Below are positions 1 to 64,000 of a stretch of 64,000 nucleotides of DNA, one piece after another. A model generated the notes under the pieces. That model did not search any database and was not told the DNA's origin. It worked only from the letters and a program-made list of their open reading frames with translations. The translations under genes were made by a program, and so were the position numbers. Source of the DNA: Cephalotus follicularis (taxonomy: Eukaryota > Streptophyta > Magnoliopsida > Oxalidales > Cephalotaceae); NCBI GenBank assembly GCA_001972305.1, contig BDDD01000895.1, forward strand, positions 186,001 to 250,000. The letters are read 5' to 3'. Position 1 is the stretch's first letter. Each line of letters starts with the position of its first letter.

Positions 1-566
1 TTCGGAGGTAGGAGGTAGCGACATGTAACACCCAAACCAGGATGAATTGATTGTACCCTTGTGCGGTATTCTTGCATTGTATTGTCTATGGCCACTTGGC
101 ATGCTTGCTTATATATATATTGGCATATTTAAATGTTATTTTAATATAAACTGTCATACATGTTGCATCCATATATTCCTTAGTATGCATTATCTTCCTA
201 CTTAGCCAAGTGAGGACAACGACTAACCCCTACAATTTCAGATTAAGCGAAGACTTGGAGATTGCTGATGAAGCTTGGAGAGCTTCTATTTGTCACCTTA
301 AGGTTGTTATTTTATGATGTTGTGTTGTATTGTAATGAACGGTTCATACCCCGTTGTTGTTGTATTCTCCTTTTGTTTAAGGATATTGTTGGATTGTACC
401 TGCACGTAGTATGGGCTGCGTACGGACGATTTATGTTTTAAATAATCCAAAGATGAATGCTTCCCCTTATGTTTTTGAACTATTATTGGAATGCTGAATA
501 ATTATACTTATTCCTGATATCACCATATATGCTTGTGCCTATGTGGAAATGGTAATGGGTGTGACA
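1..566 (+). mobile_element. 3' part of the 5' LTR of gypsy element A1
   Basis: This is the tail of a long LTR whose start lies left of the window. It ends in TGTGACA at 560-566, three bases before the primer site. It matches, in reverse complement, the ends of the A2 LTRs at 24515-25100 and 23351-23769. A conserved block at 201-241 reads AAGTGAGGACAA, then CTAACCCC, then a TTTCAG. A second shared block near 405-430 contains GTAGTATGGG. Both blocks recur in the B, J and K LTRs, so these LTRs share a related 3' region. There is no coding potential. Confidence 0.88.
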
Positions 567-569
567 GCA

Positions 570-582
570 TGGTATCAGAGCA
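570..582 (+). other. Primer binding site, initiator tRNA-Met type (A1)
   Basis: TGGTATCAGAGCA lies three bases after the LTR end. It is the usual complement of the 3' end of plant initiator tRNA-Met, which primes minus-strand DNA synthesis in most plant gypsy elements. It fixes the LTR boundary and the + orientation of A1. Confidence 0.92.
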
Positions 583-670
583 TATTCCATATATGCTAGC
601 TGGGATAAGTTTATCAGAAATTATGTGAAATTGTTTCCTAATGATTATGTCATTCCATATAGGAAACTGA

Positions 671-3600
671 ATGGATCTCCGAAGAGGAAGAAGAGGAAGG
701 CGTAGAGCCGATGAAGGTGTCAACGCACCGCCGATACCTGGAAATGACCCGGCAGTGAATGTTCCCCCAGCGTATGACGAGAGGAGTCACTTTGACCGCA
801 TGGCCGATCTCTTTCAACAGCAGATGCAAACGAACGCGGCAAACATGGAACATATTCGGCAAATATATGAGGCTAACCGTACCTATCAGCAAGCACCTGA
901 AGCTTGCCATGCCGGTGGATTTGGCCAAGATCTGGAGCGGTTCATGAGACAGAATCCTCCGACTATCAATGGTGAACTGAATTCTACTGTGGCCGAGCAG
1001 TGGATTAGACATCTGGAGAAAATATTTGCTGCTTTGGAATGTACCGATGAGCTGAAGCTCAATTTTGCTGTGTACCGCTTATGGGGCGAGGCTACTTACT
1101 GGTGGGAAAGGACTGAAGCAAAATGGGAAGCCCGTGGACTAGACAGGACTTGGGACAGATTTTAGTCCGAGTTCCTTGAGGCTTATGTGCCGCAGATAGA
1201 GCGTGACTGATAGGAGACAGAATTGATGGAGTTACGTCAAGGAGATATGACAGTAGCTCAGTACCAGACCAGATTTGTGGAGCTAGCAAGACATACACCT
1301 TATCTGGTAGAGGGTGAATCACGGATGATCCGAAGGTTTCTAAAAGGCCTTCGACCTGACATCAGGTCTAAACTTTTGATGTTGCAGCTGAACTCTTTTG
1401 TTGAAGTTGCTGAGAGGGCGATGATTCTTGAAGTAGATGCCAATGAAAGGAGAGCAGAACGGTCTCGAACTAATCAATCGAGGGCCGCACAGTCACAAGG
1501 GCAAGGAAGTAACAATCCTGCTAAATCGGTAAACTGTTGTAACCGGGGGCAAGGAGGTTCTCGACGCAGTAACTTACGATCAAGGACTCCTAGCCGAAAC
1601 AGTCAACAGAATGCAGGTGGATGTACTTTTTGTGGTCGCCCGAACCATGATGAGACCGAATGCTGGAAGAAAATGGGAAAGTGCTTGAGGTGTGGTTCAC
1701 AGGGTCACATGATGAATAATTTCCCAATGATGAGGGATCAAGCATGCGGCCAACAAGGAAGTGTTGGTGCTAGTGGTTGTGTTGCGGCTGCTCAACCGCG
1801 AAAAGACACTGGAAAAGGGATTGTGAAAGGTAGAGTCTACACCTTATCTAAAGATGATGTGGCAGAATCTACTACTGTTGTGGGAGGTACTATTTACATA
1901 TCTGGCATACTAGCTCATGTATTGATTGACCCTGGTGTGACACATTCATTCATTGCATCTGAATTTGCTCGCAATTTTCATGGTATTACTTCTAGACTAC
2001 CTTATGTATTGGAAATGAGTACTCCTGCGGGTACTTGTCTTCTATCTGACGCCGTTATGAAAGATTGTGAGATCATGGTAGCTGGAGTCCAGTTTTCTGC
2101 TGACTTGATAGTGTTACCTATCTGGGATTTTGATGTAATCTTGGAGATGGACTGGCTGTATACTCATCATGCTTGTGTTGATTACTACAATAAGATGATG
2201 ACATTTTATCTCCAAGATGGGACTGAGTGCAAGTTTATTGGGGAGAAGAATGTTACTGATCCGATCATTTCACATACTCGAGCACAGAAGTATCTCAAGC
2301 AAGGATGCGAGGGCTATTTGGCGTACGTGATTGATCATACGAAAGGTACGCCCAGTATTGAACAAGTGCCTTTTGTATGTGAATTTCCTGATGTATTTCC
2401 AGATGAACTCACTTCGTTGCCACCGGAGAGAGATATAGAGTTCAGTATTGAGCTGATGCCTGGAACTGCTCCTATATCCAGAGCACCGTACCGAATGGCT
2501 CCTGCAGAACTGAAGGAGTTGAAGGTTCAACTGCAAGATTATCTTGATAAGGGCTTTATCAGACCGAGTGTATCACCGTGGGGAGCACCGGTTCTGTTTG
2601 AGAAAAAGAAGGATGGATCGATGCGGCTATGCATTGATTACAGGCTGTTAAATCAGGTAACGGTGAAGAACAACTATCCTCTGCCACATATTGAGGAGTT
2701 TTTCGACCAATTGCAAGGCTCAACTGTATTCTCCAAACTTGACCTAAGAACAGGTTACCATCAGCTGAGGATCAGAGAAGGTGATGTGGAGAAGACCACA
2801 TTTCGAACCAGATATGGGCACTATAAATTTTTGGTACTGCCGTTTGGTTTGACAAATGCTCCTGCAGCCTTTATGTGTCTGATGAACAGAGTGTTCCAAC
2901 CCTATCTTGACGAGTTTGTTGTCATGTTCCTAGAAGACATCCTGATTTATTCAAAGAGCATTGAGGAACACATGCAGCACTTGAGAATCATATTGCAGAC
3001 ACTACGGAAGGAACAACTATATGCCAAATTCAGCAAGTGCGAATTTTGGCTGGATCATGTGACTTTCCTAGGTCACATAGTGTCAAGTGAAGGATTGTCA
3101 GTGGATCCTTCGAAGATAGAGAGTATTGTTGATTGGCCCCAACCGAGGAACGTTACGGAGGTTCATAGTTTCTTGGGATTGGCTGGCTATTACCGGAGAT
3201 TCATCGAGGGATTTTCGAAGCTTGCTACACCACAGACACAGTTGACTCAGAAGAAGTCCAGTTTTGTGTGGGATGATTCTTGTGAGGCAAGTTTCCAAGA
3301 GTTGAAGAGTCGGTTGATTTCGGCTCCAGTGTTGACATTACCTGAGGGTAATGAGGGTTTCACTGTCTATACTGATGCTTCTGGGAGAGGATTGGGATGC
3401 GTACTTATGCAAAATGGTAGGGTGATTGCATACGCATCAAGGAAGTTAAAGCCGTACGAGGAAAATTATCCCGTACACAATCTTGAGTTGGCAGCCATAG
3501 TGTTTGCTTTGCAGAAATTGAGGCACTACCTCTATGGTGCTCAGTTTGAGATCTTTACTGACCATAAAAGTTTGAAGTATTTATTTTCCCAGAAGGAGCT

Positions 3601-4180
3601 CAACATGAGACAAAGACGATGGGTGGAATTCTTTAATGATTACAACTGCAATATTCAATACCACCCATGAAAAGCGAATGTAGTGGCTGATACGCTGAGT
3701 CGCAAGGCAATGATTGATGGAGCAATGGTTTCACAGTGGAAGCTATTGGAAGAATTTCAGAGATGGAATCCGTTCATGTTTTCTCGTGGAGTTATAGTGG
3801 CAAGTTTGAGAGCACAACCAGAACTTCTGGAGCGTATTCTGACTACTCAGTATAGTGATTCTGGATTGCGGAGTATCCGTGAGAACCTAGACACTGATTC
3901 TGAGTTCTCCATTCATACTGATGGCATATTGAGGTTCCGAGGGAGGATATGTGTTCCAGATGACGAGAGCATCAAGAATGAGCTACTGCAACAAGCTCAC
4001 AAGTCAAGATACAGTGTTCACCCTGGAAGTTCCAAGATGTGGCATGATCTGAAAAAGAACAACTGGTGGAGTGGTATGAAACGGGAGATTGCTGAATATG
4101 TAGCAAGATGTTTGACCTGCCAGAGAGTGAAGGCTGAACATCAGAAACCTGCGGGACTGCTACAGTCGTTACCAGTGAAG
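671..4180 (+). pseudogene. gag-pol: Broken gag-pol of gypsy chromovirus A1
   Basis: One reading frame runs from ATG 671 to about 4180 with in-frame stops at 1163, 1208, 1211 and 3668 and no frameshift. Gag starts with an Arg-rich MDLRRGRRGRRR and includes the conserved FRLWGEA-like region. A CX2CX4HX4C knuckle lies at 1622-1663; a second knuckle (from 1682) has lost its last Cys to Phe. The protease motif is [10 protein letters not shown] (about 1920-1950). Reverse transcriptase covers about 2440-3050, but its FIDD box reads FLED at 2928-2939, so a catalytic Asp is changed. RNase H ([13 protein letters not shown]) and the HHCC zinc domain of integrase follow. The sequence stops matching A3 at about 4180, before the integrase DDE core, and runs into CACTA DNA. 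It is dead and truncated. Confidence 0.93.
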
Positions 4181-4367
4181 AAGACATGGATATTGATAGT
4201 ATAGATTAAACAGTAAGTTAGTAATGTAGTATATGTATTAAATACTGTTTGAAATAGTATTCTTAATCTTCTAATTTGTTATGTTACGACATTGTAATTT
4301 GATAATATATAGCAGGACAACTATATGTAGTTTGTATCGTTTTTAAATATGGTGAGTTCTTGCAGAT

Positions 4368-6009
4368 ATGCCTCGCAGAGTCACCCGTTCCTCTATGCAT
4401 GAAGATTCCACCATACCCTATGGATCTTCGCTTCCCGAGACGAACTCCATTGAGTTAGACAGACGGGAGCAGGATACCGATGTTCCCAATGCTAGTAAGG
4501 AAATATGTTATGTCACGATATTCTATTTTTGTATTGTCGAAGCTTTTTTTGTTATATTTGGTTATATATGTTTACAGTGAAATGTAACCATGATTTTGAA
4601 TCAGGTTCCCATCAGCGACGGATGAGGAGAGCTAGTAGGGGGGCTGACTTACCCTCGCAAGGGTTTGATTCTAGGCCTATTCTGCATATCAGTGCTAATG
4701 GGTAAGTAACTAGTAATTTAAATACATTTTTTTGAAAGTAACCTATGATGTTGGTGCTAATATTTGTTTAATTGCATGTGTTTTGAGGAGATAGACGTAA
4801 AGAACACCATAGCGTCCATCGTCAAGAGCAGATTACTACAGCCACGGATCACGTGGAGACAGTGGCCTGATTCAGAGAAAGAACTACTATGGGAGAAGGT
4901 GTTGGTGAGTAAAACTGTTGCAGTTAACAATCAATATTATTCAGGATTTTTTTTAACCTCGTTGTTTGACACTGATGTTTTGTAGGACTACTTCCAGTTT
5001 CTTCCATCAGATGCACACAGCAGGCTTCCATTCTACAGTTACGTGCAAGAGAATTACCCAAAGTGGATGCGTAACTTTAGGAGGAAGGCAATGACGGGCA
5101 CTGGTGTGTAGCAGATGAGCCCTGAGTGCATGTGGCATGGCCCTACAGAGATACCACGGACAATGTGGAAAGAAATGGTGAGCAGGTGGATGTCAGAGGA
5201 ATTTCAGGGGTGGGCAAGAACAAATGCCGCCAATAGGGATAACGAAGCACACACCACCTACACTGGTGGTAGTCACACGATGGAGAGACAGCTTCAGATT
5301 GGGGTAAGTAATAAACTTCATTTGTAATTATGGTTCTTAATAAACTTGATTTGTGTTTCAAACTAATTCGAAATTGCATTTGACTTACAGGGGGCCAAGG
5401 GGAAAATGATTGGGGATGTATACTACGAAACCCATCGGAAGGCGGGGGATGATACTCTTCTACCTCCTATTGTAATAGAGAGGGTGGTGAGTCACAAACT
5501 GAAATTAATATGTCAATTACCCTTTATATGTCAATCACTTAATTGATTAATCTTGTATTTTTTTGTAGGAGAAGTACCGGGCTGCTGCCGGGGCGGATAC
5601 TGCGAAGGGGACCGATGGTACTAGTAGGGCGGCTCCCTTCGACGTTGTGGCATGGATAGAGGCGACTGGAGGTCCACGGAAGGGCAAGATCCATGGATTG
5701 GGGAACTACATGACTTCCACGAAGATGCTACCACAAGCACTTCGAGGTACTCAGTCGGTAGTGGGAAGTCAGAGTCGCCCATTCTGTTCACAGCCAACAC
5801 AGACCAGCCCAGGGCCAGATGGAGACTCAGCCATGCAAAGGTAGATGGACCGGATAGAGTCAACGTTGCAGACTTTGATGGCTTAAATGTCATAGCACAT
5901 TGGGTCTCAGTCCACACACGCACCATCTGATCAGACTTTGTCGCGGACTCGGCACCCCCCCCCCCTTCGAGGCAACCCTAGACTCAGACGATAGCGATGA
6001 CGAGTCGTA
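4368..6009 (+). pseudogene. Multi-exon Transposase_24-like gene of the CACTA element, broken
   Basis: Six exons can be read with GT-AG borders: 4368-4494, 4605-4701, about 4788-4904, 4986-5303, 5391-5486 and 5569 onward. Donors are mostly GTAAGT or GTGAGT; acceptors are TCAG, GTAG and ACAG. The protein has an acidic N-terminus, an ITWRQWP region, then a conserved core with RTNAANRD followed by TGGSHT, which resembles the NKANR...HTGGSK signature of Pfam Transposase_24. A later exon carries VYYETHRKAGD. This is the accessory CACTA protein class, not the catalytic TNPD-type transposase, which is not present. In-frame stops at 5109 and 5842 indicate a pseudogene. The family call is from memory of the motif. 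Confidence 0.65.
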
Positions 6010-6234
6010 GTTTGTTGTATTTGACATATTCTAACACTGTCTGTAATCGTATTTGACACATTACCCTTTTTATATATATGCTGACAAAACTTATTTACAT
6101 TGTTTTGTTAGTTAAGAATGAATGAAATGTGTCTACTGCTGAGAATTGTGAAATATAAACTGTTATTGTGGCTGCTGCTGAAATGAATTGCAGGTTTTGC
6201 TTGGAGTTTAGGGCATAGATTCTGTTAATAGTTC

Positions 6235-6612
6235 TATCAGCAGAATCTGCAGAATTGCGAGGGCATGGCGAGGGCATAGCAAGGGCTAGGCGAGGGGTGG
6301 CGAGGAGTTAAGTAGTCCGAGGAGATGACGGCGAGGGGATGGTGCCCTAGCAATGCCCTCGCCATTGCGAGAGCATGGCAAGGGTAAGAGCCTACCCTCG
6401 CCATAGCGAGGGCATCATGGAGAGGGGATACTGCCCTAGCCATACCCTCTCCATGGCAACGGCAATTGACGTCGAGGGGACCCTACCCTCGTTGTGCCCT
6501 CTCTATGCCCTCGCCGTAAAGGCTGGCGAGGAGGGACTTGGAGAGGGTGTTGTCCCCTCGCCGTTGTGTCAACGACGAGGGGATGGCGAGGGGAAGTGCC
6601 CTCATCGTTGGC
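6235..6612. repeat. CACTA subterminal repeat field
   Basis: About 370 bp contain many copies, in both orientations, of a GC-rich unit of the form GCGAGGGCATGGCGAGG and its complement CCTCGCCATG. The sequence is much richer in GC than its surroundings. CACTA elements carry such subterminal motifs as binding sites for their TNPA-type protein. The short open frames here are repeat translations and not genes. Confidence 0.75.
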
Positions 6613-6628
6613 CTATTTTTTAGTAGTG
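6612..6628 (+). repeat. CACTA 3' terminal inverted repeat
   Basis: CCTATTTTTTAGTAGTG is the reverse complement of a CACTACTAAAAAATAGG-type terminus, the usual start of CACTA elements. The following three bases (ACG) would be the TSD. No partner terminus is seen on the left. Confidence 0.75.
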
Positions 6629-7268
6629 ACGGCCATAGAGGAAGCAAATGATTTATCAACTCTTCCGTTAGAAGACTTTTTGAGATCGTTGATGACACAG
6701 GAACTTTGGATGAGCGATCAAGCAAGAAATGAACCAAAGAAGAAAACGATTGCCTTTAAAGCTTCAAAAGATGAAGAAAGTAATGAAGATGAAATGGCAT
6801 TTCTTACAAAAAGGATTAGAAATATCCTTATGGACAAAAAGAACTTCTCCAAGAAACGATTAAAGAAATTTCAATCCAAATGAGATACAAGCAAGAGCGA
6901 AAAAGATGAAAAGGAAGTCATATGCTATGAATGTGACAAGCCGGGTCACATAAGACCTGATTGTCCTAAATTGAAGAAAAAGAAGGCCAAAAAGAAGGAA
7001 ATGATTGCTACTTGGAGCGACAGCAATGACTCTAGTTTCGATGATGAAGAAAATGAAGATATTGCAAACATTGCGTTTATGGAAATGGAAGACGATTGTG
7101 AGGTAAATACTTCATCTCTTAGCTATAATGAATTGCAATGTGAGTATGATGAGCTAGTAGATGTTTTAAATGATTAAAATAGGGAATATCTATTGCTTAA
7201 GAAAATTGCAAAAGAAAGAGCTAAAGAAAATGTTGAGCTAAAGAATTGTATTCTTGAATTAAAAAAGG
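6629..7268 (+). pseudogene. gag: Sirevirus (Ty1/copia) gag remnant
   Basis: One frame carries the C-terminal half of a copia-type gag. It has an acidic stretch with EDEMAFLTKR, a Lys-rich basic segment, and the zinc knuckle CYECDKPGHIRPDC (CX2CX4HX4C, 6922-6963). This is followed by a Lys-rich run, the Sirevirus-like ATWSDSND and a coiled-coil-like Glu/Lys tail. In-frame stops lie at 6881 and 7175. The N-terminal half is missing at the CACTA border. The C-terminal side stops at 7268, where antisense B sequence begins. It could be the gag of element S (ORF at 12559, 3' LTR at 55313): strand and order agree, but pol is missing, so the link is an inference. Confidence 0.75.
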
Positions 7269-9169
7269 ATGAAGGTTAGAACACTGGGTCGAATAAAACC
7301 CTTATCGATCAGATCCTGTAACTGTAATTTCAGTTCCCACAATTCTGCAGGAGCCATTCTATATGGTGCTTTAGAAATAGGAGATGTACCTGGTATAAGA
7401 TCGATAACAAACTCCATATTCCTTTATGGTGGCAAAGATCCCAAGTCGTCCGGAAATACATCTGGAAACTCACACACAACTGGGATTTCCTCCAGGCTCA
7501 AACCCTTCTCTTTCCTCCGGTCAATTACATGAGCAAGATATCCTTCGCATCCCTTCTCGAGATACCTCGATGCACGGATGAAGGATATAATCGGTGTAGA
7601 AAACCCCTTGTCTCCCTTAAACTGGAAAATAGTACCATCGGGCAGACGAAAATCGACTGTCTTGCTGTAGCAGTCCATGTAAGCATGATGTGCTGACAGC
7701 CAATCCATCCCCAGAATAACATCGAACTCGCGGATAGGCAATACTATCATATCTGCATACAAAGAAATGCCTACCATAGACATCTCACAACCCCTATATA
7801 CGGTATGTGTATACATGGAAACTCCAGTAGGTGTGCTCACATCCAAGGTATATGGCATGCAGTCTGGTGTTACATCTAAACATGATGCAAATTGTGATGA
7901 AATAAAGGAATGTGAAGCCCCAGGGTCCATCAATACTCTAGCAGAAAAACCATAAATATACAGTGTACCTCCAACGACTGAGGTAGACTCCGGAACCTCT
8001 GTCTGTGAAAGGGTAAAAACTCTACCTTCCGCAATGCCCTTGCCGGTGTCCCTTCGCTGTGAAGGCCCCGCTGCGGCCCCGCTGCTACTAGTTGGTCCAG
8101 TAGGTGTTGTAGCCTGACTCTTCGGGCAATCTCTCATGGAATGGCCAGATTCCCCACACCTCAAGCACAGTCCGTTCATCCTCCAGCAATCTTTCTGTAA
8201 GCGGCCCTTACGACCGCAGTGATAACAAGCTCCAGTTCCTGCATTACTCCCCTGACTAGGAGTACCCTGTGTGGCAGTCTGTCCAGATTTGTTCTTCGAT
8301 GATTTCGTCAGAGAGCCACTGCCTTGCCATTTTGAAGAAGCTGGTCTTGTCAGGCTCTGTTTATTTTGTTGTGCTCGGGCCCTCTCTGCTCGGTCCTCAT
8401 TGGATATGCTCTCCAGCAATCTCGCTTTCTGAGCAACCTCCACAAAAGTTCCCAACTCCATAGCTCTGATCCTTGACCAAAGATCCGATCGCAGACCCCT
8501 CAGAAATCTCCATATCTTCTTCACTTCATCGGCTACCAAATAAGGTGAATGTCTGGCTAGCTCCATGAACCTTGCTTGATACTCGGTCACCGTCATTTCT
8601 CCCTATCGCAACTCCAAGAGTTCCGTCTCCCGGCGCTCTTGTTCGATCCGTGGAACATATGTCTCCAAGAATTCTATCTGGAATCTCTCCCATGTACTAT
8701 CAAGCCTATGAGATTCCCATTTCGCCTTGACCATCTCCCACCAATGAGTGGCCTCACCCCATAGTCGGTATACAGAAAACTTCAGTTTTTGAGTATCGGT
8801 ACAGTCCATTACTTCGAAGATTTTCTCCAAGTCCTACAGACATCTCTCAGCCACAGTAGCATCAAGTTATCCCTGGAAACTAGGTGAATTCTGTCTCATA
8901 AACCTTTCAATGTCCCTTCCAAACTGATTATTATCCTCTCCCGGGTAGTGATCGGGAGCTCTACGTTGCGGCCAAGCTTGCGCGTAGTACTGGCGCATGT
9001 CCTCCGCATTATCCATATTAAAGGCCATATGTTGCTGGAAATAATCCACAATCTGGGTCATTGGGTCCCTATCATCTTGGGGGACATTCATTCCTTGTGG
9101 CATATTCACTTCCTCAGGGGCATTGGCTCCAACAGCTCTAGCCCTAGCACGTGTTCTCCTTCGATCCAT
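7269..9169 (-). pseudogene. gag-pol: Broken gag-protease of gypsy B
   Basis: A single frame runs from ATG 9169 down to 7269, with stops at 8867, 8834, 8603 and 7424. Gag resembles A1 gag (RFMRQNSPSF, YRLWGEATHWWE, EYQARFMELARHSPYL). The first zinc knuckle reads CYHCGRKGRLQKDC, so the His is replaced by Arg; the second, CLRCGESGHSMRDC, is intact. The protease motif is LMDPGASHSFI and is followed by [10 protein letters not shown]. The linker to reverse transcriptase ([11 protein letters not shown], then [10 protein letters not shown]) is present past the 7424 stop. All breaks are nonsense changes; no frameshift was seen. Confidence 0.9.
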
Positions 9170-9264
9170 TTGTTCCTATAAGAAGGATGACGGTTAGTCA
9201 CAACTTTAGGAAAACAATTTGTTGATTGCCAAGGAAAGTATCCTAGCTAAGCATATATGGAATA

Positions 9265-9277
9265 TGCTCTGATACCA
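9265..9277 (-). other. Primer binding site of gypsy B
   Basis: TGCTCTGATACCA is the reverse complement of TGGTATCAGAGCA. It is separated by three bases from the LTR end at 9281, the same spacing as in A1 and A2. Confidence 0.92.
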
Positions 9278-10467
9278 CTCTGTCACACCCCGTTTTCTCA
9301 AGAGGACAACATTAAAGCGGTAAGGCAATCAACACAACATAATTCAGCTTATGCGATAAAACGTATAAACAAAACCTTCAGTAGCGGAAGCAATATCATG
9401 AAATAAGATGAATTTAAATATGTATCACGCATCCCATACTACGTGATACCCAACAAGTTTGTATAAAACTCAACAACATAGTCGATCGCCCATAACGGAG
9501 CGTGATAAAACAGTACAGGATAACAAATAACCCATGTTACAATAATCCAATTAACATAACCAATTTTCATTAACTCAGTACAAGAAATAAGAGAAACAAT
9601 TCAGTCTTCTCCCTAAGTCTCCTTGCATGCTCCATGTCAAATCCACTTCATCAATCTATTACAGTAGGGGTTAGCCTTTTTCCTCACTCGGCTAAGTGAA
9701 TAAACTCATAAATACAGTTCGAGGTATATGATAATGAGTATCATGAATGAATGCATTATGATGCAGTACAGTATATATATATATATATTGCAATATATAT
9801 ATCGCAGTGTATTCATGTATAAAGTATATGCATGTTCACAGTACAGGTATAACCTCGTAAGGCTACATCAACACAAGCAGTAAGTATGTCCCAAAAGGAA
9901 CCAGACAATCCAGTCGTCATGACCGTCGCCACCTCCTGGTCCCAACGTCATGCACTCTTACCCCATCCCCGTTTGCGAATGGTTGGGAGTAAGTCCTCCG
10001 TACAGGTTGCTTAGCACGACGGCCAAACAATCAACAGGTTATTAGCACCGCGGCTAATAATCAACAAGCACAAACATTGCACAGTACAAGTCAAGCAATA
10101 AAATGTAATTCCTTGATCAAATATATTTGTTTAAAATATATTACTCCGTTCTCAGGTTGTGATAAGTTATAAAACTTAAAACAATACATTTTGAGTTGTG
10201 TAACCAATCCTTTAAAACATTTCTCCGCCTTTGGAAAATACTTTCCCCAGTCATTTCAAAAATATATATATATATTCATATGTTGACAAATATACATTTT
10301 CGTACAATAATGATTATAATAATCATACAAGCTTTTCAAAATGGTTAACACTTTTTAGAAATCAACCATAATGCGATTCACAGTAATAATGCAGACATAT
10401 GCTCAGAATGCATCTAGGATCGTTTCTAGAGTGGTTTCGGGTCTAGCGGGTCCCATTCGAGCGAAAT

Positions 10468-10912
10468 TTCTTCAAGCAGGGGGATAGGCGTCGATGCTTA
10501 TTCCCAGGGCATCGACGTCTTTATCCTAAGGCGTCAACCCCTCGTACAATTATTCCCAGGCATTTTTGGACCAAAGACGTCGATGCTTTTCCAAAGACAT
10601 CGAAGTCTTTATGATACCAGGGGGTATCAGTTCACAAATCTTGATTCTAGGGGGAATAATCCGGCCCCTAAACCCTCGTATAAGCAAAACTCACCCTCTC
10701 AAGGCGTAAGACATGCTACTGGTTATCAGGATATGTAACCATAACATCAATCCGTAAATAAACATATGACCACGAGTGGCCAATTCACCATCTACAGTAA
10801 ACACTACTGTTCTATGAATACCCGGAAAAGGCGTCGATGCTTTTACTCAAACATCGATGTCTTTTTCATTCACACGCGAAGACATTGACATCTTTAGGTA
10901 GACGTCGATGTC
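10468..10912 (-). repeat. Phased GTCGA(C/T)G motifs, B LTR array 2
   Basis: Copies of GCGTCGATGC / GACATCGACGTC type occur in small groups. Distances between TCGA cores that I counted are 21, 22, 20 and 20 bp. Each copy is followed by a CTT or TTT run. The motif is an imperfect palindrome centred on GTCGAC. Confidence 0.75.
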
Positions 10913-11679
10913 TATTCAACCCAGATCGTCATTTCCATAGTTTTAACACACCAGGTCATTACCCAAATCATCCATTACACAAACCAGTTCGAATATTCAT
11001 GTAATTTGCACATGCATGTTCACTCCGTACATCACAGTAGTCATCACAACAAGTCCAGAGATTACAATTCATCCATTAACATGCAATTCATCAATGGCAT
11101 TCATTATCCTAACACTCAAAATGCATGTATAAGAATCATCACTTTCCCCTACATCTGGTTTCAAGTTAGAAACCTTGTAAGTCCACCTCTTTGTGTTCCA
11201 AGATTCCGGCCACAGCAGCTCCAAGATCCGCTCAGCAGCTGAAATCCATGAGCTCCAAGTCTCTAGCTCCAATCAAGATCAACAATGGTGGCTCTCTCTT
11301 TCTCCCACTCACTGGTTTTCTCCTCTTCCTTTCCTTTGGTGTTTTAAACGAGAAAGAGAGATGGGGAGGGGGTTGTTCTTATGCAGATGGCTCTCTCTCC
11401 CTCTTTCTCCCTGCATTCAATTAACACTCTCGTGTTCTCCCCCTCTTTCCCAGTGAATTTCTGCATTTCATTTTGTTTCCTTCTCATGTTTTCTGCAGGT
11501 TGCATGCACACCCACACTTGTCATGTTCTTCCTCCTTCTTCAGTCATGCAGGTCAGGAGGCCATTATGCATGATCAACACGTCTCCTTCCCGTGCCTCAA
11601 GGCCCCTGCAAGGATCCTAATTCCTTCCCTCTTGCACGTTACTCTGTCAGTTCATAACATGACTGATATTCTTTTCAAA

Positions 11680-11830
11680 GACGTCGACGTCTTTCCTTAG
11701 ACGTCGATGTCTTTTCCTCTTTCATAAGAGGGTATCGATGTCTTCACCCTACATCGATGTGCATGTCCATGCATTCACGTGCATCTAGGTTCCCATAGGC
11801 GTCGACGTCTTTCCAAAGACATCGACGCGA
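11680..11830 (-). repeat. Phased GACGTCGACGTC motifs, B LTR array 1
   Basis: Six or more copies of a 12-bp palindrome-like motif (GACGTCGACGTC and variants) lie at counted distances of 20, 31, 19 and 20 bp. The array lies nearer the sense start of the LTR than array 2, as in family A. Confidence 0.75.
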
Positions 11831-12002
11831 TTGTCCCAAAACCGCGTCGTTTTTGGTTTAACATACACATTTCTTTCCCCAAAACAATATTTAGGGTTTG
11901 GAAACATCTTGTGAGGCCGAAATCTCAAACATTTTCATTAATTCAAGCATAAGATTACATCTTAAACGAAACATTACAATAAATAAAACACCAGGTGTTA
12001 CA

Positions 12003-12558
12003 ATTTGTTAGCTTGATAATGAAATGACTTTGATATATTCTTTGAATGAATATTGTTGTTTCATTATTTTGGTTGGTTAACTATTGATTAATCATGAAAA
12101 TATGTTTTAAACTTGTTTTATGAAGTTTGGTATCTATTTTTGTTTTTAAAATTTTTTGAAAATCTTGTTTTACACGTCAACATTTATAAATACTCTTGTG
12201 TTTTAACGTCAACGCTAAGACATAGCGTTAACGAAAATATACGCGTTAACGTAAATAAGGGAATACTTATGATCTTGTGCGTCAACGCTATCTATTAGCA
12301 TTAACGACATGTTTTTGCGTCAATAATGACGTTAACGCCTTTATCGTATATATCAAATGGTACACGATAAGCGTCAATGCAAACGTTAGACGTCGACATC
12401 TACGGGTCGAGTATATAAAGCTCTGTGCATTTTCGTCGACTCTTACTCGTTTTGGCGTTAAAATCCCTAGTTTCCCTCTCTCTGTTTTTTCTAAAATCCA
12501 ATCTTAAAACCTCTAAATCTTGAACCTTTTTTTTATATCAAAAACCTTATCCTGCATA
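12003..12558 (+). promoter_or_regulatory. Upstream region and TATA box of the Sirevirus-associated ORF
   Basis: No open frame of note is present. Repeated GCGTCAACGC / GCGTTAACGC / CGTTAACG motifs lie at about 12175-12400, with one CGTCGACA. TATATAAA at 12412-12419 is a good TATA box. It is followed by a pyrimidine-rich leader and then ATG at 12559. The same GTCAACGC motifs fill the 3' LTR of element S, which links the two pieces. I infer a promoter placed before the ORF. Confidence 0.5.
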
Positions 12559-12645
12559 ATGTCGAAAATCAAGCATGATTCAACAGGAGGAAAGATACCT
12601 GCCGGGTCGCGATACAAGAACTCCTATGCTGCTAGAAAGGTACTA
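12559..12645 (+). pseudogene. First codons of the S-element ORF, cut by LTR D1
   Basis: ATG at 12559 opens a basic N-terminus (MSKIKHDSTGG, then SRYKNSYAARK) that ends after about 28 codons where D1 begins. I take it as the start of the same 'plant transposon protein' ORF that resumes at about 50690, because of strand, order and the shared GTCAACGC context. The residues between the two pieces are not found. Confidence 0.45.
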
Positions 12646-12733
12646 TGTTGACACGACCCGTCCCATATTCCATAACCTTAACCTAACCAATGAGTCGTGC
12701 CTTATAATAGAATAACTACGCTAAACTTAACAC

Positions 12734-12796
12734 AACTTCCCAGATGGTCACCCATCATGGTACTACTCTCGATCGAGCACGCTTAACTTTAGAGTT
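12734..12796 (-). repeat. 5S rRNA-derived stretch in LTR D1
   Basis: On the minus strand the order is GTTAAGCGTGCTCGATCGAG, then AGTAGTACCATGATGGGTGA, then CCATCTGGGAAG. This follows the middle and 3' half of plant 5S rRNA, covering the region of its internal polymerase III promoter (box A to box C). It is not a complete gene: the first half of the 5S sequence is missing. Confidence 0.82.
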
Positions 12797-14060
12797 TTTA
12801 TAACAACTACATTTAACTACTGTTATTATTCTTAATCACTTATTAAATCTTTTATCCTTATAACATAACATATCAACCAAACCTTTTATAATCTAGCACC
12901 CACCAATTTATTTCATTTCTGACCTCCTTAGCCCTATTATTACCATTTCAATTCAATATCTATAACAATTATCTATTTATTTGTCCATTAAATAGGGTAA
13001 AAATTCTGCAGAAAAACTGCAAGAGTTCCCCCTAAAAATGGACATTTCTCAAATTTTCACCTATATAAAATCATAATTTTTATATATATCACACTCCTGA
13101 ATGAGGAATCAGCAGTTTATTATATCTAATCCATCATCGGGATATCGTAATCATATATTCAACTTTATATCATCATTTCAGCTATCTATATAATCTCATT
13201 TCTTTTCATATATCTATATCTCAATACCATCAGTTTAAACGTAATAAAAACATCCCGAATGTCCCCAATGCATGCATGTGAGGTTGGGTAGTACTGCCAA
13301 CGTGAGGCACCTGACTTTCATGGTCTACCTTAAACTACTCCAAGCTGATGGATCAGGTGGATCATCCTCTGTTGCTTCATCTGAAAACAAATCACTGTGA
13401 GGCGGTTAGTCCAAGTGACTAAGTGAGTTGGGACAAATCATTTCCTGTTGCATCCATACAAGAAATTGGATGCTATGAACAAAACGATATAAAGGAGTCC
13501 AAAAATATAAGCCATAAACAAATGAAGTCATGAAAGCACAATAACAAGACTTCAATGAAATAATCAGTAACTCAACAATAAAGTTCACTGAATGAATATC
13601 GAGTCAAGGCAGAAATGAAATTTATGCGAGTCACAATAAATCAAGAATCTGAATATCAAAACTCATGGATACTGTAATGCCCCGAATATATATATATATA
13701 AGGGACATCAGGCGTTAAAATGCCTGGTGCGTCAAAATAAGGGAGAGAGACATGGGAGACGCACCAGAGGGAATGCGAGAGAGAGCGAGAGAGAGATGGC
13801 GCCAGAGGAAGGGAGAGACGCCGGCGACCGGGAAAAGTGACGGCGAGCTCTTCTGCTACTTCTCCATGGCTGGTAACCTCCTTCCTTTTTCTTCTCTTTT
13901 CTTTTCCTTCTTCTCCCCGTCATTGTCTCCATCACTGTCGTGCGTTCCACTGCCGGTTAGTGTCGCGGGAAGGGCCGGTCTTCACCTAGGAGGCCGGCTA
14001 CACCTATTTCAGTGACTGATTTGGCGCCATTCGGCCGGAAACGGCCGAATTCGAACTGAC

Positions 14061-14420
14061 GAGTTGACTCAGTGGAGCCAACTCGCTGCCGCCTTTGACC
14101 GCGCTTTTGGCGCCGAGTCTGGACGAGTTAAGGGCATAGATGTGTTGATATGATGATTGTGTGACGTTTTTGGGTGGTGACAGAAGTTGTGGACGATCGG
14201 CGAGTTGACTCAGTGAGTCGAACTCACTGCCGGCCGTGATAGCGCGTTCTACGGCGAGTCTCGGTCGCCAATGGACTGATTAAAGGATTTTGATGTCAAT
14301 TATGGCATTTTTTAGTGTTTACCGGAACTGTTAAAGTTCGGCGAGTTGACTCAGTGAGTCAAACTCACTGTCGGTCGTGATATCATGTTTCACGGTGAGT
14401 CACGGCGGTTCCTCGGCAGA
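14061..14420 (+). repeat. 141-bp tandem repeat in LTR E
   Basis: GAGTTGACTCAGTG occurs at 14061, 14202 and 14343, exactly 141 bp apart each time. Similar sequence continues between (GAGTCGAACTCACTG, CGGCGAGTC). About 2.5 units are present. The unit contains the inverted pair GAGTT...AACTC. Confidence 0.85.
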
Positions 14421-14963
14421 TACGAATTGATCGACCAATGTGGAGTCTATTTATGGGTGTCGCTGGAGCTAAGTGAGTTGGCCGAAAAATTGGCCGAAGC
14501 TCCGATGGCGGTTGTGCTTGGTTTCTGTGCGTAGAGTGTAACGAAAATGTGTTGTTTATGCAGTGTAAATGAAGTGATCAAGGATAGGAGGTTCCCAAGC
14601 GATGGCAGTTTGATAGCCGGTTCAAGCTTGGAGGAGCTGACGGTTCGTCGGTTCTGTTACAGAATCCCTTGAATAGCAAGCGCAACTGTTGTTACTGCTT
14701 CAACTGGTAGGTTATACTATTTGTATTGCATTCATGCATATCGATGAATTGTGTGAATTGTTACTGTGTTACTGTCACTGCGTGTTGATTGATTGTTGTT
14801 ATACTGTTATTAAAATTGCTACTGTTCACTGGTTATCGCACCGACTGGGAACTGGGTATGGATTTATAAATTATCTTTACTGAGATTGAAATGGATTTCA
14901 TGGATTTTGGACTTAGTTCCATTAATTTGTGAACTGTTTTGAGAATTGTTGTTTCTGATGAAA

Positions 14964-15128
14964 CCGTCGACACTTTACTGCTTTCAAAACTGACCCGTCG
15001 ATGTTTTCATGCCTTTAAATTGGGTAGTCGATGCTTTATACTTATGCTTTTTAAAACCGGCGACTCTTTTGTGTGTTAGACTGAATAGTCGACACTTTAC
15101 ACTTTTAAACTAAACTAGTCGATGCTTA
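14964..15128 (+). repeat. Array of GTCGA(C/T) motifs spaced about 30 bp, LTR E
   Basis: Motifs such as CCGTCGACAC, CCGTCGATG and TAGTCGATGC recur at counted distances of about 31, 30, 33, 29-30 and 30 bp. This is one helical turn more than the 21-bp spacing seen in other families. Most copies are followed by CTTT. Confidence 0.7.
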
Positions 15129-15669
15129 GTGCCTTGTTTTGTGAAATGGCACTGTTTCTCACTGTTTTCAAATTCAAACTGTTTCTTCTTTACATTGATT
15201 CCATAGGAAGCCTCCCTAAGGCCTTGTATCCTCTGTGAATCATCTTTTAACATTGTTAAAGCTTTGACTCAAGTTTTTTAAGTGATTCTTGAAGAAATTG
15301 CAACAAAAGAGTTTTATACAAACGATTTTCAAGAATGGTTAGGATAGCCCCTTGGGACTTCTGGACACGGATGATCTCATTATACTTCCTCTCCATTAGT
15401 TTACAAACTCGATAGGGACCAAAAAACTGCTACTGTTACTGTTACTGAAACTGTTACTGTTACTAAACTGTTACTGAAACTGTACTGAAAATTGTTTTAT
15501 AACTGTTTTGACGGATGTGGTTCTTACATTGATCCTTTAGGTCCCTATCATTTCTACTGTTTACTATAATACTGTTATGGGTACGGGTACTGTATGATTA
15601 CTGTTATGACTGATACTGTTTGAGACCAAACGAGATAACCCATTCATACCCTTCGTTTTCGTCATAAAG

Positions 15670-15895
15670 GTTATGAATGTTAGACCACATAATATAGGCT
15701 GGACAGTTGTGAAAAGTCGAGACAATATAGGCTGGACAGTTGTGAACAGTCGAGACAATATAGGTTAGACCGTTGTGAACAGTCGAGACAACATAGGCTG
15801 GACCGTTATGAACAGTCGAGACAACATAGACTGGACCATTGTGAACAGTCGAGACCATATGGGTTTGGACCATTGTGAACAAGCCCTACTGTAAG
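15670..15895 (+). repeat. 33-bp tandem repeat in LTR E
   Basis: About 5.5 copies of a 33-bp unit (AGACAATATAGGCTGGAC, then TTGTGAACAGTCG) differ at a few positions each. Every full unit ends in CAGTCG joined to AGAC, so each junction carries a GTCGA core like the arrays elsewhere. Confidence 0.88.
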
Positions 15896-16089
15896 CACTG
15901 TGTGGTCAGTGTTATCTCACCCTACTCTTCTACGACTCAGAGAGCGTAGATAGTGGGATGGACCTACGGATTGTTTGTTCCTATGTTTGATTATTGATAG
16001 TTTATTGAGTGTCTATAGGCCTTGGCCTTGGATGTGATTAAGATTAGCTGGATATACCCCGCTTAGGGACGGTTGGTATATCGAGGTTG

Positions 16090-16340
16090 TCTGCAACTGT
16101 ACACAGATATATTACACTGTTACTATTACTGTTACTGTATACTGTATACTGTTCACTGCACACTGTTATACTGAAATGCACTGTTAATGTACACCGTTAC
16201 TACTCACTATGCACTGTACTATCACCATACTGTTATTGTACTATCACTGTACCGTTACACGGCATACTGTTACACTGTCACACCACTGTACTGATGCATA
16301 CATTGCATACTGTTATAACTGTTGCATACATAGCACATAG
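16090..16340 (+). repeat. Degenerate (CTGTTA)n microsatellite-like tract, LTR E
   Basis: ACTGTTACTGT-type hexamers are repeated irregularly for about 250 bp; a shorter similar tract is at 15424-15500. The frame open across it is a repeat translation and not a gene. Confidence 0.75.
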
Positions 16341-17459
16341 TATACCCTACACGACATTATGTCGTTGACCCATTTCTCCTGCGTGCGGAATGGGTCATCC
16401 TCAGACCCAGGTGATGGATCACAGTGAAATGGATCGAGATGGATGGATACTCAAGATGGATCTGGGATAGTATTGGTGTTGGGATTGTGTTGATATTGTT
16501 TATGGTTTCGTTATGATCATGTTATGGATTTACTTATATGAATTGTATTAAATGAGATAGGCTGAGATGAATGGATTCTCTGTAGCATATTTTGGTTTGC
16601 CATATTGTATGTGATCTTACTTATGGTACTGGATATGGGTTTAGTTATAAAGAACCGTATAAAAGAGGCCTTATGTTTATAGTTATACTGTACTGATATA
16701 TATAGATTTGTTATGTATAAGAGACAGGATATATAAGAGATATGTTTTATTCAGCTATCGACCTGCCGACATGTGGTAGTGCTTGTGATATGTGTGTTGA
16801 TGTATTAAACAGGAATAGACCCATCATTTGAGGCATTAGAATGATGTAATAATGAGTTAAGTTGTGATTGCTAAGGGCTGAGCCCCATATATATACCTAA
16901 ACTGTTGATTCCTCTTTCAGGAGTGTGAATATATATAAATTGATTTTTTTCTTTACAGGGGGTTAAGTCCGATAAAGGAATACATCATGCCCGATTTTTG
17001 GAAGATTTTAAGAGTTAGTTTTTATTTGAATTGAGTATTCCACTGATGTAATACAACTTTGATCTGAAGATTTATATATATTTATAGGACTTATTGGGTA
17101 TGGATATGATATGAAATAACTGAACGGATGGTATATATCACACGTCGGATCGTGGGAGTTTACTCTCTCGGTTCGGGGCGTGACAGATACGGTCATAAAT
17201 AAAATAGCAAATATCAATACCAAATATGTACCCAGAAAGTCATAAGAATATAAGAGGATGTTGGTACCAATCATATCACTGCCCATATCTACCGTCAAAT
17301 CACATGGCAATACTGTATGCTCTGCCGCCAAATCCCATGACGTCATATCATATCATAACCACTACAACAATAATATACATATAGCCTAATAGGCTACAGG
17401 ATATGATTATCATCCATCATACATCGGTGCAAAGTGCCTATGCATCATCATAGAAATAG

Positions 17460-17650
17460 CATATATAAACCTCGATCGAGGGGAGGTCGTTATTTCACGG
17501 ATTTGCCCTCGTCGGAATCACATAACAGAACCTCGACCGAGGGGAAGTCATTATTTCACAGATTTGCCCTCGTCGGAAATCATGTATCACAACCTCGACC
17601 GAGGGGACGCCATTATTTTATGGATCTGCCCTCGTCGGAAATCATATATA
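17460..17650. repeat. 61-bp tandem repeat in LTR D1
   Basis: Three units start at CCTCG 17470, 17531 and 17593. Each has the near-palindrome CCTCGA(T/C)CGAGGGG followed by TTTGCCCTCGTCGGA (TCTGCC in the last). The palindromic head recalls the arrays in other families. Confidence 0.85.
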
Positions 17651-20600
17651 TATATATATATCATTAAGTAGCCAACATGTTCAGAGGGATGAGGAACGGA
17701 GCATCTGCTACACTCACACTCAGCATACCATCATAGACAATAGTATGCTGCAGATCCAGGCAATGAACACCCGGGGGCAGTTCCCACATAACACCCCACC
17801 ATAGACCAATGGCCATGTTAAGGAGAGTTGTGCATCATACGTACCCTCACCCTAGACCGGTGGTACATATCCATAATCCCGGTACCCAGCATCAGAATTA
17901 AACACAGTATAACAAATCACAATATCAGAAATGTGAGAAGGGGACCAAGTCACCCAGAGCATCAAGCACGTACCCGCTCAGAAATCACATCACAACAATG
18001 AATACAACAACTGAAGACAGTCGGGATACAAATCCCCGATAATAGCATAATTAACAAGAAGCAGGGCACATATAGAATAATATGACTCTCAAATAATGAA
18101 AAGAGGAAGGGAATGTCCCACTCACTGTAACAATGCCAATAACCCCCACGAATTAGTCCCTCTATAGTCTGGATCAGCTACAAGATCCGCCATTACATAA
18201 TAGACATAGAACTCATATGTTCAATCATTATAACATGAAATGCAAAGAAATGTCTTAGATGCCATAAACTTGTCGATTCAACCAATATTGCATAGATTTT
18301 GTATATTTATGCCAAAAACTAACTTATTCTTCTATATACACTAAAAGTATTCAAAAAAAAAAAAAACTACAATATACTCAATTAAAGTCACGGTTACGAA
18401 ATATTGGCTTCAATGTTTTTCCATAAAATTCGCTAAAACCGTAAAACATTACCAAAATCAAGTCGTATCGAAGTGAAACTTTCCATATAATAATTAAAAG
18501 ATCACAATAGTCTGTCATTCAAAAATGAAGGGAAACCGACAAGCTGAGCTATAGTCTCCTTTGCAAAGTCATTGTTGAACCGAGTTTTCTACAAAAGCAA
18601 AAGTTAACACCTTTTTACCATTTTTAAAATCCAATTGAGTTGAAACTTTGGGAAAAGTGTTTATTCCTACCCAAGAGTCTACCACTGAAAAATAAATTCA
18701 AACGGATAAGCAGAGCTATATGCTCCTTTGTAAAATCACCGTTTCAAAACAATTTTAGCGTAATTTCGCACTTTTCAGTCCAAACAAAGTCTGTTTGGCA
18801 TGAAACTTTACAAGTAATATTTAAACCTATCCTAAGATATACCATTAAAATTTTAAATCAATTGGACCACTTTAGGTCATAAAGTGATTAAAACGCCATT
18901 TCGGCAACATGGCGGCAATGCCGATATTAACCAATAACTCAATTTCCATCTATACAATACAAGGAAACCATCCTTAAAAGTTTAAGAATTCATCCATCAC
19001 ATTATCACCCATGAGCCGAAATTTTCCAGGAATTTAAAGGAGGATTAACCAATACAATTATCCTCAATTTCCTATCGCATTAACCTCACTAATTCCATAG
19101 CAAATCAACTCTTCCTTCCACTCTTCAAAATCTGTAAATTTAGTGAAGATAAAAAATCAATTCATGCCATAAAGCTTCAATTCTAGTCTAGTTATTAACC
19201 ATTTTTATAAGTATAATTCAATCTCCTCAACACCCTTCATCAAACCCGAAATTTTTAAGCATAAAATGATAATCTCTAAGTTAATATACTTCCACTTTGC
19301 TTAACACATGCTTACTAACATCCATTCCTCTTAACTCACCAAAAAATCCGAAATTTAAACATAAGAAGAGATTAAAGCATGCTCCAAGTTTCTTAATTTA
19401 TATATTAGAAATCTTGAAGATAACATTGCCTTCTACCATCTCATCTCTAACCCAAATTTTGGATGAAATACAAGTATATTAACTGAAATTCTTAACAAGA
19501 AGACGATAATACTTACCTAAATCACTTGGAGATTAGAAGAAGAGTCAATCTCTAGCTTATTCCTTGAAGAAATGGAGAAGAGAGTGAAGGCTTTCTAGAG
19601 AAGAAGGCGTCGGGTAGTGAGGAATGAAGATGTCGATATTGACTTCCTTTGTAAGCCTTTAAAATCGTGTAAATTGAAGAATGGAGAGTAGCCTAGATGT
19701 AACACCCCGTGTCATAGCTGGAGGATAATCATTTAAGTATGCATTTCTATGCATGCTATTTATAATAAGCTAAGTTTTTAGAGTTTATAATGGGCTAATT
19801 TTAAAATGATATGGTGTTAAACAAATTGTTAAGGGCCCAAACATATTTTTTATCCTAGCCTAGCTGAATTAAGCTCCAATTTAGGACCAACATTTATTAT
19901 TTTTCATGCAAGTCGGCCCAATCACAAAAATTAGTAAGGCTTGGCCGTTTTTCCTTCCTTTGGGAAACCTACAATTCACTAGAATCTTCCATATCTATCA
20001 TGTGTGTGCATTTATACGGGAAAGCCATTCTTCTCCTCATTCTTTTCCTTCTCAGGGCCGTCGTAATCATCTCGCTTGCAAGTTCTCAATTTCTTTTCCA
20101 ATTCTTCAAGAATTCTCCAAGGAAACTAGTAGAGAAGTTAATTATCTTTCTTCTCCCTAGCATAATCTGGTAAGTTTCCTAACTTTTTTATATCATAGAT
20201 GTATTTGAGAGAGAAATTGGTATTTGTTAATAATCTTTAAGGATTGATTAGAGTGTTAATGGGATGAAATTGGATGTTAGCATGTTTTAATTTCTTTTTA
20301 TTCCTTTTAAAATTTCTGGTTTGCATGATTGTAGAGTGAATTAAATCTCTATGGATTATATTATCTTAGTGAGTTAGTAGTTGAAGAATTATGATAATGG
20401 AAAGGAAGGATGGTTGAGTAATTGAGTTATACTCGTATAACAAATAATAACTAGATCAAAATGGAAGCTTTATGGCAAGAATTAGTTCCTCTATTACCTT
20501 CTTTAAATTTCGGGTTAAGGATTGATATGGAGGACTGAATTCCTCTATAGTTCTAATAAAAATTAAGGATATTAGTAAGTATATGGATTATGGAATTTGG

Positions 20601-21329
20601 TGACATAATAGTCTTAGTAACTTGTGTTTATCAAGAAGGTTAGGAGACTTCGGCCTAGTATGTAATTATGAAGTAGTTATATATTGAGTGATAAATGGTA
20701 ATGGTAAGACTTTTAAATGAATGGTTGGTTGGTGCTGCGAACGGTTACATTAAGTTATTGGTTAATAACCGCCATGTTGCCAAAATGGCGTTTTAGTCAC
20801 TTTTCAAACCTAGAGTAGTCCGATTGACTTGAAATTTTAATGGTAGACCTTAGGATAGGTTTAAATATTACATGTAAAGTTTCGTACTAAATAGACTTGG
20901 TTTAGACCAAAAAGTGCGAAGTTACGCTAAAATCATTTTGAAACGGTGATTTTCCAAAGGCGCTTATAGCTTTGCTTATCCGATTGAATTGATTTTTGAG
21001 TAGCCGACTCTTAGATATTTTTAAACACATTACTGAAAGTTTTGTGTCAAATAGATATGATTTTGGTCAAAAAGTCTCGTTTTTGCAGTTTTTACAGAAA
21101 ATTCAAACCTTAGTTTTTCAAAGTAGCTCATAGCTCTGGTCATCAGTTTGATTTTATTTTTTAGTGGTAGACTCTTGGGTAGGAATAAACACCTTTTCCA
21201 AAGTTCCAACTCCATTGGATCTTTAAAAATGGAAAAATGGTGTTAACTTTTGTTTTTGCGGAAAACTCATTTAGCAACGACTTTACAAAGAAGACTAAAG
21301 CTGTAACACCCCCGAACGGCGGGAGTCGT

Positions 21330-22566
21330 TGTAACGCCCAAAATTTCCATGTATTATTATTTCACAAAGTATTGTACTTTTAATCGTGGAATTAATAAAA
21401 GGATGGATTTTCCGTTTTTGGTGATGTTTTCCAATCCTTCTTATTTTGAAGCTTTGGTGTGAAATGTCCAAGGAATGTATAAAGGACTAAAAAGACGCTG
21501 TCTTGGAGGAATGACGTCGACTCCTTTATGAATCACGTCGACGCCTTTTTGACAGGGTGTTTCACGTAACTGCATGCACATGCACGATCCGGACCAAAGA
21601 CATCGACGTCTTTGGAAAGACGTCGACGTCTTAAGTTCGAATGTCTTGCATGTTACCTTCTGACAGAAACGTGCAAGGGAGTATCAAGTGGGGGTCTTTT
21701 GCAGGTGTCTTGATGCATGGGTTAGGACGTGTTGGGCATGCACCCTACTCCTAACCTGCATGTACTGTTGCCTCGCTCGGTTGCCTGATGTAGGGGCCGG
21801 AGTGGGAGTGTAGCGTGGGGCCAGGAGTTGGCGGCGCTACACATACTGCCTATTGTAGTCCTATGTGGACATCCTGCCTGTTGTAGTCCTATCTGGACAT
21901 CCTGTACTGCGTGTTGGTCCTGCACGGACATTACTGTGATTGTGACATAGCCCTGGCCGGGTTACTACTGTACTGTTACTGCTTACGTATATTTCTTATA
22001 TATGTAACACTGATATTTTACTGTACTGATAAACATATATAATGTTTTATAAATGTATAAACTGGGTTCCACTGTACTGCATCATTTATGCATTCATATC
22101 ATGACATGCATTGATTTTAATTCCGAACTACTGTTATGCTTTAGCCAAGTGAGGACAACTGCTAACCCCCTACCTTGCAGATTGAGGTCGTGGACCTGTT
22201 GGACCGACATGAAGGATGATCAAGTTGTTATGATCTTGTTTCTGCTTGTTTTCCTGCTTTGCTTTACACCGATGTTGGTTATGGCTCTCGGTTGTACTGT
22301 TGTTGTTATCTTGTTTCTTTCAGAGTTTAAACTTGTTTTGTTTTTCACGCTCCGTTTTATGGGCGGTTAACTGTATCGGACCTGTACTTGAGTAGCGTGT
22401 GGTATGGGACACACGTTACGGTTTACAGCTTATGGTTTTGTGCTTCCACAACTGTTGTACCTTGTTAAAGGTTTAAGTTTTTAATTTTATGGTTTTGCAT
22501 GAGCTGTATGTTTGTGTTAATTGCCTTTACCGCTTTAATGCTGCGTTTTTGTAAACGGGGTGTGAC
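21330..22566 (+). mobile_element. LTR J, solo, inside the C 3' LTR
   Basis: It begins TGTAACGCCC and ends GGGGTGTGAC, interrupting the C LTR between GGGAGTCGT and CACAGGTCATA. The intact copy at 38222 reads straight through this point. The TSD is not clean (GTCGT on the left; the right side seems to have lost a few bases). Its 3' part resembles A, B and K: GCCAAGTGAGGACAACTGC with CTAACCCCC and TTGCAG (22141-22180), and GTGTGGTATGGGAC near 22397. A short GTCGAC array lies at 21513-21632. No gene is supported. Confidence 0.8.
21513..21632 (+). repeat. GACGTCGACGTC array in LTR J
   Basis: Four motifs are present: GACGTCGACTCC, CACGTCGACGCC, GACATCGACGTC and a perfect 12-bp palindrome GACGTCGACGTC. 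Core spacings within the two pairs are 21 and 20 bp. Confidence 0.8.
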
Positions 22567-23350
22567 GTCACAGGTCATAATACAGAACCTATCATAACAT
22601 ATCAGCCAACACGTGGCGGTATTATCATAACTGAAACTTTAAAACTTAGACAATTAAGCGTTTTCGGAAAGACTTAAACATAACCAGTTCCAAATTTAAA
22701 TCATAAAAACATAAGTGTAATAGTTTACGACCACTAGACATAATAACATAGGGATCACACTCCTAGGGATACAAAAACATAGGGTGGTCATCTCTCGTTC
22801 ACACATTCCCCCGCTGCTCCTGATAACCTGCCGCATGGAAAACAAAAACACGGCTGAGCAAACCTCAGTACGGATAAGGGAAATAAAACAGTAACGATAA
22901 GTTTAAAAGCAGTAAGATTTCAATAGAATTCATAACGGAAATTTTAACAGTTTAAATCATATTCGAATATCCATAAAATATCAATTTCATACCTTTCAAA
23001 ACATTTACGAAACATTTCCAAAAATCATCATTCCATAATTCACAGAATCATACTGAGCCATATACATATCATATTTCACGTATATTGGCAACGTAGGCGC
23101 TAGTTCCACATGCCCACTAGAATTGAAGTGTACGGCAATACACAAGTCAATTCTTACATATCACATATCAGATCATTCACCAGATCACATATCATATACT
23201 AGAATCGATTCATACGGCTCTATCATACATAGCGGATCCATAAATCCACCTCATGGGATTTATTCATAACACTCAGAGACGCCGTAGACTAATCACACCG
23301 ATACGGAAGTGTCACGTCCCCGTGCCAGGCCTACGACGTGCCTATGGTAC

Positions 23351-23769
23351 TGTCACACCCGGTTATTTCATTTCCATCTTTGACCAGCATATGTGGTGAT
23401 ATCAGTATTAAACATACATTCCAGCATGTCATTTAATAATATATAACAGTATGCGGAAACAGTCAATAAGCCAGAATATATAAAATACAATCATCCGCAC
23501 GCATCCCATACTACGCGCGGGAACAAGTCAAAATTATCCTTAACATAAGGAAAACATAAACGAGGTATGATTCGTTCATTACATTACAAATACAATTCCA
23601 TCATAAGGAAATATAACAACCTTAAACGATAAACAGAAGCTTCCAAAGCTTTAGCAGCAAGCTCCGAACGTCCTTGCTCAATCTGTAATTGTAAGGGTTA
23701 GCCGTTGTCCTCACTTGGCTAAGAAGGAAGATAATGTATGCTGAGGAATATATGAATGCAATATAGATA
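23351..23769 (-). mobile_element. Truncated 3' LTR of A2
   Basis: It is nearly identical to 24515-24935, the end of the 5' LTR of the same element. It lacks the first about 2.4 kb of the LTR. It contains the TTAGCCGTTGTCCTCACTTG block (23708-23727). Confidence 0.9.
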
Positions 23770-24411
23770 AGGCGTGTGTCTGGCCAGCTCTGTAAATCTG
23801 GTCTGGTACTGAGCTACCGTCATGTCTCCTTGACGTAGCTCTATCAGATCTGTCTCCCATGTGTCACGCTCTATCTGCGGTACATAAGCATCCAGAAACT
23901 CGGACTGGAATCTGTCCCAAGTTCTGTTGAGTCTACGGGCCTCCCACTTCGCTTCTGTTCTCTCCCACCAGTACGTAGCTTCGCCCCACAGGCGGTATAC
24001 AGCAAAACTGAGCTTCTGCTCATCAGTACAGTCTAGAGCAGTAAATATCTTCTTTAGATCTCTAATCAATCTCTCAGCAGCAGTGGCATTCAGCTCACCA
24101 TTAAAGGTCGGAGGATTCTGTCGCATGAACCGCTCCAGATCTCGGCCAAATCCACCTGCATGACAAGCATCCGGCGCTGGCTGGTATGCCCGGTTAGCCT
24201 CATACATTTGTCAGATCTGCTCCATGTTTGCTGCATTTGATTGCATTTACTGTCGGAAGAGATCATCCAGGTTATCAAAATTACTCCGCTCCTCATGGAC
24301 TGGAGGAACGTTCACCTCTTCATTCATTTGCGAAAAGTTTACGGGTACGGGCGGAGCATTGAATCCGTCGTTGGCTCTACGCCTTCCCCTCCGTCCTCTT
24401 CTTGGATCCAT
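23770..24411 (-). pseudogene. gag: Partial gag of A2
   Basis: ATG at 24411 opens the same N-terminus as A1 (MDPRRGRRGRRR). In-frame stops occur in the first 70 codons, before and just ahead of MYEANRAYQ. The conserved FGRDLERFMRQNPP, YRLWGEATYWWE and [14 protein letters not shown] follow. The frame then enters LTR sequence at about 23770, so the last about 17 residues of the open frame are LTR-encoded. Zinc knuckles, protease and the rest of pol are absent. Confidence 0.9.
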
Positions 24412-24498
24412 TTAGTTTCCTATATGGAATGACAAAAATCATTAGGAAACATTTCATTAATTTCTGAGAAACTTATCCCAGCTAGCATATATGGAATA

Positions 24499-24511
24499 TG
24501 CTCTGATACCA
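24499..24511 (-). other. Primer binding site of A2
   Basis: TGCTCTGATACCA, three bases from the LTR end at 24515; the same arrangement as in A1 and B. Confidence 0.92.
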
Positions 24512-25240
24512 TGCTGTCACACCCCGTTATTTCATTTCCATCTTTGACCAGCATATGTGGTGATATCAGTATTAAACATACATTCCAGCATGTCATTTAA
24601 TAATATATAACAGTATGCGGAAGCAGTCAATAAGCCAGAATATATAAAATACAATCATCCGCACGCATCCCATACTACACGCGGGAACAAGTCAACATTA
24701 TCCTTAACATAAGGAAAACATAAACGAGGTATGATTCGTTCATTACATTACAAATACAATTCCATAATAAGGAAATATAACAACCTTAAACGATAAACAG
24801 AAGCTTCCAAAGCTTCAGCAGCAAGCTCCGAACGTCCTTGCTCAATCTGTAATTGTAGGGGTTAGCCGTTGTCCTCACTTGGCTAAGAAGGAAGATAATG
24901 TATGCTGAGGAATATATGAATGCAATATGTATGACAGTTTATATTAAAATATCATTTCAGTGTGCCAATATATAAGCAATCATGCCAAGTGGCCATGAAC
25001 AGTACATATGCAAAGATACCGCACAAAGGTACAATCAATTCAGTCCAGTGGTTTGGGTGTCGCATATCGCTAACTCCTATCACAAATTGCGCACCACCTA
25101 ACTATCACCCTATACACCGAGGATGATAGAACAGGTCATTACTACCGGCGTTGGCGGGTAGTTTAACAGTAATTCTGCAATTGCAGACAGTGGGGTGATG
25201 CTCTGGCCAACTCCTGGCACACAGGATCACATCCATAATC

Positions 25241-27834
25241 AGTGATATCCTCCATCACTAACTATGGCAGTAACATAGACAATCAATTCAATTAGTACAA
25301 TCAGTAATAATATTACATATATAATCAATATGCAATATCAAGATGGTTTCTTTTAGAAACATATAACAATTCAGTAATTGTACGTCTCATGTGAGGAAAC
25401 GATATCAGTACAGTAGTGGTTTCCAATTCGGAAACAAACAGTGGTTACCTCTCATGTAGGAGGAAAATCAGTAATTCCGTTTAACAATAAACGTTCCTTT
25501 GAAAGTGATAGTAAATATCATAATCGTACATATAGCACACAGTTGATTCAATAATTAGAATCTGAAACAGTAGGTGAAAACAATATTTCATAAATCAATA
25601 GTTGATAAATCAGTACTGGATAATTCGGTATTCCTTGAAAATGATAGTGAATTATCACGATTTTGGATCAAGTCCCATAAATGGTTTTAAATCTTGAAAC
25701 TATCAGTAGTAGTGGTGTTAGTAGCACCAAACAGTAGATATATACTAACATAAGTAGTATATACAATAATATTAATCAATTCAATAGATTTTGTAAATCA
25801 TAGCTTTCACTTGAAATGGTGTTTAAGCCATAGATTGTGCATATAACACATAATTCGTTTGATCAGTGAAATATCAGTAGTAATGATGTTAACTAACATC
25901 ATACAGTATGTGCATTATGTTGGTAACATATACAAATCATCAACAATGCAAAACAGTAGCAATTCAGTGATTGTTATGCAGTTCCAGCCCAGAATAGTCG
26001 ACTGCCTCAAGAACCAGTCGGCTGTTGGGGTTGAGTAATCGACTGCTTTGGGTGGCAGTCGACTGGTTTTGCCCAGAAATGCAGGCAGAACAGTTTTGTA
26101 TAATGCAATTCCAATGCCAAATTAGTCAAATGCAAAGAGAAAATAACATACATGTAATGCATGATCATATCTTCCAAAACATAACACTACCCCTACCTCA
26201 ATTTGCTATCCCAAGATCAATTGTGTGATCTTTCTCTTTAAAGCTTCCAAAGCCTTTTCCAACCAATCTTCAATCCAATCCTTTTAATCTCAGCAAGTTA
26301 CAATCTAAACATGTACGTTATGGATACATGCAATCAGTTTCAGTGGTTCAGTAAACACTTATAGCCATTCAAATCAGTAGTTTAATCCATTAGCTCATTA
26401 AGCATATATCAACTCCCTTTTATCACATCTCATGCATTTGGTCCCTCTTTATCAATTCATTTCTCTTAGTGGACAGAAGAGGTGTAGGTATATTCATAAG
26501 AAATTCAGTAGCTTATCATGGTAACTCAACTACATTCAGTGATATCCTCCATCACTAACTATGGCAGTAACATAGACAATCAATTCAATTAGTACAATCA
26601 GTAATAATATTACATATATAATCAATATGCAATATCAAGATGGTTTCTTTTAGAAACATATAACAATTCAGTAATTGTACGTCTCATGTGAGGAAACGAT
26701 ATCAGTACAGTAGTGGTTTCCAATTCGGAAACAAACAGTGGTTACCTCTCATGTAGGAGGAAAATCAGTAATTCCGTTTAACAATAAACGTTCCTTTGAA
26801 AGTGATAGTAAATATCATAATCGTACATATAGCACACAGTTGATTCAATAATTAGAATCTGAAACAGTAGGTGAAAACAATATTTCATAAATCAATAGTT
26901 GATAAATCAGTACTGGATAATTCGGTATTCCTTGAAAATGATAGTGAATTATCACGATTTTGGATCAAGTCCCATAAATGGTTTTAAATCTTGAAACTAT
27001 CAGTAGTAGTGGTGTTAGTAGCACCAAACAGTAGATATATACTAACATAAGTAGTATATACAATAATATTAATCAATTCAATAGATTTTGTAAATCATAG
27101 CTTTCACTTGAAATGGTGTTTAAGCCATAGATTGTGCATATAACACATAATTCGTTTGATCAGTGAAATATCAGTAGTAATGATGTTAACTAACATCATA
27201 CAGTATGTGCATTATGTTGGTAACATATACAAATCATCAACAATGCAAAACAGTAGCAATTCAGTGATTGTTATGCAGTTCCAGCCCAGAATAGTCGACT
27301 GCCTCAAGAACCAGTCGGCTGTTGGGGTTGAGTAATCGACTGCTTTGGGTGGCAGTCGACTGGTTTTGCCCAGAAATGCAGGCAGAACAGTTTTGTATAA
27401 TGCAATTCCAATGCCAAATTAGTCAAATGCAAAGAGAAAATAACATACATGTAATGCATGATCATATCTTCCAAAACATAACACTACCCCTACCTCAATT
27501 TGCTATCCCAAGATCAATTGTGTGATCTTTCTCTTTAAAGCTTCCAAAGCCTTTTCCAACCAATCTTCAATCCAATCCTTTTAATCTCAGCAAGTTACAA
27601 TCTAAACATGTACGTTATGGATACATGCAATCAGTTTCAGTGGTTCAGTAAACACTTATAGCCATTCAAATCAGTAGTTTAATCCATTAGCTCATTAAGC
27701 ATATATCAACTCCCTTTTATCACATCTCATGCATTTGGTCCCTCTTTATCAATTCATTTCTCTTAGTGGACAGAAGAGGTGTAGGTATATTCATAAGAAA
27801 TTCAGTAGCTTATCATGGTAACTCAACTACATTC
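25241..27834. repeat. Perfect-looking tandem duplication, 2 x 1,297 bp
   Basis: 25241-26537 and 26538-27834 appear identical wherever compared, including two identical 67-codon open frames at 26025 and 27322. The joint reads ACATTC|AGTGATATCC; the outer flanks differ on both sides. The unit is internal LTR sequence and codes for nothing recognisable. It carries one GTCGAC array per copy (25995-26065 and 27292-27362). Confidence 0.93.
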
Positions 27835-28380
27835 AAATTAGAGATTAATCATTCTCATATTTGAACCAAGGTGCCTCATTCCATTTTAATCTCCATAGCC
27901 CTAGAGGATGTTAACCAATTATGTTACAGAAAATCAAGCATTCCTCTAATCTTACTGCCAGATTACAACAACACAGAGAGTTCGAATTCGAACTTACCAG
28001 GAGGTGTTCAAGCTTCCTACTTTGAGCTTCAAACTCCAACCCTCCAATCCTCTATGCAAGCTCTTTCAATCCTCCAGCAAATCCTTCTTTCTCAGTGTTT
28101 CTAACACTCTTCCTCAGCTCTCAACAGTTGATATAAGCCATGAATTCGTCAGAGACCATTTGCTCTAACAATTTCTCATCCTCTCACTCACATGCATCTC
28201 TTCATTTCTTACTCTTTTCTTGTCAAATCTGCAGGTTGCAGGTTTGGAACTTGCAGAGCACATGCAAGGGCATGCAAGGCATCACTTTGCATGTTATGGC
28301 AGCTTAGGACACGTACCCCCCATGCATGCCACGCCCAAGATCAGTTGACACCTGCACAGACACATGTTTTGTCGAAATTA

Positions 28381-28460
28381 CAGTCGACTGGATTCATGGG
28401 GCAGTCGACTGCCATGCCACGAATCATCCCAGTCGACTGTTGCCCTGTGACAGTTGACTG
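28381..28460 (-). repeat. CAGTCGACTG array 1, A2 LTR
   Basis: Four copies of the 10-bp palindrome (the last CAGTTGACTG) are spaced 21, 28 and 21 bp. The array lies upstream of the TATA-like box in LTR sense. Confidence 0.88.
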
Positions 28461-29295
28461 TCAAGGGTTAAATTAGGGTTTTCTTAAGTGGATTTCCACC
28501 AACTTGCATCCCAATTCATCCCAAGCAATTATCAACCACAAATTGCCATAATTGGACATTAAATTCAAATAAGTGCACATTTTATTAATCATTATTACAA
28601 TGTACACGAATTGAATTTGCGGTTCTTACAGGTACGCCCCATAGGTGGGTACAATACTCAGTATTCAATTGTTGCAAAAACATTGATTTATCAAAATCAA
28701 TTTAAAACCACACAAAATATGCTTTCACAACACATTGGAAAATCGTTTACCAACGATATCATAACATACATTTCATAACCAATTCATCAACTCATTTATA
28801 CTTCGCTATAAAGAGGTGATCATAACATATCGTATCATATCGTATCATAAGAATAAAGTCAAAATCATTTATAATTGTCAAAAACCAACTTCTTTTCCGA
28901 AACATATCAGAATCATAAAACATTATCAATTTCATAAACGAAGAAGCTTAGCAAAACTGGTTTCAGTTCGAAATTCAGATAGCCAATGAAACGATAGAAA
29001 TCCGTACAATGTTCATAAAGTAAAAATGCCTTTTGTTTACTACAGTAAAACTGATAGGAGGGTATCAAGAAATGAAGATCCGTACCTTATGCGTTCACAA
29101 TGCACTTACGGATAGATGATTCAACAAACTCCACTTGAAGCACAATAATCTAAAGACACCCAAAATCACACATATAAGAGTCTAAGACACATCAGAAACA
29201 TTAAACAGACTCATTACTATGTTTGGAAAAGACTCGGATCGATTTGAGGAACAAACGGATCAAAACAGTTGAAAACAGTACATTTATGGGCAAAA

Positions 29296-29479
29296 CAGTC
29301 GACTGTTACAGAGCACCAGCCGACTGGGGAAGCTTGGCAGTCGACTAATCACAAGGGCCAGGCGACTACACAAACCAGAAAGCAGGCAGTCGACTGTCAC
29401 TTGGATCCAGTCGACTATGTTCATGTGGCAGTCGACTACTCATCCATTCCAGCCGACTGTCCACAAGAACAGTCGACTG
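29296..29479 (-). repeat. CAGTCGACTG array, C 3' LTR
   Basis: Nine copies of CAG(T/C)CGACT(G/A) or close variants lie at spacings of 21, 21, 21, 28, 21, 21, 21 and 20 bp. The intervening 10-11 bases differ from copy to copy, so this is not a plain tandem repeat. The C 5' LTR has the same array with one extra copy. Confidence 0.9.
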
Positions 29480-30606
29480 TTCTGGACGACAGAACAGCAG
29501 CAACATGACAATTTTGATATAGAAACTGATTCAAACGATTACAACACTAAACCAGAGACTCATGGACATAAATATATGACTTTATGTGACATTTAGATGA
29601 CAAATGAACACATAATTGACAGGAAAACAGTTGGACAGTAACTTAACTTCCAAGGAAGACAAGAAAACATGCATACTTATATGTCCAGATTCTGTCCATT
29701 ATCATTTGCGGACTTTTAAAACTAGTTTGTGACAAGTCGAGGTATATCAAACATGTTAACAGACTTACTAACACTATGGTTAAACGTATATACGAGGAAT
29801 CAAAACCAAAGGACAATTAAGGACATAAAACTGCAATTATGACAATGTAGCAAATCCTTCACAGTAGGGAACGAATTTAACTAACCTGTAATGATTACCA
29901 AGAACACGAAAACACAACGAGAACAGCACAATTAATTTGTTACCCGGCTGTGAACAAAACAGAGGCCAAAGAAAACAAAACAGAGACATGCTTAGCAACC
30001 AAAAGAATTCAACCCAAAAGAACAACCAAAGGAATTGAGATTACCTCTGTAACGATTTCACAAGGATGAAACAGACTCCAACAATGCAGAATCGGCAGTG
30101 GCACATAACAGAAAAGTGAAGGCAGATATAAAAAGACAATGACACTCACAAAAGAAAAAAGAAGACAAAATCTGCTCAAAAGGGAAAAAGAGGGAACAAG
30201 AATCAGTTTAATATGGAGAGGGGAGATTGAAAACGTGTGAATTGATGAGGGGAGGGAGTGAATTCGGGAGAGGAGAGGAAGAAATAGGAAAGAAGAAGAA
30301 AATAAGAAAGGAAAGAAATAAAGGAATTAAAAGAAATAAAAATAAAAGAATAATAGAATTTTAAAATTTTAAAATAAAATAAAGTAATGGTTTTAATAAA
30401 ATATATTGAATTATAATAAAATAAATAAAGCCCAAACCCAACATAGCATAACACATCAAATTATTCAGGCTGGTATCAAACAGCCCAAATCACATAGGCC
30501 CAAAACAAAGGGCAACCGAACTTTTAAAATTAACAGAAATAAAAAGCCCGAAGTCAAACACATAAAAGTCCGTAAAAACACATACAAACAAGCAGGTTAT
30601 TACATC

Positions 30607-30626
30607 CACCCCCCCTAAAAAGAAGA
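30607..30626 (-). other. Polypurine tract of element C
   Basis: On the minus strand a TTTTTAGGGGGGG tract ends four bases before the 3' LTR start (TGTAATAACC). A TTTCGGGACGAAATC just upstream recurs next to G's tract at 61690-61703, a conserved end of this gypsy lineage. Confidence 0.85.
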
Positions 30627-30645
30627 TTTCGTCCCGAAATCACAA

Positions 30646-33491
30646 TGTAATACCCCGATTTTCGTGTGCATATTTTCGGATTTTTGTTTGATTTTATGTT
30701 GGTGTGTCATATTATTATTCGGCCTATTTTAATTTATGAGCTATATGGTATTATAATTTTTGGGCTTTTATGTCTTAGGCTATAATACCATATTTGGGCT
30801 TTGATAAATTGTTGGAATAATGATTATAGGAAAAATAAAATTTATTGTTGATATTTTAAATTAATTTTAAATCTGTTTTTATATTAGAAATAAGGCAAAA
30901 TTGTTTTATTTGGAAAATAAATTCCTTTTTCTATTTAAAACCTATTACTTTCTATTTTTCCCTCTCCCTCTCCCGTACTCTTGCTCTCTTCTCTCACAAA
31001 ACTGATTTCTTGCCTTCCTTTTTCTCCCTCAATCCCGAAAATTTTGCCCCTTTCCACATTATATCAGATTTGGATTCCTTTTCTACATTACCATGACCTA
31101 AATTGCCTTTCTCATATTGTAGATGTATGCCATTATTCATTGTTATGCCTCCACTGTGTCATTGTGCCTAGAACCGAACCTGCAAGATTAGAATCTGTTT
31201 TGTTCTCCTTTGATCATCATACCAGGTTTGTTTTTCCTCTATGGATATGGCTTAGCAGTGAATTTTCGTTTATAGTATCTAGTGCATGTGCATATAGGTT
31301 GCTAGTATGTTATATTTTAATCCCTATCATGTTTGTTCTGTTATGGTTTATAAGATTATTAGTAAGTTCTGGGGAGTCTAATAATGGTAGTAAACAGGTT
31401 TTAAATTTAACAGTTAGTGTTTGACAGGAAATTGATCACATAGTTATGCATATAATGAATTGGAAATTTGCCTCTTTATAAGTGTGATCACCATTGCATG
31501 AATTTCTTGATTCTGGGTGTTTAAATGCAAGTCTTAAGTCACATAAGTCCTATGTAAGTGTTTAAGATCGTCTAGTGTTGTAATATTGGAAGTTTAACAG
31601 AAAATTGGAATTGAAACTGCTATGTTTTTGCTGTTCTGTCGCCCAGAACAGTCGACTGCCTTGTGAAACAGCCGACTGTTTTGCCTTGCACAGCCGACTG
31701 GACCCTCTGTCACAGTCGACTGGATTCAACCCAGTGTGAGTAGTCGGCTGCCTATGCAGTACAGTCGACTGCCACCCTTGAGTAGTCGACTGGATTGTGT
31801 TACAGTCGGCTGGTTTTGTCCAGTAAATTTTCTGGTTTCAAGTTTTGTTATCCGTTTGGTTTTGTAATAATTTGGGGTATGTTTTAAGCACTGTTAAATT
31901 ACTGTATGATGTTTGGAAGTGATTTTTGAATCCTTATATGTATGATATTGCATCTCTTAGATTTTTGTGCTACGAGGGACAATTAGAAATTGTTGATCAA
32001 TTCGTAAAGTTATTTTTGTGATCGCATAAGGTACGGATGTTTCGTTCCTTGACACCCTCCTACTGTTTTTATAGTAAAAAGATAGTTTTACTTTATGGAT
32101 AACGTACGGATTCTAACGTTCTTCAGTTATCTGATTTTATTGAAACTGTCATGTTTTACTTTATAAATAATGTACGGATTCCTATCGTTCCTTGGCTATC
32201 TGATTATCAAACTAAAATCAGTCTTATTCTATGATCTCGTCTTATAGATTTGGTTATGTTTCATGATATGTTTTGGAAATAAGTTAGTTATTGATATTTT
32301 ATGAAATTAAATGTTCTAAACTTTATTTTTATGCCAAAAATACGTTACGATATATTATGAAATGATCATCTCTTTACAGTAGAAAATAAGTGAGTTGATG
32401 TTATGTAATGATTTTGCTATGTCCAGAAAATGTTTAGAAAATGTGTTTACGTTTTTAAATTGTTTTTAGAAATAAAGCAATGTTTTTGAAATAAGGATAT
32501 ATACAGAGATATTTCCTACCTATGGAGGTACCATAGGCGTGTCGTGGGCCTGGCACGGGGACATGACACTACCGTAGTGGTGTGATTTGACTACGGCGTC
32601 TCTCTATGTTTTGAATAAATCCCATGAGGTGGATTTATGGATCCGATATGTGTGATAGAGGCGTATGGGTATACTCTAGTTATATGGTATGTTAAGGATA
32701 TGGATTCTGGGGATTGGTTGTGTAGTGTCGTACACGTCCGTCCGTTTGGCATGTGGGCCTTGCAAACCCCTTGCACCTATGCATATGTGTATGCACTTTG
32801 GATCTCGGAAATGAAATTATGGAATCGGATAAGTCTCTGTTGGTTTCTCGTTTTGAATATGTTTTGGGATTTTGAACTTGGATCATGTTTTGAAATTTAA
32901 TAACGCTTAGAAAATTGGATATTCGTTTTGAATTGATTGTATGATTACTTACTTTCGCTTTTATAAATAATGTTAAATTACTTTATGCATAAGATATATG
33001 TTATTTAATGATTCAGGTATTTTCTATCTTTTAAATTATCATTTTATGTTTTATGATTCTATATCCGTACTGAGGTTTGCTCAGCCGCGTTTTTGTTTCC
33101 ATGCGGCAGGTATACGGGGACAACATCAGGACAATGTGTGATGGGCGAGATGTCACATATGATAAGGATCACTTAGGAGATGGAACCGTTTATGCTTAGT
33201 TATTTTATGGTCATGTTAGGACCCCCTATTAGAACAATATTATGTCTTTCGGTTTATGACTTTGGATTATATTTCAGTTTTTGGTTTATGTTTAAGTTTT
33301 CATATTATGAATAAAGTATTAGACAATGTTTTAGATTTTGAATATTAAGTTTTAGACCATCACGCAATTTGAATAAAGGATGAGTTAATAATCTGATTAA
33401 AAGGAATAAAATCGAGTTATATTTCATGATAGGTTATGTTTAGTCTTGGACTATGAACCGTAATGACTCCCGCCATTCGGGGGGTGTTACA
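30646..33491 (+). mobile_element. Solo LTR C-s with CACAA target duplication
   Basis: It starts TGTAATACCCCG and ends GGGGGTGTTACA, flanked by CACAA at 30641-30645 and 33492-33496. It is related to the C LTR but inserted in the opposite orientation, about 20 bp upstream of C's polypurine tract. It carries a pyrimidine-rich tract (30957-31010), a CAGTCGACTG array (31649-31812) and the TTTTTGTTTCCATGCGGCAG block (33090-33109). The 147-codon open frame at 30981 has no recognisable protein features. Confidence 0.92.
31649..31812 (+). repeat. CAGTCGACTG array, solo LTR C-s
   Basis: Eight copies (CAGTCGACTG, CAGCCGACTG, TAGTCGGCTG and others) are spaced 20, 22, 22, 28, 21, 21 and 20 bp. The spacer sequences are unrelated to each other. 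Confidence 0.9.
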
Positions 33492-33508
33492 CACAACATA
33501 CACATACC

Positions 33509-36500
33509 TCAAACAAACAAGTGTGGATATCGCTCCCGAATATGCTCCTCAAGCTCCCAAGTAGCCTCACGTTCGGGATGATTCCTCCATAGCACCTTCA
33601 CAAAAGAAACGGTCTCGCTACGTGTCACCCGTTCCTGTCGATCCAAAATAGCCTCGGCCTCCTCATCACAAGATAGATCCTCCCGAATACTGTCCAACGG
33701 ATAGTGAACCACATGTAAGGGATGATACTGATAACCTCTCAGCAAAGATACGTGGAACGCGTTATGGACATGTGCTAACTGCGGAGGCAAAGCTAACCGA
33801 TAAGCAACCGTGCCAATCTTCTCCAGAACTTCGAAAGGCCCGATAAACCGCGGACTCAACTTTCCCTTCAGCCCAAAACGTCGGACTCCTTTCCAAGGTG
33901 AAACTTTCAAAAACACATGTTCACCTACCTTGAACTCCAAATCCCTCCGATGTCTGTCCACATAACTCTTCTGTCGAGATTGAGCTGCTTTCAATCTCTC
34001 CCTTGCTATTGCCACTTTCTCCGTAGTGATCTGCACTAGCTCGGGTCCCTCGATAACTCGCTCTCCAACCTCATCCCAACATGTCGGAGCTCGACACTTC
34101 CTCCCATACAGAGCTTCGAACGGAGCCATACGATACTAGCATGCCAACTGTTATTGTAGGCAAACTCTACCAAGCTCAAATACTCATCCCAGCTCCCAGT
34201 CTACTCCAAAGCATAAGACCTCAACATATCTTCTAACGTCTGGATGGTTCTCTCAGTCTGCCCATCTGTCTGTGGATGAAAAGCTGTACTGTAACTGAGC
34301 CTAGTACCCCAAGCTCTCTGAAACCCTTTCCGAAACCGCGAAGTGAAACGAGGATCCCTATCCGAAACAATGGATACAGGAGTCCCATGCAGTCTCACTA
34401 TCTTCTGCTGAAACACCTCAGCCAAACGATCCACCAAAGAGTCCTCTCGGATAGCCAAGAAGTGAGCCGATTTAGTCAATCGATCCACTACTACCCATAA
34501 AGCATCGTTCCTCCTGAAAGTTATCGGTAAACCCGTCACAAAGTCCATCGATATACTCTCCCATTTCCAAACCGGTACTTCCAAGGGCTGTAACAAACCA
34601 CTAGCACGTTGGTGCTCAATCTTTACCTGCTGACAGATCAAACACCTCCCAACATACTCCGCTACATCCCTTTTCATTCCATTCCACCAGAAGTTCTTCT
34701 TCAAGTCCCTATACATTTTCGTAGAACCCGGATGTATAGAAAATGGAGAACTGTGTGCCTCTAACAAAACAGCATCTCTGATAGAAGAATCTGTCGGAAC
34801 ACACAACCGATTTCCCAGCCATATCATGCCATGCTCAGCCATACGAAACTCCGATTGCTTACCCTTTTCAACATTCTGGACTAAGGCCCAAAGCTCACCA
34901 TCATCACTCTGAGCTGTCTTAATCCGAGATATAAGAGTAGGCTTAACATACATTGCAGCAACACAACCATCAGAACCCCGAACATACAGATGCAAATCCA
35001 TCCGCTCCATATCGGCTATCAACTGCGGTTGAGTGAGCAAAGCCGCTACACTCTCAGAACTCTTCCGACTAAGAGCATCAGCTACCACATTTGCTTTACC
35101 AGGATGGTACTGAATATTCAAATCATAGTCTTTCAGAAGTTCCAACCATCTTCTCTGACACATGTTCAACTCTTTCTGCGTAAAGATGTACTTGAGACTC
35201 TTATGATCGGTAAAGACGTCACAAGTTTCTCCGTACAAGTAATGCCTCCAAATCTTCAACGCAAACACTACTGCTGCCAACTCGAGATCATGTGTAGGAT
35301 AGTTCACTTCATAAGGCTTTAACTATCTTGAAGCATAAGCTATCACGTGACCGTGTTGCATCAAAACACACCCTAAACCTTTCTTGGAAGCATCGCTGTA
35401 AATCTGGTATCCACCCGACCCATATGGTAAACGAAGAATCGGTGCTGACACAAGACCATTCTTCAGTTTCTCAAAGCTTGCTTCCCGCTCCTCATTCCAT
35501 TAAAACTTAGCTCCTTTCCTCATAAGCTGAGTTAGTGGTAAGGCTACAGAGGAAAAACCTTCCACAAACCGCCTATAGTATACGACTGAGCCCAAAAAGC
35601 TTCTAACTTTCGTCACTGTGGTAGGTCTCGGCCATTTAGTAATAGCCTCAACTTTAGCAGGATCCACACAGATACCTTCAGCTGTAACTACATGACCCAA
35701 AAACGCCACCTGTTCCAACCAAAACTCACACTTCGAAAACTTCGCGTATAACTGATTCTTCCTCAGAATACCTAGCACAATGCGAAGCTGTTCTTCATGT
35801 TCTTCCTTCAACTTGGAATACACGAGAATGTCATCTATGAACACAATAACAAACTGATCCAAGTACTCATGAAACACCCTATTCATCAGATCCATGAAAA
35901 CTACCAGTGCATTAGTGAGTCCGAAAGGCATCACCAAAAACTCATAATGCCCATACCGAGTACGAAAAGCAGTTTTAGGCACATCTTCATCCTTTATACG
36001 AAGCTGATGATACCCCGATCTCAAATCGATCTTAGAGAAATACCGAGCACCTTGGAGTTGATCAAATAAGTTATCAATCTTAGGTAGCGGGTATTTATTC
36101 CGAACAGTAATTTGATTCAATTCTCTGTAGTCTATGCATAACCTCATAGACTCATCTTTCTTCTTCACAAACAGAACCGGAGCACCCCACGGTGAAACAC
36201 TAGGCCGATTGAAACCCCGATCCAACAGCTCTTACAACTGTTCCTTCAACTCTTGTAGTTCCAACGGTGCCATTCTGTAAGGTGCCTTTGATAAAGGTGC
36301 CACTCCAGGAATGAGTTCGATGGTAAACTCTACTTCCCGTTGCGGTGGCAAACCCGGTAACTCTTCTGGAAACACATCAGGAAACTCTCGCACCACCGGA
36401 TAGTCTTCAAGGCGAGACTCAACCCTTGAGACTTCCCTCACAACAGCTAAGAAACCTTCAACGCCCTTAGCCACCAACTTCCTAGCTTTTAAAGCAGATA

Positions 36501-38052
36501 TAACTTTCACTTCTTTCCTCAGTTATGAACCCTGATAAACAAAATCAGGTCTATTCACATCCCCAAACAGAACCCTCCGAGCATAGCAGTCAATCGTAGC
36601 CCGACGACGATCCAACCAGTTCATTCCCAGAATCATATCGAAGTCATACATATCGATAGGCAAAAGATCCGCATCATGAACCCGATCATCGAAAACAAGA
36701 GGACAAGCATAAAACCACTCACATATCACAACAGAAGAACCCGTGGGGGTCGAAAGAACCAAAGCTGGATCAAGCAACTGTGAAGACATCCCAAGATGCC
36801 GAACAAAAGACCTCGCTGCAACCGAGTGGGTCGATCCAGTATCATATAAAATATAAGCCCTACAGTTACCAACAAAAATAAAGCCCGAAACAGTACCTAG
36901 TGCATTAGCAGCCGGCTGAGTCGTGATAGAAAAGACACGACCTCCCACATTGTGCTATCCGTGATCTGCATTATTTCCCTTCCTTTCCTTCGCACGAGGA
37001 TCAGGACAATCCTTCACGAAATGTCCCTTCTGACCACATACAAAACAGGCCCCGATAGCCTTGCAGAACACTCTCACTGGATGCTGTCTATCGCAAACAT
37101 CACACTTGGAAATCTGGACATCCGCAGCTCCCTGTGTCTGCCTTTGATCATTACCGGGTTGTTGCTGTCCCTGGTTATCATTTCTCCTTCCTCGCTTGCC
37201 ATTTCTATTCTTATAATTCTGTCCAGAACCTTGACCTTGAGAATCTCCTCTGTCTCTCTTCCCGTCACTCTCCTGACGAGCTTCCTGGAAATCTAACCTT
37301 TCCAGTTCTATGTTCTTCGCCGCATTGGCCACTTCAGAAACATCAGCAAACCTGGTGTTGATTAGTTTACCCCGGAGCTAATAGTGTAACTTCCACTTGA
37401 AATTTTCTGCCTGCTCCAGTGCTGTTCCCGCCGCAGACCCAGCAAAACCAGCAAGCCTAGTGAAACGAGTCAAAAACTCTGTTACCGACTCTCCATCCTT
37501 CTGTCTTGTATTGATGAATTCCCTGGCGTAAGCCTCCTTATCAGCAATGGGAAAGTACTGTTGATAAAAGACTTCACAAAACTCGGACCAGGTCAAAGTC
37601 TATGCATAGTTACCACCCTTAGCCAAATCCACAGCTTCCCACCATTTCTGAGCATCACCCTCAAGCTTGTAAACAGCTAGCTTAATCTTCTGTTCATCAC
37701 TGCAACCAATCACATCGAAGATCTTGTCCATATGAGCAATCCAGTGCTCAGCCTCCACAGGAGTCATGGCTGAGCGGAAAGACTGCGGTCTCTGCTTCTG
37801 GAACCGCTCAAGCTAGATATAAGTAGGTGAGTCAGTCCTGCCCCCAGTTTCTCTTCCCGACTGAACATCAGCTGGAGCATCCTCCTCCACAACCGGCTCC
37901 CTACGACCCTGATTCTGATTCTGTTCACCCAACACGAGTCGTACCTCCTGAGCGACCGCCTGACGTACCAAATCCTCCATAGTAGGCTCATTTCAGACTT
38001 CTTGAGCCTCAGCAGGTGCAGTCCTCTGAGCAGTGTTCCTTGTACGTGCCAT
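33509..38052 (-). pseudogene. gag-pol: Broken gag-pol of gypsy chromovirus C
   Basis: ATG at 38052 opens a nearly complete gag-pol on the minus strand. In order: gag with KIFDVIGCSD and FCEVFYQQYFP; a zinc knuckle CFVCGQKGHFVKDC (about 37050-37010); protease LYDTGSTHS (about 36830); reverse transcriptase with intact [11 protein letters not shown] (about 35845-35815); RNase H YSDAS and [10 protein letters not shown]; integrase HHCC zinc domain and the DDE residues in [17 protein letters not shown] and [14 protein letters not shown]; and a C-terminal chromodomain-like end (VKVLWRNHPEREATWELEEHI). In-frame stops lie at 37993, 37813, 37600, 37378, 36955, 36523, 36232, 35500, 35323 and about 34198, with one single-base deletion near 34131. 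It is inactive, but every domain is still readable. Confidence 0.94.
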
Positions 38053-38203
38053 CTACGAAAGGGCACTCAAAATATAAAACATCACAAGGAACAGAACTGA
38101 AACAGAAAACATATCATAATATCATAACGAAGCAACCTAACCCAGTATCTACCCATTCTCACAGGTCAAACCTAGTTAGGACTTCTAAGGAAACAAAACC
38201 TAA

Positions 38204-38216
38204 TGCTCTGATACCG
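38204..38216 (-). other. Primer binding site of element C
   Basis: TGCTCTGATACCG on the plus strand is the reverse complement of CGGTATCAGAGCA. It differs from the initiator tRNA-Met match by one base and lies five bases from the LTR. Confidence 0.85.
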
Positions 38217-38221
38217 CAATC

Positions 38222-41007
38222 TGTAACACCCCTGGACGGCGGGAGTCATCACAGGTCATAATACAGAACCTATCATAACATATCAGCCAAAATGTGGCGG
38301 TCTTATCATAACTGAAACTTTAAAACTTAAACAATTAACCATTTTCGGAAAGACTTAAACATAACCAAGTTCCAAATTTAAATCATAAAAACATAAGTGT
38401 CATAGTTTACGACCACTAGACATAATAACATAGGGATCACACTCCTAGGGATAAAAAAACATAGGGTGTTCATCTCTCATTCACACATTCCCCCACTGCT
38501 CCTGATAACCTGCCGCATGGAAAACAAAAACACGGCCGAGCAAACCGCAGTACGGATAAGGGAAATAAAACAGTAACGATAAGTTTAAAAGCAGTAAGAT
38601 TTCAATAAAATTCATAACGGATATTTTAACAGTTTAAATATTATTCGAATATCCATAAAATATCAATTTCATACCTTTCGAAACATTTTCACAAATCATC
38701 ATTCCATAATTCACAGAATCATACTGAGCCACATACATATCATATTTCACATATATTGGCAAGGGAGGCGCTAGTTCCACATGCCCACTAGAATTGAAGT
38801 GTATGGCACTACACAAGTCAATTCTTACATATCACATATCATATCGTTCACCAGATCACATATCATATACTAGAATCGATTCATAGGCCTCTATCATACA
38901 TAGCGGACCAATAAATCCACCTCATGGGATTTATTCATAACACTCAGAGATGTCGTAGACTAATCACACCGCTACAGAAGTGTCACGTCCCCGTGCCAGG
39001 CCTACGACGTGCATATGGTACGCCCCATAGGTGGGTACAATCTCAGTATTCAATTGTTGCGAAAACAATGATTTATCAAAATCAATTTAAAACCACACAA
39101 AATATGCTTTCACAACACATTGGAAAATCGTTTACCAACGATATCATAACATACATTTCATAACCAATTCATCAACTCATTTATACTTCGTTATAAAGAG
39201 GTGATCATAACATATCGTATGATATCGTATCATAAGAATAAAGTTGAAATCATTTATAATTGTCAAAAACCAACTTCTTTTCCGAAACATATCAGAATCA
39301 TAAAACATTATCAATTTCATAAACAAAGAAGCTTAGCAAAACTGTTTTCAGTTCGAAATTTAGATAGCCAATGAAACGATAGAAATCCGTACAATGTTCA
39401 GAAAGTAAAAATGTCTTTTGTTTACTACAGTAAAACTGATAGGAGGGTATCAAGAAACGAAGATCCGTACCTTATGCATTCACAATGCACTTACGGATAC
39501 ATGATTCAACAAACGCTACTTGAAGCACAATAATCTAAAGCCACCGAAAATCACACATATAAGAGTCTAAGACACATCAGAAACATGAAACAGACTCATT
39601 ACTGTGTTTGGAAAAGACTCGGATCGATTCGAGGAACAAACGGATCAAAACAGTTGAAAATAGTACATTTCTGGGCAAAACAGTCGACTGTTACAGAGCA
39701 CCAACCGACTGGGGAAGCTTGGCAGTCGACTAATCACAAGGGCCAGCCGACTACACAAACCAGAAAGCAGGCAGTCGCCTGTCACTTGGATCCAGTCGAC
39801 TACTCAACACAAAGCAGTCGACTGTGTTCATGTGGCAGTCGACTACTCATCCATTCGAGCCGACTGTCCACAAGAACAGCCGACTGTTCTGGACGACAGA
39901 ACAGCAGCAACATGACAATTTTAATATAGAAACTGATTCAAACGATTACAACACTAAACCAGAGACACATGGACATAAACATATGACTTTATGTGACATT
40001 TAGATGACAAATGAACACAGAATTGACAGGAAAACAGTTGGACAGTAGCTTAACTTCCAAGGAAGACAAGAAAACATGCATACTTATATGTCCAGATTCT
40101 GTCCATTATCATTTGCGGACTTTTAAAACCAGTTTGTGACAAGTCTAGGTATATCAAACATGTTAACAGACTTACTAACACTGTGGTTAAACATATAAAC
40201 GTAGGAATCAAAACCAAAGGACAATTAAGGACATAAAACTGCAATTATGACAATGTAGCGAATCCTTCACAGTAGGGAACGAATTTAACTAACCTGTAAT
40301 GGTTACCAAGAACACGAAAACACAACGAGAACAGTACAATTAATTTGTTACCCAGCTGTGAACAAAACAGAGGCCAAAGAAAACAAAACAAAGACATGCT
40401 TAGCAACCAAAAGAATTCAACCCAAAAGAACAACCAAAGGAATTGAGATTACCTTTGTAATGATTTCACAAGGATCAAACAGACTCCAACAATGCAGAAT
40501 CGACTGTGGCACATAACAGAAAAGTGAAGGCAGATATAAAAAGACAATGACACTCACAAAAGGAAAAAGAAGACAAAATCTGCTCAAAAGGGAAAAAGAG
40601 GGAACAAGAATCAGTTTAATATGGAGAGGGGAGATTGAAGTGAATTGATGAGGGGACGGAGTGAATTCGGGAGAGGAGAGGAAGAAATAGGAAAGAAGAA
40701 GAAAATAAGAAAGGAAAGAAATAAAGGAATTAAAAGAAATAAAAATAATAGAATAATAGAATTTAAGAATTTTAAAATAAAAGAAAGTAATGGTTTTAAT
40801 AAAATAAATTGAATTATAATAAAATAAATAAAGCCCAAACCCAACATAGCATAACACATCCAATTATTCAGGCTGGTATCAGACAGCCCAAATCACATAG
40901 GCCCAAAACAAAGGGCAACCGGACTTTTAAAATTAACAGAAATAAAAAGCCCGAAACCAAACACATAAAAGTCCGTAAAAACACATACGAACAAGTAGGG
41001 TATTACA
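38222..41007 (-). mobile_element. 5' LTR of element C (2.8 kb)
   Basis: The plus strand starts TGTAACACCCC and ends GGTATTACA. It is an intact copy of the LTR split at 21302-30606 and shows where J and A2 inserted there. It contains the CAGTCGACTG array (39681-39886), the CCTGCCGCATGG block (about 38509-38520) and AT-rich U3 sequence with GGCCCAAA tracts. Open frames in it are chance. Confidence 0.9.
39681..39886 (-). repeat. CAGTCGACTG array, C 5' LTR
   Basis: This is the ten-copy counterpart of 29296-29479, with one added unit (a CAGTCGACTACTC / AGCAGTCGACTG step). The two LTRs of one element therefore differ by gain or loss of a single unit. Confidence 0.88.
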
Positions 41008-41949
41008 TCAGCTTAGCTTGTCAGTTTCACTCTATTTTTGAATGACGGATTACTGGGATCTTTTAATTATGATCTATAAAGTTTCTCTTCGATACAACAT
41101 CTTAATGCATGAATTAGCTTATACGTGCATTATATGCATCCTATATTGTATATGCACAGACAATATGTTTATGGATATTGTTATGTGATAACGTTGTAGA
41201 CGCAAATCCTGTTTCTGATCTGGAGCATCGTGGGGTTAGTCAGTGATAGTCGAGTTCAGTAAATCTGTCAGTGGAACATTCCCTTCCTTTATTTTTATTG
41301 TCTTTGAGACTCTTGTTCCTATATGTGCCCTTTGTTTGTTATTGATGATTGGATTAGGATTTGAATTCCACATGTGTTATGTTGAGCTTGTTATTGACTG
41401 TTATGTGATAGACTCTGGGTGCTAGGTCACCTTCCTATTTTTCTTTATGTATCATTGATACCGTGCTTTGTATTATGATGATGAGTATTATGTTGTCTGT
41501 GACTGTAATAATAGTCTAGGGTGAGGTGTACGTTTGATGCCCACTCTCCTTAGCATGTCCATTGGTATATGATGGGGTGTTTTGTGGGAACTGCCCCCGG
41601 GTTCCATACCTAGATCTGCAGTATATTATTGTCTATGATTGTATGCTGAGTGTGAGTGCAGCCGAGCTCTGTTACTCACTTGACATACCATATTACCAGT
41701 CTGATGCCATTACATACCAATCTCTCAGTGAGGGCCAGGGCCTGTGCGTTGAGATACGCTGGCCCCTCGTGCGAGGCAGAGCAGAGGATATACAGCCTGT
41801 GTGGCTGGGATGATGACATGAGATATGGAGGTGATATGAGATATTGCACCGGTGCATGAGGAGGACATGAGGATGATGATATATGATGATGATATGAGAT
41901 ATGATGAGCTCATGAAATGAGATGCAATGATATTCAGATGTTTTGTACG

Positions 41950-42062
41950 TAGACCCCTCGGGTGAGGGTAGAGGGGGGATGTGCAGTATAGTAGACCCCC
42001 GGGCGAGGGTAGGGGGTGAGTGTAGCGTAGTAGGCCCCTCGGGTGAGGGTAGAGGGGGTACT
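41950..42062 (+). repeat. 39-42-bp tandem repeat in LTR D2
   Basis: Three copies of AGACCCCTCGGGTGAGGGTAG type start at 41951, 41993 and 42032. The head is the imperfect palindrome CCCTC-GGGT-GAGGG. It lies at roughly the LTR position where D1 has its 61-bp repeat with CCTCGA(T/C)CGAGG. Confidence 0.8.
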
Positions 42063-43048
42063 ACGTTGAGGATGACAGTATAGCTATACCAGCATCCCCT
42101 GATTTTATGTTTTTCATGCGCACACTTCTTGATTCATGATTGTTGATCATATCTGAAATTTTGATATTTTTATGCTCCCTAATTTTTTATTGTGATTCTT
42201 TTATACTCGTGGAGTACCAGCTTGAGTTTTGAGGTTTGTTTAGTGCACTTTGATTTTTGAGTTATGAGTTTCTTTTTATTTGAGTCTTGTTGATATTCTT
42301 TTCATGAATTAATTCACTTTATTTATTGCTTTATATATTCTTGATGTTTGCTATATCGTTTTTATTCAGCACATCCGATTATTCATGGATGTAACAGAGA
42401 ATGACTTGTCCCAACTCACTTAGTCATTTGGATTAACCCCCTCCCATATTTATTTTGCAGTTGAGGTAGCAGTGGACGATCCAATACGATATTAGCAAGT
42501 TGGAGGTAGGCCACTGGCCCAGGCACAATTCACTGGCAGTTAGAGCCAATTTCACATGCATACTTTGGGGCATTTTGGGGCGTATATTTTGTTGTGGTTA
42601 TATAAGATAGTTAGTATTTGCTAAGCTAATGATTCTCTTTTGAGTACTTTATGATCACATAGTGATTATGATGAAAACGGGCATGAATGTGATGAGCCTG
42701 ATAAAATAGAACTAGAATGAACTGTCGATTCCTCATTTGGAAGTGTGATAATTATAAACTGTGATTTTCATACAGGTAAAAATTTGGGAAATGTCCATTT
42801 TTAGAGGGAATTCTTACAGTTTTTCTGCAGAATTTTCACCCTATTTATTGGACGAATATTGATAACATAAAGAATTGGCATGATTATGAGGATAAATAGA
42901 AAAGTTGAATAGAAATGATAATGATAGAGTTATGGAGGTCAAATATGGAAATGAATTAATGAGATGATATATTATAAGAATAAAGATTTGAATAAGTATT
43001 TAAAGATAACAAGAATAGTCTAATGGAAAAGTTAATATAGAAACTCTA

Positions 43049-43103
43049 CGGTTAAGCGTGTTCAGGCGAAAGAAATATTATGATGGGTGACCTCCTGGGA
43101 AGT
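43049..43103 (+). repeat. 5S rRNA-derived stretch in LTR D2
   Basis: GTTAAGCGTGTTCAGGCGA is followed by GATGGGTGACCTCCTGGGAA at the spacing found in plant 5S rRNA. It covers the internal promoter region and lies about 80-130 bp before the LTR end, in LTR sense. D1 has the same stretch at the same place. Confidence 0.88.
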
Positions 43104-43224
43104 TAGATTGTGTTGTGTGTAGTTAGTTATAGTATGGCACGGCTCGTCGGATAGGGTTAAGGTAAGTGGGATGGGTCGTTTCACTAGAAGCTTGGAGAAA
43201 GAAGTGGAGCATTGGGTCGTTACA

Positions 43225-43695
43225 TGAAGAAAAAGAGTAATTTTTGGACTTAATTAAGTGGTAATTTCGGCCATGTTAAAGAAATTGGAGGTTTGGGCCT
43301 TATTACAAAATTAACATTACTAGTTAGGCCTTAATCCAAGCATAATGCAACATTGTATTAAAATGAAGCTTGGGCCATGCATAAGGATAAAAATTGGGTC
43401 ATAAAATGATGATTTGGGCCTTTAACATAGTTAAATTCGGCCATGCTAATATATTAAGGTTTTTGGGCCTTAAAATGCATGATTTATGGACTTAAACATA
43501 CACATAAAAGTTGGCTATGTATAACATAAATCTTGCGCCTTTAATTACAAGGAAACTTACATAATTTGGGCCCTAAAGACATGAAAAATTCGGCCATATC
43601 AAATGAATTAAACTTGGGCCTTTAATCCAATGTTTTTAATGCACAAACAACTTAATAACTTAGTCCATGATAAAATGAACTCCTTGATTAACTAT
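43225..43695. other. Non-coding GGCC-rich AT tract between D1 and A3
   Basis: About 470 bp contain repeated TTGGGCCTTTAA- and TTCGGCCAT-like words, as in the U3 starts of the C and D2 LTRs read in reverse. It may be the outer end of D1, cut by A3. No gene, primer site or clean LTR end was seen. Confidence 0.45.
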
Positions 43696-44998
43696 TGTAA
43701 TAACCGTAACTTCAGTTCATGTATTTTATACCCAACGATGAATAAAATATACCTTTTGAGATATTATGTTGGTTACCTTTTGAATAGAATGATGTTGGAA
43801 TAAAATTCTTAGATAAAATCTAAAGAAATAATTTCTGGTGCAAAACCGTCGATGCCTAAAGTCTTACCGTCGACGCTTTAAGCCCTGACAAGTGCACAAA
43901 ACGCACAGTTGAAGGCTGAGTTAAGACGCACAAACTGTCGACGCCAGAGAGAAGACGATCGACGCTTTGCACGGTGTCAGGAATGTGACACAAGCCTGTT
44001 AGAACAGAGCAGCGGTGCCAAATGGTTTTCCTTGCAAGCCAAATGCCCGGAGAAGTGTCAATCATGCAAGGAAACATTACCAGTTGTTGATAATGCAGAC
44101 TAAGGTGTCTTGCATGTATTCTCTAACTTGCAACCTGCAAAACACAGCAGAAAAGGGTAAGAGAAAACAAGGAGAGAATGCATGCATGAGGGAGAGAGAA
44201 ATGTGCATTAAAAGTTAAACCAACTGTGGAATGGAAGGCTCGAATTTGAGCACTTATATCAGCTGATACTTCAGCCATTTGAGTGTTGAAAAACACTAAG
44301 GAAGAGGAGAATTGCTGGAGAATTGTGGAAGCTTGCATTTGAGGATTGGAGAGTTCAAGAGACTTAGAAGCCTTGATATTTCCTGGTAAGCTTCTAAATC
44401 TTGGATTATGGTTGAAGTTATAGGCTAACAGTAGTACATACTGCTTGCATGCCTACTGCACATAATGTTAAACTTATAAATGGTAACGAAAGGGGTTAAG
44501 TGTGAAAGCAAAATTAAGAATTGTTATGTCATTCAAGAGAAAGGAAATTTAGGAATTGATTATAGCCTCTAATTCGATTCCTTGAAGTTATCATGATTAG
44601 ATAACTGAATAAACTTACTGGTATTGATTTATAGACCTTTAAACATGTGATTGTTCAGGCTAATTACTGCAATTTGGAAGATTAAATCAGAGTGAAGAAC
44701 TTTGGACATAAAGTGAGAGGCCAATCCAATTTGGCTTTGGGATAGCAATTGACGTAGGGAAATTTGACATGTTTTTGAATATATAACATGTATAATGTGT
44801 AGTGATGGTCAATACTTGATTGAATGTTGAATTGGATTGAGTTTGGGTTGATTTTGTGCATCCCCTGTTTTGAAATTGCTCCTAGAATTCGTATGAATGC
44901 CAGAAGCATCGACGCTTACACAGAAACTGTCGACGCTTTGGTGCGTGAATGGCACATTAAGGCCTAGAATGTCGACTCTTTGGTTGTGTAGTGTCAAC
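43696..44998 (+). mobile_element. Truncated 5' LTR of A3
   Basis: It starts TGTAATAACCG. It carries GTCGACGCT arrays at 43847-43966 and 44906-44998, a TATATC box at 44255-44260, the hairpin AGTGTT-GAAA-AACACT at 44282-44297 and the donor CTG|GTAAGC at 44393-44400. It matches 48752-50048 and then jumps into gag at about 44999. Confidence 0.88.
43847..43966 (+). repeat. GCGTCGACGC-type array 1, A3 5' LTR
   Basis: Four copies (CCGTCGATGC, CCGTCGACGC, TGTCGACGCC, GATCGACGC) form two pairs, each with a core spacing of 21 bp. The position corresponds to the CAGTCGACTG array 1 of A2 and A4. The 3' LTR copy is at 48900-49024. Confidence 0.85.
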
Positions 44999-44999
44999 A

Positions 45000-47900
45000 A
45001 AGTCTGACAACAGAGGTCAAGGAGGTTCTCGACGCAGAAACTCACGATCAAGGACACATAGCCGAAACAGTCAAAGAATGCAGGTGGATGTGCTTTTTAC
45101 GGTCATCAGAATCATGATGAGACAGAATGCTGGAAGAAGATGGGAAAGTGCTTGAGGTGTGGTTCACAAGATCACATGCTGAATAATTTCCCAATGATGA
45201 GGGATCAAGCACGCGGCCAACAGGGAAGTGTGGGTGCAAGTGGTAGTGTTGCAGCTGCTCAACCGCGGAAGGATACTGAGAAAGGGATTATGAAAGGTAG
45301 GCTCTACACCTTATCTAAAGATGATGTGCCAGAATCTACTACTGTTATGGGAGGTACTATTTATATATCTGGCATACTAGCACATGTATTGATTCACCCT
45401 GGTGTGACGCATTCATTCATTGCATCTGAATTTGCTCGCAAATTACATGGTGTTACAACTAGATTATCTTATGTATTGGAGGTGAGTACTCCTGCGGGTA
45501 CTTGTCTTTTATCTGACACCATAATGAAAGATTGTGAGATCATGGTAGCGGGAATCCAATTATCTATTGACTTGATAGTGTTACCTATCCGGGATTTCGA
45601 TGTGATCTTGGGGATGGACTGGCTGTATGCTCATCATGCTTGTGTTGATTGCTACAACAAGATGATGACATTTTACCTTCATGATGGAAATGAGTGCAAG
45701 TTTATCGGGGAGAAGAATGTTTCTGCTCCGATCATTTCATATACTCGAGCACAGAAGTATCTTAAGCAAGGATGCGAAGGCTATTTGGCGTATGTGATTG
45801 ATCTTACAAAAGGTACGCCCAGTATTGAACAAGTGCCTGTTGTATGTGAATTTCCTGATGTGTTTCAAGACGAACTCACTTCATTGTCACCGGAGAGGGA
45901 CATAGAGTTCAGTATTGAGCTGTTGCCTGGAACTGCTCCTATATCCAGAGCACCGTACCGAATGGCTCCTGCTGAACTGAAGGAGTTGAAGGCTCAATTA
46001 CAGGATTACCTTGACAAGGGCTTTATCAGACCGAGTGTATCACCGTGGGGAGCACCGGTTTTGTTTGCAAAGAAGAAGGATGGATCGATGTTGTTATGCA
46101 TTGACTACAGGCTGCTAAATCAAGTAACGGTGAAGAACAAGTATGCTCTGCCACATATTGAGGATTTGTTCGACCAATTGCAAGGCTCAACTGTATTCTC
46201 CAAACTTGACCTAAGAACAGGTTATCATCAGTTGAGGATCAGAGAGGGTGGTGTGGAGAAGACCGCATTTTGAACTAGATACGGGCATTACGAATTTCTG
46301 ATACTGCTGTTTGGTTTGACAAATGCTCCTGCAGCCTTTATGTGTCTGATGAACAAAGTGTTCCAACCTTATCTTGACCAATTTGTCATTATATTCCTAG
46401 ATGACATCCTGATTTATTCGAAGAGCATTGAGGAACACATGCAGCACTTGAGAATTGTATTGCAGACACTATGAAAGGAACAGCTATACGCCAAATTTAG
46501 CAAGTGCGAATTTTGGCTGGATCATGTGACTTTCCTAGGTCACATTGTTTCGAGTGCAGGATTGTCGGTGGATCCTTCGAAGATAGAGAGTATTGTTGAT
46601 TGGCCCCAACCAAGGAACGTTACTGAGGTCCGTAGTTTCTTGGGATTGGTTGGCTACTACCGAAGATTCATCAAAAGGTTTTCGAAGCTTGCTGCACCTT
46701 TGACACAGTTGACTCAGAAGAAGTCAAGTTTTGTGTGGGATGATTCCTGTGAGGAAAGTTTCCAAGAGTTAAAGAGTCGGCTGATTTCGGCTCCAGTGTT
46801 GGCATTACCTGAGGGTAATGAGGGTTTCACTGTATACACTGATGCTTCTGGGAAAGGATTGGGATGCGTACTTATGCAACATGGCAGGGTGATTGCATAC
46901 GCGTCAAGGAATTTAAAGACGTACGAGGAGAATTATCTCGTACACGATCTTGAGTTGGCAGCCATAGTGTTTGCTTTGCAGAAATGGAGGCACTACCTCT
47001 ATGGTGCTCAGTTTGAGATCTTTACTGACCATAAGAGTTTGAAGTATTTGTTTTCCCAGAAGGAGCTCAACATGAGACAGAGGCGATGGGTGGAATTCTT
47101 TAATGACTACAACAGCAACATTCAATACCACCCGGAAAGGCGAATGTAGTGGCAGATGCGCTGAGTCGCAAGGCAATGATTGCTGGAGCAATGGTTTCAC
47201 AGTGTAAGCTATTGGAGGATTTTCAGAGATGGAATTCGTTCATGGTTTCCCGTGGAGATATAGTGGCAAGTCTGAGAGCACAACCAGAAATTCTGGAGCG
47301 TATTCTAACTGCTCAGTATAGTGATTCTGAGTTATGGAGTATTCGTGAGAACCTAGACGCTGATTCTGAGTTCTCCATACATACTGATGGCATCTTGAGG
47401 TTCAGAGGAAGGATATGTATTCCGAATAACGAGAGCATCAAGAGTGAGCTACTGCAACAAGCTCACAAGTCGAAATACAGTGTTCACCCGGGAAGTTCCA
47501 AGATGTGGCACGACCTGAGAAAGAACTACTGGTGGAGTGGTATGAAACGGGAGATTGCTGAATATGTAGCAAGATGTTTGACATGCCAGAGAGTGAAGGC
47601 TGAACATCAGAAACCTGACTGCTACAATCGTTACCAGTGGTTGAATGGAAATGGGAGCATGTGACCATGGACTTCGTGTCAGGATTGCCGAGGTCACGGA
47701 ATCAGCATGAAGCGGTGTGGGTAGTAGTGGACAGACTTACTAAGTCTGCTCACTTCCTTCCGATGAACATGACGTATTCTATCGAGAAGCTTGCTCAATT
47801 ATATATCTGAGAGATAGTGAGATTCCATGGGGTGTCGGCCAGTATTGTTTGTGACCGAGATGCTAGATTCACTTTAAGGTTCTGGAAGAGGTTCCAATCA

Positions 47901-48710
47901 GCAATGGGGACAACCTTGAACATTAGCACGGCATTCCACCCACAGACTGATGGGCAATCCGAGCGTACTATTCAGACTCTGGAGGATATGTTATGGGCTT
48001 GCATGATTGATTTTGCTGGGAGTTGGGAGGATCATCTAGCACTGATTGAGTTCCCCTACAACAACAGTTTTCACACTAGCATTGGAATGGCTCCCTATGA
48101 AGCTTTGTATGGGAGAAAGTGCAGATCACCTATTTGCTGGGATGAAGTAGGTAAGAGACAAGTGTTGGGACCAGACTTGGTTCAAGAGACCACTGATAAA
48201 GTGGAAATAATCAAGAAGAGTCTGCTAGCTGCACAAAGTCGGCAGAAGAGTTACGATGATAGCAAGAGGAGAAAGCTCGAATTCGGGAAGGGGGATCATG
48301 TTTTCCTGCAGATCTCGCCTTCGAAAGGGATACACCGTTTTGGCCTCAAAGGGAAGTTGACTCCAAGTTATATTGGACCTTACGAGATACTGGAGAGAGT
48401 GGGGGAGGTAGCATATCAGATTGCTCTACCGCCTAGTTTGTCGGATGTGCATAACGTATTTCATGTTTCAATGTTATGGAAATACGTACCCGACCCATCT
48501 CACATTTTGATTTACAACCCTGGATTCATTAGTCCTAGATTGACTTATGAGGAAAGACCGACGAGGATAGTGGACCGAATGGAAAAGGTGCTGAGGAATA
48601 AGACTATTCTTATGGTAAAAGTACTGTGGCATTTTCACGGAGCAGAGGAAGCTACGTGGGAGCGCGAGGACGAAATGATGGAGACATTCCCTCACTTGTT
48701 CGGAATGTAA
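45000..48710 (+). pseudogene. gag-pol: Broken gag-pol of A3, missing the gag N-terminus
   Basis: Similarity to A1 begins in the linker before the gag zinc knuckles. A one-base loss near 45075 shifts the frame there, and the first knuckle has lost a Cys (Tyr instead). Protease reads [10 protein letters not shown], so the catalytic Asp is replaced by His. Reverse transcriptase keeps FLDDIL (46393-46410). Stops are at 46271, 46472 and 47808. Frameshifts are at about 47133 (one base) and about 47620 (four bases lost). RNase H, the integrase zinc domain, the DDE core ([30 protein letters not shown]) and a long C-terminus ending in [19 protein letters not shown] are present. Unlike A1 it keeps the whole integrase region. 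Confidence 0.93.
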
Positions 48711-48738
48711 GGGCTAAATTCGAGGATGAATTTTCTTT

Positions 48739-48751
48739 AAAGAGGGGGGAA
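48739..48751 (+). other. Polypurine tract of A3
   Basis: AAAGAGGGGGGAA directly precedes the 3' LTR start TGTAATAACC at 48752. Confidence 0.9.
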
Positions 48752-50450
48752 TGTAATAACCGTAACTTCAGTTCATGTATTTTTTACGCAACGATGAATA
48801 AAATATACCTTTTGAGATATTATGTTGGTTACCTTTTGAATAGAATGATGTTGGAATAAAATTCTTAGATAAAATCTAAAGAAATAATTTCTGGTGCCAA
48901 ACCGCCGACGCCTAATGTCTTACCATCGACGCTTTAAGCCCTGACAAGTGCACAAAACGCACAGTTGAAGGCTGAGTTAAGATGCACAAACCGTCGACAC
49001 CAGACAGCAGACCGTCGACGCTTTGCGCGGTGTCAGGAATGTGACACAGGCCTGTTAGAACAGAGCAGCGGCGCCAAATGGTTTTCCTTGCAAGCTAAAT
49101 GCCCGGACACGTGTCAATCATGCAAGGAAACGTTACCAGTTGTTGATAATGCAGACTAAGGTGTCTTGCATGTATTCTCTAACCTGCAAAACAGAGCAGA
49201 AAAGGGTAAGAGAAAACAAGGAGAGAATGCATGCATGAGGGAGAGAGAAATGTGCATTAAAAGTTAAACCAACTGTGGAATGGAAGGCTCGAATTTGAGC
49301 ACTTATATCAGCTGATACTTCAGCCATTTGAGTGTTGAAAAACACTAAGGAAGAGGAGAATTGCTGGAGAATTGTGGAAGCTTGCATTTGAGGATTGGAG
49401 AGTTCAAGAGACTTGGAAGCCTTGATCTTTCCTGGTAAGCTTCTAAATCTTGGATTATGGTTGAAGTTGTAGGTTAACAGTAGTACGTACTGCTTGCATT
49501 CCTACTGCACATAATGTTAAACTTAGAAATGGTAACGAAAGGGGTTAAGTGTGAAAGTAAAATTAAGAATTGTTATGTCATTCAAGAGAAAGGAAATTGA
49601 GGAATTGATTATAGCCTCTAATTCGATTTCTTGAAGTTATCATGATTAGATAACTGAATAAACTTACTGGTATTGATTTATAGACCTGTAAACATGCGAT
49701 TGTTCAGGCTAATTACTGCAATTTGGAAGATTAAATCGGAGTGAAGAACTTTGGACATAAAGTGAAAGGCAAATCCGTTTTGGCTTTGGGATAGCAATTG
49801 AGGTTGGGGATTTTGACATGTTTTTGAATATATAACATGTATAATGTGTAGTGATGGTCAATACTTGATTGCATGTGAATTGGATTGAGTTTGGGTTGAT
49901 TTTGTGCATCCCCTGTTTTGTAATTGCTCCTGGAATTCGTATGAATGCCAGAAGCGTCGACGCTTACACAGAAACTGTCGACGCTTTGGTTCGTGAATGG
50001 CACATTAAGGCCTAGAATGTCGACGCTTAGGTTGTGTAGTGTCAACGCTTAGTCATAAACCATCGACGCTTACACAGAAACTGTCGACGTTTTAGAACAG
50101 TAATTATAGAAATGTGCAAACGGATCGATTGAATTGATTATGATTGTAATTACCCTTGAACGGCTATATTATAGCTGCCATTGCTGTTATTGCTACTGTT
50201 ATATATATGTATTCCCGGATTTTACCCAATTTGATGCTCCAAGCATAAATAATGATTTTTACAACGGATTCTAATAGAAAATCTTATTGTTATACAATTA
50301 CTATTTTCCTCTTAGAGGTATTGCTACTGTTTTGTTCTCCAAGAGAACCACTACCGAAATGTTACTGTTCCTCCAAATGTGAGTTGCACAGTCATTGAAT
50401 TGTTATATGTTTCTAAATGAAAACAACTACTATATTGCATATTATATACC
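48752..50450 (+). mobile_element. Truncated 3' LTR of A3
   Basis: It is collinear with 43696-44998 and then extends further into the LTR interior, including a longer GCGTCGACGCTT array (49954-50090). Landmarks are the hairpin at 49331-49346 and the donor at 49435. Similarity to A4 ends at about 50450. The conserved acceptor-like block and the LTR end are missing. Confidence 0.85.
49954..50090 (+). repeat. GCGTCGACGCTT array 2, A3 3' LTR
   Basis: Six motifs have core spacings of 21, 42, 22, 21 and 21 bp. The first is a perfect palindrome GCGTCGACGC. One copy has drifted to GTCAACGC. Confidence 0.88.
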
Positions 50451-50685
50451 ATCCGATATCCACACATCGATAATCTTCATAACTCATATATCAACCTTTA
50501 GATTTATAAATTTATGAATGAGCACCATAAACAGTATGATCTTGAAGTAAATAACAGTTTTCTCTGCTAGAAAGTATAAATACTAATCTGCCATCTCATA
50601 GTGGCAAAAATGGATCCACAATACACATGCTATGCCGGAACCATCCATCAATAGAAATATAAGTTCCACCAGAAATGTACATCGG
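50451..50685. other. Unassigned AT-rich stretch between A3 and the S ORF
   Basis: I recognise no element end, repeat or frame here. TGCTAGAAAG at about 50567 also occurs at 12629 just before D1. This may mark duplicated or resumed S sequence, but the match is too short to rely on. Confidence 0.35.
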
Positions 50686-50953
50686 CAATCAATGCTCCTT
50701 TCTATGTAGAATTGTAGGATTCTCTTTTACTTCTGAAGATAGATTTAAGTTAGAGCAATGGTTTGAGACATTAGGTTGGAAATATTATTTTACAATCAAT
50801 GCTCCTTTCTATGTAGAATATGTTAAAGAGTTTTATAGCAATCTTACTAATGTTGGAGATAGTTGTGATTCTCTGGAGCTTAAGTCTAAGGTTAATAAAA
50901 CTATTATTAAGTTTGACGATAAAGTTTTAGGCAATATCTTGAATGTACCTGCT
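50686..50953 (+). pseudogene. S-element 'plant transposon protein' ORF, middle part
   Basis: The frame contains FETLGWKYYFTINAPF and VKEFYSNLTN, then IIKFDDKVLGNILNVPA, where solo LTR K interrupts it. These are motifs of the 'putative plant transposon protein' domain (Pfam Transposase_32), which is common as an unassigned ORF next to plant LTR elements; its function is unknown. A 27-bp stretch (50686-50712) is repeated at 50793-50819; only the second is in the protein frame, so the first marks a small duplication. Confidence 0.75.
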
Positions 50954-53776
50954 TGTCACACCCCGTTTTTGATAAACGACATTTAAGTGGTAGCAATAAA
51001 CCTAAAATCCAGTCTATACAAATTTATGGGGAAATTTAAAACTTTACAAACGGGTTATACACTTGCGGAAGCATTCAGAAAATGGGCCGTATAAATAACG
51101 CAACACGCATCCCATACTACGTGTCACAACAAAATAACATCTTGTTAACTGGTTTCAAAACGGAGCGTGAATACAAACTTCATTAAAACATAAATCTCCC
51201 CCATAGAGAAATTATATCAGTATTTATCCAAAACTCAACCATTGATTCAAATCCTTAGTACAATTATCCAATGAAACAATGTACAAATTAACATCCTCTC
51301 CAAACATGAGCAGGATTATCACAATATCAAAATAACTTAAGCAACATTCAAGATAGCAGCTCCCCAAACAGCCTCAACAGCACTTGTCCGATTGCCTCAG
51401 TCAATCTGAAATAGTAGGGGGTTAGCCTTTGTCCTCACTCGCCTAAGTATAAATACATTTTTGGGATCAATATAAAGGATTACACATATTTAACAATATA
51501 TAATCATATATGTGCATATCCATAGTACCTAATAGTTTGCAACCATTCCAATGGCTACAACCAGACAATCCATTTTTTCTCAGGTCACTGAGGACCCATC
51601 AAACACAATTCAGATGGATGCGTACACACCATGATTAGCACCCGGTCACATTACACACATGTGATTAGTAACCCAATTACATTACACACAGTGATTAGTA
51701 ATCATCTTATAAGGGAGTCTCAACTATTTACACGTCGTGGTTTATAGTCACAATGAGAAACCCTAACTACTTTACACACGGTGATTAGTAGCAACATATG
51801 TGAAACCCCCAGTTACTTTACACACCATGATTAGTAACCTATGGAATTCCCATCACAATCCATTTCCAAGTAAATTATGGTTTATAACATACTTGACAAT
51901 ATTACATTTATTTAAAATGTATAACTAGTCATTTTGCACAGCATTTAATCCTTCAAAAATACTTATTTTCGTATACATAATTTCAATCATTTGAAATCAT
52001 TTTTACAATCCTTTTGGAAAATATACATTTCCATACAACAATCATATACACATTTAACATGAAGAATATTTTGGAAGTCATGCAGTATCTCAAACAATAG
52101 TTCAATTCACAATAGTGTACAATGCAAACATATGCTCAGATGCACCAAGGCTCAAACCGGGCTCAACGGGTGTTATCTAAGCTAAAATCTCCACCCAGCA
52201 GCTTAAGGCGTCGATCCATTTCATTGGCATTGACGTTCAATTCCAATGTCAGCGCTTATAATAGTGTGAAACGCGTCGATGTTCTTCATAGGCGTCGACG
52301 CTTACAAGGCCAAGACCCTTGAGTGCCGACGTTATCACGAATGCGTCGATGCTTAAGGTAGGAACCTTAACACATCGTCGCTTCATGCGTTACAAACCCA
52401 AGAGCAGCAACCACATGTGTGAATCCTTTTTATTGGCGTCGACGTTCAAGTGATATCAGAAGATATCACTTCCCAGTCTCGATTCCAAGGGGAAATCCAA
52501 CCCCCAAACTCACATGCAATCCCCGAAACCTCCCTTACAGGTGTAGTATGCTCAACAGGTTATCCATATGTAACTGGATCATCAAACCATCATCAATTCA
52601 TGCAGTTAGCAAATTGAACATCACAGTCCTGCAAATGTTCTATAGAGGTGTCGACGTCTTTTTTTTAAGCGTCGACGTCTAATAGCCTGGAACATTGTCT
52701 TTTCTATTCAACATGCAAAACAGGGGTATTCAACCCAAATATACATGCAATCTAACATGATATCCATCCAGAAATCAACATACATCAGTAGTTACAAGTC
52801 AGACATGTTATAACATCAATCCAAGAACCAATCCAACTCAAGGCAGGCATGTAATTCATGCATTTCACCAATGACCATTCAATATGATTGAACTCAAAAC
52901 TTTCATGTATACAAAAACCCCTACATCTTTGTTCCAAGTTAGGAACTAGAATGTCCTCCTATTTAAGTCCTAGAACCGGCCACAGTAGCTCCACTCCTTG
53001 TCCAGCAACTGCAAGCCTCAAATTCCCAGCTCAAAGGTTCAACAATGGTGGAAGTGTTTATCTCTCCTCACTTCCTTTCTTTTCCATGATCTCACTCATG
53101 TGTTTAGTCAAGCCAGGGATGAATAGGGGAACATTTATGCCATGGAAATCTCTCTTTCCACTCACTAGTCCCGTTGCATGTACCCTTTCCCGTGTCCTCC
53201 TCCTTCACTTACTGTTTTTTTGTCCCTTTTATCTTCATTTTTGCAGGCTGCAGGTCATGGGGATTCAGCCCCCTTGCATGTCAAAGGTTGAGGACAAGTT
53301 TTGGTGCATGTCTGGCATCGGGCCGCATGCCCAACACATTGCATTTGGTTCCCCAAGATGCCTGCAAAGTGTTCTTGCTTTGCTCTCCTCGCACGTTAAT
53401 ATGTCAGTGCATAACGTGTCTGAGATTCGGCGTTACGCATCGACGTTTTCTTTAGACGTTGATGTCTTTTCCTTTTTCATGCGAGGGAATAGATGTTCTT
53501 GCCCGCATCAACGTGCATGTGCATGCACTTACGTGAACCATTTTGTATCGAAGGCGTCGATGCTTTCAATAGGCGTCGACCCGTTTTGCCCAAAACGGTG
53601 TCATTTCACTTCAATTTGTACTTTAACATTTCTTTTATATTCCTCTCTCGAAATCAACATATTTAGAGTTTGGAAAACATCATCAAGGTCGGGAATCCCG
53701 CCATTCTCATTAATTCCATAATAAGATTTCAATAAAAATTGAAATATCACATTGTGCGAAAATCTCGGGCGTTACA
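50954..53776 (-). mobile_element. Solo LTR K (2.8 kb) with CTGCT target duplication
   Basis: The plus strand starts TGTCACACCCCG and ends GGGCGTTACA, flanked by CTGCT at 50949-50953 and 53777-53781. It splits the S ORF. Its sense 3' half matches B and A (block at 51414-51448; GTAGTATGGGATGCGTG near 51104-51120). GTCGAC/GTCGAT motifs lie at 52207-52380, 52436-52450, 52648-52682 and 53430-53585. A 277-codon open frame on the plus strand (52888-53721) runs antisense to the LTR and has no domain or codon signal I trust. Confidence 0.93.
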
Positions 53777-54609
53777 CTGCTGTTGGACCAAAGATTTTTT
53801 AGATAATGAAATGGCCAGAGGATTTAGAATTAGTGCTTGAGAATTGTCTTAAGGTGTTCTACCCTAATGAAAATGTTTTTGGTGGTATGGCTTAGCCAAC
53901 CAATCTCCTTGGTGTTGAGCATATGCTACTCCACCACATAACTGCCACTCACATTCTTCCTACTTCCGGTGGGCACGAAAAGTTGAGTTATCAAGACTTG
54001 TATATTATGTGGCACATTGTGAATGGAAAACCCTTAAATCTCCCACATCTTATTATAAAGAATATGATTAGAGCAACTTCCAAAGTTGAAGGTGCATTAC
54101 CATATGGAATGGTAATCAACAAGATTCTCTCTCACTTTGGGATAGTGTTTGGAAATGAGGTAGCATCTAGGATAGATGTAGGAGACATCTACAATGCCTG
54201 TTCTTTGAAGAGAATGGGATGGAAGAGAGTATTTGATGTTGATTAGGGTGTTATGTGGCTGCCAAAGGAAGGAGGAAGAAAAAAGAGAAGAATAGAAGGT
54301 GATGGTGTTGAGGAGCAAGGAGAATCTCAAAGACCAAAGCAAACCCCTGCACCACAGATGCAGCAAAGTCAAGTAAGCAACAGCAACAGCTTTTCATTAT
54401 CCATGGAGATTTTTATGGCTGAAATGAGGAAATTGAATATCAAGATGGATAATATGCGAGAAGAGTTTCTAGACCTTTTTGACGATCAGCAAAGGCGTCA
54501 AAGGAGACTTGAAAAGAAGCTTATTGCCAAAGTAGTTATTGAAGCTGCTGACATCTCCTCATTGGAAGAAGAAGAATCAGAAGAAGGAGGAAATCATGTG
54601 AAGACGTGA
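53777..54609 (+). pseudogene. S-element 'plant transposon protein' ORF, C-terminal part
   Basis: Right after the second CTGCT the frame resumes. It continues through LLHHITATHILPTSGGHEKL, QDLYIMWHIVNGKPLNLPHL and GALPYGMVINKILSHFGI, strongly conserved motifs of the Transposase_32-type domain. Stops at about 53801, 53893 and 54243 break it. Downstream, a Lys/Arg-rich RKKRRI, a Gln-rich segment and a charged coiled-coil-like tail ending in an acidic EEEESEE run lead to the stop at 54607-54609. The position before multiple polypurine tracts is that of the third (envelope-like) ORF in some Sireviruses. No membrane segment is visible. Confidence 0.8.
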
Positions 54610-55001
54610 TTCATACATCATTACTGTATTTTTTTTGTATTAAACTTTTGATTTGTATTTGTTTTAAACTTTTGATCTGTTTTAAACTTTTTGATTTATA
54701 ATCAAACTTAAGCTTTTTGGATGAATGCATTGGTAATTTCAATTTCTATGCAATGAAATTCTTATGATGATTGTGTTTTTATGTGTTTGTGATATGTGAT
54801 ATTTACTGTTTATCTCCTTGAATCAATTGAAGTATTGTGTTCGTGAATTGATTTATTCAGGGGGATATTGATTGTTGTTTGTGATTTTCATATTCTTATT
54901 GATATTTGTTGTTTTCGTTTGGTATAGTGAGATTAAATCTTGTTAATTGAATTTTTAATGTAGAGGGAGTTGTAACTCCTTAGCCTTTTTTGATGATTTC
55001 C

Positions 55002-55311
55002 AAAAAGGGGGGGGTAATTAAAAGGCTAGATATATATGATTGTGTTAAGCTAGATGTGTATGTATAACATGTGTATGTATAACATATCTTTTGTAAAATT
55101 TGAGCATTAAAGAATGAATATCCTATTAAGGGGGAGAATTTGTTTTTAAATAAATGCTTAATGTTTTGGTATGATGAGTATAATGTGGTATCATGCCTAA
55201 ATTGCCTAAGTTAAGACAGAATTTATGTTAAGGGAGTTTGTGTTTTTATGGGAATTGAGGTTTTTATGCCTTTTTATTGTGTATGTTTTGTCATCATCAA
55301 AAAGGGGGAGA
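55002..55311 (+). other. Multiple polypurine tracts of a Sirevirus-type element
   Basis: Three tracts lie at 55002-55014 (AAAAAGGGGGGGG), 55128-55137 (AAGGGGGAGA) and 55299-55311 (AAAAAGGGGGAGA, followed by TTGT). Only the last adjoins an LTR start. Repeated tracts before the 3' LTR are a known feature of Sireviruses. Confidence 0.8.
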
Positions 55312-55454
55312 TTGTTGACATTTAGGTGTTACAATCTTAGTTTTGATGATAACAAAGAACCTAACATGTTTGTTAATGTGAAGGAATGCTTAAATAAACA
55401 TACAAGTAAAGTAGTAAGTGCAAAACAAGCATATTGTGCAGATCAGTCATATTG

Positions 55455-55922
55455 GCGTCTACGCCTATATCTTTGGCATCAACGTGCTGGGCTTGAGTAT
55501 AACTTCTAGGCTTTGGATGATGATCTTCGTCAATGCCTTGAATGATTCTCATCGATGCGCTGGGAATTGCATTATTGGCATGAACGCCATGCTGAAGACG
55601 ACAACGTCAAAATGTGCAAAATTGGACTGTAGCTTTGGACGTTAACGTGAAGACTTTTAGGCGTCAACACCTATGAGGAAGACGTCAACATCATATTTTA
55701 GAGGTCAACGCAAAAGAAAGAAAATATCAGACTATGACTTGAACGTTAACGCATAGAGAGAATATTGACGCTCACAAATGACATCCGTGTCAACGCCATA
55801 CATATGCGTCAACGTAAATAAAGCGAAAACAAGACAGAAGCTTATGGTGTCAACGCAAAGAGCTAAAGGTGTCAACGTATAAGGATATAGACGTCAACGC
55901 CATGCGTACATGTCAATGCCAA
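55455..55922 (+). repeat. GCGTCAACGC-type motif array, S LTR
   Basis: More than fifteen copies of (G/A)CGTCAACGC and variants (ATCAACGT, ACGTTAACGT, GTCAACAC) occur. Counted spacings include 21, 22, 29, 22, 21, 20, 22, 22 and 19 bp. The array lies upstream of the TATA box. Confidence 0.8.
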
Positions 55923-56047
55923 AGACAGCCAGACAGAAAATCTACAAGAACTGAAGGTGCTAAAATGGTGAAGACTTACCATTCTTGATTCAAACGGCTC
56001 TTTGACAATTTTCTTGATGATAGCAACGTTCATATACAACAGAAGGC

Positions 56048-56055
56048 TATAAATA
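56048..56055 (+). promoter_or_regulatory. TATA box of the S LTR
   Basis: TATAAATA followed by GAGGC, downstream of the motif array and before an AT-rich leader. Typical of copia LTR promoters. Confidence 0.6.
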
Positions 56056-56574
56056 GAGGCTAAATCATCAAGAAAAACATCAAGCAATCTGCAAGTGAAT
56101 TAGCATACAAACTTTCATATTTTTCTAAGAGCTTGTGTTCTATTATTGAGCTATATCTTTCTGATATTGTTTTCTGAGTTGTATCTTCAAATCCAACCTT
56201 TTAGAGGTGACAGAAAACACAAACACAACACTAAAAATATTGTTGTATAACAAGGTCATTAGTACCTACTTTCTGAGTTAGGATTTAGCTCGCAAAAAAT
56301 CCGAGTTAGGATTCAACTTGTAAAAATCCAGAAGTTTGATTATGATCAGGGGATTACAATCTTAGTGGAACCTCAAGTGTGGATTGGGAGAGTGGACGTA
56401 GGCATTATTGGCCGAACCACTATACATTGTTCGCAGCTCTCTTTCTCTTACTCTTTTATTTAATTGTAACTTATTTTATTGCTTATAATTGTTTAAGAGT
56501 AATTTGCTAGGTTGCTACTTGTGGACCTACATATTTGGATCCAATTATGTTTATCACCTGAGTGTGATTTTGTA

Positions 56575-57289
56575 TGATAAGAGGCGTATGGATCGGCCCT
56601 AGGATATATGATATGATATGACCGAGGATTGATTGTGTAGTGCCGTACACATCATTCCTTTGGGCATGTGGATTCTGTAGGATCCCTCACATATGTATGT
56701 ACCGGTACGTTATTGCCTAGTGGTTTGGCACGTACACAGGATCTGTTAGTATTGCATCTCTCAGTATGAAACTTTAGTTTGGAAATGTTTGAAATTTGAT
56801 ATGAATGAAAACGTATCTACTTTATGAAAGTTTGTAAATCTATATGTATATGTATGACATTGAAAGCCTTTTAAATTGCACGTTTCAGTTTTGTCAATTG
56901 CCATGTTTTCATAATATGTTTGTATTACTTTTGTTCATAAAATGTTTTACTATTCTATATCCGTACTAAGGTTTGCTCAGCCGCATTTTTGTTTTCCATG
57001 CGGCAGGTTCAAGGGCATCAGGGCAAGTGTGAAGAGAGAAATACCTTTGGCTTAAGGATCTTGGGAGTTGTTTCCTTTTATTTTAGTAATATTTTTGTTA
57101 TGTATGGACCTTGGAGAATAAGTTTGATCTAAACAGTATTTGATTTCGAACCTGAGATTATCAATTTTTTTTTTGAATTTGAAGAAGTATCATTTTGATT
57201 TGAGGAATTGATTAAAGACTAAGATATTTATATATGATTCTGTAAGTCAGTTTGATGTGACATCCCGATCTTGAATCAGGGGTGTTACA
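56575..57289 (+). mobile_element. 3' part of a 5' LTR, gypsy F
   Basis: It is homologous to the ends of the C and C-s LTRs: GAGGTTTGCTCAGCCGC-like sequence at 56970, TTTTTGTTTTCCATGCGGCAG at about 56986-57006, and the end GGGGTGTTACA at 57279-57289. The first about 2 kb of the LTR are missing at the border with S. Confidence 0.85.
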
Positions 57290-57293
57290 ATTA

Positions 57294-57306
57294 TGGTATC
57301 AGAGAA
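57294..57306 (+). other. Primer binding site of gypsy F
   Basis: TGGTATCAGAGAA lies four bases after the LTR end. It matches the initiator tRNA-Met complement except near its 3' end. Confidence 0.85.
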
Positions 57307-57458
57307 TAGGTTTCGTTCCTTAGAAAGCCTATCTAGGTTTGACCTGTGAGATGGGTAGAAATTGGGTTAGGGCTATTTCTGAATAGTCGTTTCGATATGT
57401 GTTTGTTTCTGTTTTCTGTTTCTGTTCGTTTTGTCATGTCTGAGTTTCTTGCTCGTAG

Positions 57459-58663
57459 ATGGCACATAGAGGTGGGCGACCAAGGAATGTTAATCGGGAA
57501 GTCGAGCCAGCTACTGCACGAGAGGGTGTATAGAATGAGACGACTTTGGATGAGCTGGTGAGGCAAGCTATTGCACAGGCTATTCCTCAAGTGGTAACCC
57601 AAGTGATTCAAGCCATGCAGCAGCAGAACTAGGGTCAAGAACAGTGAAGAAATGTAGCTGAAGAAAATGTGCGAGAAATGTGCAGGTTGATGGAAGAGCG
57701 AAGGATCAGTGTAAGGATCCATATTTCTATGTAAGATATTAAGTATGGAAATGATTTCTTTTGTGTTTTGACAGATATTTCAGGGGACCCGTGGTATGAC
57801 CCTACGCTCGGGGAGTACGGGGGTTCATCTCCCCGGTGAGCGGACGGGGGGTCCCGCTGCCCGGACAGCGGGCGGGGGTTCAGGGGGCAGCGCCCCTAGA
57901 AGAAAATTTTTTCAGCTTGAGATGCAATGTTTTATTACGATAATTCTTACTGAGCTATTTTGGTGCTCACTCCTTTCAATGTTTTTGTTTTCAACTAAAA
58001 TTTTTCCAGGAAGAGATTGAACGGGGAAAGTCGAGCTTTGGCAGGAGCTCATATGTGATATTTTCAGAAGGAAACTTTTTACGAATTATGTTACGAATAT
58101 AGTTTGTGTACTAATTTATGACATTATAAACTAATATTTTCCGCTGTATTATGTCCTTTGATAGATCCTGTGAAGATGTATGATGATTTAAATAAGAGTA
58201 TGAAATTTTAAGGTTTAATATATCAGGTTATTTATAGATATTAGCAATTAGTATGATTGTTAAAGGACGTGAGGTTTCACCCCACGTAACGCACCGAATC
58301 CTCGAAGTTCGCTTTGAGCATAAAATGGACTCGGATCTGGGGCGTTACAATCAGCCCGATATGTTAGGACACATCTGGCTAGATAGGTTTCAGAAATAGA
58401 GACCTCAGGCATTTAGTTCAGCACCAACCCCTGTAGATGCTGAATATTGGATAGCCCATATGGAGAAGATTTTTGAAGTGCTAGGGTGTAGCGATATCAT
58501 AAAAGTGAAGTTGGCTACCTACAAGCTGGAAGGGGATGATCAACGTTGGTGGAAGACTATGAGGATAGCAAAGGGAGAAGAGTTCATTACTGCTCTATCG
58601 TGGACTGGGTTCTGTGAGGTAGTTTATCAGCAGTACTTTCCAACTGCTGATAAAGAGGCGTAC
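57459..58663 (+). pseudogene. gag: Broken gag of gypsy F, split by solo LTR H
   Basis: ATG at 57459 opens MAHRGGRPRNVNREV, followed by LDELVRQAIAQAIPQVV with several in-frame stops. After LTR H (57711-58349) it resumes with MLGHIWLDRFQ, WIAHMEKIFEVLGCSD and FCEVVYQQYFPTADKEAY. It ends at 58663, where the antisense G LTR is inserted. It matches C gag and belongs to the same chromovirus lineage. Zinc knuckles and pol are absent from the window. Confidence 0.88.
57711..58349 (+). mobile_element. Short solo LTR H (639 bp) with ATCAG target duplication
   Basis: It starts TGTAAGGATCC and ends GGGGCGTTACA, flanked by ATCAG at 57706-57710 and 58350-58354. The first part holds a GC-rich segment with two hairpins: CCCGCTG/CAGCGGG at 57853-57872 and AGGGG/CCCCT at 57882-57897. 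The rest is AT-rich. It is much shorter than the other LTRs here and belongs to a different family. Confidence 0.88.
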
Positions 58664-59084
58664 TGTAACACCCCTGATTCGGAACCAGGATCACTCCCAA
58701 TTCGGGATCGGTGTGTCACACAAAACTGAACCTAAAACATATCAGAGATCTTAATCTTAATCAATACGTGGTGGTTCTAAAAATCTGAAAACATGTATAA
58801 TCATGAAACATAAACTGAATCTGAAACAGAATCTGAAAACTTTATCATAATCCAAACTGTCATAATCCAAAAACTCACAATACTATTCAGATAACTGGCC
58901 TATACACGACCATAACACTACTAAAAACATAACCAGATCAAACTCCTAGATGATCCTCAAACATAGGGTAACTCTCTCATCACACTTGCCCATGCTGTCC
59001 CTGAAAACCTGCCGCATGGAAAACAAAATGCAATTGAGCCAACCTCAGTACAGATATAGAATCATAAAATAGTTTACGAACAGT

Positions 59085-59475
59085 TTATAAAACAAATCAA
59101 TTGCGAAACAACATAAATACGAATCAAAACAGATACGAATCAAAACAGAACGGTTTACGAAACAAAACAGAACAATTACGAATCATAACAAATCAGTTAC
59201 GAATCATAACATAACGAAACAAAACAGAACAGTTACGAATCATAACAAAACGAAACAAAACTGTATCCGAAACAAAGCAGTTTACCAAAATGAATCGGTA
59301 TCCGAAACAAAACAATATCATGCTCAATACAGTATCTGAAACAAACACGATGCGATACAAACATTTTACGAAACGAAACACTCTACGAAACAGAATAGAT
59401 CAATTTACGGAACAAAATAAAGCAGTTTCTGAACAGTACGAAACAAACAGATTATGGAACAAAACAAAACAGTAA
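59085..59475 (-). repeat. Decayed tandem repeat of GAAACAAAACAGAAC type
   Basis: Irregular copies of GAAACAAAACAGAACAGTTA followed by CGAATCATAAC are spread over about 390 bp, with unit lengths of roughly 20-40 bp. It occupies the LTR stretch before the CCTGCCGCATGG block, where C has no such repeat. Confidence 0.75.
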
Positions 59476-60839
59476 ACGGTAAATGATAATTTGAAAGCAG
59501 TAAGATTTCAAAAGTTAACTCAAAACAGAAATCTTAAGCAATAAATTAGTTTAAACATTCTTTGAAGTCACATATGAACTTTCATAAAAATCAAATCCAT
59601 AACTTTCAAAACATATGACAAACCTTTCAAAACATAAGTTCGCTACTGAGCCACATAACATATCACATATCGAAACACATATGGCAAGGGAGTAGCTAAT
59701 TCCACATGCCCACTAGAATTGAAGTGTACGGCACTACACAAGTCAATTCTCACATATCACATATCAGATCATACACCAGATAACATATCATATACTAGAA
59801 TCGATTCATACGCCTCTATCACATAGCGGATCCATAATTCCACCTCATGGGATTTATTCATAACACTCAGAGACGCGTAGACTATTCACACCGCTACGGA
59901 AGTGTCACGTCCCCGTGCCAGGCCTATGACGTGCCTATGGTACGCCTCATAGGTGGGTACAATACTCAGTATTCAATTGTTGCGAAAACATTGATTTATC
60001 AAAATCAATTTAAAACCACATAAATATGCTTTCACAAAACATATTTGAAAATCGTTCACAATGATATCATATCATACATTTCATAGCCAAATCATCAACT
60101 CATTTATACTTTGCTATAAAGAGGTGATCATAACATATCGTAACATATCGTATCATTTCGTATTATATGAATAAAGTCGGAAACATTCATAAATGTCAAA
60201 AACCAACTTCATTTTCGAAACATATCAGAATCATAAAACATTATCAATTTCATAAATGAAGAAGCATAGAAAACTGTTTTCAGTTCGAAATTCAGATAGC
60301 CAAGGAAACGATAGAAATCCGTACAATGTTCATAAAGTAAAAATGTCTTTTGTTACTACAGTAAAACCGATAGGAGGGTATCAAGAAACGAAGATCCGTA
60401 CCTCATGCGATCACCAAAACAACCTCAAGAATATATATCGAGACTTCTCTAGACCGCTCATCGGTTGTTGCAAATATAAAACAGAAATAAAATCGTTCTC
60501 ATAAGGACTTGAAATAAAATCAGACCTCGACTCATGGATCATTATACACTGATCATAACCATATAAGATAACAATAGGTTTGCCTATTCCAATTTGCAGA
60601 AACCATATCTAAACATAATTTCGAATTCACTAAGGTAAGTCCAAGTTTTCCAATTCATCCAATTTCGAATCATAATACTAGTTCAGCTCATAATATCGTA
60701 AAACGATTACAGAAATACATAATTCAACCGAAAATAGAATTGAATGGAGTAGGGTTCAGAGTTTACCAAAAGCAGACGGAACAGATAACAGAGCCATAAT
60801 CACACCGCGAAATCGGAGTGGATCACACCTATGCGGAGA

Positions 60840-61412
60840 ACGGAGTCGGATACTGTCAAAAACGTGTCGCCTGAGACTGCCGCACGTGGGCTCATGCGCC
60901 GCCGCTGGTCGGCGTGTGTCTGTTACGCGTTGCCGGTCAGACCATGAAAAGGGACGATCTGGAGCGTTTGAGGCCGGGGATCACATATCCAGGGCGCGTT
61001 TTCCACAACGCCGCCGTATTTGGCCGGAACGAACGCTTTTGACCACAGTTGACTTTATGCCGATCTGCTTTTTTGGCGTCGCCAAGGGTCGGGGCTGGTC
61101 GGGTTCGTTTCCTCTCGTCGCCAGGATGCCAAATATGTGATTGTCTTGTCGTGACGATCACCGGAGACGAAGCTATGGCGTTCAATAGGGGCGGGGAGAG
61201 AAGTCGTCGCGCACGCCGATTGGGCCATTGTCCGGCGTGGGGGTTGGGTCCGGTGGACTCAGGAGGCTGTTGAGATTCGACCGGTGCTTTCGCCGGTGCC
61301 ATATCGGTACCGACGCCGGTGACAGCAGCTGAGTGGGGAGAGAGAACGGGAGAGACGGCGGGAGAGAGAGAAGGAGAGAAAGAGAAAGAGAAAGAGAAAG
61401 AGAAAGAGAAAA
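60840..61412 (-). promoter_or_regulatory. CpG-rich segment with CT-rich tract in the G LTR
   Basis: In LTR sense, a (TTTCTC)n and CTCT-rich tract (61412-61340) is followed by about 450 bp rich in GC and CG (61330-60840), in an otherwise AT-rich LTR. It resembles a plant promoter and 5' leader, and E has a similar segment. Sireviruses and some gypsy LTRs carry CpG-rich promoter regions, so I infer a transcription start nearby; no TATA box was identified. Confidence 0.45.
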
Positions 61413-61672
61413 ATAAATATAAAATAGGGTTTTTGATATTTAAAAATGCTGAAAATTGGTTTTAACAAATAAATAAAAAGCCAAAATTATTTTATTTATT
61501 CATGGACTTAATATCAAAACCCACTAGGCTAAGGCCAAAACCCGCTTGGCCTAGCCAAAAGTAAAACAAACCGAAAAATGGGCAGTCCACAAACTGAAAA
61601 AAAAATATCGACAGCCCACACGAAAAAAATCGAAAAGCTCGAAAATTCTATACGAAAAAATGGGATATTACA

Positions 61673-61938
61673 TCTCCACCCCCCTTAAAAAAAAGATTCC
61701 GTCCCGAAATCTAAACAACTACTAACCTGAAGCAAACAGATTATCTCAACGGAACACACCATATCATATCAGCGAAAACCTCAAACAATATCTAACATCA
61801 GTATGGATAACCATTAAAAACCATACCCTTAGGATTTCCCAAAAACCAGGCATGATGTATTCGTTTATCGGACTCCATGCCACCTGATAAACCATAGTTT
61901 ATATGTTTGGAGATCAACTCTCATATCTCATCACAATC
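61673..61938 (-). mobile_element. Polypurine tract and internal 3' end of gypsy G
   Basis: On the minus strand TTTTTTTTAAGGGGGGTGGA lies next to the LTR, preceded by TTTCGGGACGAAATC-like sequence, as in C. About 230 bp of non-coding internal DNA follow. The LTR A4 then interrupts at 61939 (left flank CAATC). Confidence 0.8.
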
Positions 61939-64000
61939 TGTAATAACCGCAATTTCGATTTGATGTATATTGATCCAATTATTGAAATAAAATATACATT
62001 TTAATTGAATTATTGTCCAAATATGATATTCTTTTGTGTTTAATTATGTTTGGAATGAATGGGGGTTCGTTTGGTGAAAATCGAACTCAAGAAACCCTAA
62101 TTTAACCCAGCACAGCCGACTGTCACAGGGGAACAGTCGACTGCCTGATGCGTGTGGTGTCCAGTCGACTGTCCCATGAATCCAGTCAACTGTAATTTCG
62201 ACAGAACATGTGTCTGTGCAGGTGTCAACTGATCTTGGGCGTGGCATGCATGGGGGGTACGTGTCCTAAGCTGCCATAACATGCAATGTGATGCTTTGCA
62301 TGCCCTTGCATGTGCTCTGCAATGACAGACCTGCACCTGCAACATTGAAAGGAGAAATTGGCAAGAAACAAGTGCATGTGAGAGAGAAGGAAATGTGGGA
62401 AGAGTTAGAGCAAATGATCTCTGGCGAATTCGTGGCTTATATCATCTGAATGAGAGGGTATTGTGAGTGTTAGAAACACTGTAAAAAGAGGGAATTGCTG
62501 AGGAATTGAAGGAGCTTGCATAGAGAATTGGAAATTGCATGCTTGAAGTTGGAGACTTGGAGAGTGAGTGAACAAGAACTCAAGCTTGTGACTCCTCCTG
62601 GTAAGTCCAATTCGAACCTTGTGTAATTGTAATCTGATAATAAGGTATCTAGGAATGCTTAATCTTTTGTTACATGGACTTGGTTAGCATTTCTAGGATT
62701 GAATGGAATGGTGCTAGGGTTCATAAGTATGAGAATGATTAATCTCCAAACTGATTGAGGGTTGTTGTCAGTTGTCATAACTACTGAATTCCTCATGAAT
62801 ATGCATATACACCTACTGGTCTCTAAGAGAAAATGAATGGAGATGGTTGATAAATGCATAAGAAGTGGTAAAAGAGAGTTAATATATGCTTAATGAACTA
62901 ATGGATTAAGCTACTGATTTGAATGGTTACAAGTGTTTACTGAACCTACTGTTACTGATGCATGTACCTATAACATGCATAGATTGAACCTACTGAGATT
63001 AAAGAATTGATTGGTGAAAGCTTGGAAAAGACTTTGGAAGCTTTAAAGAGAAAGATCATTCAATTGATCTTGGGATAGCAAATTGAGGTAGGGGTAGTGT
63101 TATGTTCTGGAAGATATGATCATGCATGTCATGTATGTTAATTTCTAATTGCATTTGAGTTGATTTGGCATTGAATTGCACTGCACATAAACTGATCTGC
63201 CAGCATTTCTGGGCAAAACCAGTCGACTGGCATAGAATGCAGTCGACTACTCAACCCCAACAGCCGACTGGTTCTTGAGGCAGTCGACTGCTCTGGGCTG
63301 GAACTGCATAATAATCACTGAATTGCTACAGTTTTGCATTGTTGATGATTTGTATATGTTACCAACATAATGCACATACTGTATGATGTTAGTTAACATC
63401 ATTACCACTGATATTTCAATGATCGAATGAATTATGTATTATATGCATAATTTACGGCTTAAACACCATTTCAAGTGAAAGCTATGATTTACAAAATCTA
63501 TTGATTTGATTAATGTTATTGTATATACTACTTATGTTAGTATATATCTACTGTTTGGTGCTATTTAAACACCATTGTTAATAATATTTCAATGATTGAT
63601 CGAACTAAGTACTACATGTACAAATTATGGTTTAAACATCATTTCCAAATGGGACTATTGATTACAAAACTACTGTTTTGATTAATGATACCGTATATAC
63701 TACTTATATTAGTATATACATACTGTTTGGAGCTATTAACACCACTACTACTGATATTTTAAAGATTGAAACCGTTGATGGGACTTGAACCCAAAATTAT
63801 GATAACTTACTATCATTTTCAAAGAGAGGTTTATTGTTAAAATAAACTACTGTTTTCCTCCACATGAGAGGTACCGACTGTTTTGTTTCCAAATTGGAAA
63901 CCACTATTGTACTGATATCGTTTCCTCACATGAGATGCACGATTACTGAACTGTTATATGTTTCTAAAAGAAACCATCTTGATATTGCATATTGATTATA
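61939..64000 (+). mobile_element. LTR A4 (family A), cut by the window end
   Basis: It starts TGTAATAACCG. Array 1 of CAG(T/C)CGACTG lies at 62113-62191, TATATC at about 62438, the hairpin AGTGTT-AGA-AACACT at 62466-62480, the donor CTG|GTAAGT at 62598-62606 and array 2 at 63220-63290. It is collinear with the A2 LTR in reverse. The conserved acceptor-like block and LTR end lie beyond 64000. Whether it is a solo LTR or the start of a full element cannot be seen. Confidence 0.88.
63220..63290 (+). repeat. CAGTCGACTG array 2, A4 LTR
   Basis: Four copies begin at 63220, 63240, 63261 and 63281 (spacing 20, 21, 20). It corresponds to 25995-26065 in A2 and, by position, to the GCGTCGACGC array at 44906-44998 in A3. 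Confidence 0.88.

Follow-up and report, generated by a model that had tools for sequence, protein, structure and literature searches.

Arrays of short palindromes with a GTCGAC or GTYRAC core are genuine and widespread in the genome of Cephalotus follicularis. In several element lineages similar arrays adjoin, on its upstream side, an extra gene of the Pfam family PF20167 (Transposase_32), an association which is new with respect to the first-pass annotation of this DNA. The fact that the arrays are common to several unrelated element families and to this extra gene suggests a shared, possibly element-encoded, control protein. A limited literature search on GTCGAC arrays found no description of them, and the papers listed for CAGTCGACTG had unrelated titles.

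Abundance, phasing and flanks of the palindromes

In the window (the whole 64-kb stretch of DNA that was analysed), GTCGAC occurs 51 times against 6.1 expected, a count reached by none of 100 shuffles, and GTYRAC occurs 106 times against 52 expected. The predicted enrichment over shuffled sequence is thus found, and the phenomenon extends well outside the window: genome-wide, GTCGAC-N15-GTCGAC is present 105,145 times and its reversed control 1,224 times, while one flank class alone has 197,377 exact copies. In a spacing-based screen of 6-mers, restricted to those with at least 12 pairs and at least 3 letters, the top eight are all pieces of the GTCGAC palindrome motif. The arrays were delimited with patterns devised for the present analysis.

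We counted the distances between non-redundant pairs of [GA]TCGA[CT] in the window and 24 regions (295.5 kb), after removal of the spacers whose first 14 bases were identical. There are 91 pairs 19-22 bp apart (0.4 expected), 23 pairs at 28-31 bp (0.4 expected), 18 at 41-43 bp (0.3 expected) and 14 at 48-51 bp (0.4 expected); the troughs between them hold 6 pairs (23-27 bp), 5 pairs (33-40 bp) and a single pair (44-47 bp). A spacing peak near 21 bp followed by longer steps, as described from the first reading of the LTRs, is therefore confirmed. The peaks near 21, 30, 42 and 50 bp correspond to about 2, 3, 4 and 5 helical turns, and the best-fit period, for which site contexts at least 75% alike were dropped as well, is 10.1 bp, or 10.3 bp without the first peak; the p values of this fit are too small, because distances within a single array are not independent. 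The steps are 21, 21, 21, 28, 21, 21, 21 and 20 bp in the C1 array (29298-29477) and 20, 22, 22, 28, 21, 21 and 20 bp in the K array (31651-31810), while one family has steps of 29-32 bp, i.e. three turns, all through its array (L011:784-1063). The description of the steps as whole helical turns agrees well with the peaks but poorly with the 28-bp step seen in C and K. A different palindrome had been reported in the D LTRs, in repeats of about 61 or 39-42 bp. Repeats of 62 and 40 bp are indeed there (17460-17649 and 41949-42058), but they are ordinary tandem repeats with matches of 84% and 81%, and we rejected these palindromes as members of the phased-array system.

The flank classes present are CA-GTCGAC-TG, GC-GTCGAC-GC, GAC-GTCGAC-GTC and GC-GTYRAC-GC. 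Flanks mixing the CA and GC classes are 9-fold rarer genome-wide than independence predicts, and the covariation is also seen in a sample of 121 sites from which contexts at least 70% alike had been removed. Hence the flanks do change in pairs which keep the palindrome, the half-sites covarying as family-level classes; single copies often show one-sided C-to-T or G-to-A decay.

Conservation and decay within the arrays

Between C1 and K, which are diverged LTRs, the sites are kept at 71/80 (0.89) and the spacers at 37/83 (0.45). Of 32 comparisons (16 pairs taken in both directions, hence not independent), 29 show better conservation of the sites than of the spacers; for the pair L014 and L021, conservation of the sites does not exceed that of the sequence outside the array. 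The spacers had been said to be unrelated, which would distinguish the arrays from ordinary tandem repetition. This is true of C1, where the mean pairwise identity of the spacers is 0.25 against 0.26 after shuffling, but in K, C2 and the 55.6-kb array the spacers are slightly alike, and therefore some local duplication was probably involved. This likeness, and the small internal duplications which are present, would fit passive arrays, due to tandem duplication, to shared ancestry of one LTR sequence or to hairpins at the RNA level, with no protein involved. We find this scarcely credible in view of the unrelated spacers of C1 and of the nine flank clusters obtained by single linkage (an approximate number, as neighbors were merged by nesting); moreover, helical phase and covariation are hard to explain without binding to double-stranded DNA and selection. 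The side-by-side binding of a dimeric protein, as originally proposed, is the best reading of symmetric, helically phased and conserved sites, the binding itself being putative.

In the copies of the C LTR, decay of the methylation type is visible at CG and CHG sites inside the arrays, and CpGs have been lost there; the arrays thus do not spare the copies this decay. The CG columns read TG or CA in 25 of 215 cells in the array and in 94 of 530 outside, while the A/T columns differ in 104 of 2,239 cells and in 815 of 13,063, respectively. As CG decay is only slightly lower inside, which is not decisive, we did not retain the idea that arrays are shielded from it. Decay at CG and CHG is expected for silenced DNA, as would be the case if an architectural or silencing protein of the host recognised and packed the retrotransposons via their arrays. 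Elements should then shed their sites, yet sites outlast spacers between families, and we consider such a host handle improbable.

Carriers of the arrays and the PF20167 gene

The carriers include gypsy and copia elements with reverse transcriptase, gag and integrase domains and LTRs; the sharing of arrays between the two types, previously noticed in the window, is confirmed. Element C is a gypsy chromovirus, the pol of which has a chromodomain. The arrays had been described as a feature of LTRs; this does not hold in general, as some lie in a leader (L014) and some upstream of the extra ORF.

Table 1. Arrays and PF20167 remnants in the window (a dot marks an unassigned strand)
Position	Strand	Feature	Remarks
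11681..11837	.	GACGTCGACGTC-class array	relatives at 21.3-21.8 kb and 53.4-53.7 kb
12144..12482	+	GTYRAC-class array (12176-12440) and TATA box (12412)	
14964..15130	.	array	related to L011:784-1063
21514..21630	.	GC/GAC-class array	
25995..26065	.	four CA-class sites	in LTR A (25239-26538)
27292..27362	.	identical four-site array	in the adjacent identical LTR A (26536-27835)
28381..28460	.	second CA-class array	within 26987-28631, alignable to 61938-63597
29296..29479	-	nine CAGTCGACTG-type palindromes	3' LTR (28631-30606, cut at 28631) of element C
31649..31812	+	eight palindromes	LTR K, nested in element C
39681..39886	-	array	5' LTR (39017-41009) of element C
43867..43965	+	GC-class sites	near the start of LTR 43696-44998, element G
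44906..44998	+	GC-class array	element G, first LTR, at its truncated end
49954..50090	+	GC-class array	element G, within or next to the second LTR copy; PF20167 ORF remnant ~580 bp downstream
50666..50965	+	PF20167 ORF, N-terminal piece	Pfam 31.4 bits, under the 45-bit cut-off
50951..53776	+	solo LTR with GC-class sites (52294-52676, 53575)	interrupts the PF20167 ORF; 5-bp TSD CTGCT
53899..54228	+	PF20167 C-terminal piece, most likely from the same ORF	Pfam 47.7 bits, over the cut-off
55639..55900	.	GTCAAC/GTTAAC-class array	
62113..62231	.	CA-class array	in stretch B (61938-63597)
63220..63290	.	CA-class array	in stretch B (61938-63597)

PF20167 is the only Pfam family matched with confidence by the extra ORFs. 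Its curated cut-off of 45 bits is exceeded by L017 (68.0 bits), L022:1849-2316 (46.1 bits) and the C-terminal piece of the window; below it are two pieces of L002 (39.4 and 27.9 bits), L028 (27.1 bits), L022:1318-1845 (16.8 bits) and the N-terminal piece of the window. The latter, separated from the C-terminal piece by the solo LTR, was first detected by tblastn with L022 (E 8.5e-8) and matches a local profile with E=4.7e-43, though it is itself in the seed of this profile. The gene is present at the scale of a transposable element: a first look gave 13,073 candidates genome-wide, and the 150 which were scored all exceeded the cut-off; in 120 of these we counted no stop within the match. Broken copies lie behind L002, L022 and L028 and in the window, and several copies break near the same point. 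We considered an intron there and rejected it: since the stops differ and L017 reads through, the breaks look like separate nonsense changes.

A copia-type element (contig 1:4376-10195, gag PF14223) bears arrays in its two LTRs as well as an internal one, which stops about 119 bp short of the ATG of a PF20167 ORF. In L022 and L028, the sites lie behind a copia reverse transcriptase, and the distance from their end is 130 bp to the first ATG in L022 and 227 bp to the open frame in L028. Of the four PF20167 ORFs with the highest scores, we sampled three, and all three have a GTYRAC array with a TATA close behind; two are of one family and the third is related, which makes two lineages at most. 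The stretch starting at 12144 in the window matches, at 78-88% identity, the upstream regions of three PF20167 ORFs located elsewhere in the genome, and no PF20167 coding part was found behind it in the window. In one family, 38 of the 40 copies scored, the query among them, have the module of array plus ORF in full length; as these are the best 40 of 3,212 candidates, this does not give the share of copies keeping the module. Under a strict rule, only two of three unselected PF20167 ORFs have phased sites at most 750 bp upstream, against a chance of 0.127 per point. The array of L017 was excluded from those upstream of PF20167, being part of an LTR which abuts the ORF. The profile has no match inside gypsy element C, and in element G only beyond the second LTR copy; hence the most array-rich families of the window are without the gene. 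As another partner gene we tried Transposase_28 (PF04195), and discarded it since two other copies (L012 and L015) have no arrays.

Candidate binding proteins and known systems

From these sequences we infer that the stretches carrying arrays are promoters, bound by a dimer, with activation or anti-silencing as the outcome. The arrays would be promoter-proximal platforms on which a symmetric protein, most likely a dimer that binds DNA sequence-specifically, occupies one face of the helix at intervals of two or three turns. They would serve two kinds of promoters, those of gypsy and copia LTRs and the internal promoter of the PF20167 gene. The leading, though unproven, candidate for the binder is the PF20167 protein, which may enter the nucleus, bind to the arrays both in its own promoter and in the LTRs, and keep them transcribed or unsilenced; families without the gene would retain arrays and ride along in trans. 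This whole explanation is the best that we have, and we give it a little less than an even chance. Three copies of the protein begin with a basic stretch resembling a nuclear localisation signal. A fold model (five-row alignment, pLDDT 40.5) was unusable, and sequence matches in the PDB, with E values of 0.0094 (Multicystatin) and 0.25, were not credited.

Nearly as likely as a PF20167 binder is a dimeric host transcription factor recognising a TCGA-centred palindrome: the arrays would be enhancers, recruited independently by LTRs and by the promoter of the extra gene, the latter being just a further cargo driven by that type of promoter. Plant LTR promoters usually work by recruiting host factors, families without the extra gene also have arrays, and in LTRs C and K the sole TATA[AT]A[AT] boxes lie downstream of the array, which forms a GC-rich block. 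However, the occurrence of four flank classes among families is easier to reconcile with a co-evolving factor than with a single host factor, the array adjoins the extra gene in several lineages, and we know of no plant factor with such a palindrome. Stress factors of the CBF/DREB (AP2) type, which would make the elements responsive to cold or drought, deserve mention as RYCGAC is the CRT/DRE core and as 101 phased neighbors of GTCGAC include GTCGAC (26), GCCGAC (22) and ATCGAC (16), all of them RYCGAC. Yet A- and G-CCGAC are both used as DRE cores, and a phased neighbor accompanies the other canonical one, ACCGAC/GTCGGT, in only 2 of 62 cases, whereas GCCGAC/GTCGGC has one in 30 of 78. This near absence of phased ACCGAC weakens the CBF/DREB reading; palindromic flanks are not expected from it either, and upstream regions of the GTYRAC class are mostly without the RYCGAC core, so that we judge it very unlikely.

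The annotation had proposed a parallel with the anti-silencing VANC proteins of VANDAL transposons. VANDALs are Mutator-like DNA transposons, whereas the carriers here are retrotransposons of two superfamilies. In Arabidopsis, the VANC gene is encoded by the transposon and a short motif is multiplied in its noncoding DNA, a motif which differs between related families and which, for VANC6, also occurs in the unrelated element AT9TSD1 (Hosaka 2017, PMC5735166; Sasaki 2023, PMC10398659). The motifs given there (YAGTATTAY, AGTTGTCC and AGTTGTAC) are non-palindromic and lie in tandem repeats, and neither "palindrom" nor "spacing" appears in PMC5735166; here we have palindromes, mostly unrelated spacers, and PF20167 in place of VANC. 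The parallel nevertheless gains some support from the similar arrays upstream of a transposon-encoded PF20167 gene in several lineages, a likeness which is weak in the unselected regions taken alone. Among the additional ORFs (aORFs) of plant LTR retrotransposons, PF20167 is found in the 3' aORF of sunflower Athila, with predicted nuclear localisation and unknown function; the sections consulted report neither upstream motif arrays nor a link to LTR motifs (PMC11728184, PMC7264820). Unlike these Athila ORFs, PF20167 here is also in copia-type elements.

The copia-type element of contig 1, with the same sites in its LTRs and upstream of an internal accessory gene (its putative promoter), also resembles the Tas circuit of foamy viruses. 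The accessory gene Tas lies in the 3' part of the element and is driven by an internal promoter, and the same kind of site is present in the LTR and in this promoter; to our knowledge, phased palindrome arrays have not been described for it. The likeness is one of layout, and activation in our case is putative. That a single cis code of phased TCGA-centred palindromes would be read in trans by PF20167 proteins at the LTRs and the internal promoters of both gypsy and copia elements, by VANC- or Tas-like activation or anti-silencing and with the flank classes as specificity groups, is somewhat less likely than the explanation given above. Were this so, one group of the orphan extra ORFs of plant retrotransposons would acquire a function, two retrotransposon superfamilies would be seen to share a cis/trans control system, and there would be a testable reason for the abundance of array families in one genome. 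Even with a host binder, the motif class with 197,377 copies would be an unusually strong and directly testable promoter code. Finally, the leader of the Drosophila gypsy element holds an array of sites for Su(Hw), a host zinc-finger protein, in one family; the array in the leader of L014 is comparable, as an array of putative binding sites in a retrotransposon leader.

Abundance, symmetry and spacing of the palindromes

The window, 64 kb of a genome of 1.577 Gb in 9,746 contigs, contains LTR retrotransposons nested in one another, with the domains of gypsy chromovirus proteins and a "plant transposon protein" domain (Pfam), contents that point to a plant. GTCGAC is enriched 8-fold in it. The arrays of the gypsy chromovirus C and of the nested LTR K proceed by steps of mostly 20-22 bp, plus one step of 28 bp in each. 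The whole genome has 105,145 pairs of GTCGAC at exactly 21 bp and only 1,224 matches to the same pattern reversed, used as a control; CAGTCGACTG has 197,377 copies (control 939) and GCGTCGACGC has 73,186 (control 121). We then surveyed the window and 24 other regions (231.5 kb), picked by contig number whatever their content: 33 arrays were found in 11 of the 25 regions, against 0 or 1 per set in 10 shuffled sets. In a screen of 6-mer pairs at 20-22 bp, which required unrelated spacers and was blind to GTCGAC, the eight top words are pieces of the GTCGAC-centred motif, and the clearly unrelated words, lower down, have at most 8 pairs each. A motif neighbour is present at 20-22 bp for 85 of 150 GTCGAC sites and at 24-26 bp for 2 of them. 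A chance origin of the arrays is excluded.

The motif is about 14-16 bp long, with a TCGA centre, variable flanks and A-rich ends. Mirrored positions adjoining the core agree in 37 of 60 arrayed sites (23 expected), and those at offsets 2 and 4 from TCGA in 33 of 64 (21.5 and 22.0 expected). Genome-wide, pure CA..TG and pure GC..GC palindromes amount to 270,563, and mixed CA/GC ones to 12,715, when about 114,400 would be expected of independent half-sites. This covariation reflects families of differing flank class rather than many separate compensations. Most of the 101 phased neighbours of GTCGAC are either GTCGAC itself (26) or a single transition away from it (GCCGAC 22, ATCGAC 16, GTCAAC 9).

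Distances between sites cluster at 19-22, 28-31, 41-43 and 48-51 bp, with few pairs between the clusters; the fitted period is 10.1 bp (10.3 bp without the first peak), a fit whose p values we did not rely on, since in a single array the longer distances are made up of the shorter ones. The strongest independent points for phasing are two three-turn families, L011:784-1063 (steps 30, 29, 32, 30, 31, 29, 32, 30, 31, partly one duplicated block) and the array L054 (19, 31, 50, 50, 41, 19, 43). The first-pass annotation had described paired flank changes that keep the palindrome, which are borne out for CA and GC flanks. Its helical phasing holds for the clusters of distances given above; less good fits are the steps of the array L053 (32, 37, 35, 19, 32, 41) and the single 28-bp step in each of C and K.

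Arrays, associated ORFs and other repeats (coordinates without a prefix are those of the window)
Feature	Position	Remarks
Palindrome array, LTR of element C	within 29296-31812	nine sites, CAGTCGACTG and near variants
Palindrome array, LTR K, beside the element C LTR	within 29296-31812	eight sites, CAGTCGACTG and near variants; nested, opposite direction
LTRs of contig-1 copia-type element	contig 1:4376-5064 and 9487-10195	96% identical, both with arrays
Internal array of contig-1 element	contig 1:7492-7672	followed by a pyrimidine-rich stretch, then an ORF about 119 bp on
PF20167 ORF pieces	50666-50965 and 53899-54228	GC-class array about 580 bp upstream
Solo LTR	50951-53776	CTGCT target-site duplication; interrupts PF20167 ORF
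LTR of copia element L014	L014:1067 to about 1556	followed by PBS-like TGGTATTAGAGC (by eye)
Two 1300-bp LTRs, head to tail	25239-27835	100% identical, without internal region; two-LTR junction, either a recent event or an assembly artefact
62-bp and 40-bp tandem repeats	17460-17649 and 41949-42058	repeat units with CCTCG-NN-CGAGG-like palindromes, distinct from the GTCGAC motif
Tandem repeat of 33 bp	15691-15881	unit has AACAGTCGAGAC, including one CA-class half-palindrome, about three turns apart
Degenerate repeats	59093-59471	periods 16-36 bp; many AAACAGT- and CAAAACA-like words
ATCGAC/GTCGAT array	L028:1673-1912	dense; lies after copia pol and ahead of the PF20167 ORF, where the DNA is A+T-rich; adds another flank style
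Coiled-coil-like ORF	L002:673-1179	between gag and internal array of contig-1 element; weak HALZ and bZIP_1 matches below cut-offs

Carrier families and conservation of the sites

Arrays had been ascribed to both gypsy and copia families, and we found them in both. The gypsy carriers of the window are C and a second element, G; four other regions (L011, L020, L025, L029) hold arrays together with gypsy domains, which may belong to one element in each. The copia carriers are L014 and L022 (RVT_2), L028 (copia gag and RVT_2) and the contig-1 element (gag PF14223). In L014 the array lies outside the LTR, about 1.5 kb inside the element and ahead of the first ORF. The array segment of L021 (RVT_2) has the orientation opposite to that of pol and could be part of a different element.

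Across 22 C LTR copies, conservation is about the same in the array as in the rest of the LTR; C-to-T or G-to-A transitions at CG and CAG/CTG account for many of the array's changes, as would be expected of methylated copies. Between K and C1, the array-bearing 3' LTR of C, identity is 71/80 columns in the sites (as defined in K), 37/83 in the spacers and 465/732 outside the array. Sites were more identical than spacers in 29 of 32 comparisons (16 pairs, each in both directions), in a design where aligning repeated motifs can favour sites and where pairs have sequences in common; the one tie and the two lower values all come from closer pairs, L011 with window 14-15 kb and L011 with L025. Between L014 and L021 the sites (0.60, 0.72) are kept no better than the DNA outside the array (0.70, 0.73).

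Arrays upstream of PF20167 ORFs

A search for possible factor genes led to ORFs adjoining arrays and matching Pfam PF20167 (Transposase_32). The clearest case is the contig-1 element, in which copia gag was matched and no recognised pol was found; its extra ORF begins MASRKRKTT and matches PF20167 in two pieces, both below the curated cut-off of 45 bits. The module of array plus ORF spans its full length in 38 of the 40 copies that were scored (the best 40 of 3,212 candidates, query included). The copia regions L028 and L022 likewise have the order RT, palindromes, PF20167 ORF, and all three ORFs show, by eye, a basic NLS-like stretch in their N-terminal part. In the window, the two ORF pieces are most likely one PF20167 gene split by the solo LTR. 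An LTR related to this solo LTR also ends beside a PF20167 ORF in L017, in the same direction.

Under a strict rule (phased sites at most 750 bp upstream), only 2 of 3 unselected PF20167 ORFs qualify, with a chance of 0.127 each; the contig-1 locus came to light through its array and hence is not an unselected case. A genome profile search scored 150 matches of 13,073 candidates, and upstream DNA was taken for rows 1, 3 and 4 (row 2 is at a contig end). All three regions (L053-L055) have seven GTYRAC sites, with a TATA-like word soon after, and represent two lineages at most, L054 and L055 being one family to which L053 is related; random segments of equal length have a mean of 0.59 sites, and seven or more in 0.4%. 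Because window positions 12144-12482 are 78-88% identical to these regions, they form a further upstream region of this type, here lacking its gene.

A predicted binder

LTRs and the DNA ahead of an extra gene both carry symmetric, conserved, helically phased sites. From these sites we infer a dimer that would bind side by side on one face of the DNA and would activate or unsilence the promoters of both. The PF20167 protein itself is a candidate binder, which would make a self-sustaining loop exploited by other families. A putative host factor driving both kinds of promoter explains the data almost as well.

According to PMC5735166 and PMC10398659, VANDAL transposons contain many copies of short motifs that VANC proteins bind, hypomethylating these elements, and VANC6 motifs are present also in an unrelated TE. 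The idea of extra ORFs as possible anti-silencers is a lead from PMC12844716; in PMC7264820, the role of extra ORFs in plant LTR retrotransposons is said to be undetermined. Our literature search, in a library with few of the subscription journals, found no description of phased palindrome arrays, and no paper naming PF20167 besides PMC11728184, which assigns this domain to a 3' ORF of sunflower Athila for which a nuclear localisation signal is predicted, and relates it to Athila ORF1.

Transposase_28 (PF04195) is, according to PMC7264820, a domain of a Retand aORF. Arrays were not found at its copies in L012 and L015; in L028, an ORF with this domain (8799-9683) has motif sites 850-1440 bp upstream.
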